Shown: positions 1 to 42,152 of the stretch, in pieces
Position numbering within the stretch: the stretch's first letter is position 1
Layout: each line of letters begins with the position of its first letter
Source of the DNA: an uncultured Sphingomonas sp.
GTDB lineage: Bacteria > Pseudomonadota > Alphaproteobacteria > Sphingomonadales > Sphingomonadaceae
DNA length: 42,152 nucleotides
Direction: 5' to 3'
Assembly: GCA_913775025.1 (NCBI GenBank)
Contig: CAJYJW010000220.1
Location: forward strand, 1 to 42,152
Made by a program: the position numbers and the translations under genes
The notes under the pieces: model-generated
Seen by the model: the letters and a program-made list of their open reading frames with translations, nothing else
Databases searched by the model: none
Told to the model about the DNA's origin: nothing

Positions 1-1689
1 AGCCATCTCGACATGGCGCTTTCCGCCGGCAGCTTCGGCACGACCTTCGCGGGCGCTGGAGTGAACCTGCCGGTCTCGGACACGATCGCGGTGCGGGCAG
101 ATGCCAGCTACCAGCGATCCGACAGCCTGTACGACGTCGACAATAACGACACCTTCTCCGCTGGCCTGACGGCGAGCGCGCTGTGGAAGCCGAGCGAAGA
201 GCTGTCGCTGCTCGTCGCGGTCGATCATTTCGAGGATCGCTACGAGGCGACCTATCAGGGCCTGCCGCTGATCCCCGCCGCCTTCGCGCTACGGCCGAGC
301 GACGCGGTGCGGTCCGCCGGCGGCCTCGTCGCCGATCGCGCGCTCAGGCGGCGCAACTACAACCCGCGCGGGGCCTATTCCGGCGCGAACGAGACGACGC
401 TGCGCTCCCGGCTCGACTGGAAGGCGGGCGGCGGCTGGAGCATCGCGCTTGACCTGACCGGCTACACCGCCGATCGCGCCTTCCTGCTGGCGGACAGCCA
501 GACGTTCGTAAGCCCCACCGCCGCCTTTCCGAACGGCAGCTTCCGCCAGAGCTATCAGGATTTCCGCCACGACCACCAGTTCTGGAACGCGCGTGCCCTG
601 ATCGCCAACGACGGCCGCATCGCTGGCTTGCGCAATCGCTTCAGCCTCGGGGTGGAATATAACGATACCGACTTCACCAGCCTGCGCCAGCAGGCGCCGG
701 TGAACGCACTGCCGGCGGTGGACGTGCGCGATCCCGCCAGCATCCCGCTGCCGACATCACGGACGATCTTCACCACCACCAACGTCACCTTCGAATCCAA
801 GCTGCGGCAGACCTCGGTGTTCGCGGAGGATGCGCTCAACCTCACGCCGCGCTGGCTGCTGGTGGGCGGCGCGCGCTACGATCACATCGCGCTGGACCGC
901 GCGACAATCCAGAACGTGACCGGCGCGGTCGATCGCAACGCGCCGACCTTCGATCCGGTCTCGTGGCGCGCAGGCACGACATGGGCGGCGACGGGCGGGC
1001 TCACGCTCTACGCGCAATATACCACGGCGGTGTCGCCGGTGTCGTCAATCCTGCTCGCTTCGATCGCGAACAGCCGCTTCCGCCTGACGAAAGGCCGCGC
1101 CGTGGAGGCGGGCATCAAGGCGAGCGGCTGGGGCGGCCGCCTGGCGCTCACCGCCGCCGCCTACCGCATCGTGCAGCGGGACATATTAACGCGCGATCCC
1201 ACCAACCCGGCGCTGTCCGTGCAGGGCGGCCGTCAGTCCTCGCGGGGGGTGGAGCTGTCGGCGGTGCTCACGCCGGTGCCGTCGCTGCGATTGTCCGGCG
1301 GCGTGTCCTATACCGATGCGCGCTACGACGAGCTGGCGGAACTTGTGGGCGGCGTTCGGATCGATCGCAGCGGCACCCGGCCGATCAACATCCCGGCGAC
1401 CACCCTCAACGCCTCGGCGCTATGGACGGTCGCCGATCGGGTGACGCTCGGCGGCTTCGTGCGCCAGGCGGGCGGTTTCTACACCGATACCGCCAACAGC
1501 ATCCATGTGGCCGGGCACGTCACGGTGGATGCCAGCCTGTCGCTCCCGGTGGCGGAACGGGTGACGTTCACGCTGCGCGGGCGCAACCTGACCAACGCCT
1601 TCTACGGCGAATATTCGGGATACCCCGCCACAAACGTCTATATCGGCGCGCCGCGATCGTTCGAGGCGGCGCTGGCGGCGCGCTTCTGA
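1..1689 (+). CDS. TonB-dependent receptor, C-terminal part (5' end outside window)
   Basis: Open frame from the window edge; repeated beta-barrel strands (LRLSGGVSYTDARYDEL, RVTLGGFVRQAGGFYTD) and typical C-terminus FTLRGRNLTNAFYGEYSGYPATNVYIGAPRSFEAALAARF ending in F. Confidence 0.93.
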   Translation, partial: SHLDMALSAGSFGTTFAGAGVNLPVSDTIAVRADASYQRSDSLYDVDNNDTFSAGLTASALWKPSEELSLLVAVDHFEDRYEATYQGLPLIPAAFALRPSDAVRSAGGLVADRALRRRNYNPRGAYSGANETTLRSRLDWKAGGGWSIALDLTGYTADRAFLLADSQTFVSPTAAFPNGSFRQSYQDFRHDHQFWNARALIANDGRIAGLRNRFSLGVEYNDTDFTSLRQQAPVNALPAVDVRDPASIPLPTSRTIFTTTNVTFESKLRQTSVFAEDALNLTPRWLLVGGARYDHIALDRATIQNVTGAVDRNAPTFDPVSWRAGTTWAATGGLTLYAQYTTAVSPVSSILLASIANSRFRLTKGRAVEAGIKASGWGGRLALTAAAYRIVQRDILTRDPTNPALSVQGGRQSSRGVELSAVLTPVPSLRLSGGVSYTDARYDELAELVGGVRIDRSGTRPINIPATTLNASALWTVADRVTLGGFVRQAGGFYTDTANSIHVAGHVTVDASLSLPVAERVTFTLRGRNLTNAFYGEYSGYPATNVYIGAPRSFEAALAARF

Positions 1690-2777
1690 TGCGGCGGGGG
1701 CCGGGCGTGCGCGTCCTGATGCGACGGCTGCATCTATGGCTCGGGTTGGGGCTGGGCCTGCTGTTCGCCCTGCTGGGGCTGACCGGATCGGCGCTGGTGT
1801 TCTACACCGGGCTGGACGAGGCGTTGCACCCCGCCATCCGCACAGCAGGCTCTGCGCCCGGCCTGACCTCAACGGTGTGGGACAGGGCGCTGGCAACCGG
1901 CCGCGCCCGCTTCCCCAAGGCCGGAGGCAAATGGACCTTTGAGGTGACAGGCGAAGGCGGCCCCATCCCTGCCCGCTATTATCCGGCACCGGCCCGCCAC
2001 GGCATGCGGGAGATGGTCTGGTTTTCCCCCGACGGTGCCCGCATCCTGCGCGTGAAGCCGTGGGGCGGCTATCTGATGAGCTGGCTGTATCAGCTTCACA
2101 TGCAGCTGCTGGTGGGCGATGTCGGCCACCAGATCGTCGGCTGGTCCGGCGTCGCGATGCTAGTGCTACTGGCGACCGGTCTGATCGCCTGGTGGCCGCG
2201 CGGCCGCTGGCGGAAAGCGCTGGCGTTCAAGCGGAACGCCGTCGCGATCCGCCGCCTGCACGATCTGCACAAGCTGTTCGGCCTGTGGAGCATCGCCCTG
2301 CTGATGATCCTGGTGGCGACGGGCGTGCTGCTCGCCTTGCCGAACGTTGCGCAAGGCCTGCTCGCCCCCACGCCGGTCCCCGCGCCACGCTCGGCGGCGG
2401 GGCCACGGGACATCACGATCGCGCGGGCTTTGTCGGTGGCGCAGGCGGCCTTGCCCGATGGCCGCGTCACCTTCTTCGATGTGCCGGCCACGGGGGACGC
2501 GCCGCTCAGGATGCGGCTTCAGGTGCCCGGCGATCCGCATGGGCGCTTCCCCGGCAGCTATGTCTTCGTCGATCGCCATTCGGGCCGTGTACTGGCGGTG
2601 CACGATATACGGCGCGGCAATCGCGGCACCGCCATCACCGCATGGGTCCGCACCCTGCACGACGGATCGGTCGGCGGGCTGGCGACGCGCGTGCTGGCCG
2701 TTTTGCTGGGATTCGTGCCCGCGATCCTGTTCGCGACCGGAGTTCTGCGCTGGATGCGCCGGCGTAGGGTGGCGTGA
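1689..2777 (+). CDS. PepSY-associated TM helix (iron-regulated membrane) protein
   Basis: TGATG overlap with the TBDR stop; N-terminal LHLWLGLGLGLLFALLGLTGSALVFYTGLDEALHP, several TM segments, PepSY-like GRVLAVHDIRRGNRG near the C-terminus. Confidence 0.9.
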   Translation: MRRGPGVRVLMRRLHLWLGLGLGLLFALLGLTGSALVFYTGLDEALHPAIRTAGSAPGLTSTVWDRALATGRARFPKAGGKWTFEVTGEGGPIPARYYPAPARHGMREMVWFSPDGARILRVKPWGGYLMSWLYQLHMQLLVGDVGHQIVGWSGVAMLVLLATGLIAWWPRGRWRKALAFKRNAVAIRRLHDLHKLFGLWSIALLMILVATGVLLALPNVAQGLLAPTPVPAPRSAAGPRDITIARALSVAQAALPDGRVTFFDVPATGDAPLRMRLQVPGDPHGRFPGSYVFVDRHSGRVLAVHDIRRGNRGTAITAWVRTLHDGSVGGLATRVLAVLLGFVPAILFATGVLRWMRRRRVA

Positions 2778-2944
2778 TCGACCAGGCCGACGTTTCGCCC
2801 GCTTCCGTACCGCAACGGCGGCCCTGCACCATCGGTTGAGGCCACAGGTCGACAGGGCAGCGTGCTTCTTCGTCGCGCCTGCCCGCTGAACCACCATCCG
2901 GCTCGCTCGTTCGACACGGCGACCAACGACAGCAAGGACATGTC

Positions 2945-3514
2945 ATGACGCTCGAAGGCAAGAAGATCGCAATCCTGATCGCCCCGCGCGGCACCGAGGA
3001 GCCGGAGTTCAGCAAGCCCAAGGCGGCAGTCGAGGAGGCTGGCGGCAGCGTGACGGTGATCGGGCTGGAGGCCGGCACCGCCGAGACGGTGAACAACGAT
3101 CTCGATCCCGGCGAAAAATTCACCGTCGACAAGGCGATTGGCGATGTTTCGGCGTCCGACTATGATGCGCTGATCATCCCCGGCGGCAGCGTCGGGGCGG
3201 ACAAGCTGCGAGGATCGAAGCAGGTCGTCGCCTTCGTCCATGATTTCTTCGCGCAGGAAAAGCCGGTCGCCGCCATCTGCCACGCGCCCTGGACGTTGAT
3301 CGAGGCGGACGTGGTGAAAGGCCGGACGCTCACTTCGTTCAAGACGGTGCAGACCGATATCCGCAACGCGGGCGGCACCTGGGTGGATCAGGAGGTCGTC
3401 GTCGACAAGGGCCTTGTCACCAGCCGCGATCCGGACGACCTGCCTGCCTTCTGCGCGAAGATCGTCGAGGAGTTCGGAGAGGGCAAGCACGCCGAGCAGG
3501 CCAAAAGCGCCTGA
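2945..3514 (+). CDS. PfpI/DJ-1 family type 1 glutamine amidotransferase-like protein
   Basis: 189 aa; MTLEGKKIAILIAPRGTEEPEF, DALIIPGGSVGADKLR and nucleophile elbow AAICHAPWTLIEADVVKGRTLTSF. Confidence 0.92.
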   Translation: MTLEGKKIAILIAPRGTEEPEFSKPKAAVEEAGGSVTVIGLEAGTAETVNNDLDPGEKFTVDKAIGDVSASDYDALIIPGGSVGADKLRGSKQVVAFVHDFFAQEKPVAAICHAPWTLIEADVVKGRTLTSFKTVQTDIRNAGGTWVDQEVVVDKGLVTSRDPDDLPAFCAKIVEEFGEGKHAEQAKSA

Positions 3515-3521
3515 GACGGTC

Positions 3522-3550
3522 GGGGCCGAGCGCGTTGCCGCGCCGGCCCC
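3522..3550. terminator. GC-rich hairpin between convergent genes
   Basis: GGGGCCG-a-GCGCG-ttgc-CGCGC-CGGCCCC, a 12-bp stem with one bulge, between the stops of the PfpI gene (+) and the PIG-L gene (-). Confidence 0.6.
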
Positions 3551-3560
3551 TCACCTTCCT

Positions 3561-4247
3561 TCAGACGCGATGGAGCCGTTCGCTATCCGCCGCGTCGAGT
3601 GCGGCCGACAGCGCCGCCCGCGAGCCGAACTGGAAGCCGATCTGCGAGGCATAGCATTCGCACATTTCCGCTTTGTCGGCCCGATCTTCTTCGCTCAGCA
3701 CATGGCGGCGAACCGGTTGCGCCACCGGGCGTCGATCCACCCGCGCGACGTAGGGCCAATCCTCCCACAGCAGCACGTCCGGTTTGGCCGCAAGCAGGGC
3801 GTCGCGCACCAGCCAATGATCGACATGATCGCCGATCGCCAGCGGCCCCAGCACAACATCGGCCGCGCTATCCTCCAACGCGTCGCGGAGGGCGGCGGCG
3901 AGCGCGGGCAGGATGCCATCCCCGGCATGGCGGCCGGCGAACAGAGCCGGTGCGCTGTCATACCCACGATGCGGCGCTTCCGGCAGCGGCAGGTGGATCG
4001 CCCGCGCGCCGATCACCGCGCAGGCGGCATCATCCTCCGCCCGGCGCAGCGCCATATAATCCACCTCCGGCCCGAGCCCCTTGTCCAGCTGGCAGGCGAG
4101 CGCGAAACCTGCCGGGTCGGGCATGGTGGCCGTGAAGCAGGTCACGATCGTCACCCGCCCGCCGCCGCGCGCATGGGCCGCCAGCATCCCGCCGATCGAG
4201 AAAGCCGCGTCGTCCAGATGGGGGGATACGGCGAGGATGTGGCTCAC
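3561..4247 (-). CDS. PIG-L/LmbE family deacetylase
   Basis: GTG start overlapping the GT4 stop (GTGA); VSHILAVSPHLDDAAFSIGGMLAAHARGGG and GDHVDHWLVRDALL match the PIG-L Zn-binding motifs. Confidence 0.9.
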   Translation of the reverse strand: MSHILAVSPHLDDAAFSIGGMLAAHARGGGRVTIVTCFTATMPDPAGFALACQLDKGLGPEVDYMALRRAEDDAACAVIGARAIHLPLPEAPHRGYDSAPALFAGRHAGDGILPALAAALRDALEDSAADVVLGPLAIGDHVDHWLVRDALLAAKPDVLLWEDWPYVARVDRRPVAQPVRRHVLSEEDRADKAEMCECYASQIGFQFGSRAALSAALDAADSERLHRV

Positions 4248-5452
4248 AGCAGATGCGGCTCGGCCCGGAAGCGGCATGGCGCGATCGGGATATGCGGATC
4301 GATCCCGGTTGCGGGCGCAGTGTCGCGGATCGCCTCGTAGATGCCCATGATCTGTGCGCCCACCGCATGCCAGCTATAGACGCGACGGCATTCCTCCAGC
4401 GCCGCCGCCGCCAGCCGATCGCGTAATGCCGCATCGGTGACGAGGCGGGTGAGCGCGGCGGCCTGCGCGGGAATGTCGCCCGCCTCCACCAGCAGACCGT
4501 TCTCGCCGTCGCGAATGCAATCCACCACGCCGACCGAGCGGCAGGAGAGGACCGCATGGCGGCAGGCCATCGCCTCCAGGATCGTGTTCGAAAAGCCTTC
4601 GGCATAGGTGGGGGAGACGAACACGTCGTGCTCGCGATACAATTCCGGCACGCGATCATAATCGGCATAGCCGGTGAAGGTCACGCGATCGCCCAGCCCC
4701 AGTTCGGCGCAAAGGGCCTGGGCGGGGCGGAAATCCGGGCCGATGCCGGAAACGGTGCAGCGCCAGTCCCCTTCGACGGCGGGCAAGGCGTGCAGCATGT
4801 CCAGCACGCCTTTTCGCCGATCGACGCGGCCGTGGTAGAACAGCCGCACCGGCCCGCCGGCATGACCCGCGCCGGGGACGAACCGTTCCGTATCCACGGC
4901 ACCCGGCACGATCGTGAACCGGTCCATCGGCGTGCCGAGGCGATCATGTACCTCGCCCGCGAAGCTCGTGCCGCCGATCAGCAGCGCGCCGGCATTGTCC
5001 AGCACACGCTCCATCGCGATGCGGTGCGTGTCGCAGCAGGAGCCGACCCAATGCCCGTCGCCGCCCTGAATCGAGACGACGCACGGCACCCCCAGCCGCT
5101 GCGCCGCCAGCAGGGTCGCCCAGCCGGTGGGGTAGCCATATTGAGCGTGCAGCACATCGAAGGGCGCGCGGGCATGTTCAGCCTCGATGGTAGCGATCAT
5201 CGCCGCCACGTCCGCCTCGAAATCGCCGCCGGCCTGCTCGCCCAGCGCCTCCAGTCCGATCACGCGTACGCCCGGCACCGGCGGGGGCGGGCCGCCGCCA
5301 TAAACCTTGGCGCGTTCGGGATCGCCGTAATATTGGCTCACCATCGTCACGTCATGCCCGCCCGCGACGAGCTGGCGCAGCAGGTTGATCGCATAGATCG
5401 ACATGCCGGAGATCGCGGGAAAGAAGCGGCGCGAAACGAAGCAGATCCTCAT
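4244..5452 (-). CDS. Glycosyltransferase family 4 protein
   Basis: MRICFVSRRFFPAISGMSIYAINLLRQLVAGGHDVTMVSQ; C-terminal domain LFYHGRVDRRKGVLDML and VSPTYAEGFSNTILEAMACRHAVL (EX7E motif). ATG overlaps the preceding stop (ATGA). Confidence 0.93.
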   Translation of the reverse strand: MRICFVSRRFFPAISGMSIYAINLLRQLVAGGHDVTMVSQYYGDPERAKVYGGGPPPPVPGVRVIGLEALGEQAGGDFEADVAAMIATIEAEHARAPFDVLHAQYGYPTGWATLLAAQRLGVPCVVSIQGGDGHWVGSCCDTHRIAMERVLDNAGALLIGGTSFAGEVHDRLGTPMDRFTIVPGAVDTERFVPGAGHAGGPVRLFYHGRVDRRKGVLDMLHALPAVEGDWRCTVSGIGPDFRPAQALCAELGLGDRVTFTGYADYDRVPELYREHDVFVSPTYAEGFSNTILEAMACRHAVLSCRSVGVVDCIRDGENGLLVEAGDIPAQAAALTRLVTDAALRDRLAAAALEECRRVYSWHAVGAQIMGIYEAIRDTAPATGIDPHIPIAPCRFRAEPHLL

Positions 5453-6279
5453 GCGGCGATCCCCCGCAGATAGGCGATGGCTTCCGGTATGGCGGCATGG
5501 GCGCGCGGGCTTTCCCGCGACAGTTCGACGCAGACGAGGCGGGAGAAGCCGATGGCGTTCAGCGCGGCCAGCACGGCGGGCACGTCCATGTCGCCCTGCC
5601 CGAATGGCAGATGGGTGTGATCGCCACGGCGCATGTCCTCCACCGCGACGGTGCCGATCCGCGCGGCATAGGCGCGGATCGCCTCGGCGGGGTCGATATC
5701 CTGGGTGACGAGGCAGTGGCCCGTATCCAGCGCCAGCCGCAGCCTGGGATGGCGGCGGGCGAGCGCGGCATAATCGGCAACCGTCTCGATCAGCATCCCC
5801 GGCTCCGGTTCGAAGCTGGCGTCCACGCCGCATGCTTCGGCATGGTCGAGGACGCGGGCCAGCCCCTCGTTCAGCCAGCGCAGCGCAGTGGCACGATCGA
5901 CCCCCGGCCTGGGCACGCCCGCCCAGAAGGAGATCGTTTCGCTCCCCAGCCGCCGCGCGACATCGAGCGCGCGACACAGGAAGGCGACACGGCGGGCGCG
6001 GGCCTCGCCATCGGGGTTGATGAGGGTCGGCTCATGCTTTTCACGCGGATCGAGCAGATAGCGCGCGCCCGTCTCGATCACGCTGGCGAGGCCCAGCCGG
6101 TCGAGCAGCGTAGCGACGCGATCCGCCTCGCGCTCCCAATCGTCGGCGAACGGATCGAGGTGATGATGGTCGAGCGTCAGCGCCACGCCATCATAGCCCG
6201 CGTCCGCGATCAGATGCAGCGCATCGTCCAGCCGGTGGTTGGCCGCGCCGTTGGTGTTGTAGGCGTAGCGCAATGTCAC
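5449..6279 (-). CDS. Sugar phosphate isomerase/epimerase family (TIM-barrel) protein
   Basis: 276 aa; AYDGVALTLDHHH-type beta-1, ASFEPEPGMLIETVADY, RLALDTGHCLVTQDIDP, GTVAVEDMRRGDHTHLPFGQGDMDVPAVLAAL. ATGA overlap with the YcaO stop. Confidence 0.88.
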   Translation of the reverse strand: MTLRYAYNTNGAANHRLDDALHLIADAGYDGVALTLDHHHLDPFADDWEREADRVATLLDRLGLASVIETGARYLLDPREKHEPTLINPDGEARARRVAFLCRALDVARRLGSETISFWAGVPRPGVDRATALRWLNEGLARVLDHAEACGVDASFEPEPGMLIETVADYAALARRHPRLRLALDTGHCLVTQDIDPAEAIRAYAARIGTVAVEDMRRGDHTHLPFGQGDMDVPAVLAALNAIGFSRLVCVELSRESPRAHAAIPEAIAYLRGIAA

Positions 6280-7763
6280 GCGGGCATCCCGCCGACGTGA
6301 TGCGCCTCCGGCTCGCGGTAGAGCGGATAAAGCGGGCCGACCAGCCGATCCGCCGCCGCCGTGTCGAACAGCGGCTCGTTCAGCCGGGCGCTGTCTTCGG
6401 GCGTCAGCCGGATGCGGCGCAGCGAAGCGCCCTCCCCGTCGCCGAAGCGGATCAGGGGGGAGTTCATCGCCAGCAGCTTCTCGGTATTGCGCGCGCCGAT
6501 GCGATAGTAGCTCATCGTCTCCACCTCCATCCCCGGCACGATCACCTTGACGACGCTGACCGCGCGGTCGGCGGGCGACATGTCGACGTACAGGATGTCG
6601 AACCCCGCCGCCTCCACCGCCTCGCGCGCCACCGCCGCGCGGGCGTGGCCATCGGGCGCGGGGCGGCTGGGCAGCGCGTCGAAGCGGCGGGTGCCGCGTT
6701 CGGACAGCACGTTATCGGCCAGCCAGCCGCGCAGGGTCGCGGCATCGCGGCGCGTCCAGTCACGCATGGCGTCAAAGGCGCGGCCGTCGCTCGATTTCGC
6801 CGCCCCGCCCGCCTGGGCGAGGAAGCGCGCGACATAGCCTTCGGGCGCGACCTGCGCGACGAGATCGGCCGGGCCGTGGGCGAAGGCCTTGCGCGCGCGG
6901 CTGGCGGCGAATTCGGTGAGGCACTTGTCGAGCGCGGCGGCGCGATCCGAATGGCACGCCTCGCCGCAGGCCGTCACCATGATCGGCGTGGCGGGCGCGG
7001 CGGCTTCATCCACGCCGACGCAATAGAGGTTGGGCAGGCCATATTGATCGGTCGCAAACTTGGGGATCGCGCGGATGCCGGCGGCGTCGAACCGATCGAG
7101 GATCGCGCGCGTGGAGGCCGGCAGATCGTTGCCGAGATCGAGAGTGACGCCGCGATCGAGCGCGCGGAACAGCAGGCCGTTGCCGTCGCGTTGCAAAATC
7201 TCGCACAGGCCATGGCCGATCGCCCAGTCGAGATCCGGCCCCGCCCCCATGCCGTTCGAGATGATCGTCGTGAACGGCTTGTAGCCGGGCGTCAGCTCCT
7301 TGGCGGAATAGGCCGCAAGATCGATCGGCACGAGCACGGTGGAGCCGTCCGCCCAGCGCCGCGCCTCCACCCATTCCAGTACCGTATCGCGCCCGACCGG
7401 CGATCCGGCGGGCAGGCAGAGCGTGAGCGGATCGGCGACCGAGCGGGCGCCCAACGTGCGGGCAAGCTCGGCATAGCTGCCGCGCGTCTTGGCGCGCGCG
7501 CCCAGCGTCAGCGTCGGCCACACCATCTCGGCGATCTCGCCCAGGCCGCCCAGCACCGCCGCCTCGTCCGTCGCGCCATAGCCGACGCCGTAGGGCATGA
7601 TGCCGGCAAGCGCCTCGTCCTCCGGGAACAGCGCCACAACCCACACCGGCAGGCCGAGACGGTCGAGCGGGTGTATCGGGAACGCCACCACGTCGCCCTT
7701 GGGGAAGGCATCGAGGTAGGCGTGGGCAGCCGCCCCCAGCCCTTGCGGCAGGCCGGACCTCAC
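6276..7763 (-). CDS. YcaO-like family protein
   Basis: GTG start overlapping the MBL stop. HPLDRLGLPVWVVALFPE, MPYGVGYGATDEAAVLGGLGEIAE, AIGHGLCEILQRDGNGLLFRA, TACGEACHSDRAAALDKCLTEFAASRARKAF and VVKVIVPGMEVETMSYYRIGARN occur in YcaO order. Confidence 0.88.
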   Translation of the reverse strand: MRSGLPQGLGAAAHAYLDAFPKGDVVAFPIHPLDRLGLPVWVVALFPEDEALAGIMPYGVGYGATDEAAVLGGLGEIAEMVWPTLTLGARAKTRGSYAELARTLGARSVADPLTLCLPAGSPVGRDTVLEWVEARRWADGSTVLVPIDLAAYSAKELTPGYKPFTTIISNGMGAGPDLDWAIGHGLCEILQRDGNGLLFRALDRGVTLDLGNDLPASTRAILDRFDAAGIRAIPKFATDQYGLPNLYCVGVDEAAAPATPIMVTACGEACHSDRAAALDKCLTEFAASRARKAFAHGPADLVAQVAPEGYVARFLAQAGGAAKSSDGRAFDAMRDWTRRDAATLRGWLADNVLSERGTRRFDALPSRPAPDGHARAAVAREAVEAAGFDILYVDMSPADRAVSVVKVIVPGMEVETMSYYRIGARNTEKLLAMNSPLIRFGDGEGASLRRIRLTPEDSARLNEPLFDTAAADRLVGPLYPLYREPEAHHVGGMPA

Positions 7764-8575
7764 AGCGCGATCCTCTTCACGCCGGGCGCGCGGGTGAGGC
7801 CCTCGTCCAGCGTGGCGAGCGCCACCGCACGGTTCACCTCGGGCGCATATTCGAAGGGGGTCAGCACCGCATCGAAATCGAGCGGGGCGATGACGTCGCG
7901 GTAACCGCGCAGTTCGGCGTGGGTCAGCGGAATATCCTTGTGAAAGGCCTTGTGGCTGGAAATGGCGTGACTGCGGCCGTCGGCATCCTGATCGACCTTG
8001 AACATGTCGCCGCAAAACAATCGCCGCCCGGGCGCGTCGTGCAGCACCGCCTGCCCCTCATAATGGCCGCCGACGTGGTGCAGCGTATAGCCGGGCGCGA
8101 GGTCGAGCGTGTCGTCGTAGGGCGCGGTGACGCGGAACGCCTTGGTCATGCTCAGGTCGTCGCGCTGGATCGCCACCACGGCGGGCTCGAATTCGCGCTG
8201 GAGCTGGAACAGCGCGCCATATCCATGCGCGTGGCTGGCCGCGAGAAACGATATGCCACCAAGCGCCGCGATCTTATCCAGCATCGCAACGGAGTAATAA
8301 GGTGCTGCCTCGAACGCGATATTGCCGCCGTCGCGCACGATCAGCCAGCCGGTGCCGGCAAGGCCCAGCGCGGGGCGCGTGGTGAATGCCCAGAGGCCGG
8401 GCGCTACTTCCCGTGCATCGCCCTCATGCGTCGCGGCGACCTCCGCCTCGGGCAGGAAGCGCCAGCCGTCTTCGGGCAAATCGTTGCGGACATCGGTGCA
8501 GACCGGGCAGTCCGGCGGCGCGAAATGGCGCTGCCAGAAACCGCAATTGGCGCAGGCGAACCATGTCAAAGGCAT
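7760..8575 (-). CDS. MBL-fold metallo-hydrolase with N-terminal CxxC-x(n)-CxxC (rubredoxin/zinc-ribbon-like) segment
   Basis: N-terminal FACANCGFWQRHFAPPDCPVC; MBL-like AASHAHGYGALFQLQ, HHVGGHYEGQAVLHDAPGRRLFCGDMFKV. Confidence 0.82.
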   Translation of the reverse strand: MPLTWFACANCGFWQRHFAPPDCPVCTDVRNDLPEDGWRFLPEAEVAATHEGDAREVAPGLWAFTTRPALGLAGTGWLIVRDGGNIAFEAAPYYSVAMLDKIAALGGISFLAASHAHGYGALFQLQREFEPAVVAIQRDDLSMTKAFRVTAPYDDTLDLAPGYTLHHVGGHYEGQAVLHDAPGRRLFCGDMFKVDQDADGRSHAISSHKAFHKDIPLTHAELRGYRDVIAPLDFDAVLTPFEYAPEVNRAVALATLDEGLTRAPGVKRIAL

Positions 8576-9561
8576 GAGCGGGCATCCCGATAGGCGCGGT
8601 CGAACAGCCGCATCAGCGCCAGATCGCGCGCCATGGAGAAATCATGCGCCTCCCCCCGCGCCGCCGCCATGAACGCCGCCGCTTGGGCGGTGAAAGGCGA
8701 GGTTTCGCCGTCGAAGGCGATCGGCGCGTCGTGGCCGGTCGTCGCGCAGCGGCGGGCAAGCGTGCCGCCCGCCGTCTGCCCCATCGTATCGGTGGCGATC
8801 AGCAGACCGCGCTCGCCCAGCACCTCAAGCCGGCGGCGAGGCAGCACCTCGGCGCAATTGTAGGCGACATGGCTCTGGAACAGCACGCCGGATGCGGAGC
8901 GTCCTGTCAGCATCCCGCCATCGTCCACCGGATAGGCGTGGATGCGGCGCTGAAGCGTGATCGACAGGTCGGCCAGCGGTTCGCCCAGCAACCGCTCGGA
9001 CAGATCGAGGCCGTGGAGGGCGAGGTCGATCACGGCGCCGCCGCCCGCGCGCGCCGGGTCGGCGCGCCAATTGTCGTGCGCCGCCCCGTTCGGCGACCAG
9101 GCGGGATCGACCCAGCAGGCATAGACGATCCGCACCGCCACCGGGCGGCCGATCTCGCCGCCGGCGATCGCCTCGGCCATCGCCCGGTGGGCGGGGTGGT
9201 GGCGCTGATCGAAGGCGGTGCCGTAGAGCGCCCCGCCCGATACCGCCTCCGCCATCGCTTCGGCCTGATCGAGCGTGGCGGCAATCGGTTTCTCGCACAG
9301 CACCGGCACGCCAGCCGCCGCCGCCGCGCGGACCGGTGCCAGATGCGCATCGTTCGGCGTGGCGACGTACAGCAGATCGCAGGCGCCGGCGTTCAGCATC
9401 GCCTCCACGCTGTCGAACGCCGCGATCCCTGCCGCATCGGCCTGCATGCGCGACGTGGGGGACGGATCGGCGATGGCCGCCACGGTGCCGCCCGAGGCGC
9501 GGATGGCGGGGGCCATATAATCACGCGCGACCCAGCCGTAGCCGGCGATGCCCCAGCGCAT
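8566..9561 (-). CDS. Gfo/Idh/MocA family oxidoreductase
   Basis: MRWGIAGYGWVARDYMAPAI (Rossmann), VATPNDAHLAPVRAAAAAGVPVLCEKPIAATLDQAEAM (CEKP motif). Start choice 9561 or 9567; 9561 gives a TGATG overlap. Confidence 0.94.
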   Translation of the reverse strand: MRWGIAGYGWVARDYMAPAIRASGGTVAAIADPSPTSRMQADAAGIAAFDSVEAMLNAGACDLLYVATPNDAHLAPVRAAAAAGVPVLCEKPIAATLDQAEAMAEAVSGGALYGTAFDQRHHPAHRAMAEAIAGGEIGRPVAVRIVYACWVDPAWSPNGAAHDNWRADPARAGGGAVIDLALHGLDLSERLLGEPLADLSITLQRRIHAYPVDDGGMLTGRSASGVLFQSHVAYNCAEVLPRRRLEVLGERGLLIATDTMGQTAGGTLARRCATTGHDAPIAFDGETSPFTAQAAAFMAAARGEAHDFSMARDLALMRLFDRAYRDARSCL

Positions 9562-10670
9562 CACCATCGTTCCGGCAGGTCGACAGTGCGGCGCAGGCGC
9601 GCGTCGGATACGGCGCCCGTCGCCTCGCGCGGCAAGGCCCAGAGGCAGCCGTCGCCATATTCGTCGCGATAGCGGGGCGAAGGCCAGATCGCGCCGTCCT
9701 CCCCCAGCAGCGGGTTGGGCCGCAGCGTTGCACTCTTAAGCGGCATGGCCAGGCCCCGCGATACGATATGCGGTGGTGCCCCGCGCCCCTCCACAAGCGA
9801 CCATGCCTCGATCCGGGGATCGTCGTGAAAGGAAGTAACGGTCGGGGCGACCTCGTCAATCAGCGCGTCGAACAGCGCGCGTTCGTCGTGCACCTGCGCA
9901 TCCGGAAACAGCGCGGCCCATTCGCCAGCGGTGCGTGCAGGGCCCTTCGCGCCGCCCTCCACGCCTGCGTTGTGCAGGTGGCTGATCGCCAGCACGCCGC
10001 CTGGCGCGGTCGCGGCGCGCAGGCGGGCGGCGACCTGCGCTTGACCGGGCAGGAAATAGAAGGCGTCGTGGCACATCACCAGATCGAAGCGATCGCCCGC
10101 GATCGGCCATCCGGCGGCGGCATCGAAAACCACATAGTCGGCGTCCGGCGCGACCCAGTTCTTCGCCAGCCAGCATTTGGCGAACACCACGTCCGCCCCC
10201 GTGCAAGAGACGCCGCGCCGGCCAAGCTCGCGCAGATAATGGCCGATGCCGCACGCCAGCTCGAACGCGCTGGCGGGCTCACTCCAATGCGCCTCCAGCA
10301 AAGCGAGCCCGGCGAGATAGGTCGGGTCGCTCCAGCGGTAGGCGAAATAATCGGCGACCGGCCCCAGCCGCAGCAACGCCATCGCCTCGCGCAGCGAAAG
10401 CGTGTCCCGCTCCCGCACCAGCCGCTTGAGTTCGGTCAGGTCGGTCGCGGGGCCGGTCCACCACGCATCCTGGTCGGTGAGCAGCGCGACGAGCGCGTCA
10501 TCCGGGCAGCCGGCGTCGAGATGATCGAGCGCGACCGCAACGAGCCCTTCGCTCTCCGTCCGCAGATAGGGGATGCCGTCGATCACCGGCCACCGCTCCC
10601 CCGGGGCGGCGAGCGAATGCGGCGTGTCCGCCACCAGTAGCCGGCCGGTCAGCGGAGACCGCAACGTCAT
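9561..10670 (-). CDS. Class I SAM-dependent methyltransferase with N-terminal Trm112-like segment
   Basis: MTLRSPLTGRLLVADTPHSLAAPGERWPVIDGIPYLR then FELACGIGHYLRELGRRGVSCTGADVV (motif I) and FDLVMCHDAFYFLPGQAQVAARLRAATAPGGVLAISHLHN. ATGA overlap with the upstream gene. Confidence 0.88.
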   Translation of the reverse strand: MTLRSPLTGRLLVADTPHSLAAPGERWPVIDGIPYLRTESEGLVAVALDHLDAGCPDDALVALLTDQDAWWTGPATDLTELKRLVRERDTLSLREAMALLRLGPVADYFAYRWSDPTYLAGLALLEAHWSEPASAFELACGIGHYLRELGRRGVSCTGADVVFAKCWLAKNWVAPDADYVVFDAAAGWPIAGDRFDLVMCHDAFYFLPGQAQVAARLRAATAPGGVLAISHLHNAGVEGGAKGPARTAGEWAALFPDAQVHDERALFDALIDEVAPTVTSFHDDPRIEAWSLVEGRGAPPHIVSRGLAMPLKSATLRPNPLLGEDGAIWPSPRYRDEYGDGCLWALPREATGAVSDARLRRTVDLPERW

Positions 10671-11605
10671 GCCAGCCCGGCGTCGGCGAGAATGCGGTCG
10701 TGGAACGCCTTGACCGGACCGTCGTGGACCAGCCCGTAATCGTCGAGCACGATCCCCATCGTCAGGCGGGCGGCGCGGGTGTGCTGCTCGATCTCCAGCA
10801 CGCGATCGATCACGTCGCCGGTGTGGAAGGCACGCGCCTCCGCCGTCTCGTCCCCACCGATCGGGGCCAGCGCGGCATCGAGGCGCGCGGTGAGCGCGGG
10901 GTTCATTGCGGTCACCTCGGCCATGCTGAGGCGACGCGCCTCTTCGATCACGGGGGCCAGCCAATCGCCCAGCAGCATCTCGCCCGAATAGCCGCTGTCC
11001 GGCATGTCCGCGCTGTGCAGGTGATGCGCCATGCCGGCGAGGAACACCTCCACCGGGTCCGCGCCGTGCCAGCCGCAGGCAAGCACACCATATACCGCAA
11101 CGATCAGGCAATGCTCGGCGTGGTTTTCGGCCGGTTGCAGCATGATGCGCGGCTGGCCGGGGCAGGTCACCCCCGCGCGCGGCTGCCGCGCCAGCTTGTC
11201 GACGAAGGCAGGCACCGCCCCCGCCGCCGGCCGGCCGAGCGGCAAGGCCGCGCGCAGCCGGGCGGCAAGCGCGGGATCGAGCGTGTCGGCCACCTCATCG
11301 AACGCGCGCTCCAGCACCGCGACCGCGCCTTTGCCCGCGCCCAGCGCCGTCAGCGTCGCCAGATCGAGATCGCCCAGCCGCGCCGAGACGATCGCCGAGG
11401 CGACCACCTGCGCCATCACCGTCTCCGGCGCATCCCCGCGCGCCAGCGCCGCCCAGCCGAGCACGAACAGCCGCTCCGCAATCGACCCCGCCCCTTGCGC
11501 CGAATATACCCGCTTCAGATCCCCCAGCTCGCGCAGGAACGGGAGCGCCGCCGGCGAAAGGCCGGCGGCCGCGGTGGCGATTTCGGACGGGGCCGCCGGG
11601 GTCAC
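10667..11605 (-). CDS. HD-domain-like protein of unknown function (312 aa)
   Basis: GTG start overlapping the inositol-3-phosphate synthase stop (GTGA). Helical; PAENHAEHCLIVAVYGVLACGWHGADPVEVFLAGMAHHLHSADMPDSGYSGEMLLGDWL resembles an HD superfamily metal-binding core with HH in place of HD. Confidence 0.6.
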   Translation of the reverse strand: MTPAAPSEIATAAAGLSPAALPFLRELGDLKRVYSAQGAGSIAERLFVLGWAALARGDAPETVMAQVVASAIVSARLGDLDLATLTALGAGKGAVAVLERAFDEVADTLDPALAARLRAALPLGRPAAGAVPAFVDKLARQPRAGVTCPGQPRIMLQPAENHAEHCLIVAVYGVLACGWHGADPVEVFLAGMAHHLHSADMPDSGYSGEMLLGDWLAPVIEEARRLSMAEVTAMNPALTARLDAALAPIGGDETAEARAFHTGDVIDRVLEIEQHTRAARLTMGIVLDDYGLVHDGPVKAFHDRILADAGLA

Positions 11606-12780
11606 GCGCGCTTGCCGCCCAGCCACGTATCCAGGATTAGCTGCTGCTCGGGGAAGCTGTGCACAGGCTCGCCGCCCTTCGTTTGCGGCAGCTTGAAGAA
11701 CAGGCCCATCTGCTCCTGCACACCGCCCTCGCCGCGCTGCTTGGCCAGATCGAGGCACCGCGCGATCTCGATCGCGAGCGGCGCGGCCAGGATCGAGTCC
11801 TTGCACAGGAAGTTCAGCTTGAGCTGCATCTTCTGGCCCATAAAGCCGGTGAGATCGATATTGTCCCACGCTTCCTTGTCGTCGCCACGCGGGCGGTAAT
11901 AATGGATCATCACGATATGATCCTCCACCGGATAGCCGAGGATCGAGTTCAGCACGCTGCCCTTGGTGCCGAGCTTCGACTGCAGCGACTTCGGATCGTC
12001 GAGCGCGAGCCCGTCCGAATTGCCGAGGATGTTGGTGGAGAACCAGCCGTCCACATGCAGCGCGCGATCGCGCAGCGCGGGCGCGATCACGGTCTTCATG
12101 AACGTCTGCCCGGTCTTGCCGTCCTTGCCGGCCACGGGCACGTTCCGCTCCGCCGCGAAATCCGCCAGCGGCGCGATGTCCGCCGCCACGGAAGGCGTGA
12201 AGTTGGCGTAGGGCGTGTCCGCGTCGATCGCCGCATAGGCATAGAGCATCGCCGGGCTGATCGCGGCATCGTCCTCGTCCAGCCCGCGCTCGAACGCCTC
12301 GCGCGATCGCAGCGCCGCGTCGCCGGCGTTCGGCACCCGCTCGGTGGAGGCGAGGTTGACGACGACGACGCGATCGAGCGACTTTTCCTCGCGGAAGCGG
12401 CGCAGATCGTCCTGAATCTGCTTCACCACGCCGCGATGGCCGCCCTCCAGCTTGTTGCTGCCGTCGATGTTGGCGCAATAGCCGGTGCTGCCGGCCGCCT
12501 TCCACGGCCGCATGTCGTTCAGCGCCGCGGCGCCGTCGGCCAATTCCGCCTTGCCGATCACGCCATGGCGCAGCGCGCAATCGCCCAGCGTATCGCCGGT
12601 CAGATCCCAGCCGCCGAACACGATGTCGCGATAGGGCACCATGCCCGCCACGTCACGATCGGCCAGCGGCAGCCCATCGAGGCTGTTGGAGCCCGCCTTG
12701 ATCATCTCGATCCCGGCGATGGCGGTGGTGGCGACCGCCCCGCCCACGCCCACGATCGCCACGCCCAGCCGTTCCGCCAT
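11602..12780 (-). CDS. ino1: Inositol-3-phosphate synthase (MIPS)
   Basis: 392 aa; LGVAIVGVGGAVATTAIAGIEM, DIVFGGWDLTGDTL, GSTGYCANIDGSNKLEGGH, SVAADIAPLADFAAERNVPVAGKDGKTGQTFMKTVIAPAL, STNILGNSDGLALDDPKSLQSKLGTKGSVLN are diagnostic. Confidence 0.95.
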   Translation of the reverse strand: MAERLGVAIVGVGGAVATTAIAGIEMIKAGSNSLDGLPLADRDVAGMVPYRDIVFGGWDLTGDTLGDCALRHGVIGKAELADGAAALNDMRPWKAAGSTGYCANIDGSNKLEGGHRGVVKQIQDDLRRFREEKSLDRVVVVNLASTERVPNAGDAALRSREAFERGLDEDDAAISPAMLYAYAAIDADTPYANFTPSVAADIAPLADFAAERNVPVAGKDGKTGQTFMKTVIAPALRDRALHVDGWFSTNILGNSDGLALDDPKSLQSKLGTKGSVLNSILGYPVEDHIVMIHYYRPRGDDKEAWDNIDLTGFMGQKMQLKLNFLCKDSILAAPLAIEIARCLDLAKQRGEGGVQEQMGLFFKLPQTKGGEPVHSFPEQQLILDTWLGGKRA

Positions 12781-12890
12781 ACATCATCCTCTCGTCAAAC
12801 CCGATGCGGGTCGTGAACAGAGGGTTAAGCGGGCAATGTGCGGCGGAGTAGGATCTACGCCGGCCACGCGAAAATAAAGTTCTTCATCCG

Positions 12891-13673
12891 TTACATATGT
12901 GCGCGCTCTGGCGCGGGCGAATGATCCACATCATCCGGCGTGCCGGTCGGCGGCAGCCAGTCGGTGGCGATCTCGCCATGACGATCGGTGAAGTCGACCA
13001 TCGCCGCCAGCCGATCGACATCGTTGATGCGGATGATCCTGCCGGTACGCTCGACCAGTCCGGTCTCCGTCAACGCCTTCAACGATCGACTGACGTGCGT
13101 TTTCGTCAATCCCACCGCATCGCCCAGATCCTGCTGCGTCAGCGGTAGCTCGAAGCTGGAGCCGTTCAGCCCGTCCACCACTCGCAGCCGGGCCCGGATA
13201 TCGAGCAGCAACGTGGCGATACGGGTGAAACCGTCCGTCCGCCCGACCGAGGTCAGCCGTTCCGCCATGGAAACCTGTTCCGAAGCGCCCACCGCATAGA
13301 GCAGTGCCCCCAGCCGGGGGTGGCTACGGAACAACCGCCCGAAGGCGGGCTTCGGTATCTCCAGCAAGGTGGCGTTGCTGACGGCGCGCAACGTCGCCGC
13401 GCTATACCCCCAAGCGATCGAGAAGGTCGTCGTGATGTCACCGACGAAGTAAAAGCGCAGGATCTGTCGCCCACCGTCCTTCAGCCGCACCGATCCATGT
13501 AACCAGCCGCTGGCGACGACATAGAGCTTGTCGATCTCCGCCCCTTCCTCGACCACGATATCGCCGGCGCGAAAGGCGCGCTCACGCCGTTCCAGCCGGC
13601 GCAGCGCATCCCGTTCCGCATAGGTGAGGGCGAGGTGGCGCGAGAGGCGGGTTTCCAGCGGGCTGTCATGCAT
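12891..13673 (-). CDS. Crp/Fnr family transcriptional regulator
   Basis: cNMP-like domain (RAGDIVVEEGAEIDKLYVVASGWLHGSVRLKDGGRQILRFYFVGDIT) and C-terminal HTH LTQQDLGDAVGLTKTHVSRSLKALTETGLVER. Confidence 0.94.
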   Translation of the reverse strand: MHDSPLETRLSRHLALTYAERDALRRLERRERAFRAGDIVVEEGAEIDKLYVVASGWLHGSVRLKDGGRQILRFYFVGDITTTFSIAWGYSAATLRAVSNATLLEIPKPAFGRLFRSHPRLGALLYAVGASEQVSMAERLTSVGRTDGFTRIATLLLDIRARLRVVDGLNGSSFELPLTQQDLGDAVGLTKTHVSRSLKALTETGLVERTGRIIRINDVDRLAAMVDFTDRHGEIATDWLPPTGTPDDVDHSPAPERAHM

Positions 13674-13737
13674 GAGGCGTTAGTGAGAACGCCGGTCGGG
13701 AATGGCGGGTCCATCGCCATCGTTCCCGGTCGATCGA

Positions 13738-14820
13738 TCAACCGTCCACGTGAGCCAAGGCGGCGCTGGCCTGCCGCTGCTCCGTGAGGATCTGCCAGCC
13801 GGTGATGAACAGTGCGCCGGCCAGCGGCCCGACGACGATGCCGCTGAGCCCGACGAGATTGATCCCCCCAAGCGTCGTCACCAGCACCAGCCAATCCGGA
13901 ATGCCGGTATCGCGGCCGACGAGGATCGGCCGGAGGATATTGTCGGCGAGGCCGATCACGAGGACGCCCGAGGCGACGACCACCACCGCCTGCCAGATCG
14001 CCCCCGTCGCCAGCAGATAGACGGTGACGGGCACCCAGATGATCGCCGGGCCGACCGCCGGCAACAGCGCCGCGATCGCCATCAGCAGCCCCCACAGCAG
14101 CGCGGCGGGCAGGCCGACGATCCAGAACGTCACCGCCCCTAGCGCCCCCTGCACCAGCGCGACGACTCCCGATCCCTTGATCGTCGCGCGGACCACCGAC
14201 ACGAACTTGTCCGTCAGCCGCTTCGCCACGCCGCTTTCCAGCGGCAGCGCGCGGACCACCGCCGGGCCGATGCGCTCGCCATCGCGCAGCAGGAAATAGG
14301 TGACGTACAGCCCGACGCCGAAGGCCAGCAGAAACGCCGCCGCATTGGCCCCGATCGAGAAGGCCTGCCGCGCGATCATGCTGACGCTGTTGCTGACCGA
14401 CTGCGACAGCCGCGCCTGCGCGCGCTCGAAACTGTCGAACCCGGCGGAATCGAGCGCATGCTGGAGCCGGAACGGCAGCGCATCATGGACCTGCCGGAAA
14501 TAGAGCGCGAAGTTGATCTGCCCGCTGCGGATCTGCGTATAGACGCCCGCCGCCTGCTCCACGACCATGCTGGCGATGATGATCGCCGGGATCACCACCG
14601 CGACCGTGATGATCAGCAGGGTGAGCGCCGCCGCCATGGTGCGGCGCCCGGGCCAGCGCCGCAGCAGCCGCTGGAACAAGGGCTGGAACAGCAGCGCTGC
14701 CAGCATCGCCCACAACAGCGCCCCGATGAAGCTCGACACGACAAGCGTGAGGCCGATCGTGATGAGGCCGAGAAAGAGGATGAGGCCGCCGTTTTCGACA
14801 CGGTGGCGGGCGATGGTCAT
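13738..14820 (-). CDS. AI-2E family transporter / permease
   Basis: 360 aa; multiple TM helices; LPAALLWGLLMAIAALLPAVGPAIIWVPVTVYLLATG and DNILRPILVGRDTGIPDWLVLVTTLGGI are typical. Confidence 0.92.
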   Translation of the reverse strand: MTIARHRVENGGLILFLGLITIGLTLVVSSFIGALLWAMLAALLFQPLFQRLLRRWPGRRTMAAALTLLIITVAVVIPAIIIASMVVEQAAGVYTQIRSGQINFALYFRQVHDALPFRLQHALDSAGFDSFERAQARLSQSVSNSVSMIARQAFSIGANAAAFLLAFGVGLYVTYFLLRDGERIGPAVVRALPLESGVAKRLTDKFVSVVRATIKGSGVVALVQGALGAVTFWIVGLPAALLWGLLMAIAALLPAVGPAIIWVPVTVYLLATGAIWQAVVVVASGVLVIGLADNILRPILVGRDTGIPDWLVLVTTLGGINLVGLSGIVVGPLAGALFITGWQILTEQRQASAALAHVDG

Positions 14821-14914
14821 TGCAGGAGGCCTTCGTCGCGAGGATCATCATCTGGAGAACCGGATCGCCGGTTCGTTGCGTGGGTGGAACGCTTCTCGTT
14901 CGGGATGGCTCCCG

Positions 14915-15487
14915 TCAGGCGCGGCTCATCGCATGGAAGCAGGGTCCGTTCGCGCCCATTTGCCATCGATCGGTTACGACGAAGCCCAGCCGCCGGTAGA
15001 CAGCGACGTTCCGTTCGACCGCCGTTTCCAAATAGACAGGCGCATCGCCGATCCTTTCCAGCCCTGCACGGATCGCGGCGGTGCCAAGCCCTTCCCCCTG
15101 TCGGCATGGATCGCAGGCGGCATAATGCAGATACCAGCAGGGCGATGCGGGCAGATGCGCCTCGATCGCATGCGCCACGCGCAAGGCGCGGACAATATTG
15201 CCGCCGAGCGCAACCGTCAGCGCGGGCGCCTGCGTCAGCATTTCGATGCCGGTGACGCGGTTCTGGCCGGGCGGGCGCCACAGGGTCGCCGCCGCGCCGT
15301 CCATCGTCACGAGTCGCATTCCGGCGCGGCCATCGCTGTCGAACAGCAGGCGGAACAGGCGTGGCAGACGACGGGCACGATCGGCGGCATCGGGAAAGAT
15401 GAAGGCGAAGGCGGGATCAGCGTGAAAGGCGCGCGCCATCATCGCGGCGATAGCGGCGCGATCCGTTGCTATGGCAGCGCGGATCAC
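14915..15487 (-). CDS. GNAT family N-acetyltransferase
   Basis: 190 aa; WYLHYAACDPCRQGEGLGTAAIRAGLERIGDAPVYLETAVERNVAVYRRLGFVVTDRW. Confidence 0.92.
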   Translation of the reverse strand: MIRAAIATDRAAIAAMMARAFHADPAFAFIFPDAADRARRLPRLFRLLFDSDGRAGMRLVTMDGAAATLWRPPGQNRVTGIEMLTQAPALTVALGGNIVRALRVAHAIEAHLPASPCWYLHYAACDPCRQGEGLGTAAIRAGLERIGDAPVYLETAVERNVAVYRRLGFVVTDRWQMGANGPCFHAMSRA

Positions 15488-15508
15488 GATCCTGTCACGC
15501 GGCGCTGC

Positions 15509-16903
15509 TCAGCGCGCTTGCCGCGCGGTGTCGGGCGCGCCTGTCGACCAGCCGCCGCCCATCGCCTGATAAAGGGCGACATAGCTGGCCAGCTGGTCCG
15601 CCTGCGTCTGCACGCGCGTCAGTTCAGCGCTCAGCAGGTTCCGTTGTGCATCAAGCTGCTCGATATAACCGGAATAGCCCGCGCGATAGCGGTTGGTGGC
15701 GTTCTGCAGCGCGCCGCGCGCGGCGTTCGCCTGATCGGCCAGATCGCGCGCCTGCTCGCCCGTCCGCCGCACCGAGACCAGCGCGTCGTCCACCTCGCGG
15801 AAGGCGACCAGCGCGGCGCGGCGATAGGCGAAGGCCGCCTGATCGCGTCGCGCGGTCGCCGCCGCCGCCTGCGCGCGCAACCGCCCGCCGTCGAAGATAG
15901 GCGCGAGGATGCTCGCCCCCAGCGAGAAGACCGCAACCGGATCGGCCAGCGCCGTGGAGAGCACCAGCCCCGCCGATCCGGTCAGCGACAGATTCGGCAG
16001 GAAGGCGGCGCGCTGGCTGTCGAGCGACAGATCGGCGGCGACCAGCGTCTGTTCCGCCTGATAGAGATCCGGTCGGCGGCGGAGGAGATCGGCGGGCAGG
16101 CCGGCAGGGATCGCGGGCGTGGCAAGCCGATCGAGCGGCAGCCCGCGCGGGATCGGCCCCGGCGCATCACCTACCAGCAGCGACAGCGCATTCTCCTGCC
16201 GGGCGATGGCCAGTTCGGCGGCGGGCACCAGTTGCGCGGTGGCGCTATATTCCGCCTGCGCCTGGCGATATTCAAGGCGCGACGAATAGCCCGTCTCATA
16301 CCGGCGGCGGGCGATCCGCAGGGCATCGCTGCGCGCGGACAGCGTATCGCGCGCGATCCGCAGCCGTTGGTCGAGCGCGCGCAAGGTGATGTAGCCGCTC
16401 GCGGCGGTGGAGGCGGTGGCGAGGCGCACCGTATCGCGTGCGGCCTGGCTCGCCAGCAATTGCGCGCGCGCCGCGCGGCTGGCGAGGCGCAGGCGGCCGA
16501 ACAGATCGAGATCGAAGCTGGCGGTGATCCCCGGCTGCGCCCCGAACGCGCGCGAGGGCGTACCGAACGGGCTCAGCGTCTGCCCCTGCGTCTCGGGCAA
16601 CGTGCCGCCGACCTGCGGCAGCAATTGCGCGCGCGCCAGCGCCTCGGCCGCGCGCGCCTCTTCCACCCGCGCGGCGGCGATGGCGACATCGACGTTGCCG
16701 ATCAGCGCCCGCCGCACCAGCGACGCAAGCGCGGGATCGCCGAACGCCGCCCACCAGTCCGCCGTCACGGGCCCGCCCGGGCCGAGTGCGGTGCGCCACG
16801 CGGGCGGCGGCGCGACCGCCGCGGCGGCGGGCGCGGGCTGCCGTTCGCCACGCGAAACGCAGCCGGCCAGCGCCAGCGCGATCAGCGGCAACGCCCGCCT
16901 CAT
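15509..16903 (-). CDS. RND/MFS efflux outer membrane lipoprotein, NodT/TolC family
   Basis: Lipobox-like LALAGCVSRG; DWWAAFGDPALASLV; RRPDLYQAEQTLVAADLSLDSQRAAFLPNLSLTGSAG. Confidence 0.94.
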   Translation of the reverse strand: MRRALPLIALALAGCVSRGERQPAPAAAAVAPPPAWRTALGPGGPVTADWWAAFGDPALASLVRRALIGNVDVAIAAARVEEARAAEALARAQLLPQVGGTLPETQGQTLSPFGTPSRAFGAQPGITASFDLDLFGRLRLASRAARAQLLASQAARDTVRLATASTAASGYITLRALDQRLRIARDTLSARSDALRIARRRYETGYSSRLEYRQAQAEYSATAQLVPAAELAIARQENALSLLVGDAPGPIPRGLPLDRLATPAIPAGLPADLLRRRPDLYQAEQTLVAADLSLDSQRAAFLPNLSLTGSAGLVLSTALADPVAVFSLGASILAPIFDGGRLRAQAAAATARRDQAAFAYRRAALVAFREVDDALVSVRRTGEQARDLADQANAARGALQNATNRYRAGYSGYIEQLDAQRNLLSAELTRVQTQADQLASYVALYQAMGGGWSTGAPDTARQAR

Positions 16904-18042
16904 CGCGCAGCCGTATCCACCCGCGCCACCACCGACATGCCCGGCCGCAGCCGCGCCGCCAGCCGCTGGCCCGGATCGATACGGATCCGCACCGCGATAC
17001 GTTGAGGCACCTTGGTGAAATTGCCGGTGGCGTTATCGGCCTTCAACACCGCGAATTCACTGCCGGCGGCGGGCGAGATGCGTTCCACCCGTCCGGTCAG
17101 CCGCGCGCCGGCCAGCGCATCCACCGTGAAGCTGGCCGGCTGGCCGATCGCGATGCGCGCGGTCTGCGCCTCCTTATAGTTTGCGATCACCCACACCTCC
17201 GGCGGCACGAGGAACAGCAGTTGCGAGCCAGCGGTGACATATTGGCCGACACGCACCCCCACCTCGCTAAGCTGCCCCGCCTCCGGCGCGCGGATCACCG
17301 TATTGGCGAGGTCGATCTGCGCGAGGCGGAGCGCTGCCTCCGCCCCGGAAACGCCCGCCTGCTGGCCGCCACGACCGACCTCGACGGTGCGGATATCCTG
17401 CCGGGCGATCTCCCGCGCGGCCTCCGCCTGGGAGACGCCCGCCTGCGCCTGCCGAAGCGCGGCGCGCGTCTGGTCCCGTTCGCGCAGCGACACCGATCCA
17501 TCGGAGACGAGATCCTCGACACGGGCGAGATCGGCCTGCGCGCGCATCAGTTGGGCGCGCGCATTCTCCACGGCCGCCTCCTGCGCCTGCAGGCTCGCCG
17601 CGCGGCTGGCTGCCTGCTGCCGGCTGTTGGCCAGCGTCGCCCCCTGCGCCGCCACCTGCGCCTGCGCCTGCGCGACACGTTGCGCATAGATTCGCGAATC
17701 GATCGTTACGAGCGGCTGGCCGACCGCGACAGTGGCGAAATCGCGCACCAGCACTTGCGTGACATAGCCTGACACCTGCGGCGCGATCACCGTCACGCGG
17801 CCGCGTACATAGGCGTTGTCCGTCCCCTCGCGCGCGGTGGCGAACGGCCCGATGCGCCATGCCGCCATCACCGCCGCCACGCCTGCCAGCGCCAGCACCG
17901 CGATGGCGATCACCACCCCGCGCGACAAGGCAGGCGGCCGCCAGCCGGACCCTGCCGGCGGTGTGGGCGCGGCCGGTGTCGTCTCGGCTAGCCTCTCCTC
18001 CGTGGGCGGGGCGGGGGCTACGGGATCGCGAACATCGGTCAT
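16900..18042 (-). CDS. HlyD/EmrA family periplasmic adaptor
   Basis: TM anchor, then DNAYVRGRVTVIAPQVSGYVTQVLVRDFATVAVGQPLVTID and LANTVIRAPEAGQLSEVGVRVGQYVTAGSQLLFLVPPEVWVIANYKEAQ. Confidence 0.94.
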   Translation of the reverse strand: MTDVRDPVAPAPPTEERLAETTPAAPTPPAGSGWRPPALSRGVVIAIAVLALAGVAAVMAAWRIGPFATAREGTDNAYVRGRVTVIAPQVSGYVTQVLVRDFATVAVGQPLVTIDSRIYAQRVAQAQAQVAAQGATLANSRQQAASRAASLQAQEAAVENARAQLMRAQADLARVEDLVSDGSVSLRERDQTRAALRQAQAGVSQAEAAREIARQDIRTVEVGRGGQQAGVSGAEAALRLAQIDLANTVIRAPEAGQLSEVGVRVGQYVTAGSQLLFLVPPEVWVIANYKEAQTARIAIGQPASFTVDALAGARLTGRVERISPAAGSEFAVLKADNATGNFTKVPQRIAVRIRIDPGQRLAARLRPGMSVVARVDTAAR

Positions 18043-19691
18043 GCCGTTCCTTCCCGTCGCGCGCGGACCATCCGCCGGATCAGCAGGAAGGCCAGATAGG
18101 CGAAGGTCATCGCTGCAAGCAATGCGACCAAGCGGAACATGTCGTCATAGGCGAGGATGTTCGCCTCGCGCGTGGCGGTTCGCGCCAGCAGCGCGCCGCC
18201 CTCCGCCGCGCGGAGCCCCGCATCCCCCACGACGCGGCCCACGCCCGCCGCCCCGGCCTGCAACCGCGCCTGCACGATCGGATCGGTCGGGTCGATCGCC
18301 TGTACCAGAGCGGCGCTGTTCGCCTTCTCCCGCACCACCTGATAGGTGCCGAGGATCGCCGAGCCCGCCAGGCCGCCCAGCGAATTGATGATGCCGAACA
18401 GCGCGATGAAGCTGATGAGGTGGCCGGTGCCCGCCTTCAACGCACGCGTCATGCCGAACAACAGCGCCGGCCCGAGGAAGAACGTGCCGGCGAAGGCGAT
18501 CAGCGCCTGCGTGACATAGAGTTGCGGCGCGCGGGTAAGGCTGGTCGCGCGGGAATCAAGAAAGGCCGCCACCGCGACGAGGCCTACCGCCAGCATCACC
18601 GGATGCGTCAGTTTCTCGACGTTCAGCGTCGCCGCGCTGAGCAGCACGCCCGCCAGCGATGCGACGGCGATGATCGTGAAGAAGAGCTGTAATTCATCGT
18701 TGTTCTGGCCCAGCAACGTCAGCAGGCCGACCGCGCCGAACGTCTGTTCGGACAGCACGATGCGCGCCATCAGCGTGACCACCGTGAAGCGGAGGATATC
18801 GGCGCTTGCCAGCCAGCGTGTATTGAGCAGCGGGTTTTCCCGCCCATGCTCGATCAACAGCGCCGCCGCCAGCATCGGGATCGCGGCGATCAGCGCCCAG
18901 CCGATCCACCCTGCCTGCGTCCACCACACGATCCGGCCGAGCCCAAGAACCGCCGCAAATAGCGCTACGCTGCCGGCGAACAGCGTGAAGGTGACGAAGT
19001 CGAGCGGCTCGAACGCCTTCCGCCGCACTGTCGGCGGCAGACGGAAGGCGAGGACGGCCGCCAGGCTGAGCGATGCCAGCCCCAGCTCGAACAGATACAG
19101 CGCCTGCCACTGGCTCATCGCCAGCAGATCGGGCGAGAACAGCCGGGCGAGCGGGGTGGCGCATTGCGGCACTCCGATCCCCACTATCACCGCGCGCAAC
19201 CGCGCCTGCGCCGGTACCGTCTGCATGATATAATAGAGCCCGAACGTACTGAGCGGCGCCGCCGCCAGGCCGCTTGCCGCGCGCACCAGGATCGCGGAGG
19301 AGAAATCGTTGACGAACAAGTGCGCCAGCGCGAGCACGGCATAGAGGCCGAGGAAGATCATCGCGAAGGGGCGCAGGCCGAACTGCTGGCGAAACTTGAT
19401 GAGCAACAGGTTGGCGCTCACGTTCGTCATCACATAGGCGGTCGGCAGCCAGGCCACCTCCGCCGGATCGAGGCCGAGCGAACCCGCCAGCGTGGTGGTG
19501 TTCACCGCGACCAGCGCGTTGCCGAACCCACCGGTCAGCCCCAGCAGCACCCCGACTATGGCATAGGCCAGCTTGCGCGAGGGGGGGTGCGCGGGCGATC
19601 CCGGCGAGCCGGGCATCGTCGGCGCCTCATGGGGCGCATAGGTCCAGTCTTCTTCCGCGAAGAAGCGTCGGATGCGGGTAATCATCGGCAT
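18039..19691 (-). CDS. MFS transporter, EmrB/DHA2-type
   Basis: Start chosen at 19691 or 19685 (MPMITRIRR), ORF open further upstream. FGNALVAVNTTTLAGSLGLDPAEVAWLPTAYVMTNVSANLLLIKFRQQFGLR; many TM helices; ATGA overlap with the adaptor gene. Confidence 0.9.
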   Translation of the reverse strand: MPMITRIRRFFAEEDWTYAPHEAPTMPGSPGSPAHPPSRKLAYAIVGVLLGLTGGFGNALVAVNTTTLAGSLGLDPAEVAWLPTAYVMTNVSANLLLIKFRQQFGLRPFAMIFLGLYAVLALAHLFVNDFSSAILVRAASGLAAAPLSTFGLYYIMQTVPAQARLRAVIVGIGVPQCATPLARLFSPDLLAMSQWQALYLFELGLASLSLAAVLAFRLPPTVRRKAFEPLDFVTFTLFAGSVALFAAVLGLGRIVWWTQAGWIGWALIAAIPMLAAALLIEHGRENPLLNTRWLASADILRFTVVTLMARIVLSEQTFGAVGLLTLLGQNNDELQLFFTIIAVASLAGVLLSAATLNVEKLTHPVMLAVGLVAVAAFLDSRATSLTRAPQLYVTQALIAFAGTFFLGPALLFGMTRALKAGTGHLISFIALFGIINSLGGLAGSAILGTYQVVREKANSAALVQAIDPTDPIVQARLQAGAAGVGRVVGDAGLRAAEGGALLARTATREANILAYDDMFRLVALLAAMTFAYLAFLLIRRMVRARREGTA

Positions 19692-19964
19692 GATCGGTGC
19701 AGGCGAGCCGCCGCCGCCTCGCCTATTTCGGATGATCGGCACGAGCGCCGACCTGCATCCAGAAGGGGGCTGCGCAATGTCATGCCATGCATATGGGGAT
19801 ATCGGCCGGCATATGCGCCATCTCCGTTTCGTTGTGGCCGTACTACTATACGGGAACATTCATGGCCACGTTCCGTGCCGCAGGCGCGATGCGGCCTTGC
19901 CGTAGCGGCAGGGGTACAGCGGCGCAAAGGCGGAACGCCTGTCGGCGCAATCGGTTAGACGACC

Positions 19965-20729
19965 ATGCTCGCGTCGATCGCCCCGCCCGCACCGCCAGGT
20001 GATCTGCCCCCCATGGCGCTCACGGGCAAAAGCCTGTTCTTCGATTTCGACGGCACGCTGGTCGATCTTGCCGATACGCCTGACGCGGTGATCGTCGATA
20101 CCGCATTGATCCAACTGCTGGAGCGGCTGTCTGCCCGCGCGCCGGGGCGGATCGCGATCATCAGCGGCCGGTCGATCGATCAGCTGGACGGGATGCTGGG
20201 TGCGTTCGCCGCCGGCGTCGCGATCGCCGGCAGCCATGGCGCGGATCTGCGCATCCCCGGTATCCCCCATCTGCCGGCGACACCGCCCGCGATGCTGGCG
20301 GAAGCAGCCGCCACGCTGCGCCCCTTCGCGGAAACGCACGGCCTGTTGCTGGAGAGCAAGAGCCATGGCGTCGCCTTGCATTACCGCCTTGCCCCCGCGA
20401 TGGAGCCGGCGGCGATCGCCAGGGCGGAAGAGATTGCGGCGAGTACCGGCCTTACTTTGCAGCGCGGCAAGATGATGGTGGAGTTGCGTGCGCCCGGCGA
20501 CAAAGGGCGGGCGATACGCTTGTTGCTTGCGACGCCGGCGATGGCGAATACCACCCCATTCTTTTTCGGCGACGATGTGACCGACGAGCCGGGCTTCGCC
20601 GCGGCGGCCGCCGCCCACGGCGCGGGCATACTGATCGGCGAGACGCGGGCGAGCGCAGCGACCTACCACCTCCCCGATGTCGCCTCGCTCCGCGCCTGGA
20701 TGGCCGCCACGCTGGAGATTGCTGAATGA
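19965..20729 (+). CDS. otsB: Trehalose-6-phosphate phosphatase
   Basis: KSLFFDFDGTLVDLADTPD (HAD motif I), RIAIISGRSIDQLDGML, FFFGDDVTDEPGFAAAAAAHGAGILIG. True start may be 20013. Confidence 0.93.
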   Translation: MLASIAPPAPPGDLPPMALTGKSLFFDFDGTLVDLADTPDAVIVDTALIQLLERLSARAPGRIAIISGRSIDQLDGMLGAFAAGVAIAGSHGADLRIPGIPHLPATPPAMLAEAAATLRPFAETHGLLLESKSHGVALHYRLAPAMEPAAIARAEEIAASTGLTLQRGKMMVELRAPGDKGRAIRLLLATPAMANTTPFFFGDDVTDEPGFAAAAAAHGAGILIGETRASAATYHLPDVASLRAWMAATLEIAE

Positions 20730-22507
20730 CCGCCACGATGGATCTCTGGCCGATCGGCAATTGTCAGGTCTCTGCGCTTATCGATGCGCGCGGGCGTTTC
20801 GTTTGGGGATGCGTGCCGCGCGTCGACGGCGACCCGGCCTTCTCTGCGCTGCTCGATACCGCCGACCCCGAAACCGGCTATTGGACGATCGAGCTGGAGG
20901 GTGGCACGCGGACAACGCAGGCCTATATCCGGAATACGCCCATCCTCGTCACGCGGCATGAGGATGATGCAGGCAACGCGGTGGAAATCACTGATTTCTG
21001 CCCCCGTTTCATGCGGCATGGCCGCGCCTATCGGCCGACTGCCTTCGCGCGGATGGTGACGCCCGTCGCCGGGTCGCCACGTATCCGCGTCGTGCTGCGC
21101 GTCTCGACTGATTGGGGCAGGCCAACCGAGATAACCTATGGGTCCAACCATATCCGCTTCCTGATGCGTGAGCAGACGCTGCGCCTGACGACCGACGCGC
21201 CGATCGATCGCCTGCGCGGCGAGCGCTGGTTTCGCGTCGAGCGGCCGCTCCACTTCTTCCTTGGGCCGGATGAGAGTTTTTCCGGCAATCTCGATTCGAC
21301 CGTCGCCACGATGCTGCGCTGCACAATAGATGAGTGGCGGGGGTGGGTGCGCGGTCTGGCGACGCCGCCTGAATGGCAGGAGGTGGTGATCCGGGCCGCG
21401 ATCACCCTGAAGCTGTGTCAGCATGAGGAGACCGGCGCGATCGTCGCCGCCCTCACGACCTCGCTGCCTGAGCATGAGGGGTCGGAGCGTAATTGGGACT
21501 ATCGCTACTGCTGGATCCGTGATGCCTATTATACGGTGCAGGCGCTGAACCGGCTTGGCGCGCTAGATGTCTTGGAAGGTTATCTCGAATATCTCCGCAA
21601 TATCGTGGACGATGCGCGGGGCGGGCATATCCAGCCGCTCTATGGCGTCGCGGGGGAGGCGATGCTGGTCGAGCGTATCGCGCCTGATCTTCCCGGCTAT
21701 CGTGGCATGGGGCCGGTCCGTGTCGGCAACCAGGCCTATGAACAGGTGCAGCACGACGCCTATGGCCAGATCGTCCTGTCCAACGTCCAGGCGTTTTTCG
21801 ATCAACGGCTAATGCGCATGGCGGGGGTGGAAGATTTCCACGCGCTGGAGCGAGTCGGCGAACTGGCGTGGCAGGTCTACGACAAGCCCGATGCCGGCCT
21901 GTGGGAGCTGCGCACCAAGGCGCATGTCCATACCTATTCGGCGGCGATGTGCTGGGCGGCCTGCGATCGACTGGCGAATGCCGCCGCCACGCTCGGGCTG
22001 TCGGATCGCCGCGCCTTCTGGGCGGATCGCGCGGCCACGATGCGAAATACCATCGAGACGAAGGCATGGCGCGCCGATACTCGGCGTATCTCGGCGACAT
22101 TCGGCGGAGACGATCTGGACGCGAGCCTGATCCAGCTCCTCGATCTACGCTTTTTCTCTCCAGATGATCCACGCTTCCGGGGCACGTTGACTGCTGTCGA
22201 GGAGGGCTTGCGCCGCGGCAGCTATATGCTGCGCTATGCGACGGAGGATGATTTCGGCCTGCCGCATACCGCCTTCAACGTCTGCACCTTCTGGCTGATC
22301 GAGGCGCTCCATGCGACCGGCAATGGAAGTGAGGCACGGGTGCTCTTCGAGGAAATGGTCGCGCGCCGCACCCCCGCCGGCCTCCTCAGCGAGGATATTG
22401 ATCCCAATACCGGCGAACTGTGGGGCAATTACCCGCAGACCTATTCGCTTGTTGGCCTCATCAACTGCGCCGTCCTGTTGAGCGCGCCGTGGAACAGCAT
22501 CCGATGA
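20726..22507 (+). CDS. Glycoside hydrolase family 15 protein
   Basis: 593 aa; MDLWPIGNCQVSALIDARGRFVWGCVPRVDGDPAFSALL, RNWDYRYCWIRDAYYTVQALNRLG, GNYPQTYSLVGLINCAVLLS. Confidence 0.93.
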   Translation: MTATMDLWPIGNCQVSALIDARGRFVWGCVPRVDGDPAFSALLDTADPETGYWTIELEGGTRTTQAYIRNTPILVTRHEDDAGNAVEITDFCPRFMRHGRAYRPTAFARMVTPVAGSPRIRVVLRVSTDWGRPTEITYGSNHIRFLMREQTLRLTTDAPIDRLRGERWFRVERPLHFFLGPDESFSGNLDSTVATMLRCTIDEWRGWVRGLATPPEWQEVVIRAAITLKLCQHEETGAIVAALTTSLPEHEGSERNWDYRYCWIRDAYYTVQALNRLGALDVLEGYLEYLRNIVDDARGGHIQPLYGVAGEAMLVERIAPDLPGYRGMGPVRVGNQAYEQVQHDAYGQIVLSNVQAFFDQRLMRMAGVEDFHALERVGELAWQVYDKPDAGLWELRTKAHVHTYSAAMCWAACDRLANAAATLGLSDRRAFWADRAATMRNTIETKAWRADTRRISATFGGDDLDASLIQLLDLRFFSPDDPRFRGTLTAVEEGLRRGSYMLRYATEDDFGLPHTAFNVCTFWLIEALHATGNGSEARVLFEEMVARRTPAGLLSEDIDPNTGELWGNYPQTYSLVGLINCAVLLSAPWNSIR

Positions 22508-23895
22508 GCCGCCTGATCGTCATATCCAATCGGGTGCAGCAACTGAACCAGCAGACAGGCGGCAATCAGGGCGGTCTTGCCGTCGCGTTGATGGCCGCAT
22601 TGAGAGAGCGCGGTGGTACGTGGTTCGGCTGGTCCGGCGAGACGGTGGAGACATTCACCGGCACGATCCACGTGGAACATCAGGGCCGGGTCAGCAGCGC
22701 GGTGATCGATCTCGAACCACAGGACGTGGACGAATATTATAACGGCTTCGCCAATCGCACGCTGTGGCCGCTATTTCACTTCCGCCTGGACCTGACCGAA
22801 TTCGAGCGGGATTTCGCCGGCGGCTATGCCCGCGTGAACCGGCGGTTCGCTGATACCGTGCGCCCGATGATCGACGACGACGATCTTGTCTGGGTGCACG
22901 ACTATCACCTGATCCCGCTGGGGGCGGAGTTGCGTGCCCGTGGCGTGGGCAATCGCATGGGCTTTTTTCTCCACATCCCATGGCCGCCGTCCCGGTTGCT
23001 TACGTCGTTGCCCAGCCACAGGCGTATGGTGGAAACGCTGTTCGCCTATGACATCGTCGGCTTCCACACTGCCGACTGGCTGGACAGCTTCCTCGACTAC
23101 GTCGTGACCGAGTTGGACGGTACGCTGGGGGACGATGGCCAGGTGACGGTCGGCACGCGAACGATCCGCGCGATCGTCGCGCCGATCGGCATCGAGACGG
23201 CCGAGTTCGAGGCGGCCGCCCGATCCCCCGAGGCAAACTTCGCACGGGATCGCATGTATATGTCGGCGACCGGGCGTAGCCTGATCGTAGGGGTGGATCG
23301 GCTGGACTATTCGAAAGGACTTGAGGAACGGTTCGCCGGCTACGAACGCTTCCTTTCGCAGCACCCGGAACGGCGCGGCCTCGTTTATTTGCTACAGATC
23401 GCGCCGCCCAGCCGGGAGAAGGTGGATACGTACCAGGAGATCCGCGGCAACCTCGACGCGATGAGCGGGCGGATCAACGGCGAATATGCCGATATCGACT
23501 GGGTGCCGATCCGTTACGTCAATAAAGGGTATCCGCGCGCCGAGCTGGCCGGCATCTTTCGCGCCGCGCGCATCGGACTGGTCACGCCACTACGTGATGG
23601 AATGAACCTCGTCGCAAAGGAGTATGTGGCGGCGCAAGACCCGGCCGATCCCGGCGTCCTTATCCTCTCCACCTTCGCGGGAGCGGCGGCGCAGCTGAAG
23701 GATGCGGTGCTGGTCAACCCCTATAGCGCGGAGGAGATGTCCGATGCGATCGTCACCGCGCTGACCATGCCGCGCGCGGAACGCATCCGCCGCTGGGAAG
23801 CGATGATCGACGGCATCCGGCGGGAAGACGTCCACTGGTGGTGCGGACATTTCCTCGACGCGCTGCAATCAGAGCCGGCCGCGCATCCGGCCTGA
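22504..23895 (+). CDS. otsA: Alpha,alpha-trehalose-phosphate synthase (UDP-forming), GT20
   Basis: MSRLIVISNRVQ, VWVHDYHLIPLGAELRARG, FFLHIPWPPSRLLTSLPSHRRMVETLFAYDIVGFHT, GVDRLDYSKGLEERFAGYERFL. ATGA overlap with the GH15 stop. Confidence 0.96.
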   Translation: MSRLIVISNRVQQLNQQTGGNQGGLAVALMAALRERGGTWFGWSGETVETFTGTIHVEHQGRVSSAVIDLEPQDVDEYYNGFANRTLWPLFHFRLDLTEFERDFAGGYARVNRRFADTVRPMIDDDDLVWVHDYHLIPLGAELRARGVGNRMGFFLHIPWPPSRLLTSLPSHRRMVETLFAYDIVGFHTADWLDSFLDYVVTELDGTLGDDGQVTVGTRTIRAIVAPIGIETAEFEAAARSPEANFARDRMYMSATGRSLIVGVDRLDYSKGLEERFAGYERFLSQHPERRGLVYLLQIAPPSREKVDTYQEIRGNLDAMSGRINGEYADIDWVPIRYVNKGYPRAELAGIFRAARIGLVTPLRDGMNLVAKEYVAAQDPADPGVLILSTFAGAAAQLKDAVLVNPYSAEEMSDAIVTALTMPRAERIRRWEAMIDGIRREDVHWWCGHFLDALQSEPAAHPA

Positions 23896-23910
23896 GATAT
23901 GGGGCGGCGG

Positions 23911-24594
23911 TCAGTCCCGCACGCCGAACAAGGCGGTTCCCACGCGTACGCAGGTGGCGCCGAGCATCGCGGCCGTCTCATAATCCCCGGACATTCCCAT
24001 GCTGAGACCGGCAAGATCATGCCGCCGCGCCAGATCCGCGAGCAGGGCGAAATAAGGGGCAGGCTCCAGATCGACCGGGGGCACCGCCATCAGGCCTATG
24101 ACCGGTAGCCCGACATCCGCCGCCATAGCTAGCAGCATGGGCAGATCGCCGATCGCGCAGCCGCCCTTCTGCGGCTCCTCGCCGATGTTGACCTGCACAT
24201 AGCAGTCGGGCCGGCGGCCGGTCTTTGCGATCGCCTTGGCCAGCGCGGCGATAAGGGACGGGCGATCGATAGTGTGGATCGCGTCGAACAGCGCGACCGC
24301 TTCCTCCGCCTTGTTGGACTGCAACTGTCCGACGAGGTGGAGGCGTATATCGGGCATTGAGCCACGCAACGCCGGCCATTTCGCCTGCGCCTCCTGGACG
24401 CGATTCTCTCCGAAGCTGCGCTGCCCCGCCGTGATCAGGGGCATGATCTCCTCTGCCACGCGTGTCTTGGAAATAGCAATAAGCTCTACCGCTTCCGGGG
24501 CGCGGCCCGCCAGCTGTGCTGCACGGATGAGCTTCTCGCGGATCGCGGAAAGGCGTGTGGCAGCGTCGGTCATGGCGGCGATGGTCTGGCTCAT
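23911..24594 (-). CDS. YggS/PLPBP family pyridoxal phosphate-dependent protein
   Basis: AVELIAISKTRVAEEIMPLITAGQRSFGENRVQEAQAKWPAL, RLHLVGQLQSNKAEEAVALFDAIHTIDR, LSMGMSGDYETAAMLGATCVRVGTALFG. Start 24594 or 24573. Confidence 0.95.
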   Translation of the reverse strand: MSQTIAAMTDAATRLSAIREKLIRAAQLAGRAPEAVELIAISKTRVAEEIMPLITAGQRSFGENRVQEAQAKWPALRGSMPDIRLHLVGQLQSNKAEEAVALFDAIHTIDRPSLIAALAKAIAKTGRRPDCYVQVNIGEEPQKGGCAIGDLPMLLAMAADVGLPVIGLMAVPPVDLEPAPYFALLADLARRHDLAGLSMGMSGDYETAAMLGATCVRVGTALFGVRD

Positions 24595-24616
24595 GTCGGC
24601 TGCTATAGGCGGGCGA

Positions 24617-25141
24617 ATGAAGCGCCGCCAACCTCTGCCGACACGATGGCTGATGACCGACGAACGATGCGGTGAAGCGCTATGGCAAGCGCTCGCCCGT
24701 CTTCCGGCAGGCTCGGGCATCGTGTTCCGGCATCATGCGACGCCCCCCGCCCTCCGTCGGGCGCTGTTCGATCGTATTCGGAAGGTCGCGCGGGCCAGGC
24801 GGTTGACGCTCGTGCTGGCCGGGCCCCCCGCCCTCGCCCGCCGCTGGCGCGCGGATGGCGCGCATGGCCGTCACCCGCATCGAACGCCGGATCTTCTCCG
24901 CACCGCCCCGGTGCACGATCGACGCGAGATGACGCGGGCCGGACCGGCGGATCTTCTCTTCGTGTCGCCGATCTTCGCTACCCGATCGCACCCCGGCGGG
25001 CATAGGCTCGGGCGGCTTGGTTTCAGGCGACTGGCGCAGGCAGCCGACGTCCCGGTCGTGGCGCTCGGCGGTATGACCGCATCGCGCTGGAGACCTCTTA
25101 ATTGTTACGGATGGGCGGCGATCGACGCCTGGCATCGATAG
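24617..25141 (+). CDS. Divergent thiamine phosphate synthase (ThiE)-like protein
   Basis: 174 aa; RWLMTDERCGEALWQALARLPAGSGIVFRHH and DLLFVSPIFATRSHPGGHRLGRLGFRRLAQAADVPVVALGGM resemble ThiE/TenI strands. Confidence 0.72.
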   Translation: MKRRQPLPTRWLMTDERCGEALWQALARLPAGSGIVFRHHATPPALRRALFDRIRKVARARRLTLVLAGPPALARRWRADGAHGRHPHRTPDLLRTAPVHDRREMTRAGPADLLFVSPIFATRSHPGGHRLGRLGFRRLAQAADVPVVALGGMTASRWRPLNCYGWAAIDAWHR

Positions 25142-25183
25142 CGCATGATGGGGCTCTAGCCGCTTATTAGCCGAAACAACCGA

Positions 25184-25888
25184 TCAGAACTTGAAGGCCG
25201 TCCCCACATATACCGCCTGCGAATCACGCTTCGCATCGGCGAACGACTCGAGCCGGTCACGCTGGGTGCGGTAGCGCACGCCGCCGGTCACCTCTAGGTT
25301 GCGGGTCAGCGTATAGGAGCCGCCGAGATCGACCGAATAGGCTTCGTCGTTGCCGACCAGCAGAGGCTGTTCGCCAAGGCTGCGATCCGTGCCGAACTGG
25401 AGTCGCGTCCGCCATTTGTTGCCGCCGTAGCTCAGGCCGACATCCATCGCCTCACGGCTGCCGGGCACCACGCCCGTATCGATCCGCGCGATATCGCCGG
25501 ACAGGGCAAACCGCTTCCAGCCGATCGCGACGCCAAGGTTATAGGCGGTCGGCGTGATCGCCGCGAGCGACGCGGTATTTCCGACGACCCGATCCGTCGG
25601 CGTGCGGCCCAACTGCCGTGCCCGCACCGCCACCGTCACGGAACGGCGGGTGCCCGGCGTGGACGATGGGGTAAACCGAAAACCGCCGGCGAATCCGTTA
25701 CGAGCGAAGCTGGCCGCCATACGGGGATCCGCGGCCGCCGGGGTGAACGAACCAAGGCTACCCGGCGCGCTCAGCGTCGCGGCCGATTTGCGCAGTCCCC
25801 GCGTCGCGGCGGCATCGGCGGTAGCGTATGACAACAGGACGGCGGAAATGCCCCCCGCAATTGCCAATGATGCTACCTTCACGCGCAT
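25184..25888 (-). CDS. Predicted outer-membrane beta-barrel/porin-like protein
   Basis: N-terminal signal-like MRVKVASLAIAGGISAVLLSYATADA; alternating strands (SYTLTRNLEVTGGVRYRTQRDRL) and C-terminal AVYVGTAFKF ending in F. Confidence 0.65.
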   Translation of the reverse strand: MRVKVASLAIAGGISAVLLSYATADAAATRGLRKSAATLSAPGSLGSFTPAAADPRMAASFARNGFAGGFRFTPSSTPGTRRSVTVAVRARQLGRTPTDRVVGNTASLAAITPTAYNLGVAIGWKRFALSGDIARIDTGVVPGSREAMDVGLSYGGNKWRTRLQFGTDRSLGEQPLLVGNDEAYSVDLGGSYTLTRNLEVTGGVRYRTQRDRLESFADAKRDSQAVYVGTAFKF

Positions 25889-26060
25889 GACGTACGATTA
25901 CTCCCCCACGCCGAACGCCGTAGCATGGCGAAAGCGCCTTTTTCCACCGGGGGCGGTGAATTTTGCCCCGCTGTTGCACGATGCCCACAACCGGCCAAGC
26001 TTGCGGGCCGGCGGGGACGATCTATAACGACGCCCAAACGCCAGACCCCCGAGGATCCTG

Positions 26061-26510
26061 ATGGCCCGTTCGCTTATTCCAGCCCCCTTCATGCTCGCGG
26101 CCCTCGCCTTGGCGCTGCCGCTTGCCGCGTGCGGCGGCGGTAGCAAGGATCGCCCGAAGGCCGACCTTGCCGCGTCGCGCGTCACCACCATCGGCGTGAA
26201 CTCCTACCTGTGGCGCGCCGCCCTCGATACGCTGAGCTTCATGCCGATGGCGCAGGCGGATTCGAACGGCGGCGTGCTCGTGACCGACTGGTATGTGAAC
26301 CCGGCCACGCCGAACGAGCGAATGAAGGTGACGGTGACGATCATCGATCAGGATCTGCGCGCCGATGCCGTCCGTGTCGCCGCCTCACGCCAGATGCTGA
26401 CCGGCGGCCAGTGGATCGAGGCGCCCGTTCAGGCGGCGACCGTCCAGAAGCTGGAGGAGATCATCCTCACCAAGGCGCGCGATCTGCGGCGCACGGCCGT
26501 GTCCGGCTGA
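26061..26510 (+). CDS. DUF3576 domain-containing lipoprotein
   Basis: [63 protein letters not shown]; lipobox; immediately upstream of leuS. Confidence 0.88.
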
Positions 26511-26533
26511 TCGAAGCAAGAGATCCAGGCGAT

Positions 26534-29101
26534 ATGAGCGAGCGGTTCAACCACCATAAGGTCGACGCGCGCTGGCAGCGGGAGTGGGAGGCGCGCGGCA
26601 GTTTCCACGCCGACGATGCCAGCCCCCGCCAGAAAAGCTATGTGCTGGAGATGTTCCCCTATCCATCGGGGCGCATCCACATGGGCCATGTGCGCAATTA
26701 TACGATGGGGGACGTACTCGCCCGCTATCGCCGCATGAACGGGTTCGAGGTCCTGCACCCGATGGGGTGGGACGCCTTCGGCATGCCGGCCGAGCATGCC
26801 GCGATGGAAAAGGGCGTCCATCCGGGCGACTGGACCCGCGCCAACATCGCCGCGATGCGGACCCAGCTGAAACGCATCGGCTTTGCACTGGACTGGAGCC
26901 GCGAACTCGCGACCTGCGAGCCGGACTATTACGGGCAGGAGCAGGCGCTGTTCCTGGATCTGTACGAAAGCGGGCTCGTCTACCGCAAGGAATCGGCGGT
27001 CAACTGGGATCCCGTTGACATGACCGTGCTCGCCAACGAGCAGGTGATCGATGGCAAGGGCTGGCGATCCGGTGCGCCGGTCGAGCGGCGCAAGCTCAGC
27101 CAGTGGTTCCTCAAGATCACCGATTTCGCGGACGATCTGCTCGCCGGCCTCGGCACGCTCGATCAGTGGCCCGAGAAGGTCCGCACGATGCAGGAGAACT
27201 GGATCGGCAAGAGCGTCGGCCTGAAGTTCCGCTTCCAGATCATCGAGGCGGTCGATCGTCCGCTCTCCGTGCAGCAGCGTGGCGGTTGTGCCGGCATGGA
27301 TCGGCCCCTGGGCGAGCTGGAGGTGTTCACCACCCGGCCCGACACGATCTTCGGCGCGAGTTTCGCCGCCATTTCGGTCGATCACCCGCTGGCCCTGTCG
27401 CTCGCCGAATATGATCGCGATCTGGCCGCTTTCTCGGAACGTTGCCGCACCACCGGTACCGCCGCCGCCGAGGTGGAGACCGCCGAGAAGCAGGGCTATG
27501 ATACCGGCCTCTGCGTCGTCCATCCGCTCGACCCGGAATGGAAGCTGCCGCTGTTTGTCGCCAATTTCGTGCTTATGGATTACGGCACCGGCGCGGTGTT
27601 CGGCGTGCCCGCGCACGATCAGCGCGATTACGAATTCGCGCGCAAATATCAGCTGCCGATCACCCGCGTCGTCGCCCCCGCCGCCGATCAGGCCGACCTA
27701 ACCGTCGGCGACGAGGCGGACAGCGGCCCCGGCGTCCTGGTCAACTCGCGCTTCCTCGACGGGATGACCGTGGCGGAGGCGAAGGCGGCCGTCGTCGCGC
27801 GTGCCGAGGCGGATAACTGGGGCAATGGCACCACCGTATGGCGTCTGCGCGATTGGGGCGTCTCGCGCCAGCGCTATTGGGGCACGCCGATCCCCATCAT
27901 TCATTGCGGATCCTGCGGCCCGGTGCCGGTGCCGAAGGACCAGCTTCCGGTGGTGCTGCCGGAGGACGTATCCTTCGACATTCCCGGCAATCCGCTCGAT
28001 CGGCATCCGACGTGGAAGCATGTCCCCTGCCCCGCCTGCGGCGCCCCCGCCCGGCGTGAGACGGATACGCTGGACACGTTCGTCGACTCCTCCTGGTACT
28101 TCATCCGCTTCGCCTCCGCGCCGCCGGATCGCCCGTTCGATCCGGCGGTCGCGGCGCAGTGGCTGCCGGTGGGACAGTATATCGGCGGGGTGGAGCATGC
28201 GATCCTCCACCTGCTCTATGCGCGTTTCTGGACGCGCGCGTTGGCCCATATCGGCAAGCTGGACGTGACCGAACCATTCACCGGCCTGTTCACCCAAGGC
28301 ATGGTGACGCACGAGACGTACAAGGCGCCCGACGGCCGCTGGCTTTCCCCGGAGGAAGTGGAACAGCGCGCCGGCAATCTCGTCGTGGCGGAGAGTGGCG
28401 AACCCGTCACGCTCGGCCGCATCGAGAAGATGTCCAAGTCGAAGAAGAACACCGTCGATCCCGGCCCGATCGTCGATCAATATGGGGCGGACGCGGTACG
28501 CTGGTTCATGCTTTCCGACAGTCCGCCCGAACGTGATCTGCCGTGGAGCGAAGCGGGAATCGAGGGCGCGTGGCGCTTCGTGCAGAGGCTGTGGCGGCTG
28601 AGCGGCGCGCGATCCGGCACGGAGGGCGCGGACCTCCCGCTGGATCGCAAGCTGCATCGCACGATCGCCGGCGTCGCCGCCGATATCGAGGCGTTGTCCT
28701 TCAACAAGGCCGTCGCGAAGATCTACGAGCTGGCCAACGCGATCGAAAAGGCCGCCCCGTCCGCTTCGCGCGACGCGGCGATCGGCGCGCTGATCCGCAT
28801 CGTCGCCCCGATGGTGCCGCATCTGGCGGAGGAAGCGTGGGCGGCGCATGGCGAGGCCGGGCTGATCGCCGACGCGGCCTGGCCGACGGTCGATCCCGCC
28901 TTGCTGGTGGACGATGAGGTGACGGTGGCGGTGCAGGTGAATGGCAAGCTGCGCGATACGCTGGTCGCGCCAAAGGGCACCACGAAAGAGGCGCTGGAGG
29001 CGTTGGCGCTTTCCGCCGAGAAGATCGTGCGCGCACTGGATGGCAAGCCGCCCCGCAAGGTGATCGTGGTGCCTGATCGTCTTGTGAATATCGTCGCATG
29101 A
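26534..29101 (+). CDS. leuS: Leucyl-tRNA synthetase
   Basis: [51 protein letters not shown] (HIGH-type motif HMGH) and [12 protein letters not shown] (KMSKS). Confidence 0.98.
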
Positions 29102-29601
29102 GGCGCGCCCTCCCCGCCCTGGCGGTCGCCGCCGCCCTGCTTTCCGGCTGCGGATTGCGCCCGCTCTATGCCGGGGGCGCGAACGGGGCGGTCGCCCAAT
29201 CGCTTGCCGGTATCGAGGTCGCACCGATACCGGAGCGCGCCGGCTGGCTGGTCCGCAACGCCTTGGTCGACCGCTTGGCGGCGAGCGGTAGCGCCGCGCC
29301 GCGCTATCGGCTGGAGGTGGAGCTGGACGACCAGATTTCCGGCTTCGGCATCCGCACCGACAATGCCGTTACACGCGAGCGGCGCACCTTGCGCGCCCGC
29401 TATCGTTTGCGCGATGCGGGGGCGGCCAATACCGTCCTGCTCGACGCGACGGCGGGCAGCGATGCCGGCATCGACGTGGTGAGCTCCGAATATGCCACGA
29501 TCGCGGCCGAACAGTCCGCACTGGAGCGGCTCTCGGGCGAGATCGCGGATCAGATCATCGCGCGCATCGCGCTGTACGCCAAGCGCACACCGACGCCATG
29601 A
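29098..29601 (+). CDS. lptE: LPS assembly lipoprotein LptE
   Basis: [14 protein letters not shown] lipobox; position between leuS and holA; ATGA overlap with leuS. Confidence 0.9.
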
Positions 29602-29611
29602 TGCGACACGG

Positions 29612-30637
29612 ATGAAGGCGAACCGTGCGCAGGTGGAGCGCGCACTGGATACCGGGCCAGCCGACGTCCGCCTGTTCCTGTTGCATGGTCCGGACGAAGC
29701 GCAATCCCGCGAACTGGCCGCCCGCCTCGCCAAGCGCCTGGGGCCCGAGGCGGAACGCGTCGATCTTTCCGGGCAGCAGTTGAAAAGTGATCCCGCTCGT
29801 CTGGCGGATGAGGCGGCCAGCATATCCCTGTTCGGCGGCCCCCGGTTCATTCGTATCGAGCCGGCCGGCGATGACGCTTTCGAGGCGGTGACGGCCCTAC
29901 TGGAAGCCCCCTCCGCCGGCAATCCCGCCGTGCTGATCACGGGCGCGCTGCGCAAGGATTCCAAGCTGCTCAAGCTGGCCACGGCGCATCCGGCGGTGCT
30001 GGCGCTCGCCAGCTATCCGCCCGAGGGAAACGATCTTGACCGGATCGCGATGCAGATTGCCCGCACGCTTGGATTGACGATTGATCAGGACGTTGCGCAC
30101 CGCTTGGCGATCGCGGCGGGGGGTGATCGCGCCGTCCTTACGCGCGAGATCGAAAAGCTCGCGCTCTATGTCGATGCCGCGCCGGACCGCCCCGTGGCGG
30201 TCGATCCGGGAGCCTATGACGCGATCGCCGCCGATAATGCGGAGGGGGATCTGTCACGCGTGATCGATCTGATCCTGACAGGGCGTACGGAGATGCTTGG
30301 CGCGGAACTCGCCCGCCTGGCTATCAGCGGTGTCGAGGGGATCGCCTTGTTGCGGCCATTACTCCGTCGCCTGCTGCTTCTGGCGGAGATACGGGGCGAG
30401 GTGGAACAGGGATTCAGCATCGACGCGGCAATGGCGGGGGCCGGGCGCGCGGTGTTCTGGAAAGAGAAAGGCGCTGTCTCCGCGCAGGCAAGACGTTGGA
30501 CGGCTACCAGCCTCGCGACCGCGATCGAACGGGTGCAATCGGCGGAACTAGCCGTCAAAGCCAGCGGCAGCGTCGGCCCGGTCGTGGTAGAAAACGAACT
30601 CCTGCTGATCGCGCGCCATGCGACCCAATTGCGCTGA
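29612..30637 (+). CDS. holA: DNA polymerase III subunit delta
   Basis: MKANRAQVERALDTGPADVRLFLLHGPDEAQSRELAARLAKRLG; LYVDAAPDRPVAVDPGAYDAIAADNAEGDLSRVIDLILTG. Confidence 0.93.
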   Translation: MKANRAQVERALDTGPADVRLFLLHGPDEAQSRELAARLAKRLGPEAERVDLSGQQLKSDPARLADEAASISLFGGPRFIRIEPAGDDAFEAVTALLEAPSAGNPAVLITGALRKDSKLLKLATAHPAVLALASYPPEGNDLDRIAMQIARTLGLTIDQDVAHRLAIAAGGDRAVLTREIEKLALYVDAAPDRPVAVDPGAYDAIAADNAEGDLSRVIDLILTGRTEMLGAELARLAISGVEGIALLRPLLRRLLLLAEIRGEVEQGFSIDAAMAGAGRAVFWKEKGAVSAQARRWTATSLATAIERVQSAELAVKASGSVGPVVVENELLLIARHATQLR

Positions 30638-30656
30638 CGTTCCACGTGGAACGTCA
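30635..30656. promoter_or_regulatory. parS-like palindrome (CGTTCCACGTGGAACG core at 30638-30653)
   Basis: Perfect 22-bp palindrome TGACGTTCCACGTGGAACGTCA between the convergent holA and parB stops; the core matches parS TGTTNCACGTGNAACA at 14/16. Confidence 0.75.
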
Positions 30657-30658
30657 GG

Positions 30659-31564
30659 CTAAATCGGCTCGCCGCTGAGCCGCTGACAGATCATATCCAA
30701 TTGATCGAGCGTCGCATAATGCAGCGTAACGGCTCCGCCCTGCCCCGCAGTCGCGATCTGCACCTTTAGGCCGACCATATCTGCCAATTGCCGTTCCAGC
30801 GCCGCGACGTCATCATCCGCCCCGCCGCCGCTGCTGGCCGCCTGACCAAGCCGACCGGATGCCTGCACGCCGCCCGGCTTCGCCCCGCGCGCGAGACGCT
30901 CGGTATCACGTACCGAGAGGCCACGACGTATCACCTCCTGGGCCAGCATCTCGGGATCCGACGCCGTGATAAGCGCGCGCGCGTGCCCCATCGACAGCGC
31001 GCCCTCGGCCACCGCCGTCCGCACCGTTTCTGGCAGATCGAGGAGGCGCAACAGATTGGCGATATGGCTGCGCGATTTATTGACCAGCCGGCCAAGCGCT
31101 TCCTGGGTATGCCCGAAATCGTCGGCGAGGCGTTTATAGGCCTCTGCCTCCTCGATGGCGTTCAAGTCCTCGCGCTGAATATTCTCCACCAGCGCGACTT
31201 CCAGCGTTTCAGCGTCGGTGAATTCCCGCACGATCACGGGCACCTCATGCAGCCGTGCGCGCTGGGCCGCGCGCCAGCGGCGCTCACCCGCCACGATCTG
31301 CCAGCCATCCGGCGTAGAGCGGACGACGATCGGCTGAATCAGCCCACGCGCGGCGATGGAGGCCGCCAGATCCTGCAATGCCGTTTCATCGAAATAGCGC
31401 CTGGGTTGGCCCGGATGCGGCCGCATCGATGCGACGGGCATCAGCTGCACGCCCGCCGAGCGTGGCGCGCCCGACCCGACCGGCTGCTCGCGCGCCGTAT
31501 CGCCCAGCAATGCGGACAGGCCGCGCCCCAGCCCCCCCGGGCGTCGACGTGTCGTATCGCTCAT
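30659..31564 (-). CDS. parB: Chromosome partitioning protein ParB
   Basis: RRPGGLGRGLSALLGD; MRPHPGQPRRYFDETALQDLAASIAARGLIQPIVVR; GERRWRAAQRARL; HTH region HTQEALGRLVNKSRSHIANLLRLLDLP. Confidence 0.98.
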   Translation of the reverse strand: MSDTTRRRPGGLGRGLSALLGDTAREQPVGSGAPRSAGVQLMPVASMRPHPGQPRRYFDETALQDLAASIAARGLIQPIVVRSTPDGWQIVAGERRWRAAQRARLHEVPVIVREFTDAETLEVALVENIQREDLNAIEEAEAYKRLADDFGHTQEALGRLVNKSRSHIANLLRLLDLPETVRTAVAEGALSMGHARALITASDPEMLAQEVIRRGLSVRDTERLARGAKPGGVQASGRLGQAASSGGGADDDVAALERQLADMVGLKVQIATAGQGGAVTLHYATLDQLDMICQRLSGEPI

Positions 31565-32343
31565 GCCGCGCGGGCCATCTTGGGCAGGCGGCCGATCAGT
31601 TCCCGCGTCAACTCGATATAGGCTTCCGATCCGGTGCATCGATGATCGTAGATCAGCGCCGGCAGGCCATGGCTTGGCGCCTCGGACAGGCGGACGTTCC
31701 TTGGAATGACCGTATCGAACACGACCTTGCCGAGACAGGCGCGCACATCCTGCGCGACCTGCTCCGAAAGTCGGTTGCGCCTGTCGTACATGGTGAGCGC
31801 GACACCCAATATGGCAAGATCGGTATTGAAGCGCGCCCGCACCCGCTCGATCGTGGTGAGCAGCTGGCTCAATCCCTCCAGCGCGAAGAATTCGCACTGC
31901 AACGGCACGAGCAGCGATCGTGCCGCGACCAAGGCGTTGATCGTCAGGAGCCCGAGCGACGGCGGGCAATCGATCAGGCATATATCCCACTGGCCGGGCG
32001 GAGTGGCGTTCAGCGCGGTATCCAGCCTGTGCGTCCGTTCCGAAAAGTCGATCAGTTCTATTTCCGTACCGCTCAGATCCTCCGTTGCGGGAATGAGGTC
32101 CAGCCTGGGTACGCGGCTGGCGACGGCGGCCTCGACGATGGACGCCTCACCGGTCAACACATCATAGCTCGACCAGTTTCGTGCCGCCCGATCCACCCCG
32201 AGCCCCGTCGAAGCGTTGCCCTGCGGATCGAAATCGATCAGCAGCACCCGCCACCCTGTCGCGGCAAGCGCGGTCGCGACGTTGATGGCGGTGGTGGTCT
32301 TGCCTACCCCACCCTTCTGATTGGCAACGGCGATGCGTATCAC
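31561..32343 (-). CDS. parA: Chromosome partitioning ATPase ParA
   Basis: [49 protein letters not shown] (deviant Walker A); DICLIDCPPSLGLLTINAL. Confidence 0.98.
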   Translation of the reverse strand: MIRIAVANQKGGVGKTTTAINVATALAATGWRVLLIDFDPQGNASTGLGVDRAARNWSSYDVLTGEASIVEAAVASRVPRLDLIPATEDLSGTEIELIDFSERTHRLDTALNATPPGQWDICLIDCPPSLGLLTINALVAARSLLVPLQCEFFALEGLSQLLTTIERVRARFNTDLAILGVALTMYDRRNRLSEQVAQDVRACLGKVVFDTVIPRNVRLSEAPSHGLPALIYDHRCTGSEAYIELTRELIGRLPKMARAA

Positions 32344-32984
32344 CGTGGGCTCCTGTTGCTGCGAACGCCCGACCGGGGCCGGACATTCTCTGCCAAGATG
32401 ATGGCCGCCTCGGGATCGGTGATGCTCGGGACGGTCGAGAAGCTACCTTGCCATGATCGGCTGGCCACTTCCAGTTCGGCGGTGGCGCTGCGCCCCTTCG
32501 GCAGGATCCACCGCGAGGCAGGCGTGCTCAGGTGGTAGGCCGTAGCGAGCAGCCGGTCGAGGGGCGCGAACGCCCTGGCCGACAGGATATCGAAGGGGGT
32601 CGCCTCCAAACGCTCGACCTTGCCGGCGAATATCGTCACCCGATCTTTCAAGCCTAATGACTCGATCACCTCGGAAAGGAAGACGACACGCTTCGCCCGC
32701 GTCTCCACCAACGTGACGGGATGGTGGCCGAGGATACCGACGACCATGCCGGGGAAACCGGCCCCAGCGCCCAGATCGACCCAGCGGCCGTTGCCTGACG
32801 CATGATCAATAAGCTGAACCGAATCGACGATATGCCGTGCCCAGACATGCTCGACGGACGTTGCGGAGATGAGATTTTGGCGCGATGCCTCCGCTAATAC
32901 GAGCGTGACATAGCCTTCGAGCCGGTTGATTGTTTCACGTGGAACACGCTCGGCGAGCCATGCCCTCGCCTCGTCTTCGGTCAC
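32340..32984 (-). CDS. rsmG: 16S rRNA (guanine527-N7)-methyltransferase
   Basis: [46 protein letters not shown]; located between mnmG and parA. Confidence 0.96.
32931..32946. promoter_or_regulatory. parS: parS site
   Basis: TGTTTCACGTGGAACA, full 16/16 match to TGTTNCACGTGNAACA, inside the rsmG 5' coding region. Confidence 0.93.
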
Positions 32985-34834
32985 GACGGTACCCGGCGAC
33001 TATGCAGAAGCACCGCGGACAAAGCTGCGGGCGTAATTCCCCGGACCCGGGACGCCGCCGCAAGGCTTGCCGGGCGTGCGGAATCCAGTCGCTCGATCAT
33101 TTCGTTCGAGAGCCCCGCGATCGTGCGATAATTCAGCGAAGGTGGCAGACTCACCGCCTCATCCTCACGAAGGCGAGCGATATCGCGTTGCTGCCGCTCG
33201 ACATACGGGGCGTAGCGGGCATCCGTCATCACGCGGGACAAGGCCCCGTGATCACAGCCTACAAGATCCGGCGCTACCAACAGGATCGTCGCCTCATCGA
33301 TATTTGGATAGCGCAGCCACGCGAAAAGGCTTTGCGTCACTTGGTCGTTCGGGACGTCGACGCCCACCGCGCGCAGGGTTGCGGGCGTTACCTGCTTGTC
33401 GAATGCGGCCCTTACGATCGCCATATCCCGGCATTGCCGTTGAAAAAGCTCCTGTCGCACCGCACCAACAGCGCCATGTGCGGATGCGAAGGCGGTGAGT
33501 CTTTCCGCGGCATTATCCGCGCGTAAACGCAAGCGAAATTCCGCGCGGGCCGTCAGCATCCGATAGGGTTCGGTGACGCCCTGTAGCGTCAGATCATCGA
33601 TCATGACGCCGATGTAGCTGGATCCCCGATCGAACAACACCGGGCCACGCCCGCCCGCCCAGGCAGCCGCGTTCATGCCGGCGACGAGACCTTGGGCGGC
33701 TGCCTCCTCATAGCCAGTCGTTCCGTTGATCTGGCCCGCGAGATACAGCCCCGTCACGCCGCGCACGGCGAGGGTCGTGTCTAGAGCGCGCGGGTCGATA
33801 TGATCATATTCGACAGCATAACCCGACTGCGCGATCTCAGCCTGTGCCAGCCCCGGCATGCTCCGCACCAGCGCAAGTTGCACGTCGATCGGCAGCGATG
33901 TGGAAATGCCGTTCGGATACACCGTCGCGTCGTTCAGCCCCTCAGGCTCTAGGAAGACCTGATGCCCATCCCGGTCACCGAAGCGGACGACCTTGTCCTC
34001 GATCGAGGGACAATAGCGCGGCCCCGCCCCCTCGATCACCCCGGCATAGAGGGGGGAGCGATCGAGGGCCCGACGAATGATATCATGCGTTTCCGGCGTG
34101 GTACGCGTCACCGCGCAGGCCACTTGCGGGACCATGCGGCTCGTTGTCAAAGCGGACATGACCCACGGCTGATCGTCCGAGGGCTGGCGGTCCAGGCGTG
34201 CCCAGTCGATCGTCCTGCCGTCCAATCTCGGCGGCGTGCCCGTCTTCAGGCGGGCTATCGGTAGCGTCAAATCACGAAGCTGGGAGGCGAGAGTAGTTGC
34301 CGCCGGCTCGCCTATACGTCCACCGGGGGTCGATCGCATGCCGAAATGCAGCTTGCCGTTCAGAAAGGTTCCCGTCGCCAGCACAACGGCCTTCGCACGC
34401 AGCGTACGACCATCCCGCAGCGTGACCCCGCCGACGCTGCGATCCGCGTCGAGGATCATGGCCGCCACGTCGCCTTCGATGATCGCCAGGCCCTCTTGCG
34501 CGTTCAGCAAGCGATGGATTGCCGCACGATAGAGCCGGCGATCGGCCTGCACGCGAGGGCCATGCACCGCCGGCCCCTTGCTGCGGTTCAGCATGCGATA
34601 ATGGATCGCGGCGGCATCTGCTGCTTGGGCGATCAGCCCATCACAGGCATCCACCTCCCGCACAAGGTGGCCCTTCCCAAGGCCGCCGATCGCCGGATTG
34701 CATGACATGGCGCCGATCATATCCCGCCGCATGCTGATCAGCGCTACGCTGGCCCCCATGCGCGCGGCCGCCGCCGCCGCCTCGCAGCCCGCGTGGCCGC
34801 CCCCGACGACGAGAATGTCAAAGCTTTCGGTCAT
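32981..34834 (-). CDS. mnmG: tRNA uridine-5-carboxymethylaminomethyl modification enzyme MnmG (GidA)
   Basis: [76 protein letters not shown]. Confidence 0.98.
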
Positions 34835-34872
34835 GGTCCGCCGCTAGGCCGCGCGAACTATACTGTCAAAAC

Positions 34873-34888
34873 CGTTCCACGTGAAACG
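34873..34888. promoter_or_regulatory. parS-like site
   Basis: CGTTCCACGTGAAACG, 14/16 to the parS consensus, in the mnmE/mnmG intergenic region. Confidence 0.8.
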
Positions 34889-36181
34889 TCACTTTCCGAT
34901 GCAGAATCGACCGAAAAGCGCGTCGAGCATCTCCTCGACACCCCCCCGCCCAACGACGCTATCGAAGGCTGCGCGCGCCGCGCGCGCATGCTCCGCCGCG
35001 ATCAGTATGTCAGGCTCAGAAACGATGCTGCGAAGCGACATATAAGCTAGGTGCAATGCATCGCGCTGACGACGGTTGACGGCGAAACTATCGGTGGTTG
35101 GCAGCAATGCTTTCGCCCGGTCGACCAACATCGCTACCAGCGCTCCGATACCCTGCCCCGTCTTTGCCGAGATTATCATATCGACATTCGGAATGGCTTG
35201 CGGTTGAACGTCGGCTTTCGTTTGCAGGCGTATCACATTCGCGCCCCCCGGCGTTTCCGATGGATCGCCCAACCAGAGAATGATGTCGGCCTGCGTGATC
35301 GCCTCCTCCGCACGCGCGACGCCAATTTGTTCGATCGCATCGTCGCTAACCCGTAGGCCCGCCGTGTCGCTTAGCAGGAAGGCGATGCCGGCGAAGGCGA
35401 CCGGCACCTCCACCACATCCCGCGTCGTTCCCGCTATGGGTGAAACAATAGCCGCCTCGCGTTGCACGAGTGCGTTCAGCAACGTCGATTTGCCGGCATT
35501 CGGCGGGCCGGCCAGCACCACGCGCACACCATCGCGCAGGCGTTCTGCCGAAGGTGCCTCCAACAGCGCGCCGATCTCATCGGCCAGTTTGGCAGCTGCG
35601 TTCCTTACCGGGGCGTCGTCAGCCGCCACGTCGCCCTCGTCGGCGAAGTCGAGCAAAGCCTCGATCTGCGCCGCGATGCCAAGAACGTCATTCCGCCAAG
35701 CCTCGACGCGGCGGCTCAGGGCGCCGTCCGCCGTCAGCATCGCCGCGCGCCGCTGCGTCTCGGTTTCGGCGGCCAGCAGGTCGGCCAGCCCCTCCGCCTC
35801 TGCCAGATCGATCACCCCGTTTGCGAACGCGCGGCGGGTGAACTCGCCTGCCAGAGCGGCCCGCAGGCCGGGGATGCCAGCGAGCGCCCGCAACACCGCA
35901 TCTGCGACGGCGCGGCCGCCATGAATGTGCAGCTCCGCCAGCGGCTCCCCGGTCGCGGTCGCGGTTCCGGGAAACCAGAGCGCCAAACCCCGGTCGAGCA
36001 ACAGACCATTCGCCGGATCGCGCAGCCGCGCATAGCTCGCCCGCCGGGGTGGTGGCAGTCGGCCGATCATCGCCTGGAGCGCCTGCCCTGCCCCCGGCCC
36101 ACTCATTCGAACGACGCCGATCGCCGCCGGCGGCGACCCACTCGACAGCGCGAAGATCGTCGCCGCCTCTTCGACGCTCAC
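34889..36181 (-). CDS. mnmE: tRNA modification GTPase MnmE (TrmE)
   Basis: GTG start overlapping the upstream stop (GTGA); TIFALSSGSPPAAIGVVRMSGPGA; GPPNAGKSTLLNALVQREAAIVSPIAGTTRDVVEV; C-terminal CIGK. Confidence 0.97.
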   Translation of the reverse strand: MSVEEAATIFALSSGSPPAAIGVVRMSGPGAGQALQAMIGRLPPPRRASYARLRDPANGLLLDRGLALWFPGTATATGEPLAELHIHGGRAVADAVLRALAGIPGLRAALAGEFTRRAFANGVIDLAEAEGLADLLAAETETQRRAAMLTADGALSRRVEAWRNDVLGIAAQIEALLDFADEGDVAADDAPVRNAAAKLADEIGALLEAPSAERLRDGVRVVLAGPPNAGKSTLLNALVQREAAIVSPIAGTTRDVVEVPVAFAGIAFLLSDTAGLRVSDDAIEQIGVARAEEAITQADIILWLGDPSETPGGANVIRLQTKADVQPQAIPNVDMIISAKTGQGIGALVAMLVDRAKALLPTTDSFAVNRRQRDALHLAYMSLRSIVSEPDILIAAEHARAARAAFDSVVGRGGVEEMLDALFGRFCIGK

Positions 36182-36417
36182 TTCTTGGTCATGCCCCCGC
36201 TCATCTGCTCGAACAGCTGACGCCACATCGCCATGCTGGCCTCGCCCATCGGCGACCAGCTGCGCATCAGCGTCTCCACCGTCTCCGGCGTCAGTCCCTC
36301 GTCGATCGTGCGGCGCATCTTGTCGAGATAGAGATCATGCACGCTGGTGAGATCAGGCAGGCCCATCAGGCGGCGGGCCTCCTCCGGCGTGCAGTCCACA
36401 TCCATCGTTACCTTCAT
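36178..36417 (-). CDS. DUF6489-like small conserved protein
   Basis: 79 aa MKVTMDVDCTPEEARRLMGLPDLTSVHDLYLDKMRRTIDEGLTPETVETLMRSWSPMGEASMAMWRQLFEQMSGGMTKK; conserved position upstream of mnmE. Confidence 0.75.
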   Translation of the reverse strand: MKVTMDVDCTPEEARRLMGLPDLTSVHDLYLDKMRRTIDEGLTPETVETLMRSWSPMGEASMAMWRQLFEQMSGGMTKK

Positions 36418-36483
36418 GCCGCACTCTCCACCTGCTTGAGCCGCCCGCCGGCTTGCTGGTAGAGGGATGCAGGAGATGGGTCC

Positions 36484-36978
36484 ATGCCGCAATCCTCGCT
36501 GACGACACCGATCGGCACGCTCCATATCTTTGCGGACAGCGGAGTGCTGACGGCCATCACGATCGGGGCCGCGCACCCCGATGCGCCCGACGATCCGGTC
36601 ACTCGGGAGGCGGCAGCGCAACTGGCCGCATGGTTCGCCAAACGATTGACCCGGTTCGATCTGCCGCTGTTGCCCCCGCGAACGCCGCGCGGCGACGCCC
36701 TGCGCGCGGCGGTACAGGCCATCGAATATGGCCGCACGGCAAGCTATGGCGACGTCGCGCGCGTGATCGGATCGCATCCCCGCGCGATCGGGCAGGCTTG
36801 TGCACGAAACCCCTTCCCCATCGTCGTGCCCTGTCATCGGGTGGTGGCGGCGGGTGGGGCGATCGGGCATTATTCCGCGGGTGCGGGTATCGACACCAAA
36901 TACCGGCTTCTCGACCACGAACGCAGCAAGGACAGCATTGATGGGCAGCTCTATCCAGATCGACACGTTGGCGCATGA
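36484..36978 (+). CDS. ogt: Methylated-DNA--[protein]-cysteine S-methyltransferase
   Basis: GRTASYGDVARVIGSHPRAIGQACARNPFPIVVPCHRVVAAGGAIGHYSAG (PCHRV active site). Confidence 0.95.
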   Translation: MPQSSLTTPIGTLHIFADSGVLTAITIGAAHPDAPDDPVTREAAAQLAAWFAKRLTRFDLPLLPPRTPRGDALRAAVQAIEYGRTASYGDVARVIGSHPRAIGQACARNPFPIVVPCHRVVAAGGAIGHYSAGAGIDTKYRLLDHERSKDSIDGQLYPDRHVGA

Positions 36979-37645
36979 TGGGCGCTTTACCGGCTATTGC
37001 GCGGAACCGGCGGGCACGCCCAAGGCGGCAATCGTCGTCCTACAGGAGATTTTCGGCGTTAACCCGGGCATCCGTGCGAAATGCGATGCCTGGGCGGCGG
37101 ACGGCTATCTCGCCATCGCACCCGATATCTTCTGGCGCAACGAGGCCGGCGTGTCGCTTGATCCCGATGTCGAGGCCGATTTCAAGCGCGGCCTCGCCCT
37201 GCTCCAGCAGACCGACATCGACAAGGCCGTCAGCGATATCGAGGCGACGATCCGCGCTGCCCGGTCTAGGCTTGGCGACGCGCATGGCAAGGTCGGAACG
37301 GTCGGCTTCTGCTTCGGCGGTCTGCTCGCCTACTTGACCGCGACGCGTACGGATACGGATGCCGCGGTCGGCTATTATGGCGGCGGGATCGACGGTTTTC
37401 TTGGCGAAAGCTCAGCGATCGGCAAGCCGCTGCTGCTGCATTTCGCCGAGAAGGATCATTTCATCGACGCGGGCGCGCGGCAGAAGATCCACGCCGCGCT
37501 GGACGACAACCGGCATGTCGAGATCGAGGAATATGCCGGGGTCGATCACGGCTTCGCCACGACATCCGGCGCGCGGCGTGACGACGCAGCCGCCGAACGG
37601 GCCGATGCGCGCACGGCTGCGTTCTTCTCGCAGCATCTGGCCTGA
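36941..37645 (+). CDS. Dienelactone hydrolase family protein
   Basis: AAIVVLQEIFGVNPGIRAKCDAWAADGYLAIAPDIFWR; GTVGFCFGGLLAYLTA (nucleophile Cys elbow); YAGVDHGFA. Confidence 0.95.
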   Translation: MGSSIQIDTLAHDGRFTGYCAEPAGTPKAAIVVLQEIFGVNPGIRAKCDAWAADGYLAIAPDIFWRNEAGVSLDPDVEADFKRGLALLQQTDIDKAVSDIEATIRAARSRLGDAHGKVGTVGFCFGGLLAYLTATRTDTDAAVGYYGGGIDGFLGESSAIGKPLLLHFAEKDHFIDAGARQKIHAALDDNRHVEIEEYAGVDHGFATTSGARRDDAAAERADARTAAFFSQHLA

Positions 37646-37651
37646 CGCCTC

Positions 37652-37688
37652 GGGACAAAGGCCGGCAGCGACTGTCGGCCTTTGTCCC
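37652..37688. terminator. Strong inverted repeat between convergent genes
   Basis: 13-bp perfect arms GGGACAAAGGCCG / CGGCCTTTGTCCC separated by 11 nt, between the dienelactone hydrolase and terC-like stops. Confidence 0.8.
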
Positions 37689-37784
37689 TCGCCAACGCCC
37701 GATACGATCGTCGTTTCAAACGGATCGCCCGAACGCGAATGAACCTTGCCGCACCGTTTCAGATGCGGCGGTCAGGTCCCTGGA

Positions 37785-38441
37785 TCAGCGAAACAGGGGC
37801 AGCACTTCATGGCCGCCCTCCCAGATCATCTTAAGCGCGACATATACGATCACCAGCAGGCCGACATAGGCGATCCAGCGATATCGCTCGATATAGCGCG
37901 CCAGCACGTTGGCGGCGACGCCCATCAGCGCGACCGACAGGATCAGGCCGATCACCAGAATGCCCGGATGCTCGCGCGCGGCGCCCGCCACCGCCAGCAC
38001 ATTGTCCAGGCTCATGCTGACGTCCGCCAGCGCCACGGCCCAGGCTGCCTGCGCGAAATTCTTGGCAGGCTTCGCGGTGATCGCATCGCCCTCCCCCGTT
38101 TCCGGCGAAGCATCGCCAGCCTTGGGGTGCAGCTCGCGATACATCTTCCACGCGACCCACAGCAGCAGCAGCCCACCCGCCAGCACCAGCCCGACGATCT
38201 GGAGCAATTGCGTTACCAGCAGCGCGAAGATGATCCGCAGCACCAGCGCGGCGGCGATGCCAATCAGGATGACCTTGCGACGCTGATCCTTCGGCAACCC
38301 GGCCGCCAGCGCGCCGACGACGATCGCATTGTCGCCCGCCAGCATGATATCGATCATCAAGACCTGCCCGAAGGCGGCCAGCGCGGCCGGCGAGCCGATG
38401 TTCGCGAAGTCGGCGACGATATGCTGCCAGATGTCACCCAT
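37785..38441 (-). CDS. TerC/YjbE family integral membrane protein
   Basis: FGQVLMIDIMLAGDNAIVVGALAAGLPKDQRRKVILIGIAAALVLRIIFALL; DVSMSLDNVLAVAGAAREH. Confidence 0.94.
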   Translation of the reverse strand: MGDIWQHIVADFANIGSPAALAAFGQVLMIDIMLAGDNAIVVGALAAGLPKDQRRKVILIGIAAALVLRIIFALLVTQLLQIVGLVLAGGLLLLWVAWKMYRELHPKAGDASPETGEGDAITAKPAKNFAQAAWAVALADVSMSLDNVLAVAGAAREHPGILVIGLILSVALMGVAANVLARYIERYRWIAYVGLLVIVYVALKMIWEGGHEVLPLFR

Positions 38442-38578
38442 ATGCCGTTCCCTTGCTCCGCCGTGCGATACCGGCGGCGTCTCTAGCAGGCATGCGCGCG
38501 CGCCCGTCCAGCAAAAATGCCTGACGGGGGCGATGGGACCAGTGGCAATGTTTCGTTACGTACGGGGGTCACGGCGCG

Positions 38579-38659
38579 GACACCGGCGAAGCCGGTGTCG
38601 TCGGTCGGGCCTTGCCCGCCGGCCGGGCCGGGATGAGTCCGGCGGCAACATGCCGCCGG
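38579..38659. repeat. Two successive perfect inverted repeats downstream of rho
   Basis: GACACCGGC-gaa-GCCGGTGTC (38579-38599) and CCGGCGGCA-aca-TGCCGCCGG (38639-38659). Confidence 0.8.
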
Positions 38660-38669
38660 CCATCCTCGG

Positions 38670-39926
<1,257 letters not shown>

Positions 39927-40070
39927 CGGGGATCGTCCTGGGGAGCGGGCTTCGTATCGGGCGTGGGGAACGCGGAAAGCCGAGAGGGGGTATCGCCCCG
40001 CGCGAACGGCGGGCGTCTCTGCCGCGCGCCCTAGGCGCAGGCGTGAATCAAGTCAAGCCGCCGCCTTCGC

Positions 40071-40538
40071 CTAGAAGGGCTTTACGATCACCAGAATCAC
40101 GATGACGGCAGTGGCGATGCCCGGCACCTCGTTCATCAGCCTGAGCGTGCGATCACGGGCCGGGCGATAGCCGCGCGCCATCCGCTTGCCATAAGCGACG
40201 GCCCAGCCGTGATAGCCGGTGAGCGCGAAGACGATCAGCAGCTTGGCATGCAGCCAGCCCTCTTTCAGGATCGGGATGCCGTTCAGCTGGTTGATCCAGA
40301 TGAGGGACAGCCCCAGCACCCAGACCGCGATCATCGCCGGCGTCAGGATGATGGAGCGCAGCCGCGCCGACCGCTCAATCCATTGCCGGTCCTCCGGCGA
40401 TCCGGGAGCTGTCGGTTGCTGGTAGATGTAGAAGCGCGGCAGCATGAACAGCCCCGCGATCCAGAAGATTACGAAGATCAGATGCGCGGCCTTCACCCAA
40501 AGATACGTCGTCACCAGCATCCACTCCAGAAGCGTCAT
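40071..40538 (-). CDS. hemJ: Protoporphyrinogen oxidase HemJ
   Basis: YLWVKAAHLIFVIFWIAGLFMLPRFYIYQ; adjacent to hemE. Confidence 0.94.
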   Translation of the reverse strand: MTLLEWMLVTTYLWVKAAHLIFVIFWIAGLFMLPRFYIYQQPTAPGSPEDRQWIERSARLRSIILTPAMIAVWVLGLSLIWINQLNGIPILKEGWLHAKLLIVFALTGYHGWAVAYGKRMARGYRPARDRTLRLMNEVPGIATAVIVILVIVKPF

Positions 40539-40544
40539 CGCAGG

Positions 40545-41603
40545 TCAGGCCCGTACCAATTCCAGCAGCCGTTCGACATGGGCGATCGGCGTATGCTGCC
40601 CGATGCCATGGCCGAGGTTGAAGATATGCGGCCGATCGCGAAACGTCTCGCGAATATGGCCGACCGCGCGATCGAGTGCGGCGCCCCCCGCCTCCAGCGC
40701 CAGCGGATCGAGATTGCCCTGCACCGGCACATCGGCGGGCAAGGCTGCGTTCGCCCAGACGGGATCGAGCGTCTCGTCCAGCCCAACCGCATCCGGCCCG
40801 ACCCCGGCGACATAATCCGGCAGCTTCGCCCCCGCCCCCTTGGGAAAGCCGATCACCGGCACGCCGGGGCACCGCGCGCGAAACGCATCGACGATGCGCC
40901 GGTTGGGCGCGATCACCCAGTCGCGAAACTGTTCGGGGGCGAGACTGCCGGCCCAGCTGTCGAACAGCTGCACCGCATCCACGCCAGCCTCCGCTTGGCC
41001 CACGAGATAGTCGACCGTCAGATCGGCGATGCGGTGAAGCAGCCGCTCAAACCGTGCCGGATCGGCGTAGGCGCTCAACCGCGTCTCGTGATGGTCCTTC
41101 GATCCCTGCCCCGCCACCATATAGGTCGCGACAGTCCATGGGGAACCCGCGAAGCCCAGGAAGGTCGTTTCGGGCGATAGCATGGCGCTCACTCGCCGAA
41201 CCGTCGCGTAGATCGGCTCCAGACGCTCCACACGGGCCTTCAGCGCCTCCATCGGGCTGTCGAGCAGGCGGGGGGCGAGGCGCGGCCCCTCGCCCGGTCC
41301 GAACGTCAGATCCTGCCCCATCGCCCATGGCACCATCAGAATGTCGGAAAACAGGATCGCCCCGTCGAAGCCGAACCGGCGGATCGGCTGGATCGTCACC
41401 TCGGCCGCCGCCTCCGGATCGGTGGCGAGCGCGAGGAAACCGCCCTTCTCGGCCCGAAGCGCGCGATATTCGGGCAAATAGCGCCCGGCCTGGCGCATCA
41501 ACCACACCGGCGGTGGATCGCGACGCTCACCGCGCAGCACGGCGAGGAGGGGTTTTTCCGTCGTCTCGTTCAGGGTCGCGACGCTCGTGCTCGGGGGCAC
41601 CAT
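40545..41603 (-). CDS. hemE: Uroporphyrinogen decarboxylase
   Basis: PPPVWLMRQAGRYLPEYRALRAEKGGFLALATDPEAAAEVTIQPIRRFGFDGAILFSDILMVPWAMG. Confidence 0.98.
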   Translation of the reverse strand: MVPPSTSVATLNETTEKPLLAVLRGERRDPPPVWLMRQAGRYLPEYRALRAEKGGFLALATDPEAAAEVTIQPIRRFGFDGAILFSDILMVPWAMGQDLTFGPGEGPRLAPRLLDSPMEALKARVERLEPIYATVRRVSAMLSPETTFLGFAGSPWTVATYMVAGQGSKDHHETRLSAYADPARFERLLHRIADLTVDYLVGQAEAGVDAVQLFDSWAGSLAPEQFRDWVIAPNRRIVDAFRARCPGVPVIGFPKGAGAKLPDYVAGVGPDAVGLDETLDPVWANAALPADVPVQGNLDPLALEAGGAALDRAVGHIRETFRDRPHIFNLGHGIGQHTPIAHVERLLELVRA

Positions 41604-41925
41604 AACTATCCTTATTTAGAATCTTAGGGTGGTAGAGGGTAGTAGGTCCGCCCCGCAGCGGGGTTTATTCCCGCCGCCCCAAGTTGCCAACAGCTTGACT
41701 CACATGCGACTCGCCAAGCCCCCATGAGTCGCGAAACGCGCGCCCGTTATCCACAGGCTGGGGAAAATGCGCGGAGGCTGTGGAAAGCTCCGCGAACCGA
41801 GTCCGTTGCAGCGGGCACGAAACGGCGGCTTGTGCGGATGCGCCCGATTCCGCTAGCGCCGCCCCCATGGTTTTCCACAGGAACATTCAGGCCCCGAATC
41901 CGGATCGGGCGGGGATCATGGTCTG
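41604..41925. other. Probable chromosomal replication origin (oriC) region
   Basis: hemE / ppsR-type intergenic region, the syntenic origin position in Caulobacter; AT-rich CATAACTATCCTTATTTAGAATCTTA (41601-41626); perfect DnaA box TTATCCACA (41747-41755), near-match TTTTCCACA (41872-41880); seven GANTC sites. Confidence 0.75.
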
Positions 41926-42152
41926 ATGCGGCTGCACCTTCACCTGCTGAGCGATTCCACCGGCGAGACGCTGGAGAATATCGCCAAGGCCGGCCTCGCC
42001 CAGTTCGACGGGGTGGAGACGATCAAGCATTTCTGGCCGATGGTGCGCTCCGAAGGACATCTCGATCGCGTGATGCTCGAGATCGCCTCGCGCCCCGGTC
42101 TCGTCATCTACACGCTGGTAAATCCGGAGGTGCGGCATCGGCTGGAGACACG
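41926..42152 (+). CDS. ppsR: Pyruvate, phosphate dikinase/PEP synthase regulatory protein (DUF299), N-terminal part
   Basis: MRLHLHLLSDSTGETLENIAKAGLAQFDGVETIKHFWPMVRSEGHLDRVMLEIASRPGLVIYTLVNPEVRHRLET, truncated by the window end. Confidence 0.93.
   Translation, partial: MRLHLHLLSDSTGETLENIAKAGLAQFDGVETIKHFWPMVRSEGHLDRVMLEIASRPGLVIYTLVNPEVRHRLET

Follow-up and report, generated by a model that had tools for sequence, protein, structure and literature searches.

A nine-gene operon of Sphingomonas and Methylobacterium that looks like an undescribed pathway from inositol and glucosamine to a small molecule, possibly a UVA screen

The operon and its genes

Nine overlapping open reading frames on the minus strand, at positions 12780-3561 of the window (i.e. 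the whole analysed stretch of 42,152 nucleotides from an uncultured Sphingomonas sp.), constitute a single operon. Its first gene, A (11602-12780), encodes a myo-inositol-phosphate synthase (MIPS) of 392 amino acids (PF07994, E 8e-53; PF01658, E 6e-33) and is followed by B (10667-11605), for a protein of 312 amino acids placed in the HD-domain fold by its HD-type residues and its AF2 model, by C (9561-10670), for a SAM-dependent methyltransferase (369 amino acids; PF08241, E 1e-9), and by D (8566-9567), for an NAD(P)-dependent oxidoreductase of the Gfo/Idh/MocA type (333 amino acids; PF01408, E 2e-22; PF22725, E 6e-22). Gene E (7760-8575) specifies a zinc ribbon joined to a metallo-beta-lactamase (MBL) fold (271 amino acids; PF00753, E 0.0017, which is under the cut-off), F (6276-7763) a YcaO-family ATP-dependent enzyme (495 amino acids; PF02624, E 8e-50) and G (5449-6279) a xylose-isomerase-like TIM barrel (AP_endonuc_2; 276 amino acids; PF01261, E 5e-42). 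The final two genes are H (4244-5452), for a GT4 glycosyltransferase (402 amino acids; PF00534, E 2e-32), and I (3561-4247), which starts with GTG and encodes a PIG-L family N-deacetylase (228 amino acids; PF02585, E 9e-14). B is the one operon protein that has no Pfam match. Adjacent reading frames overlap by 4-10 nt at each junction, which suggests one transcript and translational coupling. The genome has one MIPS gene and one YcaO gene, and both are in this operon.

Directly upstream and in the same direction, a gene on the minus strand (12891-13673) encodes a Crp/Fnr-type regulator (HTH_Crp_2, E 2e-17; cNMP_binding, E 5e-14). A candidate Crp-type operator, TGATGTGGATCA (12922-12933, minus strand), lies 153 nt upstream of MIPS, where the regulator gene has its 3' end.

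A sequence-only reading had described the stretch from 3561 to 5452 as a GT4 and a PIG-L gene which, together with MIPS, mirror the opening steps of mycothiol biosynthesis. Both genes are indeed present, and the motifs quoted for them are real, with EGFSNTILE at residues 285-293 of the GT4 protein and PHLDD and DHVDH at residues 9-13 and 140-144 of the PIG-L protein. MIPS does share their operon, at 12780-11602 and so outside that stretch, and within the operon there is no GNAT gene at all, hence none of the MshD-like kind, as had been said. The HD-fold, methyltransferase, Gfo/Idh/MocA, MBL and TIM-barrel genes had not been singled out there as parts of the same system.

Relatives of the individual enzymes

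Across about 75-84 copies of the operon (37 in the case of E), the catalytic and metal-ligand residues of the encoded proteins are invariant. The solved structure nearest to A is 7nwr (E 3e-78), an inositol-3-phosphate synthase from a branch other than the mycothiol one, as against E 8e-10 for the mycobacterial 1gr0. In B, the invariant residues are H162, E164, H165, H194, H195, H261, D264 and D267. A Foldseek search with its AF2 model (pLDDT 89.3) returned nothing at E 0.001; VIA-align placed HDDC2, PH0347 and the 5'-deoxynucleotidase YfbR at Z 12-13 over residues 129-312, values that mostly helical models can reach by chance. B may be the phosphatase for inositol phosphate, since the proposed pathway would need one after MIPS.

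The oxidoreductase D keeps K93, D181 and H185 throughout, and its nearest solved relative is 1,5-anhydro-D-fructose reductase (E 1e-56), with inositol dehydrogenases at 3e-22 and weaker. An assignment as IolG was rejected, because D scores 82.5 bits where the cut-off is 355 and 1,5-anhydrofructose reductase is nearer. In E, the zinc-ribbon ligands C8, C11, C23 and C26 do not vary. The AF2 model of G (pLDDT 91.6) matches sugar 3-epimerases, the Art22 isomerase and xylose isomerase all at Z 27-31, so that, as far as the model goes, G probably isomerizes, epimerizes or dehydrates a keto-sugar or inosose, the fold singling out no dehydratase. The inosose dehydratase IolE had also been considered for G and was set aside as weak by sequence (28.6 bits, cut-off 290; E 7e-7) and undiscriminated by fold.

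With 170 bits against PF02624, F exceeds the Pfam cut-off for the YcaO superfamily and has the acidic residues of the ATP site except one: E76, E79 and E188 are invariant, and the fourth position is an equally invariant Q191, where MJ1094 and LynD carry the second Glu of ExxE. Its nearest solved relative is MJ1094 itself (6pe3, E 6e-23), a standalone YcaO of the McrA thioamidation type, from which F differs by this Gln, by a longer C-terminal part and by having no TfuA or other partner.

The glycosyltransferase H is about equally far from 6kih, from BshA (5d00) and from MshA (3c48), with 7qsg also distant, and has invariant motifs of its own that include GGDGHWVGSCC and HAQYGYPTG. Its key residues R209, K214, E285 and E293 are the same in about 75 homologues, as are H10, D12, D13, H141, D143 and H144 of the deacetylase I. 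Judged by profile comparison, I clearly falls in the branch of the glycopeptide pseudoaglycone deacetylases Dbv21 and teicoplanin Orf2 (E 6e-33), with MshB (1q74/4ewl) at 2e-3 and BshB at 0.03.

Inheritance as a unit and distribution among bacteria

Because B belongs to no Pfam or NCBIfam family, it was used as the marker of the operon. When each species was represented by a single genome, a profile scan found 178 relatives, and 80 of these loci were fetched. Wherever a fetched locus is complete, its genes follow the order A-B-C-D-(E)-F-G-H-I on one strand, a recurrence that excludes chance association. Pairwise-distance matrices of eight genes from 73 loci correlate at 0.82-0.94, which indicates that the genes travel together and bears out the earlier suggestion that the MIPS, GT4 and PIG-L triad is tied to YcaO. 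Thus, the operon is an inherited unit. Gene E is not in the Methylobacterium operons, and a homologue with 44-49% identity is encoded elsewhere in 21 of 21 Methylobacterium genomes tested, one of which (G863) has no operon and still encodes it. The Hymenobacter copy is without C, and its D and H each appear as two blast pieces.

The hosts belong to three phyla and live exposed to air and light or on leaves. Among them are Sphingomonas and its relatives, Erythrobacter-type genera, Methylobacterium/Methylorubrum, Acetobacteraceae including Roseomonas, Caulobacteraceae, MAGs of lichen Rhizobiales, Hymenobacter (Bacteroidota) and one Mycobacterium, and according to the record titles many of the matches are 'Leaf' isolates or lichen strains. 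The mycobacterial record looks genuine, since its operon is flanked by WXG100-type genes and an apparent rplM-rpsI-glmM group (gene names by inspection). Four plasmid records contain matches to B (two from Methylobacterium, one each from Roseomonas and Hymenobacter), and the co-linear operon is found on the plasmids of Roseomonas and Hymenobacter and on large replicons of Methylobacterium.

B is encoded in three of 385 genomes sampled across the class, the window's own genome counted, and in 13 of 199 Sphingomonadaceae genomes (about 6%), two of these 13 matching with fragments only. In Methylobacterium it is found in 108 of 111 species, which makes the operon close to a core trait of this genus; the genus identity of the scanned genomes rests on DNA matches of 94-100% to named loci, with 100% for three out of the five loci tested. 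Among the three exceptions is the root-nodule symbiont Methylobacterium nodulans ORS 2060 (100% DNA identity over 12 kb), and in another operon-free genome some stretches match M. nodulans plasmid DNA at about 82% identity.

Flanking genes were clustered with a codon-position filter against antisense reading frames, and no transporter or resistance gene conserved in all lineages was found among them. In Roseomonas the operon is set among two genes of the spore-photoproduct-lyase family and uvsE; the lyase-family neighbours were seen in this genus only. By inspection, the gene next to the operon in Methylobacterium reads as a uracil-DNA glycosylase, and one for a YbhN/LPG-synthase-like membrane protein, which is not kept outside this genus, comes after the operon. 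A link to anoxygenic photosynthesis within the Sphingomonadaceae was considered and rejected, as photosynthesis genes occur in none of 11 genomes with the operon and in 34 of 188 without it (p 0.22).

Upstream motifs

The region upstream of the operon in Methylobacterium is weakly conserved save for a few blocks, and GGAAC-N18-TT, the pattern of EcfG/PhyR, the alphaproteobacterial general-stress sigma factor, is among the most conserved of these. It is present in 41 of 44 upstream regions, as compared to a mean of 0.83 and a maximum of 6 after first-order Markov shuffling, a comparison which, like those below, overstates independence, because the Methylobacterium and sphingomonad loci are related by descent. 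The motif, mostly GGAAC-N16-AGTT, lies about 110-130 nt before MIPS and is oriented towards it; the -10 elements are AGTT or CATT, and the CGTT type, i.e. the textbook EcfG -10, occurs in none of the 44 regions. GTTC-N7-GTTC, the alphaproteobacterial LexA (SOS) pattern, is found with varying inner bases in 17 of the 44 regions (shuffle mean 0.27), where it sits in a divergent intergenic region. These candidate EcfG- and SOS-type motifs are a sign of control by stress and not of UV screening.

Sphingomonad-type loci have a different arrangement upstream. A Crp/Fnr regulator directly precedes the operon in 19 of them, the window included, and palindromes resembling TGACATAGGTCA, which are related to the candidate operator of the window, number 25 and are spread over 19 of 35 upstream regions (mean 0.12 and maximum 2 after first-order Markov shuffling), in some cases as pairs about 31 nt apart; in the upstream regions of Methylobacterium there are none.

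The proposed pathway and its product

The co-linear unit, the invariant catalytic residues and the presence of the genome's one MIPS and one YcaO within it all argue for a dedicated pathway, and the operon looks like an undescribed route from inositol and glucosamine to a small molecule. That its product is some molecule derived from these two building blocks is very probable. The anatomy, conservation and distribution of the operon, its upstream motifs and the families of its proteins are observed, whereas the reactions, deduced from those families, the chromophore and the identity of the product are inferred as follows. MIPS would convert glucose-6-phosphate to inositol phosphate, from which B would strip the phosphate. 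The oxidoreductase D would then generate a keto-cyclitol or keto-sugar, which G may isomerize or dehydrate towards a conjugated enolone or dione, and which C would subsequently methylate. With ATP, the YcaO enzyme F would condense a carbonyl with an amine, much as ATP-grasp ligases do in the formation of mycosporine-like amino acids. The GT4 enzyme H would attach GlcNAc, and I would deacetylate it to free glucosamine, in the way Dbv21 acts on glycopeptide pseudoaglycones. A glucosaminyl-cyclitol intermediate diverted to a YcaO-dependent product, as the sequence-only reading had proposed, remains a reasonable part of this scheme. The end product would be small, polar and UV-absorbing, with a conjugated, methylated and amine-condensed cyclitol ring carrying free glucosamine, and would most likely serve as a UVA screen, in Methylobacterium most likely methylobamine.

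This proposed logic resembles that of the mycosporine-like amino acid pathway, which likewise combines a sugar-derived cyclohexenone, O-methylation and an ATP-driven amine condensation. In that pathway, however, the ring comes from a sedoheptulose cyclase and the condensation is the work of an ATP-grasp ligase, whereas here the ring would come from MIPS and YcaO would take the place of the ligase, with GT4 and PIG-L in addition; neither a DDGS/EEVS sugar-phosphate cyclase nor an ATP-grasp ligase is among the operon proteins. With the Dbv21 and Orf2 systems the operon shares the branch of its PIG-L enzyme and, putatively, the deacetylation of an aglycone-attached GlcNAc, but it has no glycopeptide assembly line and its host is alphaproteobacterial.

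Passages in PMC9664959 and PMC12573535 cite UVA-absorbing compounds (Yoshida 2017) as reported from Methylobacterium, and the former also cites the UVA absorber methylobamine (Kamo 2018) from the same genus, almost every species of which has the operon. Within the searchable open-access literature, we found no description of genes for methylobamine, and there was no paper on a gene cluster combining YcaO with inositol-3-phosphate synthase or on a link between YcaO and a UV compound of Methylobacterium. The sole paper that this search returned for YcaO and Methylobacterium (PMC8776678) concerns an unrelated YcaO cluster in Roseomonas mucosa.

A role as a UVA screen is suggested by this coincidence with a UVA-absorber genus, by the absence of the operon from the root-nodule species M. 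nodulans, by the stress-type and SOS-type motifs upstream, by the neighbouring genes of the spore-photoproduct-lyase family and uvsE in Roseomonas and of uracil-DNA glycosylase in Methylobacterium, and by the 'Leaf' isolates and lichen strains among the matches. Counting against it are the closeness of D to 1,5-anhydrofructose reductase, the unspecific fold of G, the Gln191 of the YcaO enzyme, the small share of Sphingomonadaceae with the operon and its missing link there to photosynthesis genes, and a conserved unit that contains neither an exporter nor a UV sensor. The Yoshida abstract is also said to describe a compound of high polarity, with a spectrum like that of avobenzone, that among 200 leaf isolates was found only in Methylobacterium, which sits uneasily with leaf strains of Sphingomonas that carry the operon. 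On balance, an inositol-derived, glucosaminylated and YcaO-condensed UVA screen, in Methylobacterium probably methylobamine, is a tentative reading whose chances we put slightly short of even. Rather unlikely as a whole is its most far-reaching form, in which this would be the first locus for a bacterial UVA screen built on myo-inositol instead of sedoheptulose phosphate, with YcaO acting on a non-peptidic cyclitol enolone in place of the mycosporine ATP-grasp ligase, and in which the operon would be the methylobamine pathway and its cassette would have spread across three phyla of sun-exposed bacteria.

Alternative readings

The same building blocks could also yield a product that is not a light screen, e.g. 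an aminocyclitol-glycoside antibiotic, a signal, a drying protectant or a redox cofactor, into which YcaO might introduce an amidine, a thioamide or an amide group. Amidine and thioamide formation is classic YcaO chemistry, the enzyme set is compatible with any glucosaminyl-cyclitol, inositol and a GlcNAc-derived sugar occur together in kasugamycin-type compounds, and stress promoters fit drying or oxidative stress equally well. Such a product matches no known pathway, however, and an antibiotic would be at odds with near-universal presence in a genus and with flanks that have no universally conserved transporter or resistance gene; we regard this family of products as quite possible, if short of probable. 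That glucosaminyl-inositol serves as the head group of a membrane lipid or of a glycan in the cell envelope seems improbable: PIG-L and GT4 classes do serve the assembly of GPI-type and phosphatidylinositol-mannoside structures, and the YbhN/LPG-synthase-like gene after the Methylobacterium operon would suit such a role, but that membrane gene is confined to one genus, the operon has no phosphatidylinositol-type synthase or lipid-linked step, and YcaO, methyltransferase and TIM barrel would be left unexplained. Still less can be said for a sugar-decorated ribosomal peptide with linear azolines or thioamides introduced by YcaO, which we consider very improbable and rejected as the main reading. 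The YcaO domain and its SagD-like score of 97.9 bits speak for it, but that score is below the SagD cut-off of 219, no E1-like/ThiF or TfuA partner is encoded in the operon, the overlapping reading frames leave no space for a precursor gene inside it, the C-terminus of the YcaO protein is YREPEAHHVGGMPA and not PxPxP, and a peptide route needs no dedicated MIPS.

The parallel to mycothiol and bacillithiol, from which the sequence-only reading had started, holds for the enzyme classes, with MIPS, GT4 and PIG-L together in one operon, but not for the families. Against the mycothiol INO1 equivalog TIGR03450, MIPS scores 40.7 bits (cut-off 638); the GT4 protein reaches 86.1 bits with MshA (TIGR03449, cut-off 462.5) and 75.7 bits with BshA (cut-off 273.7), and the PIG-L protein 19.9 bits with BshB2 (cut-off 195) and 16.7 bits with BshB1 (cut-off 182.5). 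The absence of a cysteine ligase, claimed earlier for the operon, extends to the whole genome, in which BshC (PF10079) is absent and the sole match to the MshC model has 177.6 bits (cut-off 485.1); as this model also matches in all 14 control genomes, the match is to cysteinyl-tRNA synthetase. The operon further differs from the mycothiol genes (INO1, MshA, MshB, MshC, MshD) in having six more conserved genes, including YcaO, and its PIG-L enzyme is in the Dbv21/Orf2 branch. On a Hymenobacter plasmid, a BshB1 gene is annotated separately beside the operon's own PIG-L gene, and the whole operon occurs in a Mycobacterium, whose genus should make mycothiol in any case. The missing ligases, the family scores and these two copies thus disfavour a thiol product, and a low-molecular-weight thiol pathway of the mycothiol or bacillithiol type with an unrecognized ligase is highly unlikely.

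Significance

If the reading as a UVA screen is true, the operon would give an orphan natural sunscreen, made by one of the main leaf-colonizing genera, its genes. It would also reveal that water-soluble UV filters can be made by a second biochemical route, and that YcaO enzymes act on a small-molecule substrate as well as on peptides. The question is tractable, as one deletion in a laboratory-amenable organism can test it. Even without a role in UV protection, an undescribed nine-gene operon that is near-core in Methylobacterium and mobile between phyla is a clear target for study.

Copies of the operon and their gene neighbourhoods

All nine genes of the operon are also present in Mycobacterium sp. 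MYCO198283 (8820-18023 of the fetched locus), where they lie between genes of WXG100 type on one side and what reads as rplM-rpsI-glmM on the other. Operon and flanks share a GC content of 0.73, and the YcaO protein encoded there has its closest relative in Sphingomonas lenta (75%). This copy apparently represents a real transfer across phyla, into an actinobacterium.

Two further copies reside on plasmids. That of Hymenobacter volaticus (10585-19286) is devoid of the methyltransferase gene, BLAST splits its oxidoreductase and GT4 genes into two pieces each, and BshB1 is encoded separately beside it on the opposite strand; the missing and split genes reflect either decay of this operon copy or sequencing errors. 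On plasmid p546-2 of Roseomonas haemaphysalidis (15-23713), uvsE and two genes of the spore-photoproduct-lyase family are found near the operon, and an MdoH-like glucosyltransferase gene immediately follows the PIG-L gene; this region is possibly a UV-survival island.

By inspection, a uracil-DNA glycosylase family protein is encoded directly 3' of PIG-L, in the same direction, at L066 and about 39 other Methylobacterium loci, with genes for a YbhN/LPG-synthase-like membrane protein and a PhoR-like histidine kinase coming after it.

In the window itself, inspection of the plus strand reveals a TonB-receptor-like ORF and then a PepSY-like membrane protein (1-2777), with a DJ-1/PfpI-like protein just past the operon end (2945-3514). 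The minus strand carries an efflux set, i.e. an outer-membrane efflux protein, an HlyD-type adaptor and an MFS transporter (15509-19859). Since related HlyD and MFS genes occur upstream of about 20 Methylobacterium-type operons, its location near the operon may not be due to chance.

Residue 191 of the YcaO protein

The operon's YcaO protein (6276-7763) has glutamine at residue 191, as do all copies compared (77 of 77), where MJ1094, its nearest relative of solved structure, and the YcaO protein LynD carry a glutamate of the ATP-site ExxE motif. Gln191 is thus a change specific to this YcaO family, and one that may alter the handling of metal or phosphate.

Follow-up and report, generated by a model that had tools for sequence, protein, structure and literature searches.

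A YcaO protein encoded in a conserved nine-gene operon with cyclitol and sugar enzymes is probably a small-molecule tailoring enzyme and not a RiPP maturase

All the characterised YcaO proteins known to us act on a peptide or a protein, and we know of none that acts on a non-peptide substrate. MJ1094 and the other TfuA-type YcaOs are responsible for the thioamidation of a glycine of McrA. The YcaO described here resembles MJ1094 (PDB entries 6peu and 6pe3) in its fold, its ExxE and NG motifs, a VPxMEV-type strand and the lack of a fused E1-like domain, however the two proteins are about 20% identical, the active site has Q for E and K for R, a C-terminal extension of ~60 residues carries the sequence LYPLYREP, and the genome has no TfuA. 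With the azoline- and amidine-forming YcaOs of RiPP pathways (LynD, TruD, McbD and the bottromycin type) it shares the YcaO domain and the expected ATP-dependent activation of a carbonyl, but it has no precursor, no E1-like partner, either fused or adjacent, and no PxPxP tail. EcYcaO, the E. coli protein, thioamidates uL16 (PMC13063428). Like the protein described here it lies outside a RiPP cluster with no short ORF nearby; the two differ in that they fall in separate clades and that the present YcaO is shorter and is encoded in a biosynthetic operon.

The YcaO gene was found in a window of 42,152 nucleotides, the whole stretch of DNA that was analysed, from an uncultured Sphingomonas sp. It is the sixth of nine genes on the minus strand that abut or overlap, with gaps of 110 bp before ino1 and 46 bp after the PIG-L gene; the original prediction had given these gap sizes and the lack of space within the operon correctly. 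The nine genes and their upstream neighbour are as follows.

12891-13673, minus strand: Crp/Fnr-type regulator upstream of ino1, family assigned by eye from the translation
11602-12780, minus strand: gene 1, ino1, myo-inositol-phosphate synthase, 392 aa (PF07994 7.5e-53, PF01658 5.9e-33)
10667-11605, minus strand: gene 2, HD-like all-alpha protein, 312 aa (AlphaFold2 pLDDT 91)
9561-10667, minus strand: gene 3, SAM-dependent methyltransferase, 368 aa (PF08241 1e-9)
8566-9567, minus strand: gene 4, Gfo/Idh/MocA sugar or cyclitol dehydrogenase, 333 aa (PF01408 2.2e-22)
7760-8575, minus strand: gene 5, Zn-ribbon and metallo-beta-lactamase (MBL)-like protein, 271 aa (no Pfam match)
6276-7763, minus strand: gene 6, YcaO protein, 495 aa, GTG start (PF02624 8.3e-50)
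5449-6279, minus strand: gene 7, TIM-barrel sugar isomerase/epimerase/dehydratase (AP_endonuc_2), 276 aa (PF01261 4.8e-42)
4244-5452, minus strand: gene 8, GT4 glycosyltransferase, 402 aa (PF00534 2.1e-32)
3561-4247, minus strand: gene 9, PIG-L family N-deacetylase, 228 aa (PF02585 9.3e-14)

A genome-wide search gave one YcaO and one ino1, both inside the nine-gene operon, and the top PDB match of the latter was inositol-3-phosphate synthase (7nwr, 2.9e-78). The window had been described as free of TfuA and of ThiF/E1-like genes. The absence of TfuA extends to the whole genome, where a profile search with PF07812 gave no match, and the ThiF-family matches were confined to other contigs, with none on the cluster contig. 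The Crp/Fnr-type gene is a possible regulator of the operon. It adjoins the cluster in five of the seven Sphingomonas loci compared, and a Crp/Fnr gene is also found near the Hymenobacter cluster; the neighbour was not common to the other lineages in an ORF comparison of 26 loci from seven lineages. An EmrA/EmrB/outer-membrane-factor-like efflux set lies near the cluster (15509-19859, minus strand), and at 19965-23895 on the plus strand a glycoside-hydrolase-15-like gene lies between the trehalose genes otsB and otsA, both sets being named by eye from translations. No RNA families were found in the window.

The YcaO motifs quoted in the original prediction were all present in the 495-residue ORF, and the Pfam search, the structural model and the fold search agreed. 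The match to PF02624 spanned residues 61-413 with a score of 170 bits against a cut-off of 25.7, and the Pfam search revealed a single-domain protein with no fused E1-like/ThiF domain. The AlphaFold2 model had a pLDDT of 92.8. When it was compared with the PDB using Foldseek, MJ1094 (6peu) was ranked first with a TM of up to 0.79 by target, followed by LynD, MusD, the Methanopyrus YcaO and others, and all 41 matches at E < 0.001 were YcaO-domain proteins. The gene at 7763-6276 (minus strand) is a genuine YcaO. Its active site and C-terminus contain the following stretches.

7527-7538, minus strand: residues E76-E79, the first ExxE, putative ATP/Mg ligands, unchanged throughout the family and also conserved in the alignment with the outgroup
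7179-7202, minus strand: residues 188-195, EILQRDGN, in which Q191 replaces Glu
6924-6968, minus strand: residues 266-280, the CGE loop and K280, with E268 for a small residue and Lys for Arg
6309-6332, minus strand: residues 478-485, the C-terminal LYPLYREP, standing where PxPxP would be

We take the active-site columns examined to be the ATP- and Mg-binding positions of the published E. coli YcaO structure. Residue 191 was Gln in 40 of 40 family members and Glu in 25 of 25 other YcaOs compared, so that ExxER becomes ExxQRDGN. The Arg four residues ahead of the next conserved Glu is replaced by Lys (K280), and the CGEA loop of the family contains an extra Glu (E268). Because the pattern of Q191, K280 and E268 is fixed across the family, it speaks for an active site that is altered but functional and not for a dead one. 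The PxPxP tail was absent as had been claimed; LYPLYREP, which the original prediction overlooked, was invariant in 31 of 31 aligned members and was also present in seven more actinobacterial members.

A tree of 65 YcaOs, 40 of them family members, placed the family in one clade with a branch support of 100/99 and a branch length of 2.15. Outside this clade were the E. coli ycaO clade, recognised via the synteny of one locus (L089) with E. coli, a clade of long, fused LynD-type proteins, and a group containing MJ1094 and a TfuA-linked YcaO (L074, with its TfuA named by eye). The YcaO of the window therefore falls outside the RiPP-fused, TfuA-linked and E. coli/uL16 clades, in agreement with the original prediction. 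Several of the outgroup branches are long, that of the E. coli clade measuring 4.4 changes per site, and the nearest relative of the family is therefore unsure. The tree bears on the suggestion that this YcaO modifies a housekeeping protein, by thioamidation like that of uL16 by E. coli YcaO or of McrA by the MJ1094 type. MJ1094 is the closest solved relative, and structured proteins are the substrates of some YcaOs that are not part of RiPP clusters (PMC13063428). The tree places the YcaO far from the E. coli clade, however, and a housekeeping target would leave unexplained the strict linkage to eight cyclitol/sugar enzymes, the plasmid carriage and the patchy distribution, so that we regard such a target as very unlikely.

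A single scan across species genomes yielded 45 loci, and in nearly all the complete loci gene order and strand were the same for all nine genes, neighbours overlapping by a few bases. The full order was found in Sphingomonadaceae, Erythrobacter, a Rhodospirillales MAG, a Hyphomicrobiales MAG, Streptomyces, Roseomonas and another actinobacterial order, and in Actinomycetospora the first six genes were in order before the contig ended. The identity of the YcaO to the window copy was up to 89% in Sphingomonas and 41-43% in Streptomyces. Dozens of genomes have the YcaO and its partners in this one order, which excludes chance. In Methylobacterium, so named because one member of the genus and M. 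bullatum share 94.8% DNA identity across 18.9 kb, the YcaO was present in 117 of 119 genomes (98% of those tested). Among the Sphingomonadales nine of 301 genomes matched, seven of them, including that of the window, with a full-length family member; the remaining matches were a YcaO in two pieces (genome G276) and a distant YcaO only (G238). In the other actinobacterial order the YcaO was found in 10 of 40 genomes, and most of the carriers examined had the full or nearly full cluster. Plasmids carried all nine genes in Roseomonas haemaphysalidis and eight of the nine in Methylobacterium aquaticum, M. bullatum and Hymenobacter volaticus, a bacteroidete from air whose cluster has no methyltransferase gene. 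A search of phages gave no copy of this YcaO. The plasmid carriage together with the spread over three phyla suggests that the module moved horizontally as one unit.

Several loci depart from the common arrangement. The Methylobacterium clusters (L066-L070, L112 and L113) have no Zn-ribbon/MBL gene between the dehydrogenase and the YcaO, and the methyltransferase gene is absent from L110, the Hymenobacter volaticus plasmid, and from L123 (G1005). The Gfo dehydrogenase of the Hymenobacter volaticus cluster is annotated as two overlapping ORFs. Apparently decaying copies were seen at L035, L052 and L079, in the form of a broken YcaO frame in a Sphingomonas, an in-frame stop (G264) and division of the YcaO into two ORFs (G276). 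After the cluster on the Roseomonas plasmid come mdoH and two spore-photoproduct-lyase-family genes (L111:14206-17877).

The overlaps between the operon genes leave no internal room for a precursor gene, and the flanks were compared across lineages. When ORFs of at least 30 aa from 26 loci in seven lineages were examined, none beyond the nine genes was common to four or more lineages; three were common to three lineages, each in a handful of loci. Short ORFs of 18-120 codons, sought up to 800 bp from the cluster on each side, gave scattered short matches only and no conserved ORF, the best matches near the cluster being 6 to 43 residues long and at unrelated positions. Nothing in the flanks of seven Streptomyces strains was conserved in half of the strains, and the gap where the MBL gene is missing in Methylobacterium contained overlapping frames only, with no evident conservation. 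The statement in the original prediction that no precursor could be recognised is thus extended by the lack of any conserved short ORF co-varying with the cluster. Because no flanking gene or short ORF is common across lineages, a precursor peptide travelling with the cluster is very unlikely. A RiPP maturase with its precursor encoded elsewhere in the genome would fit the fact that YcaOs act mostly on peptides, and both ORF comparisons would miss a precursor that is very short or divergent. We nevertheless hold this to be highly improbable: the contig encodes neither an E1-like nor a TfuA partner, no conserved ORF accompanies the cluster in several lineages, plasmid-borne copies included, and transfer by plasmid and across phyla would part the enzyme from its precursor. 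A distant precursor would need to accompany the cluster from phylum to phylum and onto plasmids.

The partner proteins have family-level matches, and residues that we take from family knowledge to be catalytic were invariant over three phyla. In the Gfo dehydrogenase these are E92-K93-P94 and H185; the protein is IolG-like, yet far under the cut-off, with 1,5-anhydrofructose reductase as a PDB match at 3.7e-38. The TIM enzyme gave weak matches to L-ribulose 3-epimerase and IolE and has invariant E157, D185, H221 and E252. In the MBL-like protein C8, C11, C23, C26, H115, H117, H171, D190 and H208 are invariant, and its Roseomonas counterpart is annotated as an MBL fold metallo-hydrolase. The PIG-L protein had the Dbv21 deacetylase as its top PDB match (3.3e-18) and invariant H10, D12, D13, H141 and H144. 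The HD-like protein (10667-11605) gave no match in Pfam or NCBIfam; Foldseek returned HDDC2 with a probability of 1.0 and a TM of 0.57-0.61 by target, but with an E of about 0.2. Its residues H165, H194, H195, D203 and D264 are invariant across the lineages compared, and we propose that it may be a cyclitol-phosphate phosphohydrolase. The HD motif of this family reads HH (H194 H195) in all lineages compared. An assignment of gene 2 to an Ebo-type operon, suggested by a resemblance, was rejected, with no Pfam or NCBIfam match and a fold search that led to HD-domain proteins. None of the nine proteins reached an NCBIfam equivalog cut-off, with Gfo, TIM, GT4 and PIG-L far below, and the exact substrates are therefore not readable from sequence.

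The GT4 enzyme is MshA/BshA-like but under the cut-offs for both, scoring 86 bits against 462 with the MshA model, and its E285 and E293 are invariant. This likeness brings in the mycothiol pathway, with which the cluster has three steps in common: Ino1, an MshA-like GT4 and an MshB/BshB-like PIG-L deacetylase. The product could on these grounds be a redox cofactor like mycothiol or bacillithiol, with a glucosaminyl-cyclitol made by these three enzymes and the YcaO either serving as an ATP-dependent amide ligase or introducing sulfur to give a thioamide or thiol carrier, and near-universality in one genus does suggest a general role. The cluster relatives do not reach the MshA and MshB equivalog cut-offs, however, no MshC-, MshD- or BshC-like gene is among the nine, and the cluster adds Gfo, TIM, methyltransferase, MBL and YcaO proteins that set it apart from mycothiol synthesis. 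The genome lacks TfuA, and Streptomyces, which are mycothiol producers, carry the cluster too. A redox cofactor is accordingly considered unlikely.

In one actinobacterial order, YcaOs that are members of the clade were found without the eight partners nearby, at L128:5514-15598 (G1081) and L137:7971-14829 (G1136). The gene order in both is aldo/keto reductase, solute-binding protein, two permeases, YcaO and a polysaccharide-deacetylase-like gene, the solute-binding protein and permeases being of the sugar-type ABC-uptake kind. In a third genome (G1113, L138:1-2559) the contig begins at the YcaO and the deacetylase is next. No HD-like gene was found anywhere in G1081. G1136 has a second, contig-cut YcaO adjoining the same deacetylase (L139). 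Both contexts of the YcaO therefore combine an oxidoreductase, a deacetylase and sugar-type functions, with no peptide in either. As the solo YcaOs adjoin a sugar-type ABC importer and a deacetylase, a small-molecule substrate is favoured, and the partner-free context is the best evidence, the operon aside, for a substrate that would be carbohydrate-like. The original prediction had offered as the substrate either a small molecule or an amide on the inositol glycoside scaffold, or else a peptide or protein encoded at a distance; the first half of this proposal is favoured by these contexts and the second is disfavoured, and its interpretation as a whole is supported.

We consider it probable, from the gene content and its conservation, that the YcaO serves as a tailoring enzyme in a self-contained pathway to a small molecule, activating with ATP a carbonyl of an inositol/amino-sugar metabolite. 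Ino1 would supply an inositol phosphate from which the HD-like protein would remove the phosphate. GT4 would attach an N-acetylamino sugar, deacetylation by PIG-L would bare the amine, and oxidation of the ring and its isomerisation or dehydration by the Gfo dehydrogenase and TIM enzyme would give a keto or enone cyclitol, with the methyltransferase capping an oxygen. The YcaO would then use ATP to phosphorylate the carbonyl or enol oxygen of a non-peptide, which could be an amide or a vinylogous amide or acid; attack by a nitrogen nucleophile would oust the phosphate and give an amidine, enaminone or imine. We infer this order of reactions from the family names of the proteins. Because no TfuA is present the incorporation of sulfur is less likely, and the product may vary because Methylobacterium has no MBL gene and Hymenobacter no methyltransferase. 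Counting against this assignment, the changes of E to Q and R to K could mean a different use of ATP by the YcaO. In the searchable literature, outside which most subscription journals lie, no relevant paper was found that joined YcaO with inositol-phosphate synthase or with Methylobacterium, and the product of the pathway looks undescribed.

As a special case of the small-molecule pathway, the product may be a polar sunscreen that absorbs UVA and is chemically akin to the mycosporine-like amino acids. An inosose would be dehydrated to a cyclohexenone and O-methylated as in 4-deoxygadusol, and the YcaO, replacing the ATP-grasp and ligase enzymes, would convert a vinylogous acid or amide to an enaminone or imine chromophore. 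The likeness to the mycosporine-like amino acid pathway is one of proposed logic only (cyclitol, methyltransferase and ATP-dependent exchange of C-O for C-N), and the nine proteins differ from it in having no EVS/DDGS cyclase or ATP-grasp ligase domain. Among 200 isolates studied by Yoshida and colleagues, all the UVA absorbers reportedly belonged to Methylobacterium, and the compound is said to be highly polar. The cluster is near-universal in this genus (117/119) and rare in Sphingomonadales (7/301 full-length), its carriers include leaf, lichen and air isolates, and in Roseomonas it is close to spore-photoproduct-lyase genes. The literature records compounds that absorb UVA in Methylobacterium of the phyllosphere (Yoshida et al. 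2017, through its citation in passages of PMC12573535 and PMC8561711). Against this, leaf-dwelling genera have many genes in common, and Hymenobacter and L123 have no methyltransferase. The sunscreen is thus a tentative proposal that we would not call likely, and its identity with the polar UVA absorber reported from Methylobacterium is speculative. Equally doubtful, though conceivable, is the more specific claim that this is the first non-peptide YcaO, swapping O for N to give a UVA-absorbing cyclohexenimine-type or amidine product, which in Methylobacterium and further bacteria exposed to the sun would be a sunscreen of independent evolutionary origin from mycosporine-like amino acids.

Should the substrate indeed be a non-peptide, the YcaO would be the first such member known to us. 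The amide-activation chemistry of the family would then extend to small molecules, and a new enzyme for amidines or enaminones would be available. Methylobacterium is among the commonest of leaf bacteria, and with the YcaO in 98% of its tested genomes, an undescribed metabolite that is probably widespread can now be sought in a tractable laboratory organism.
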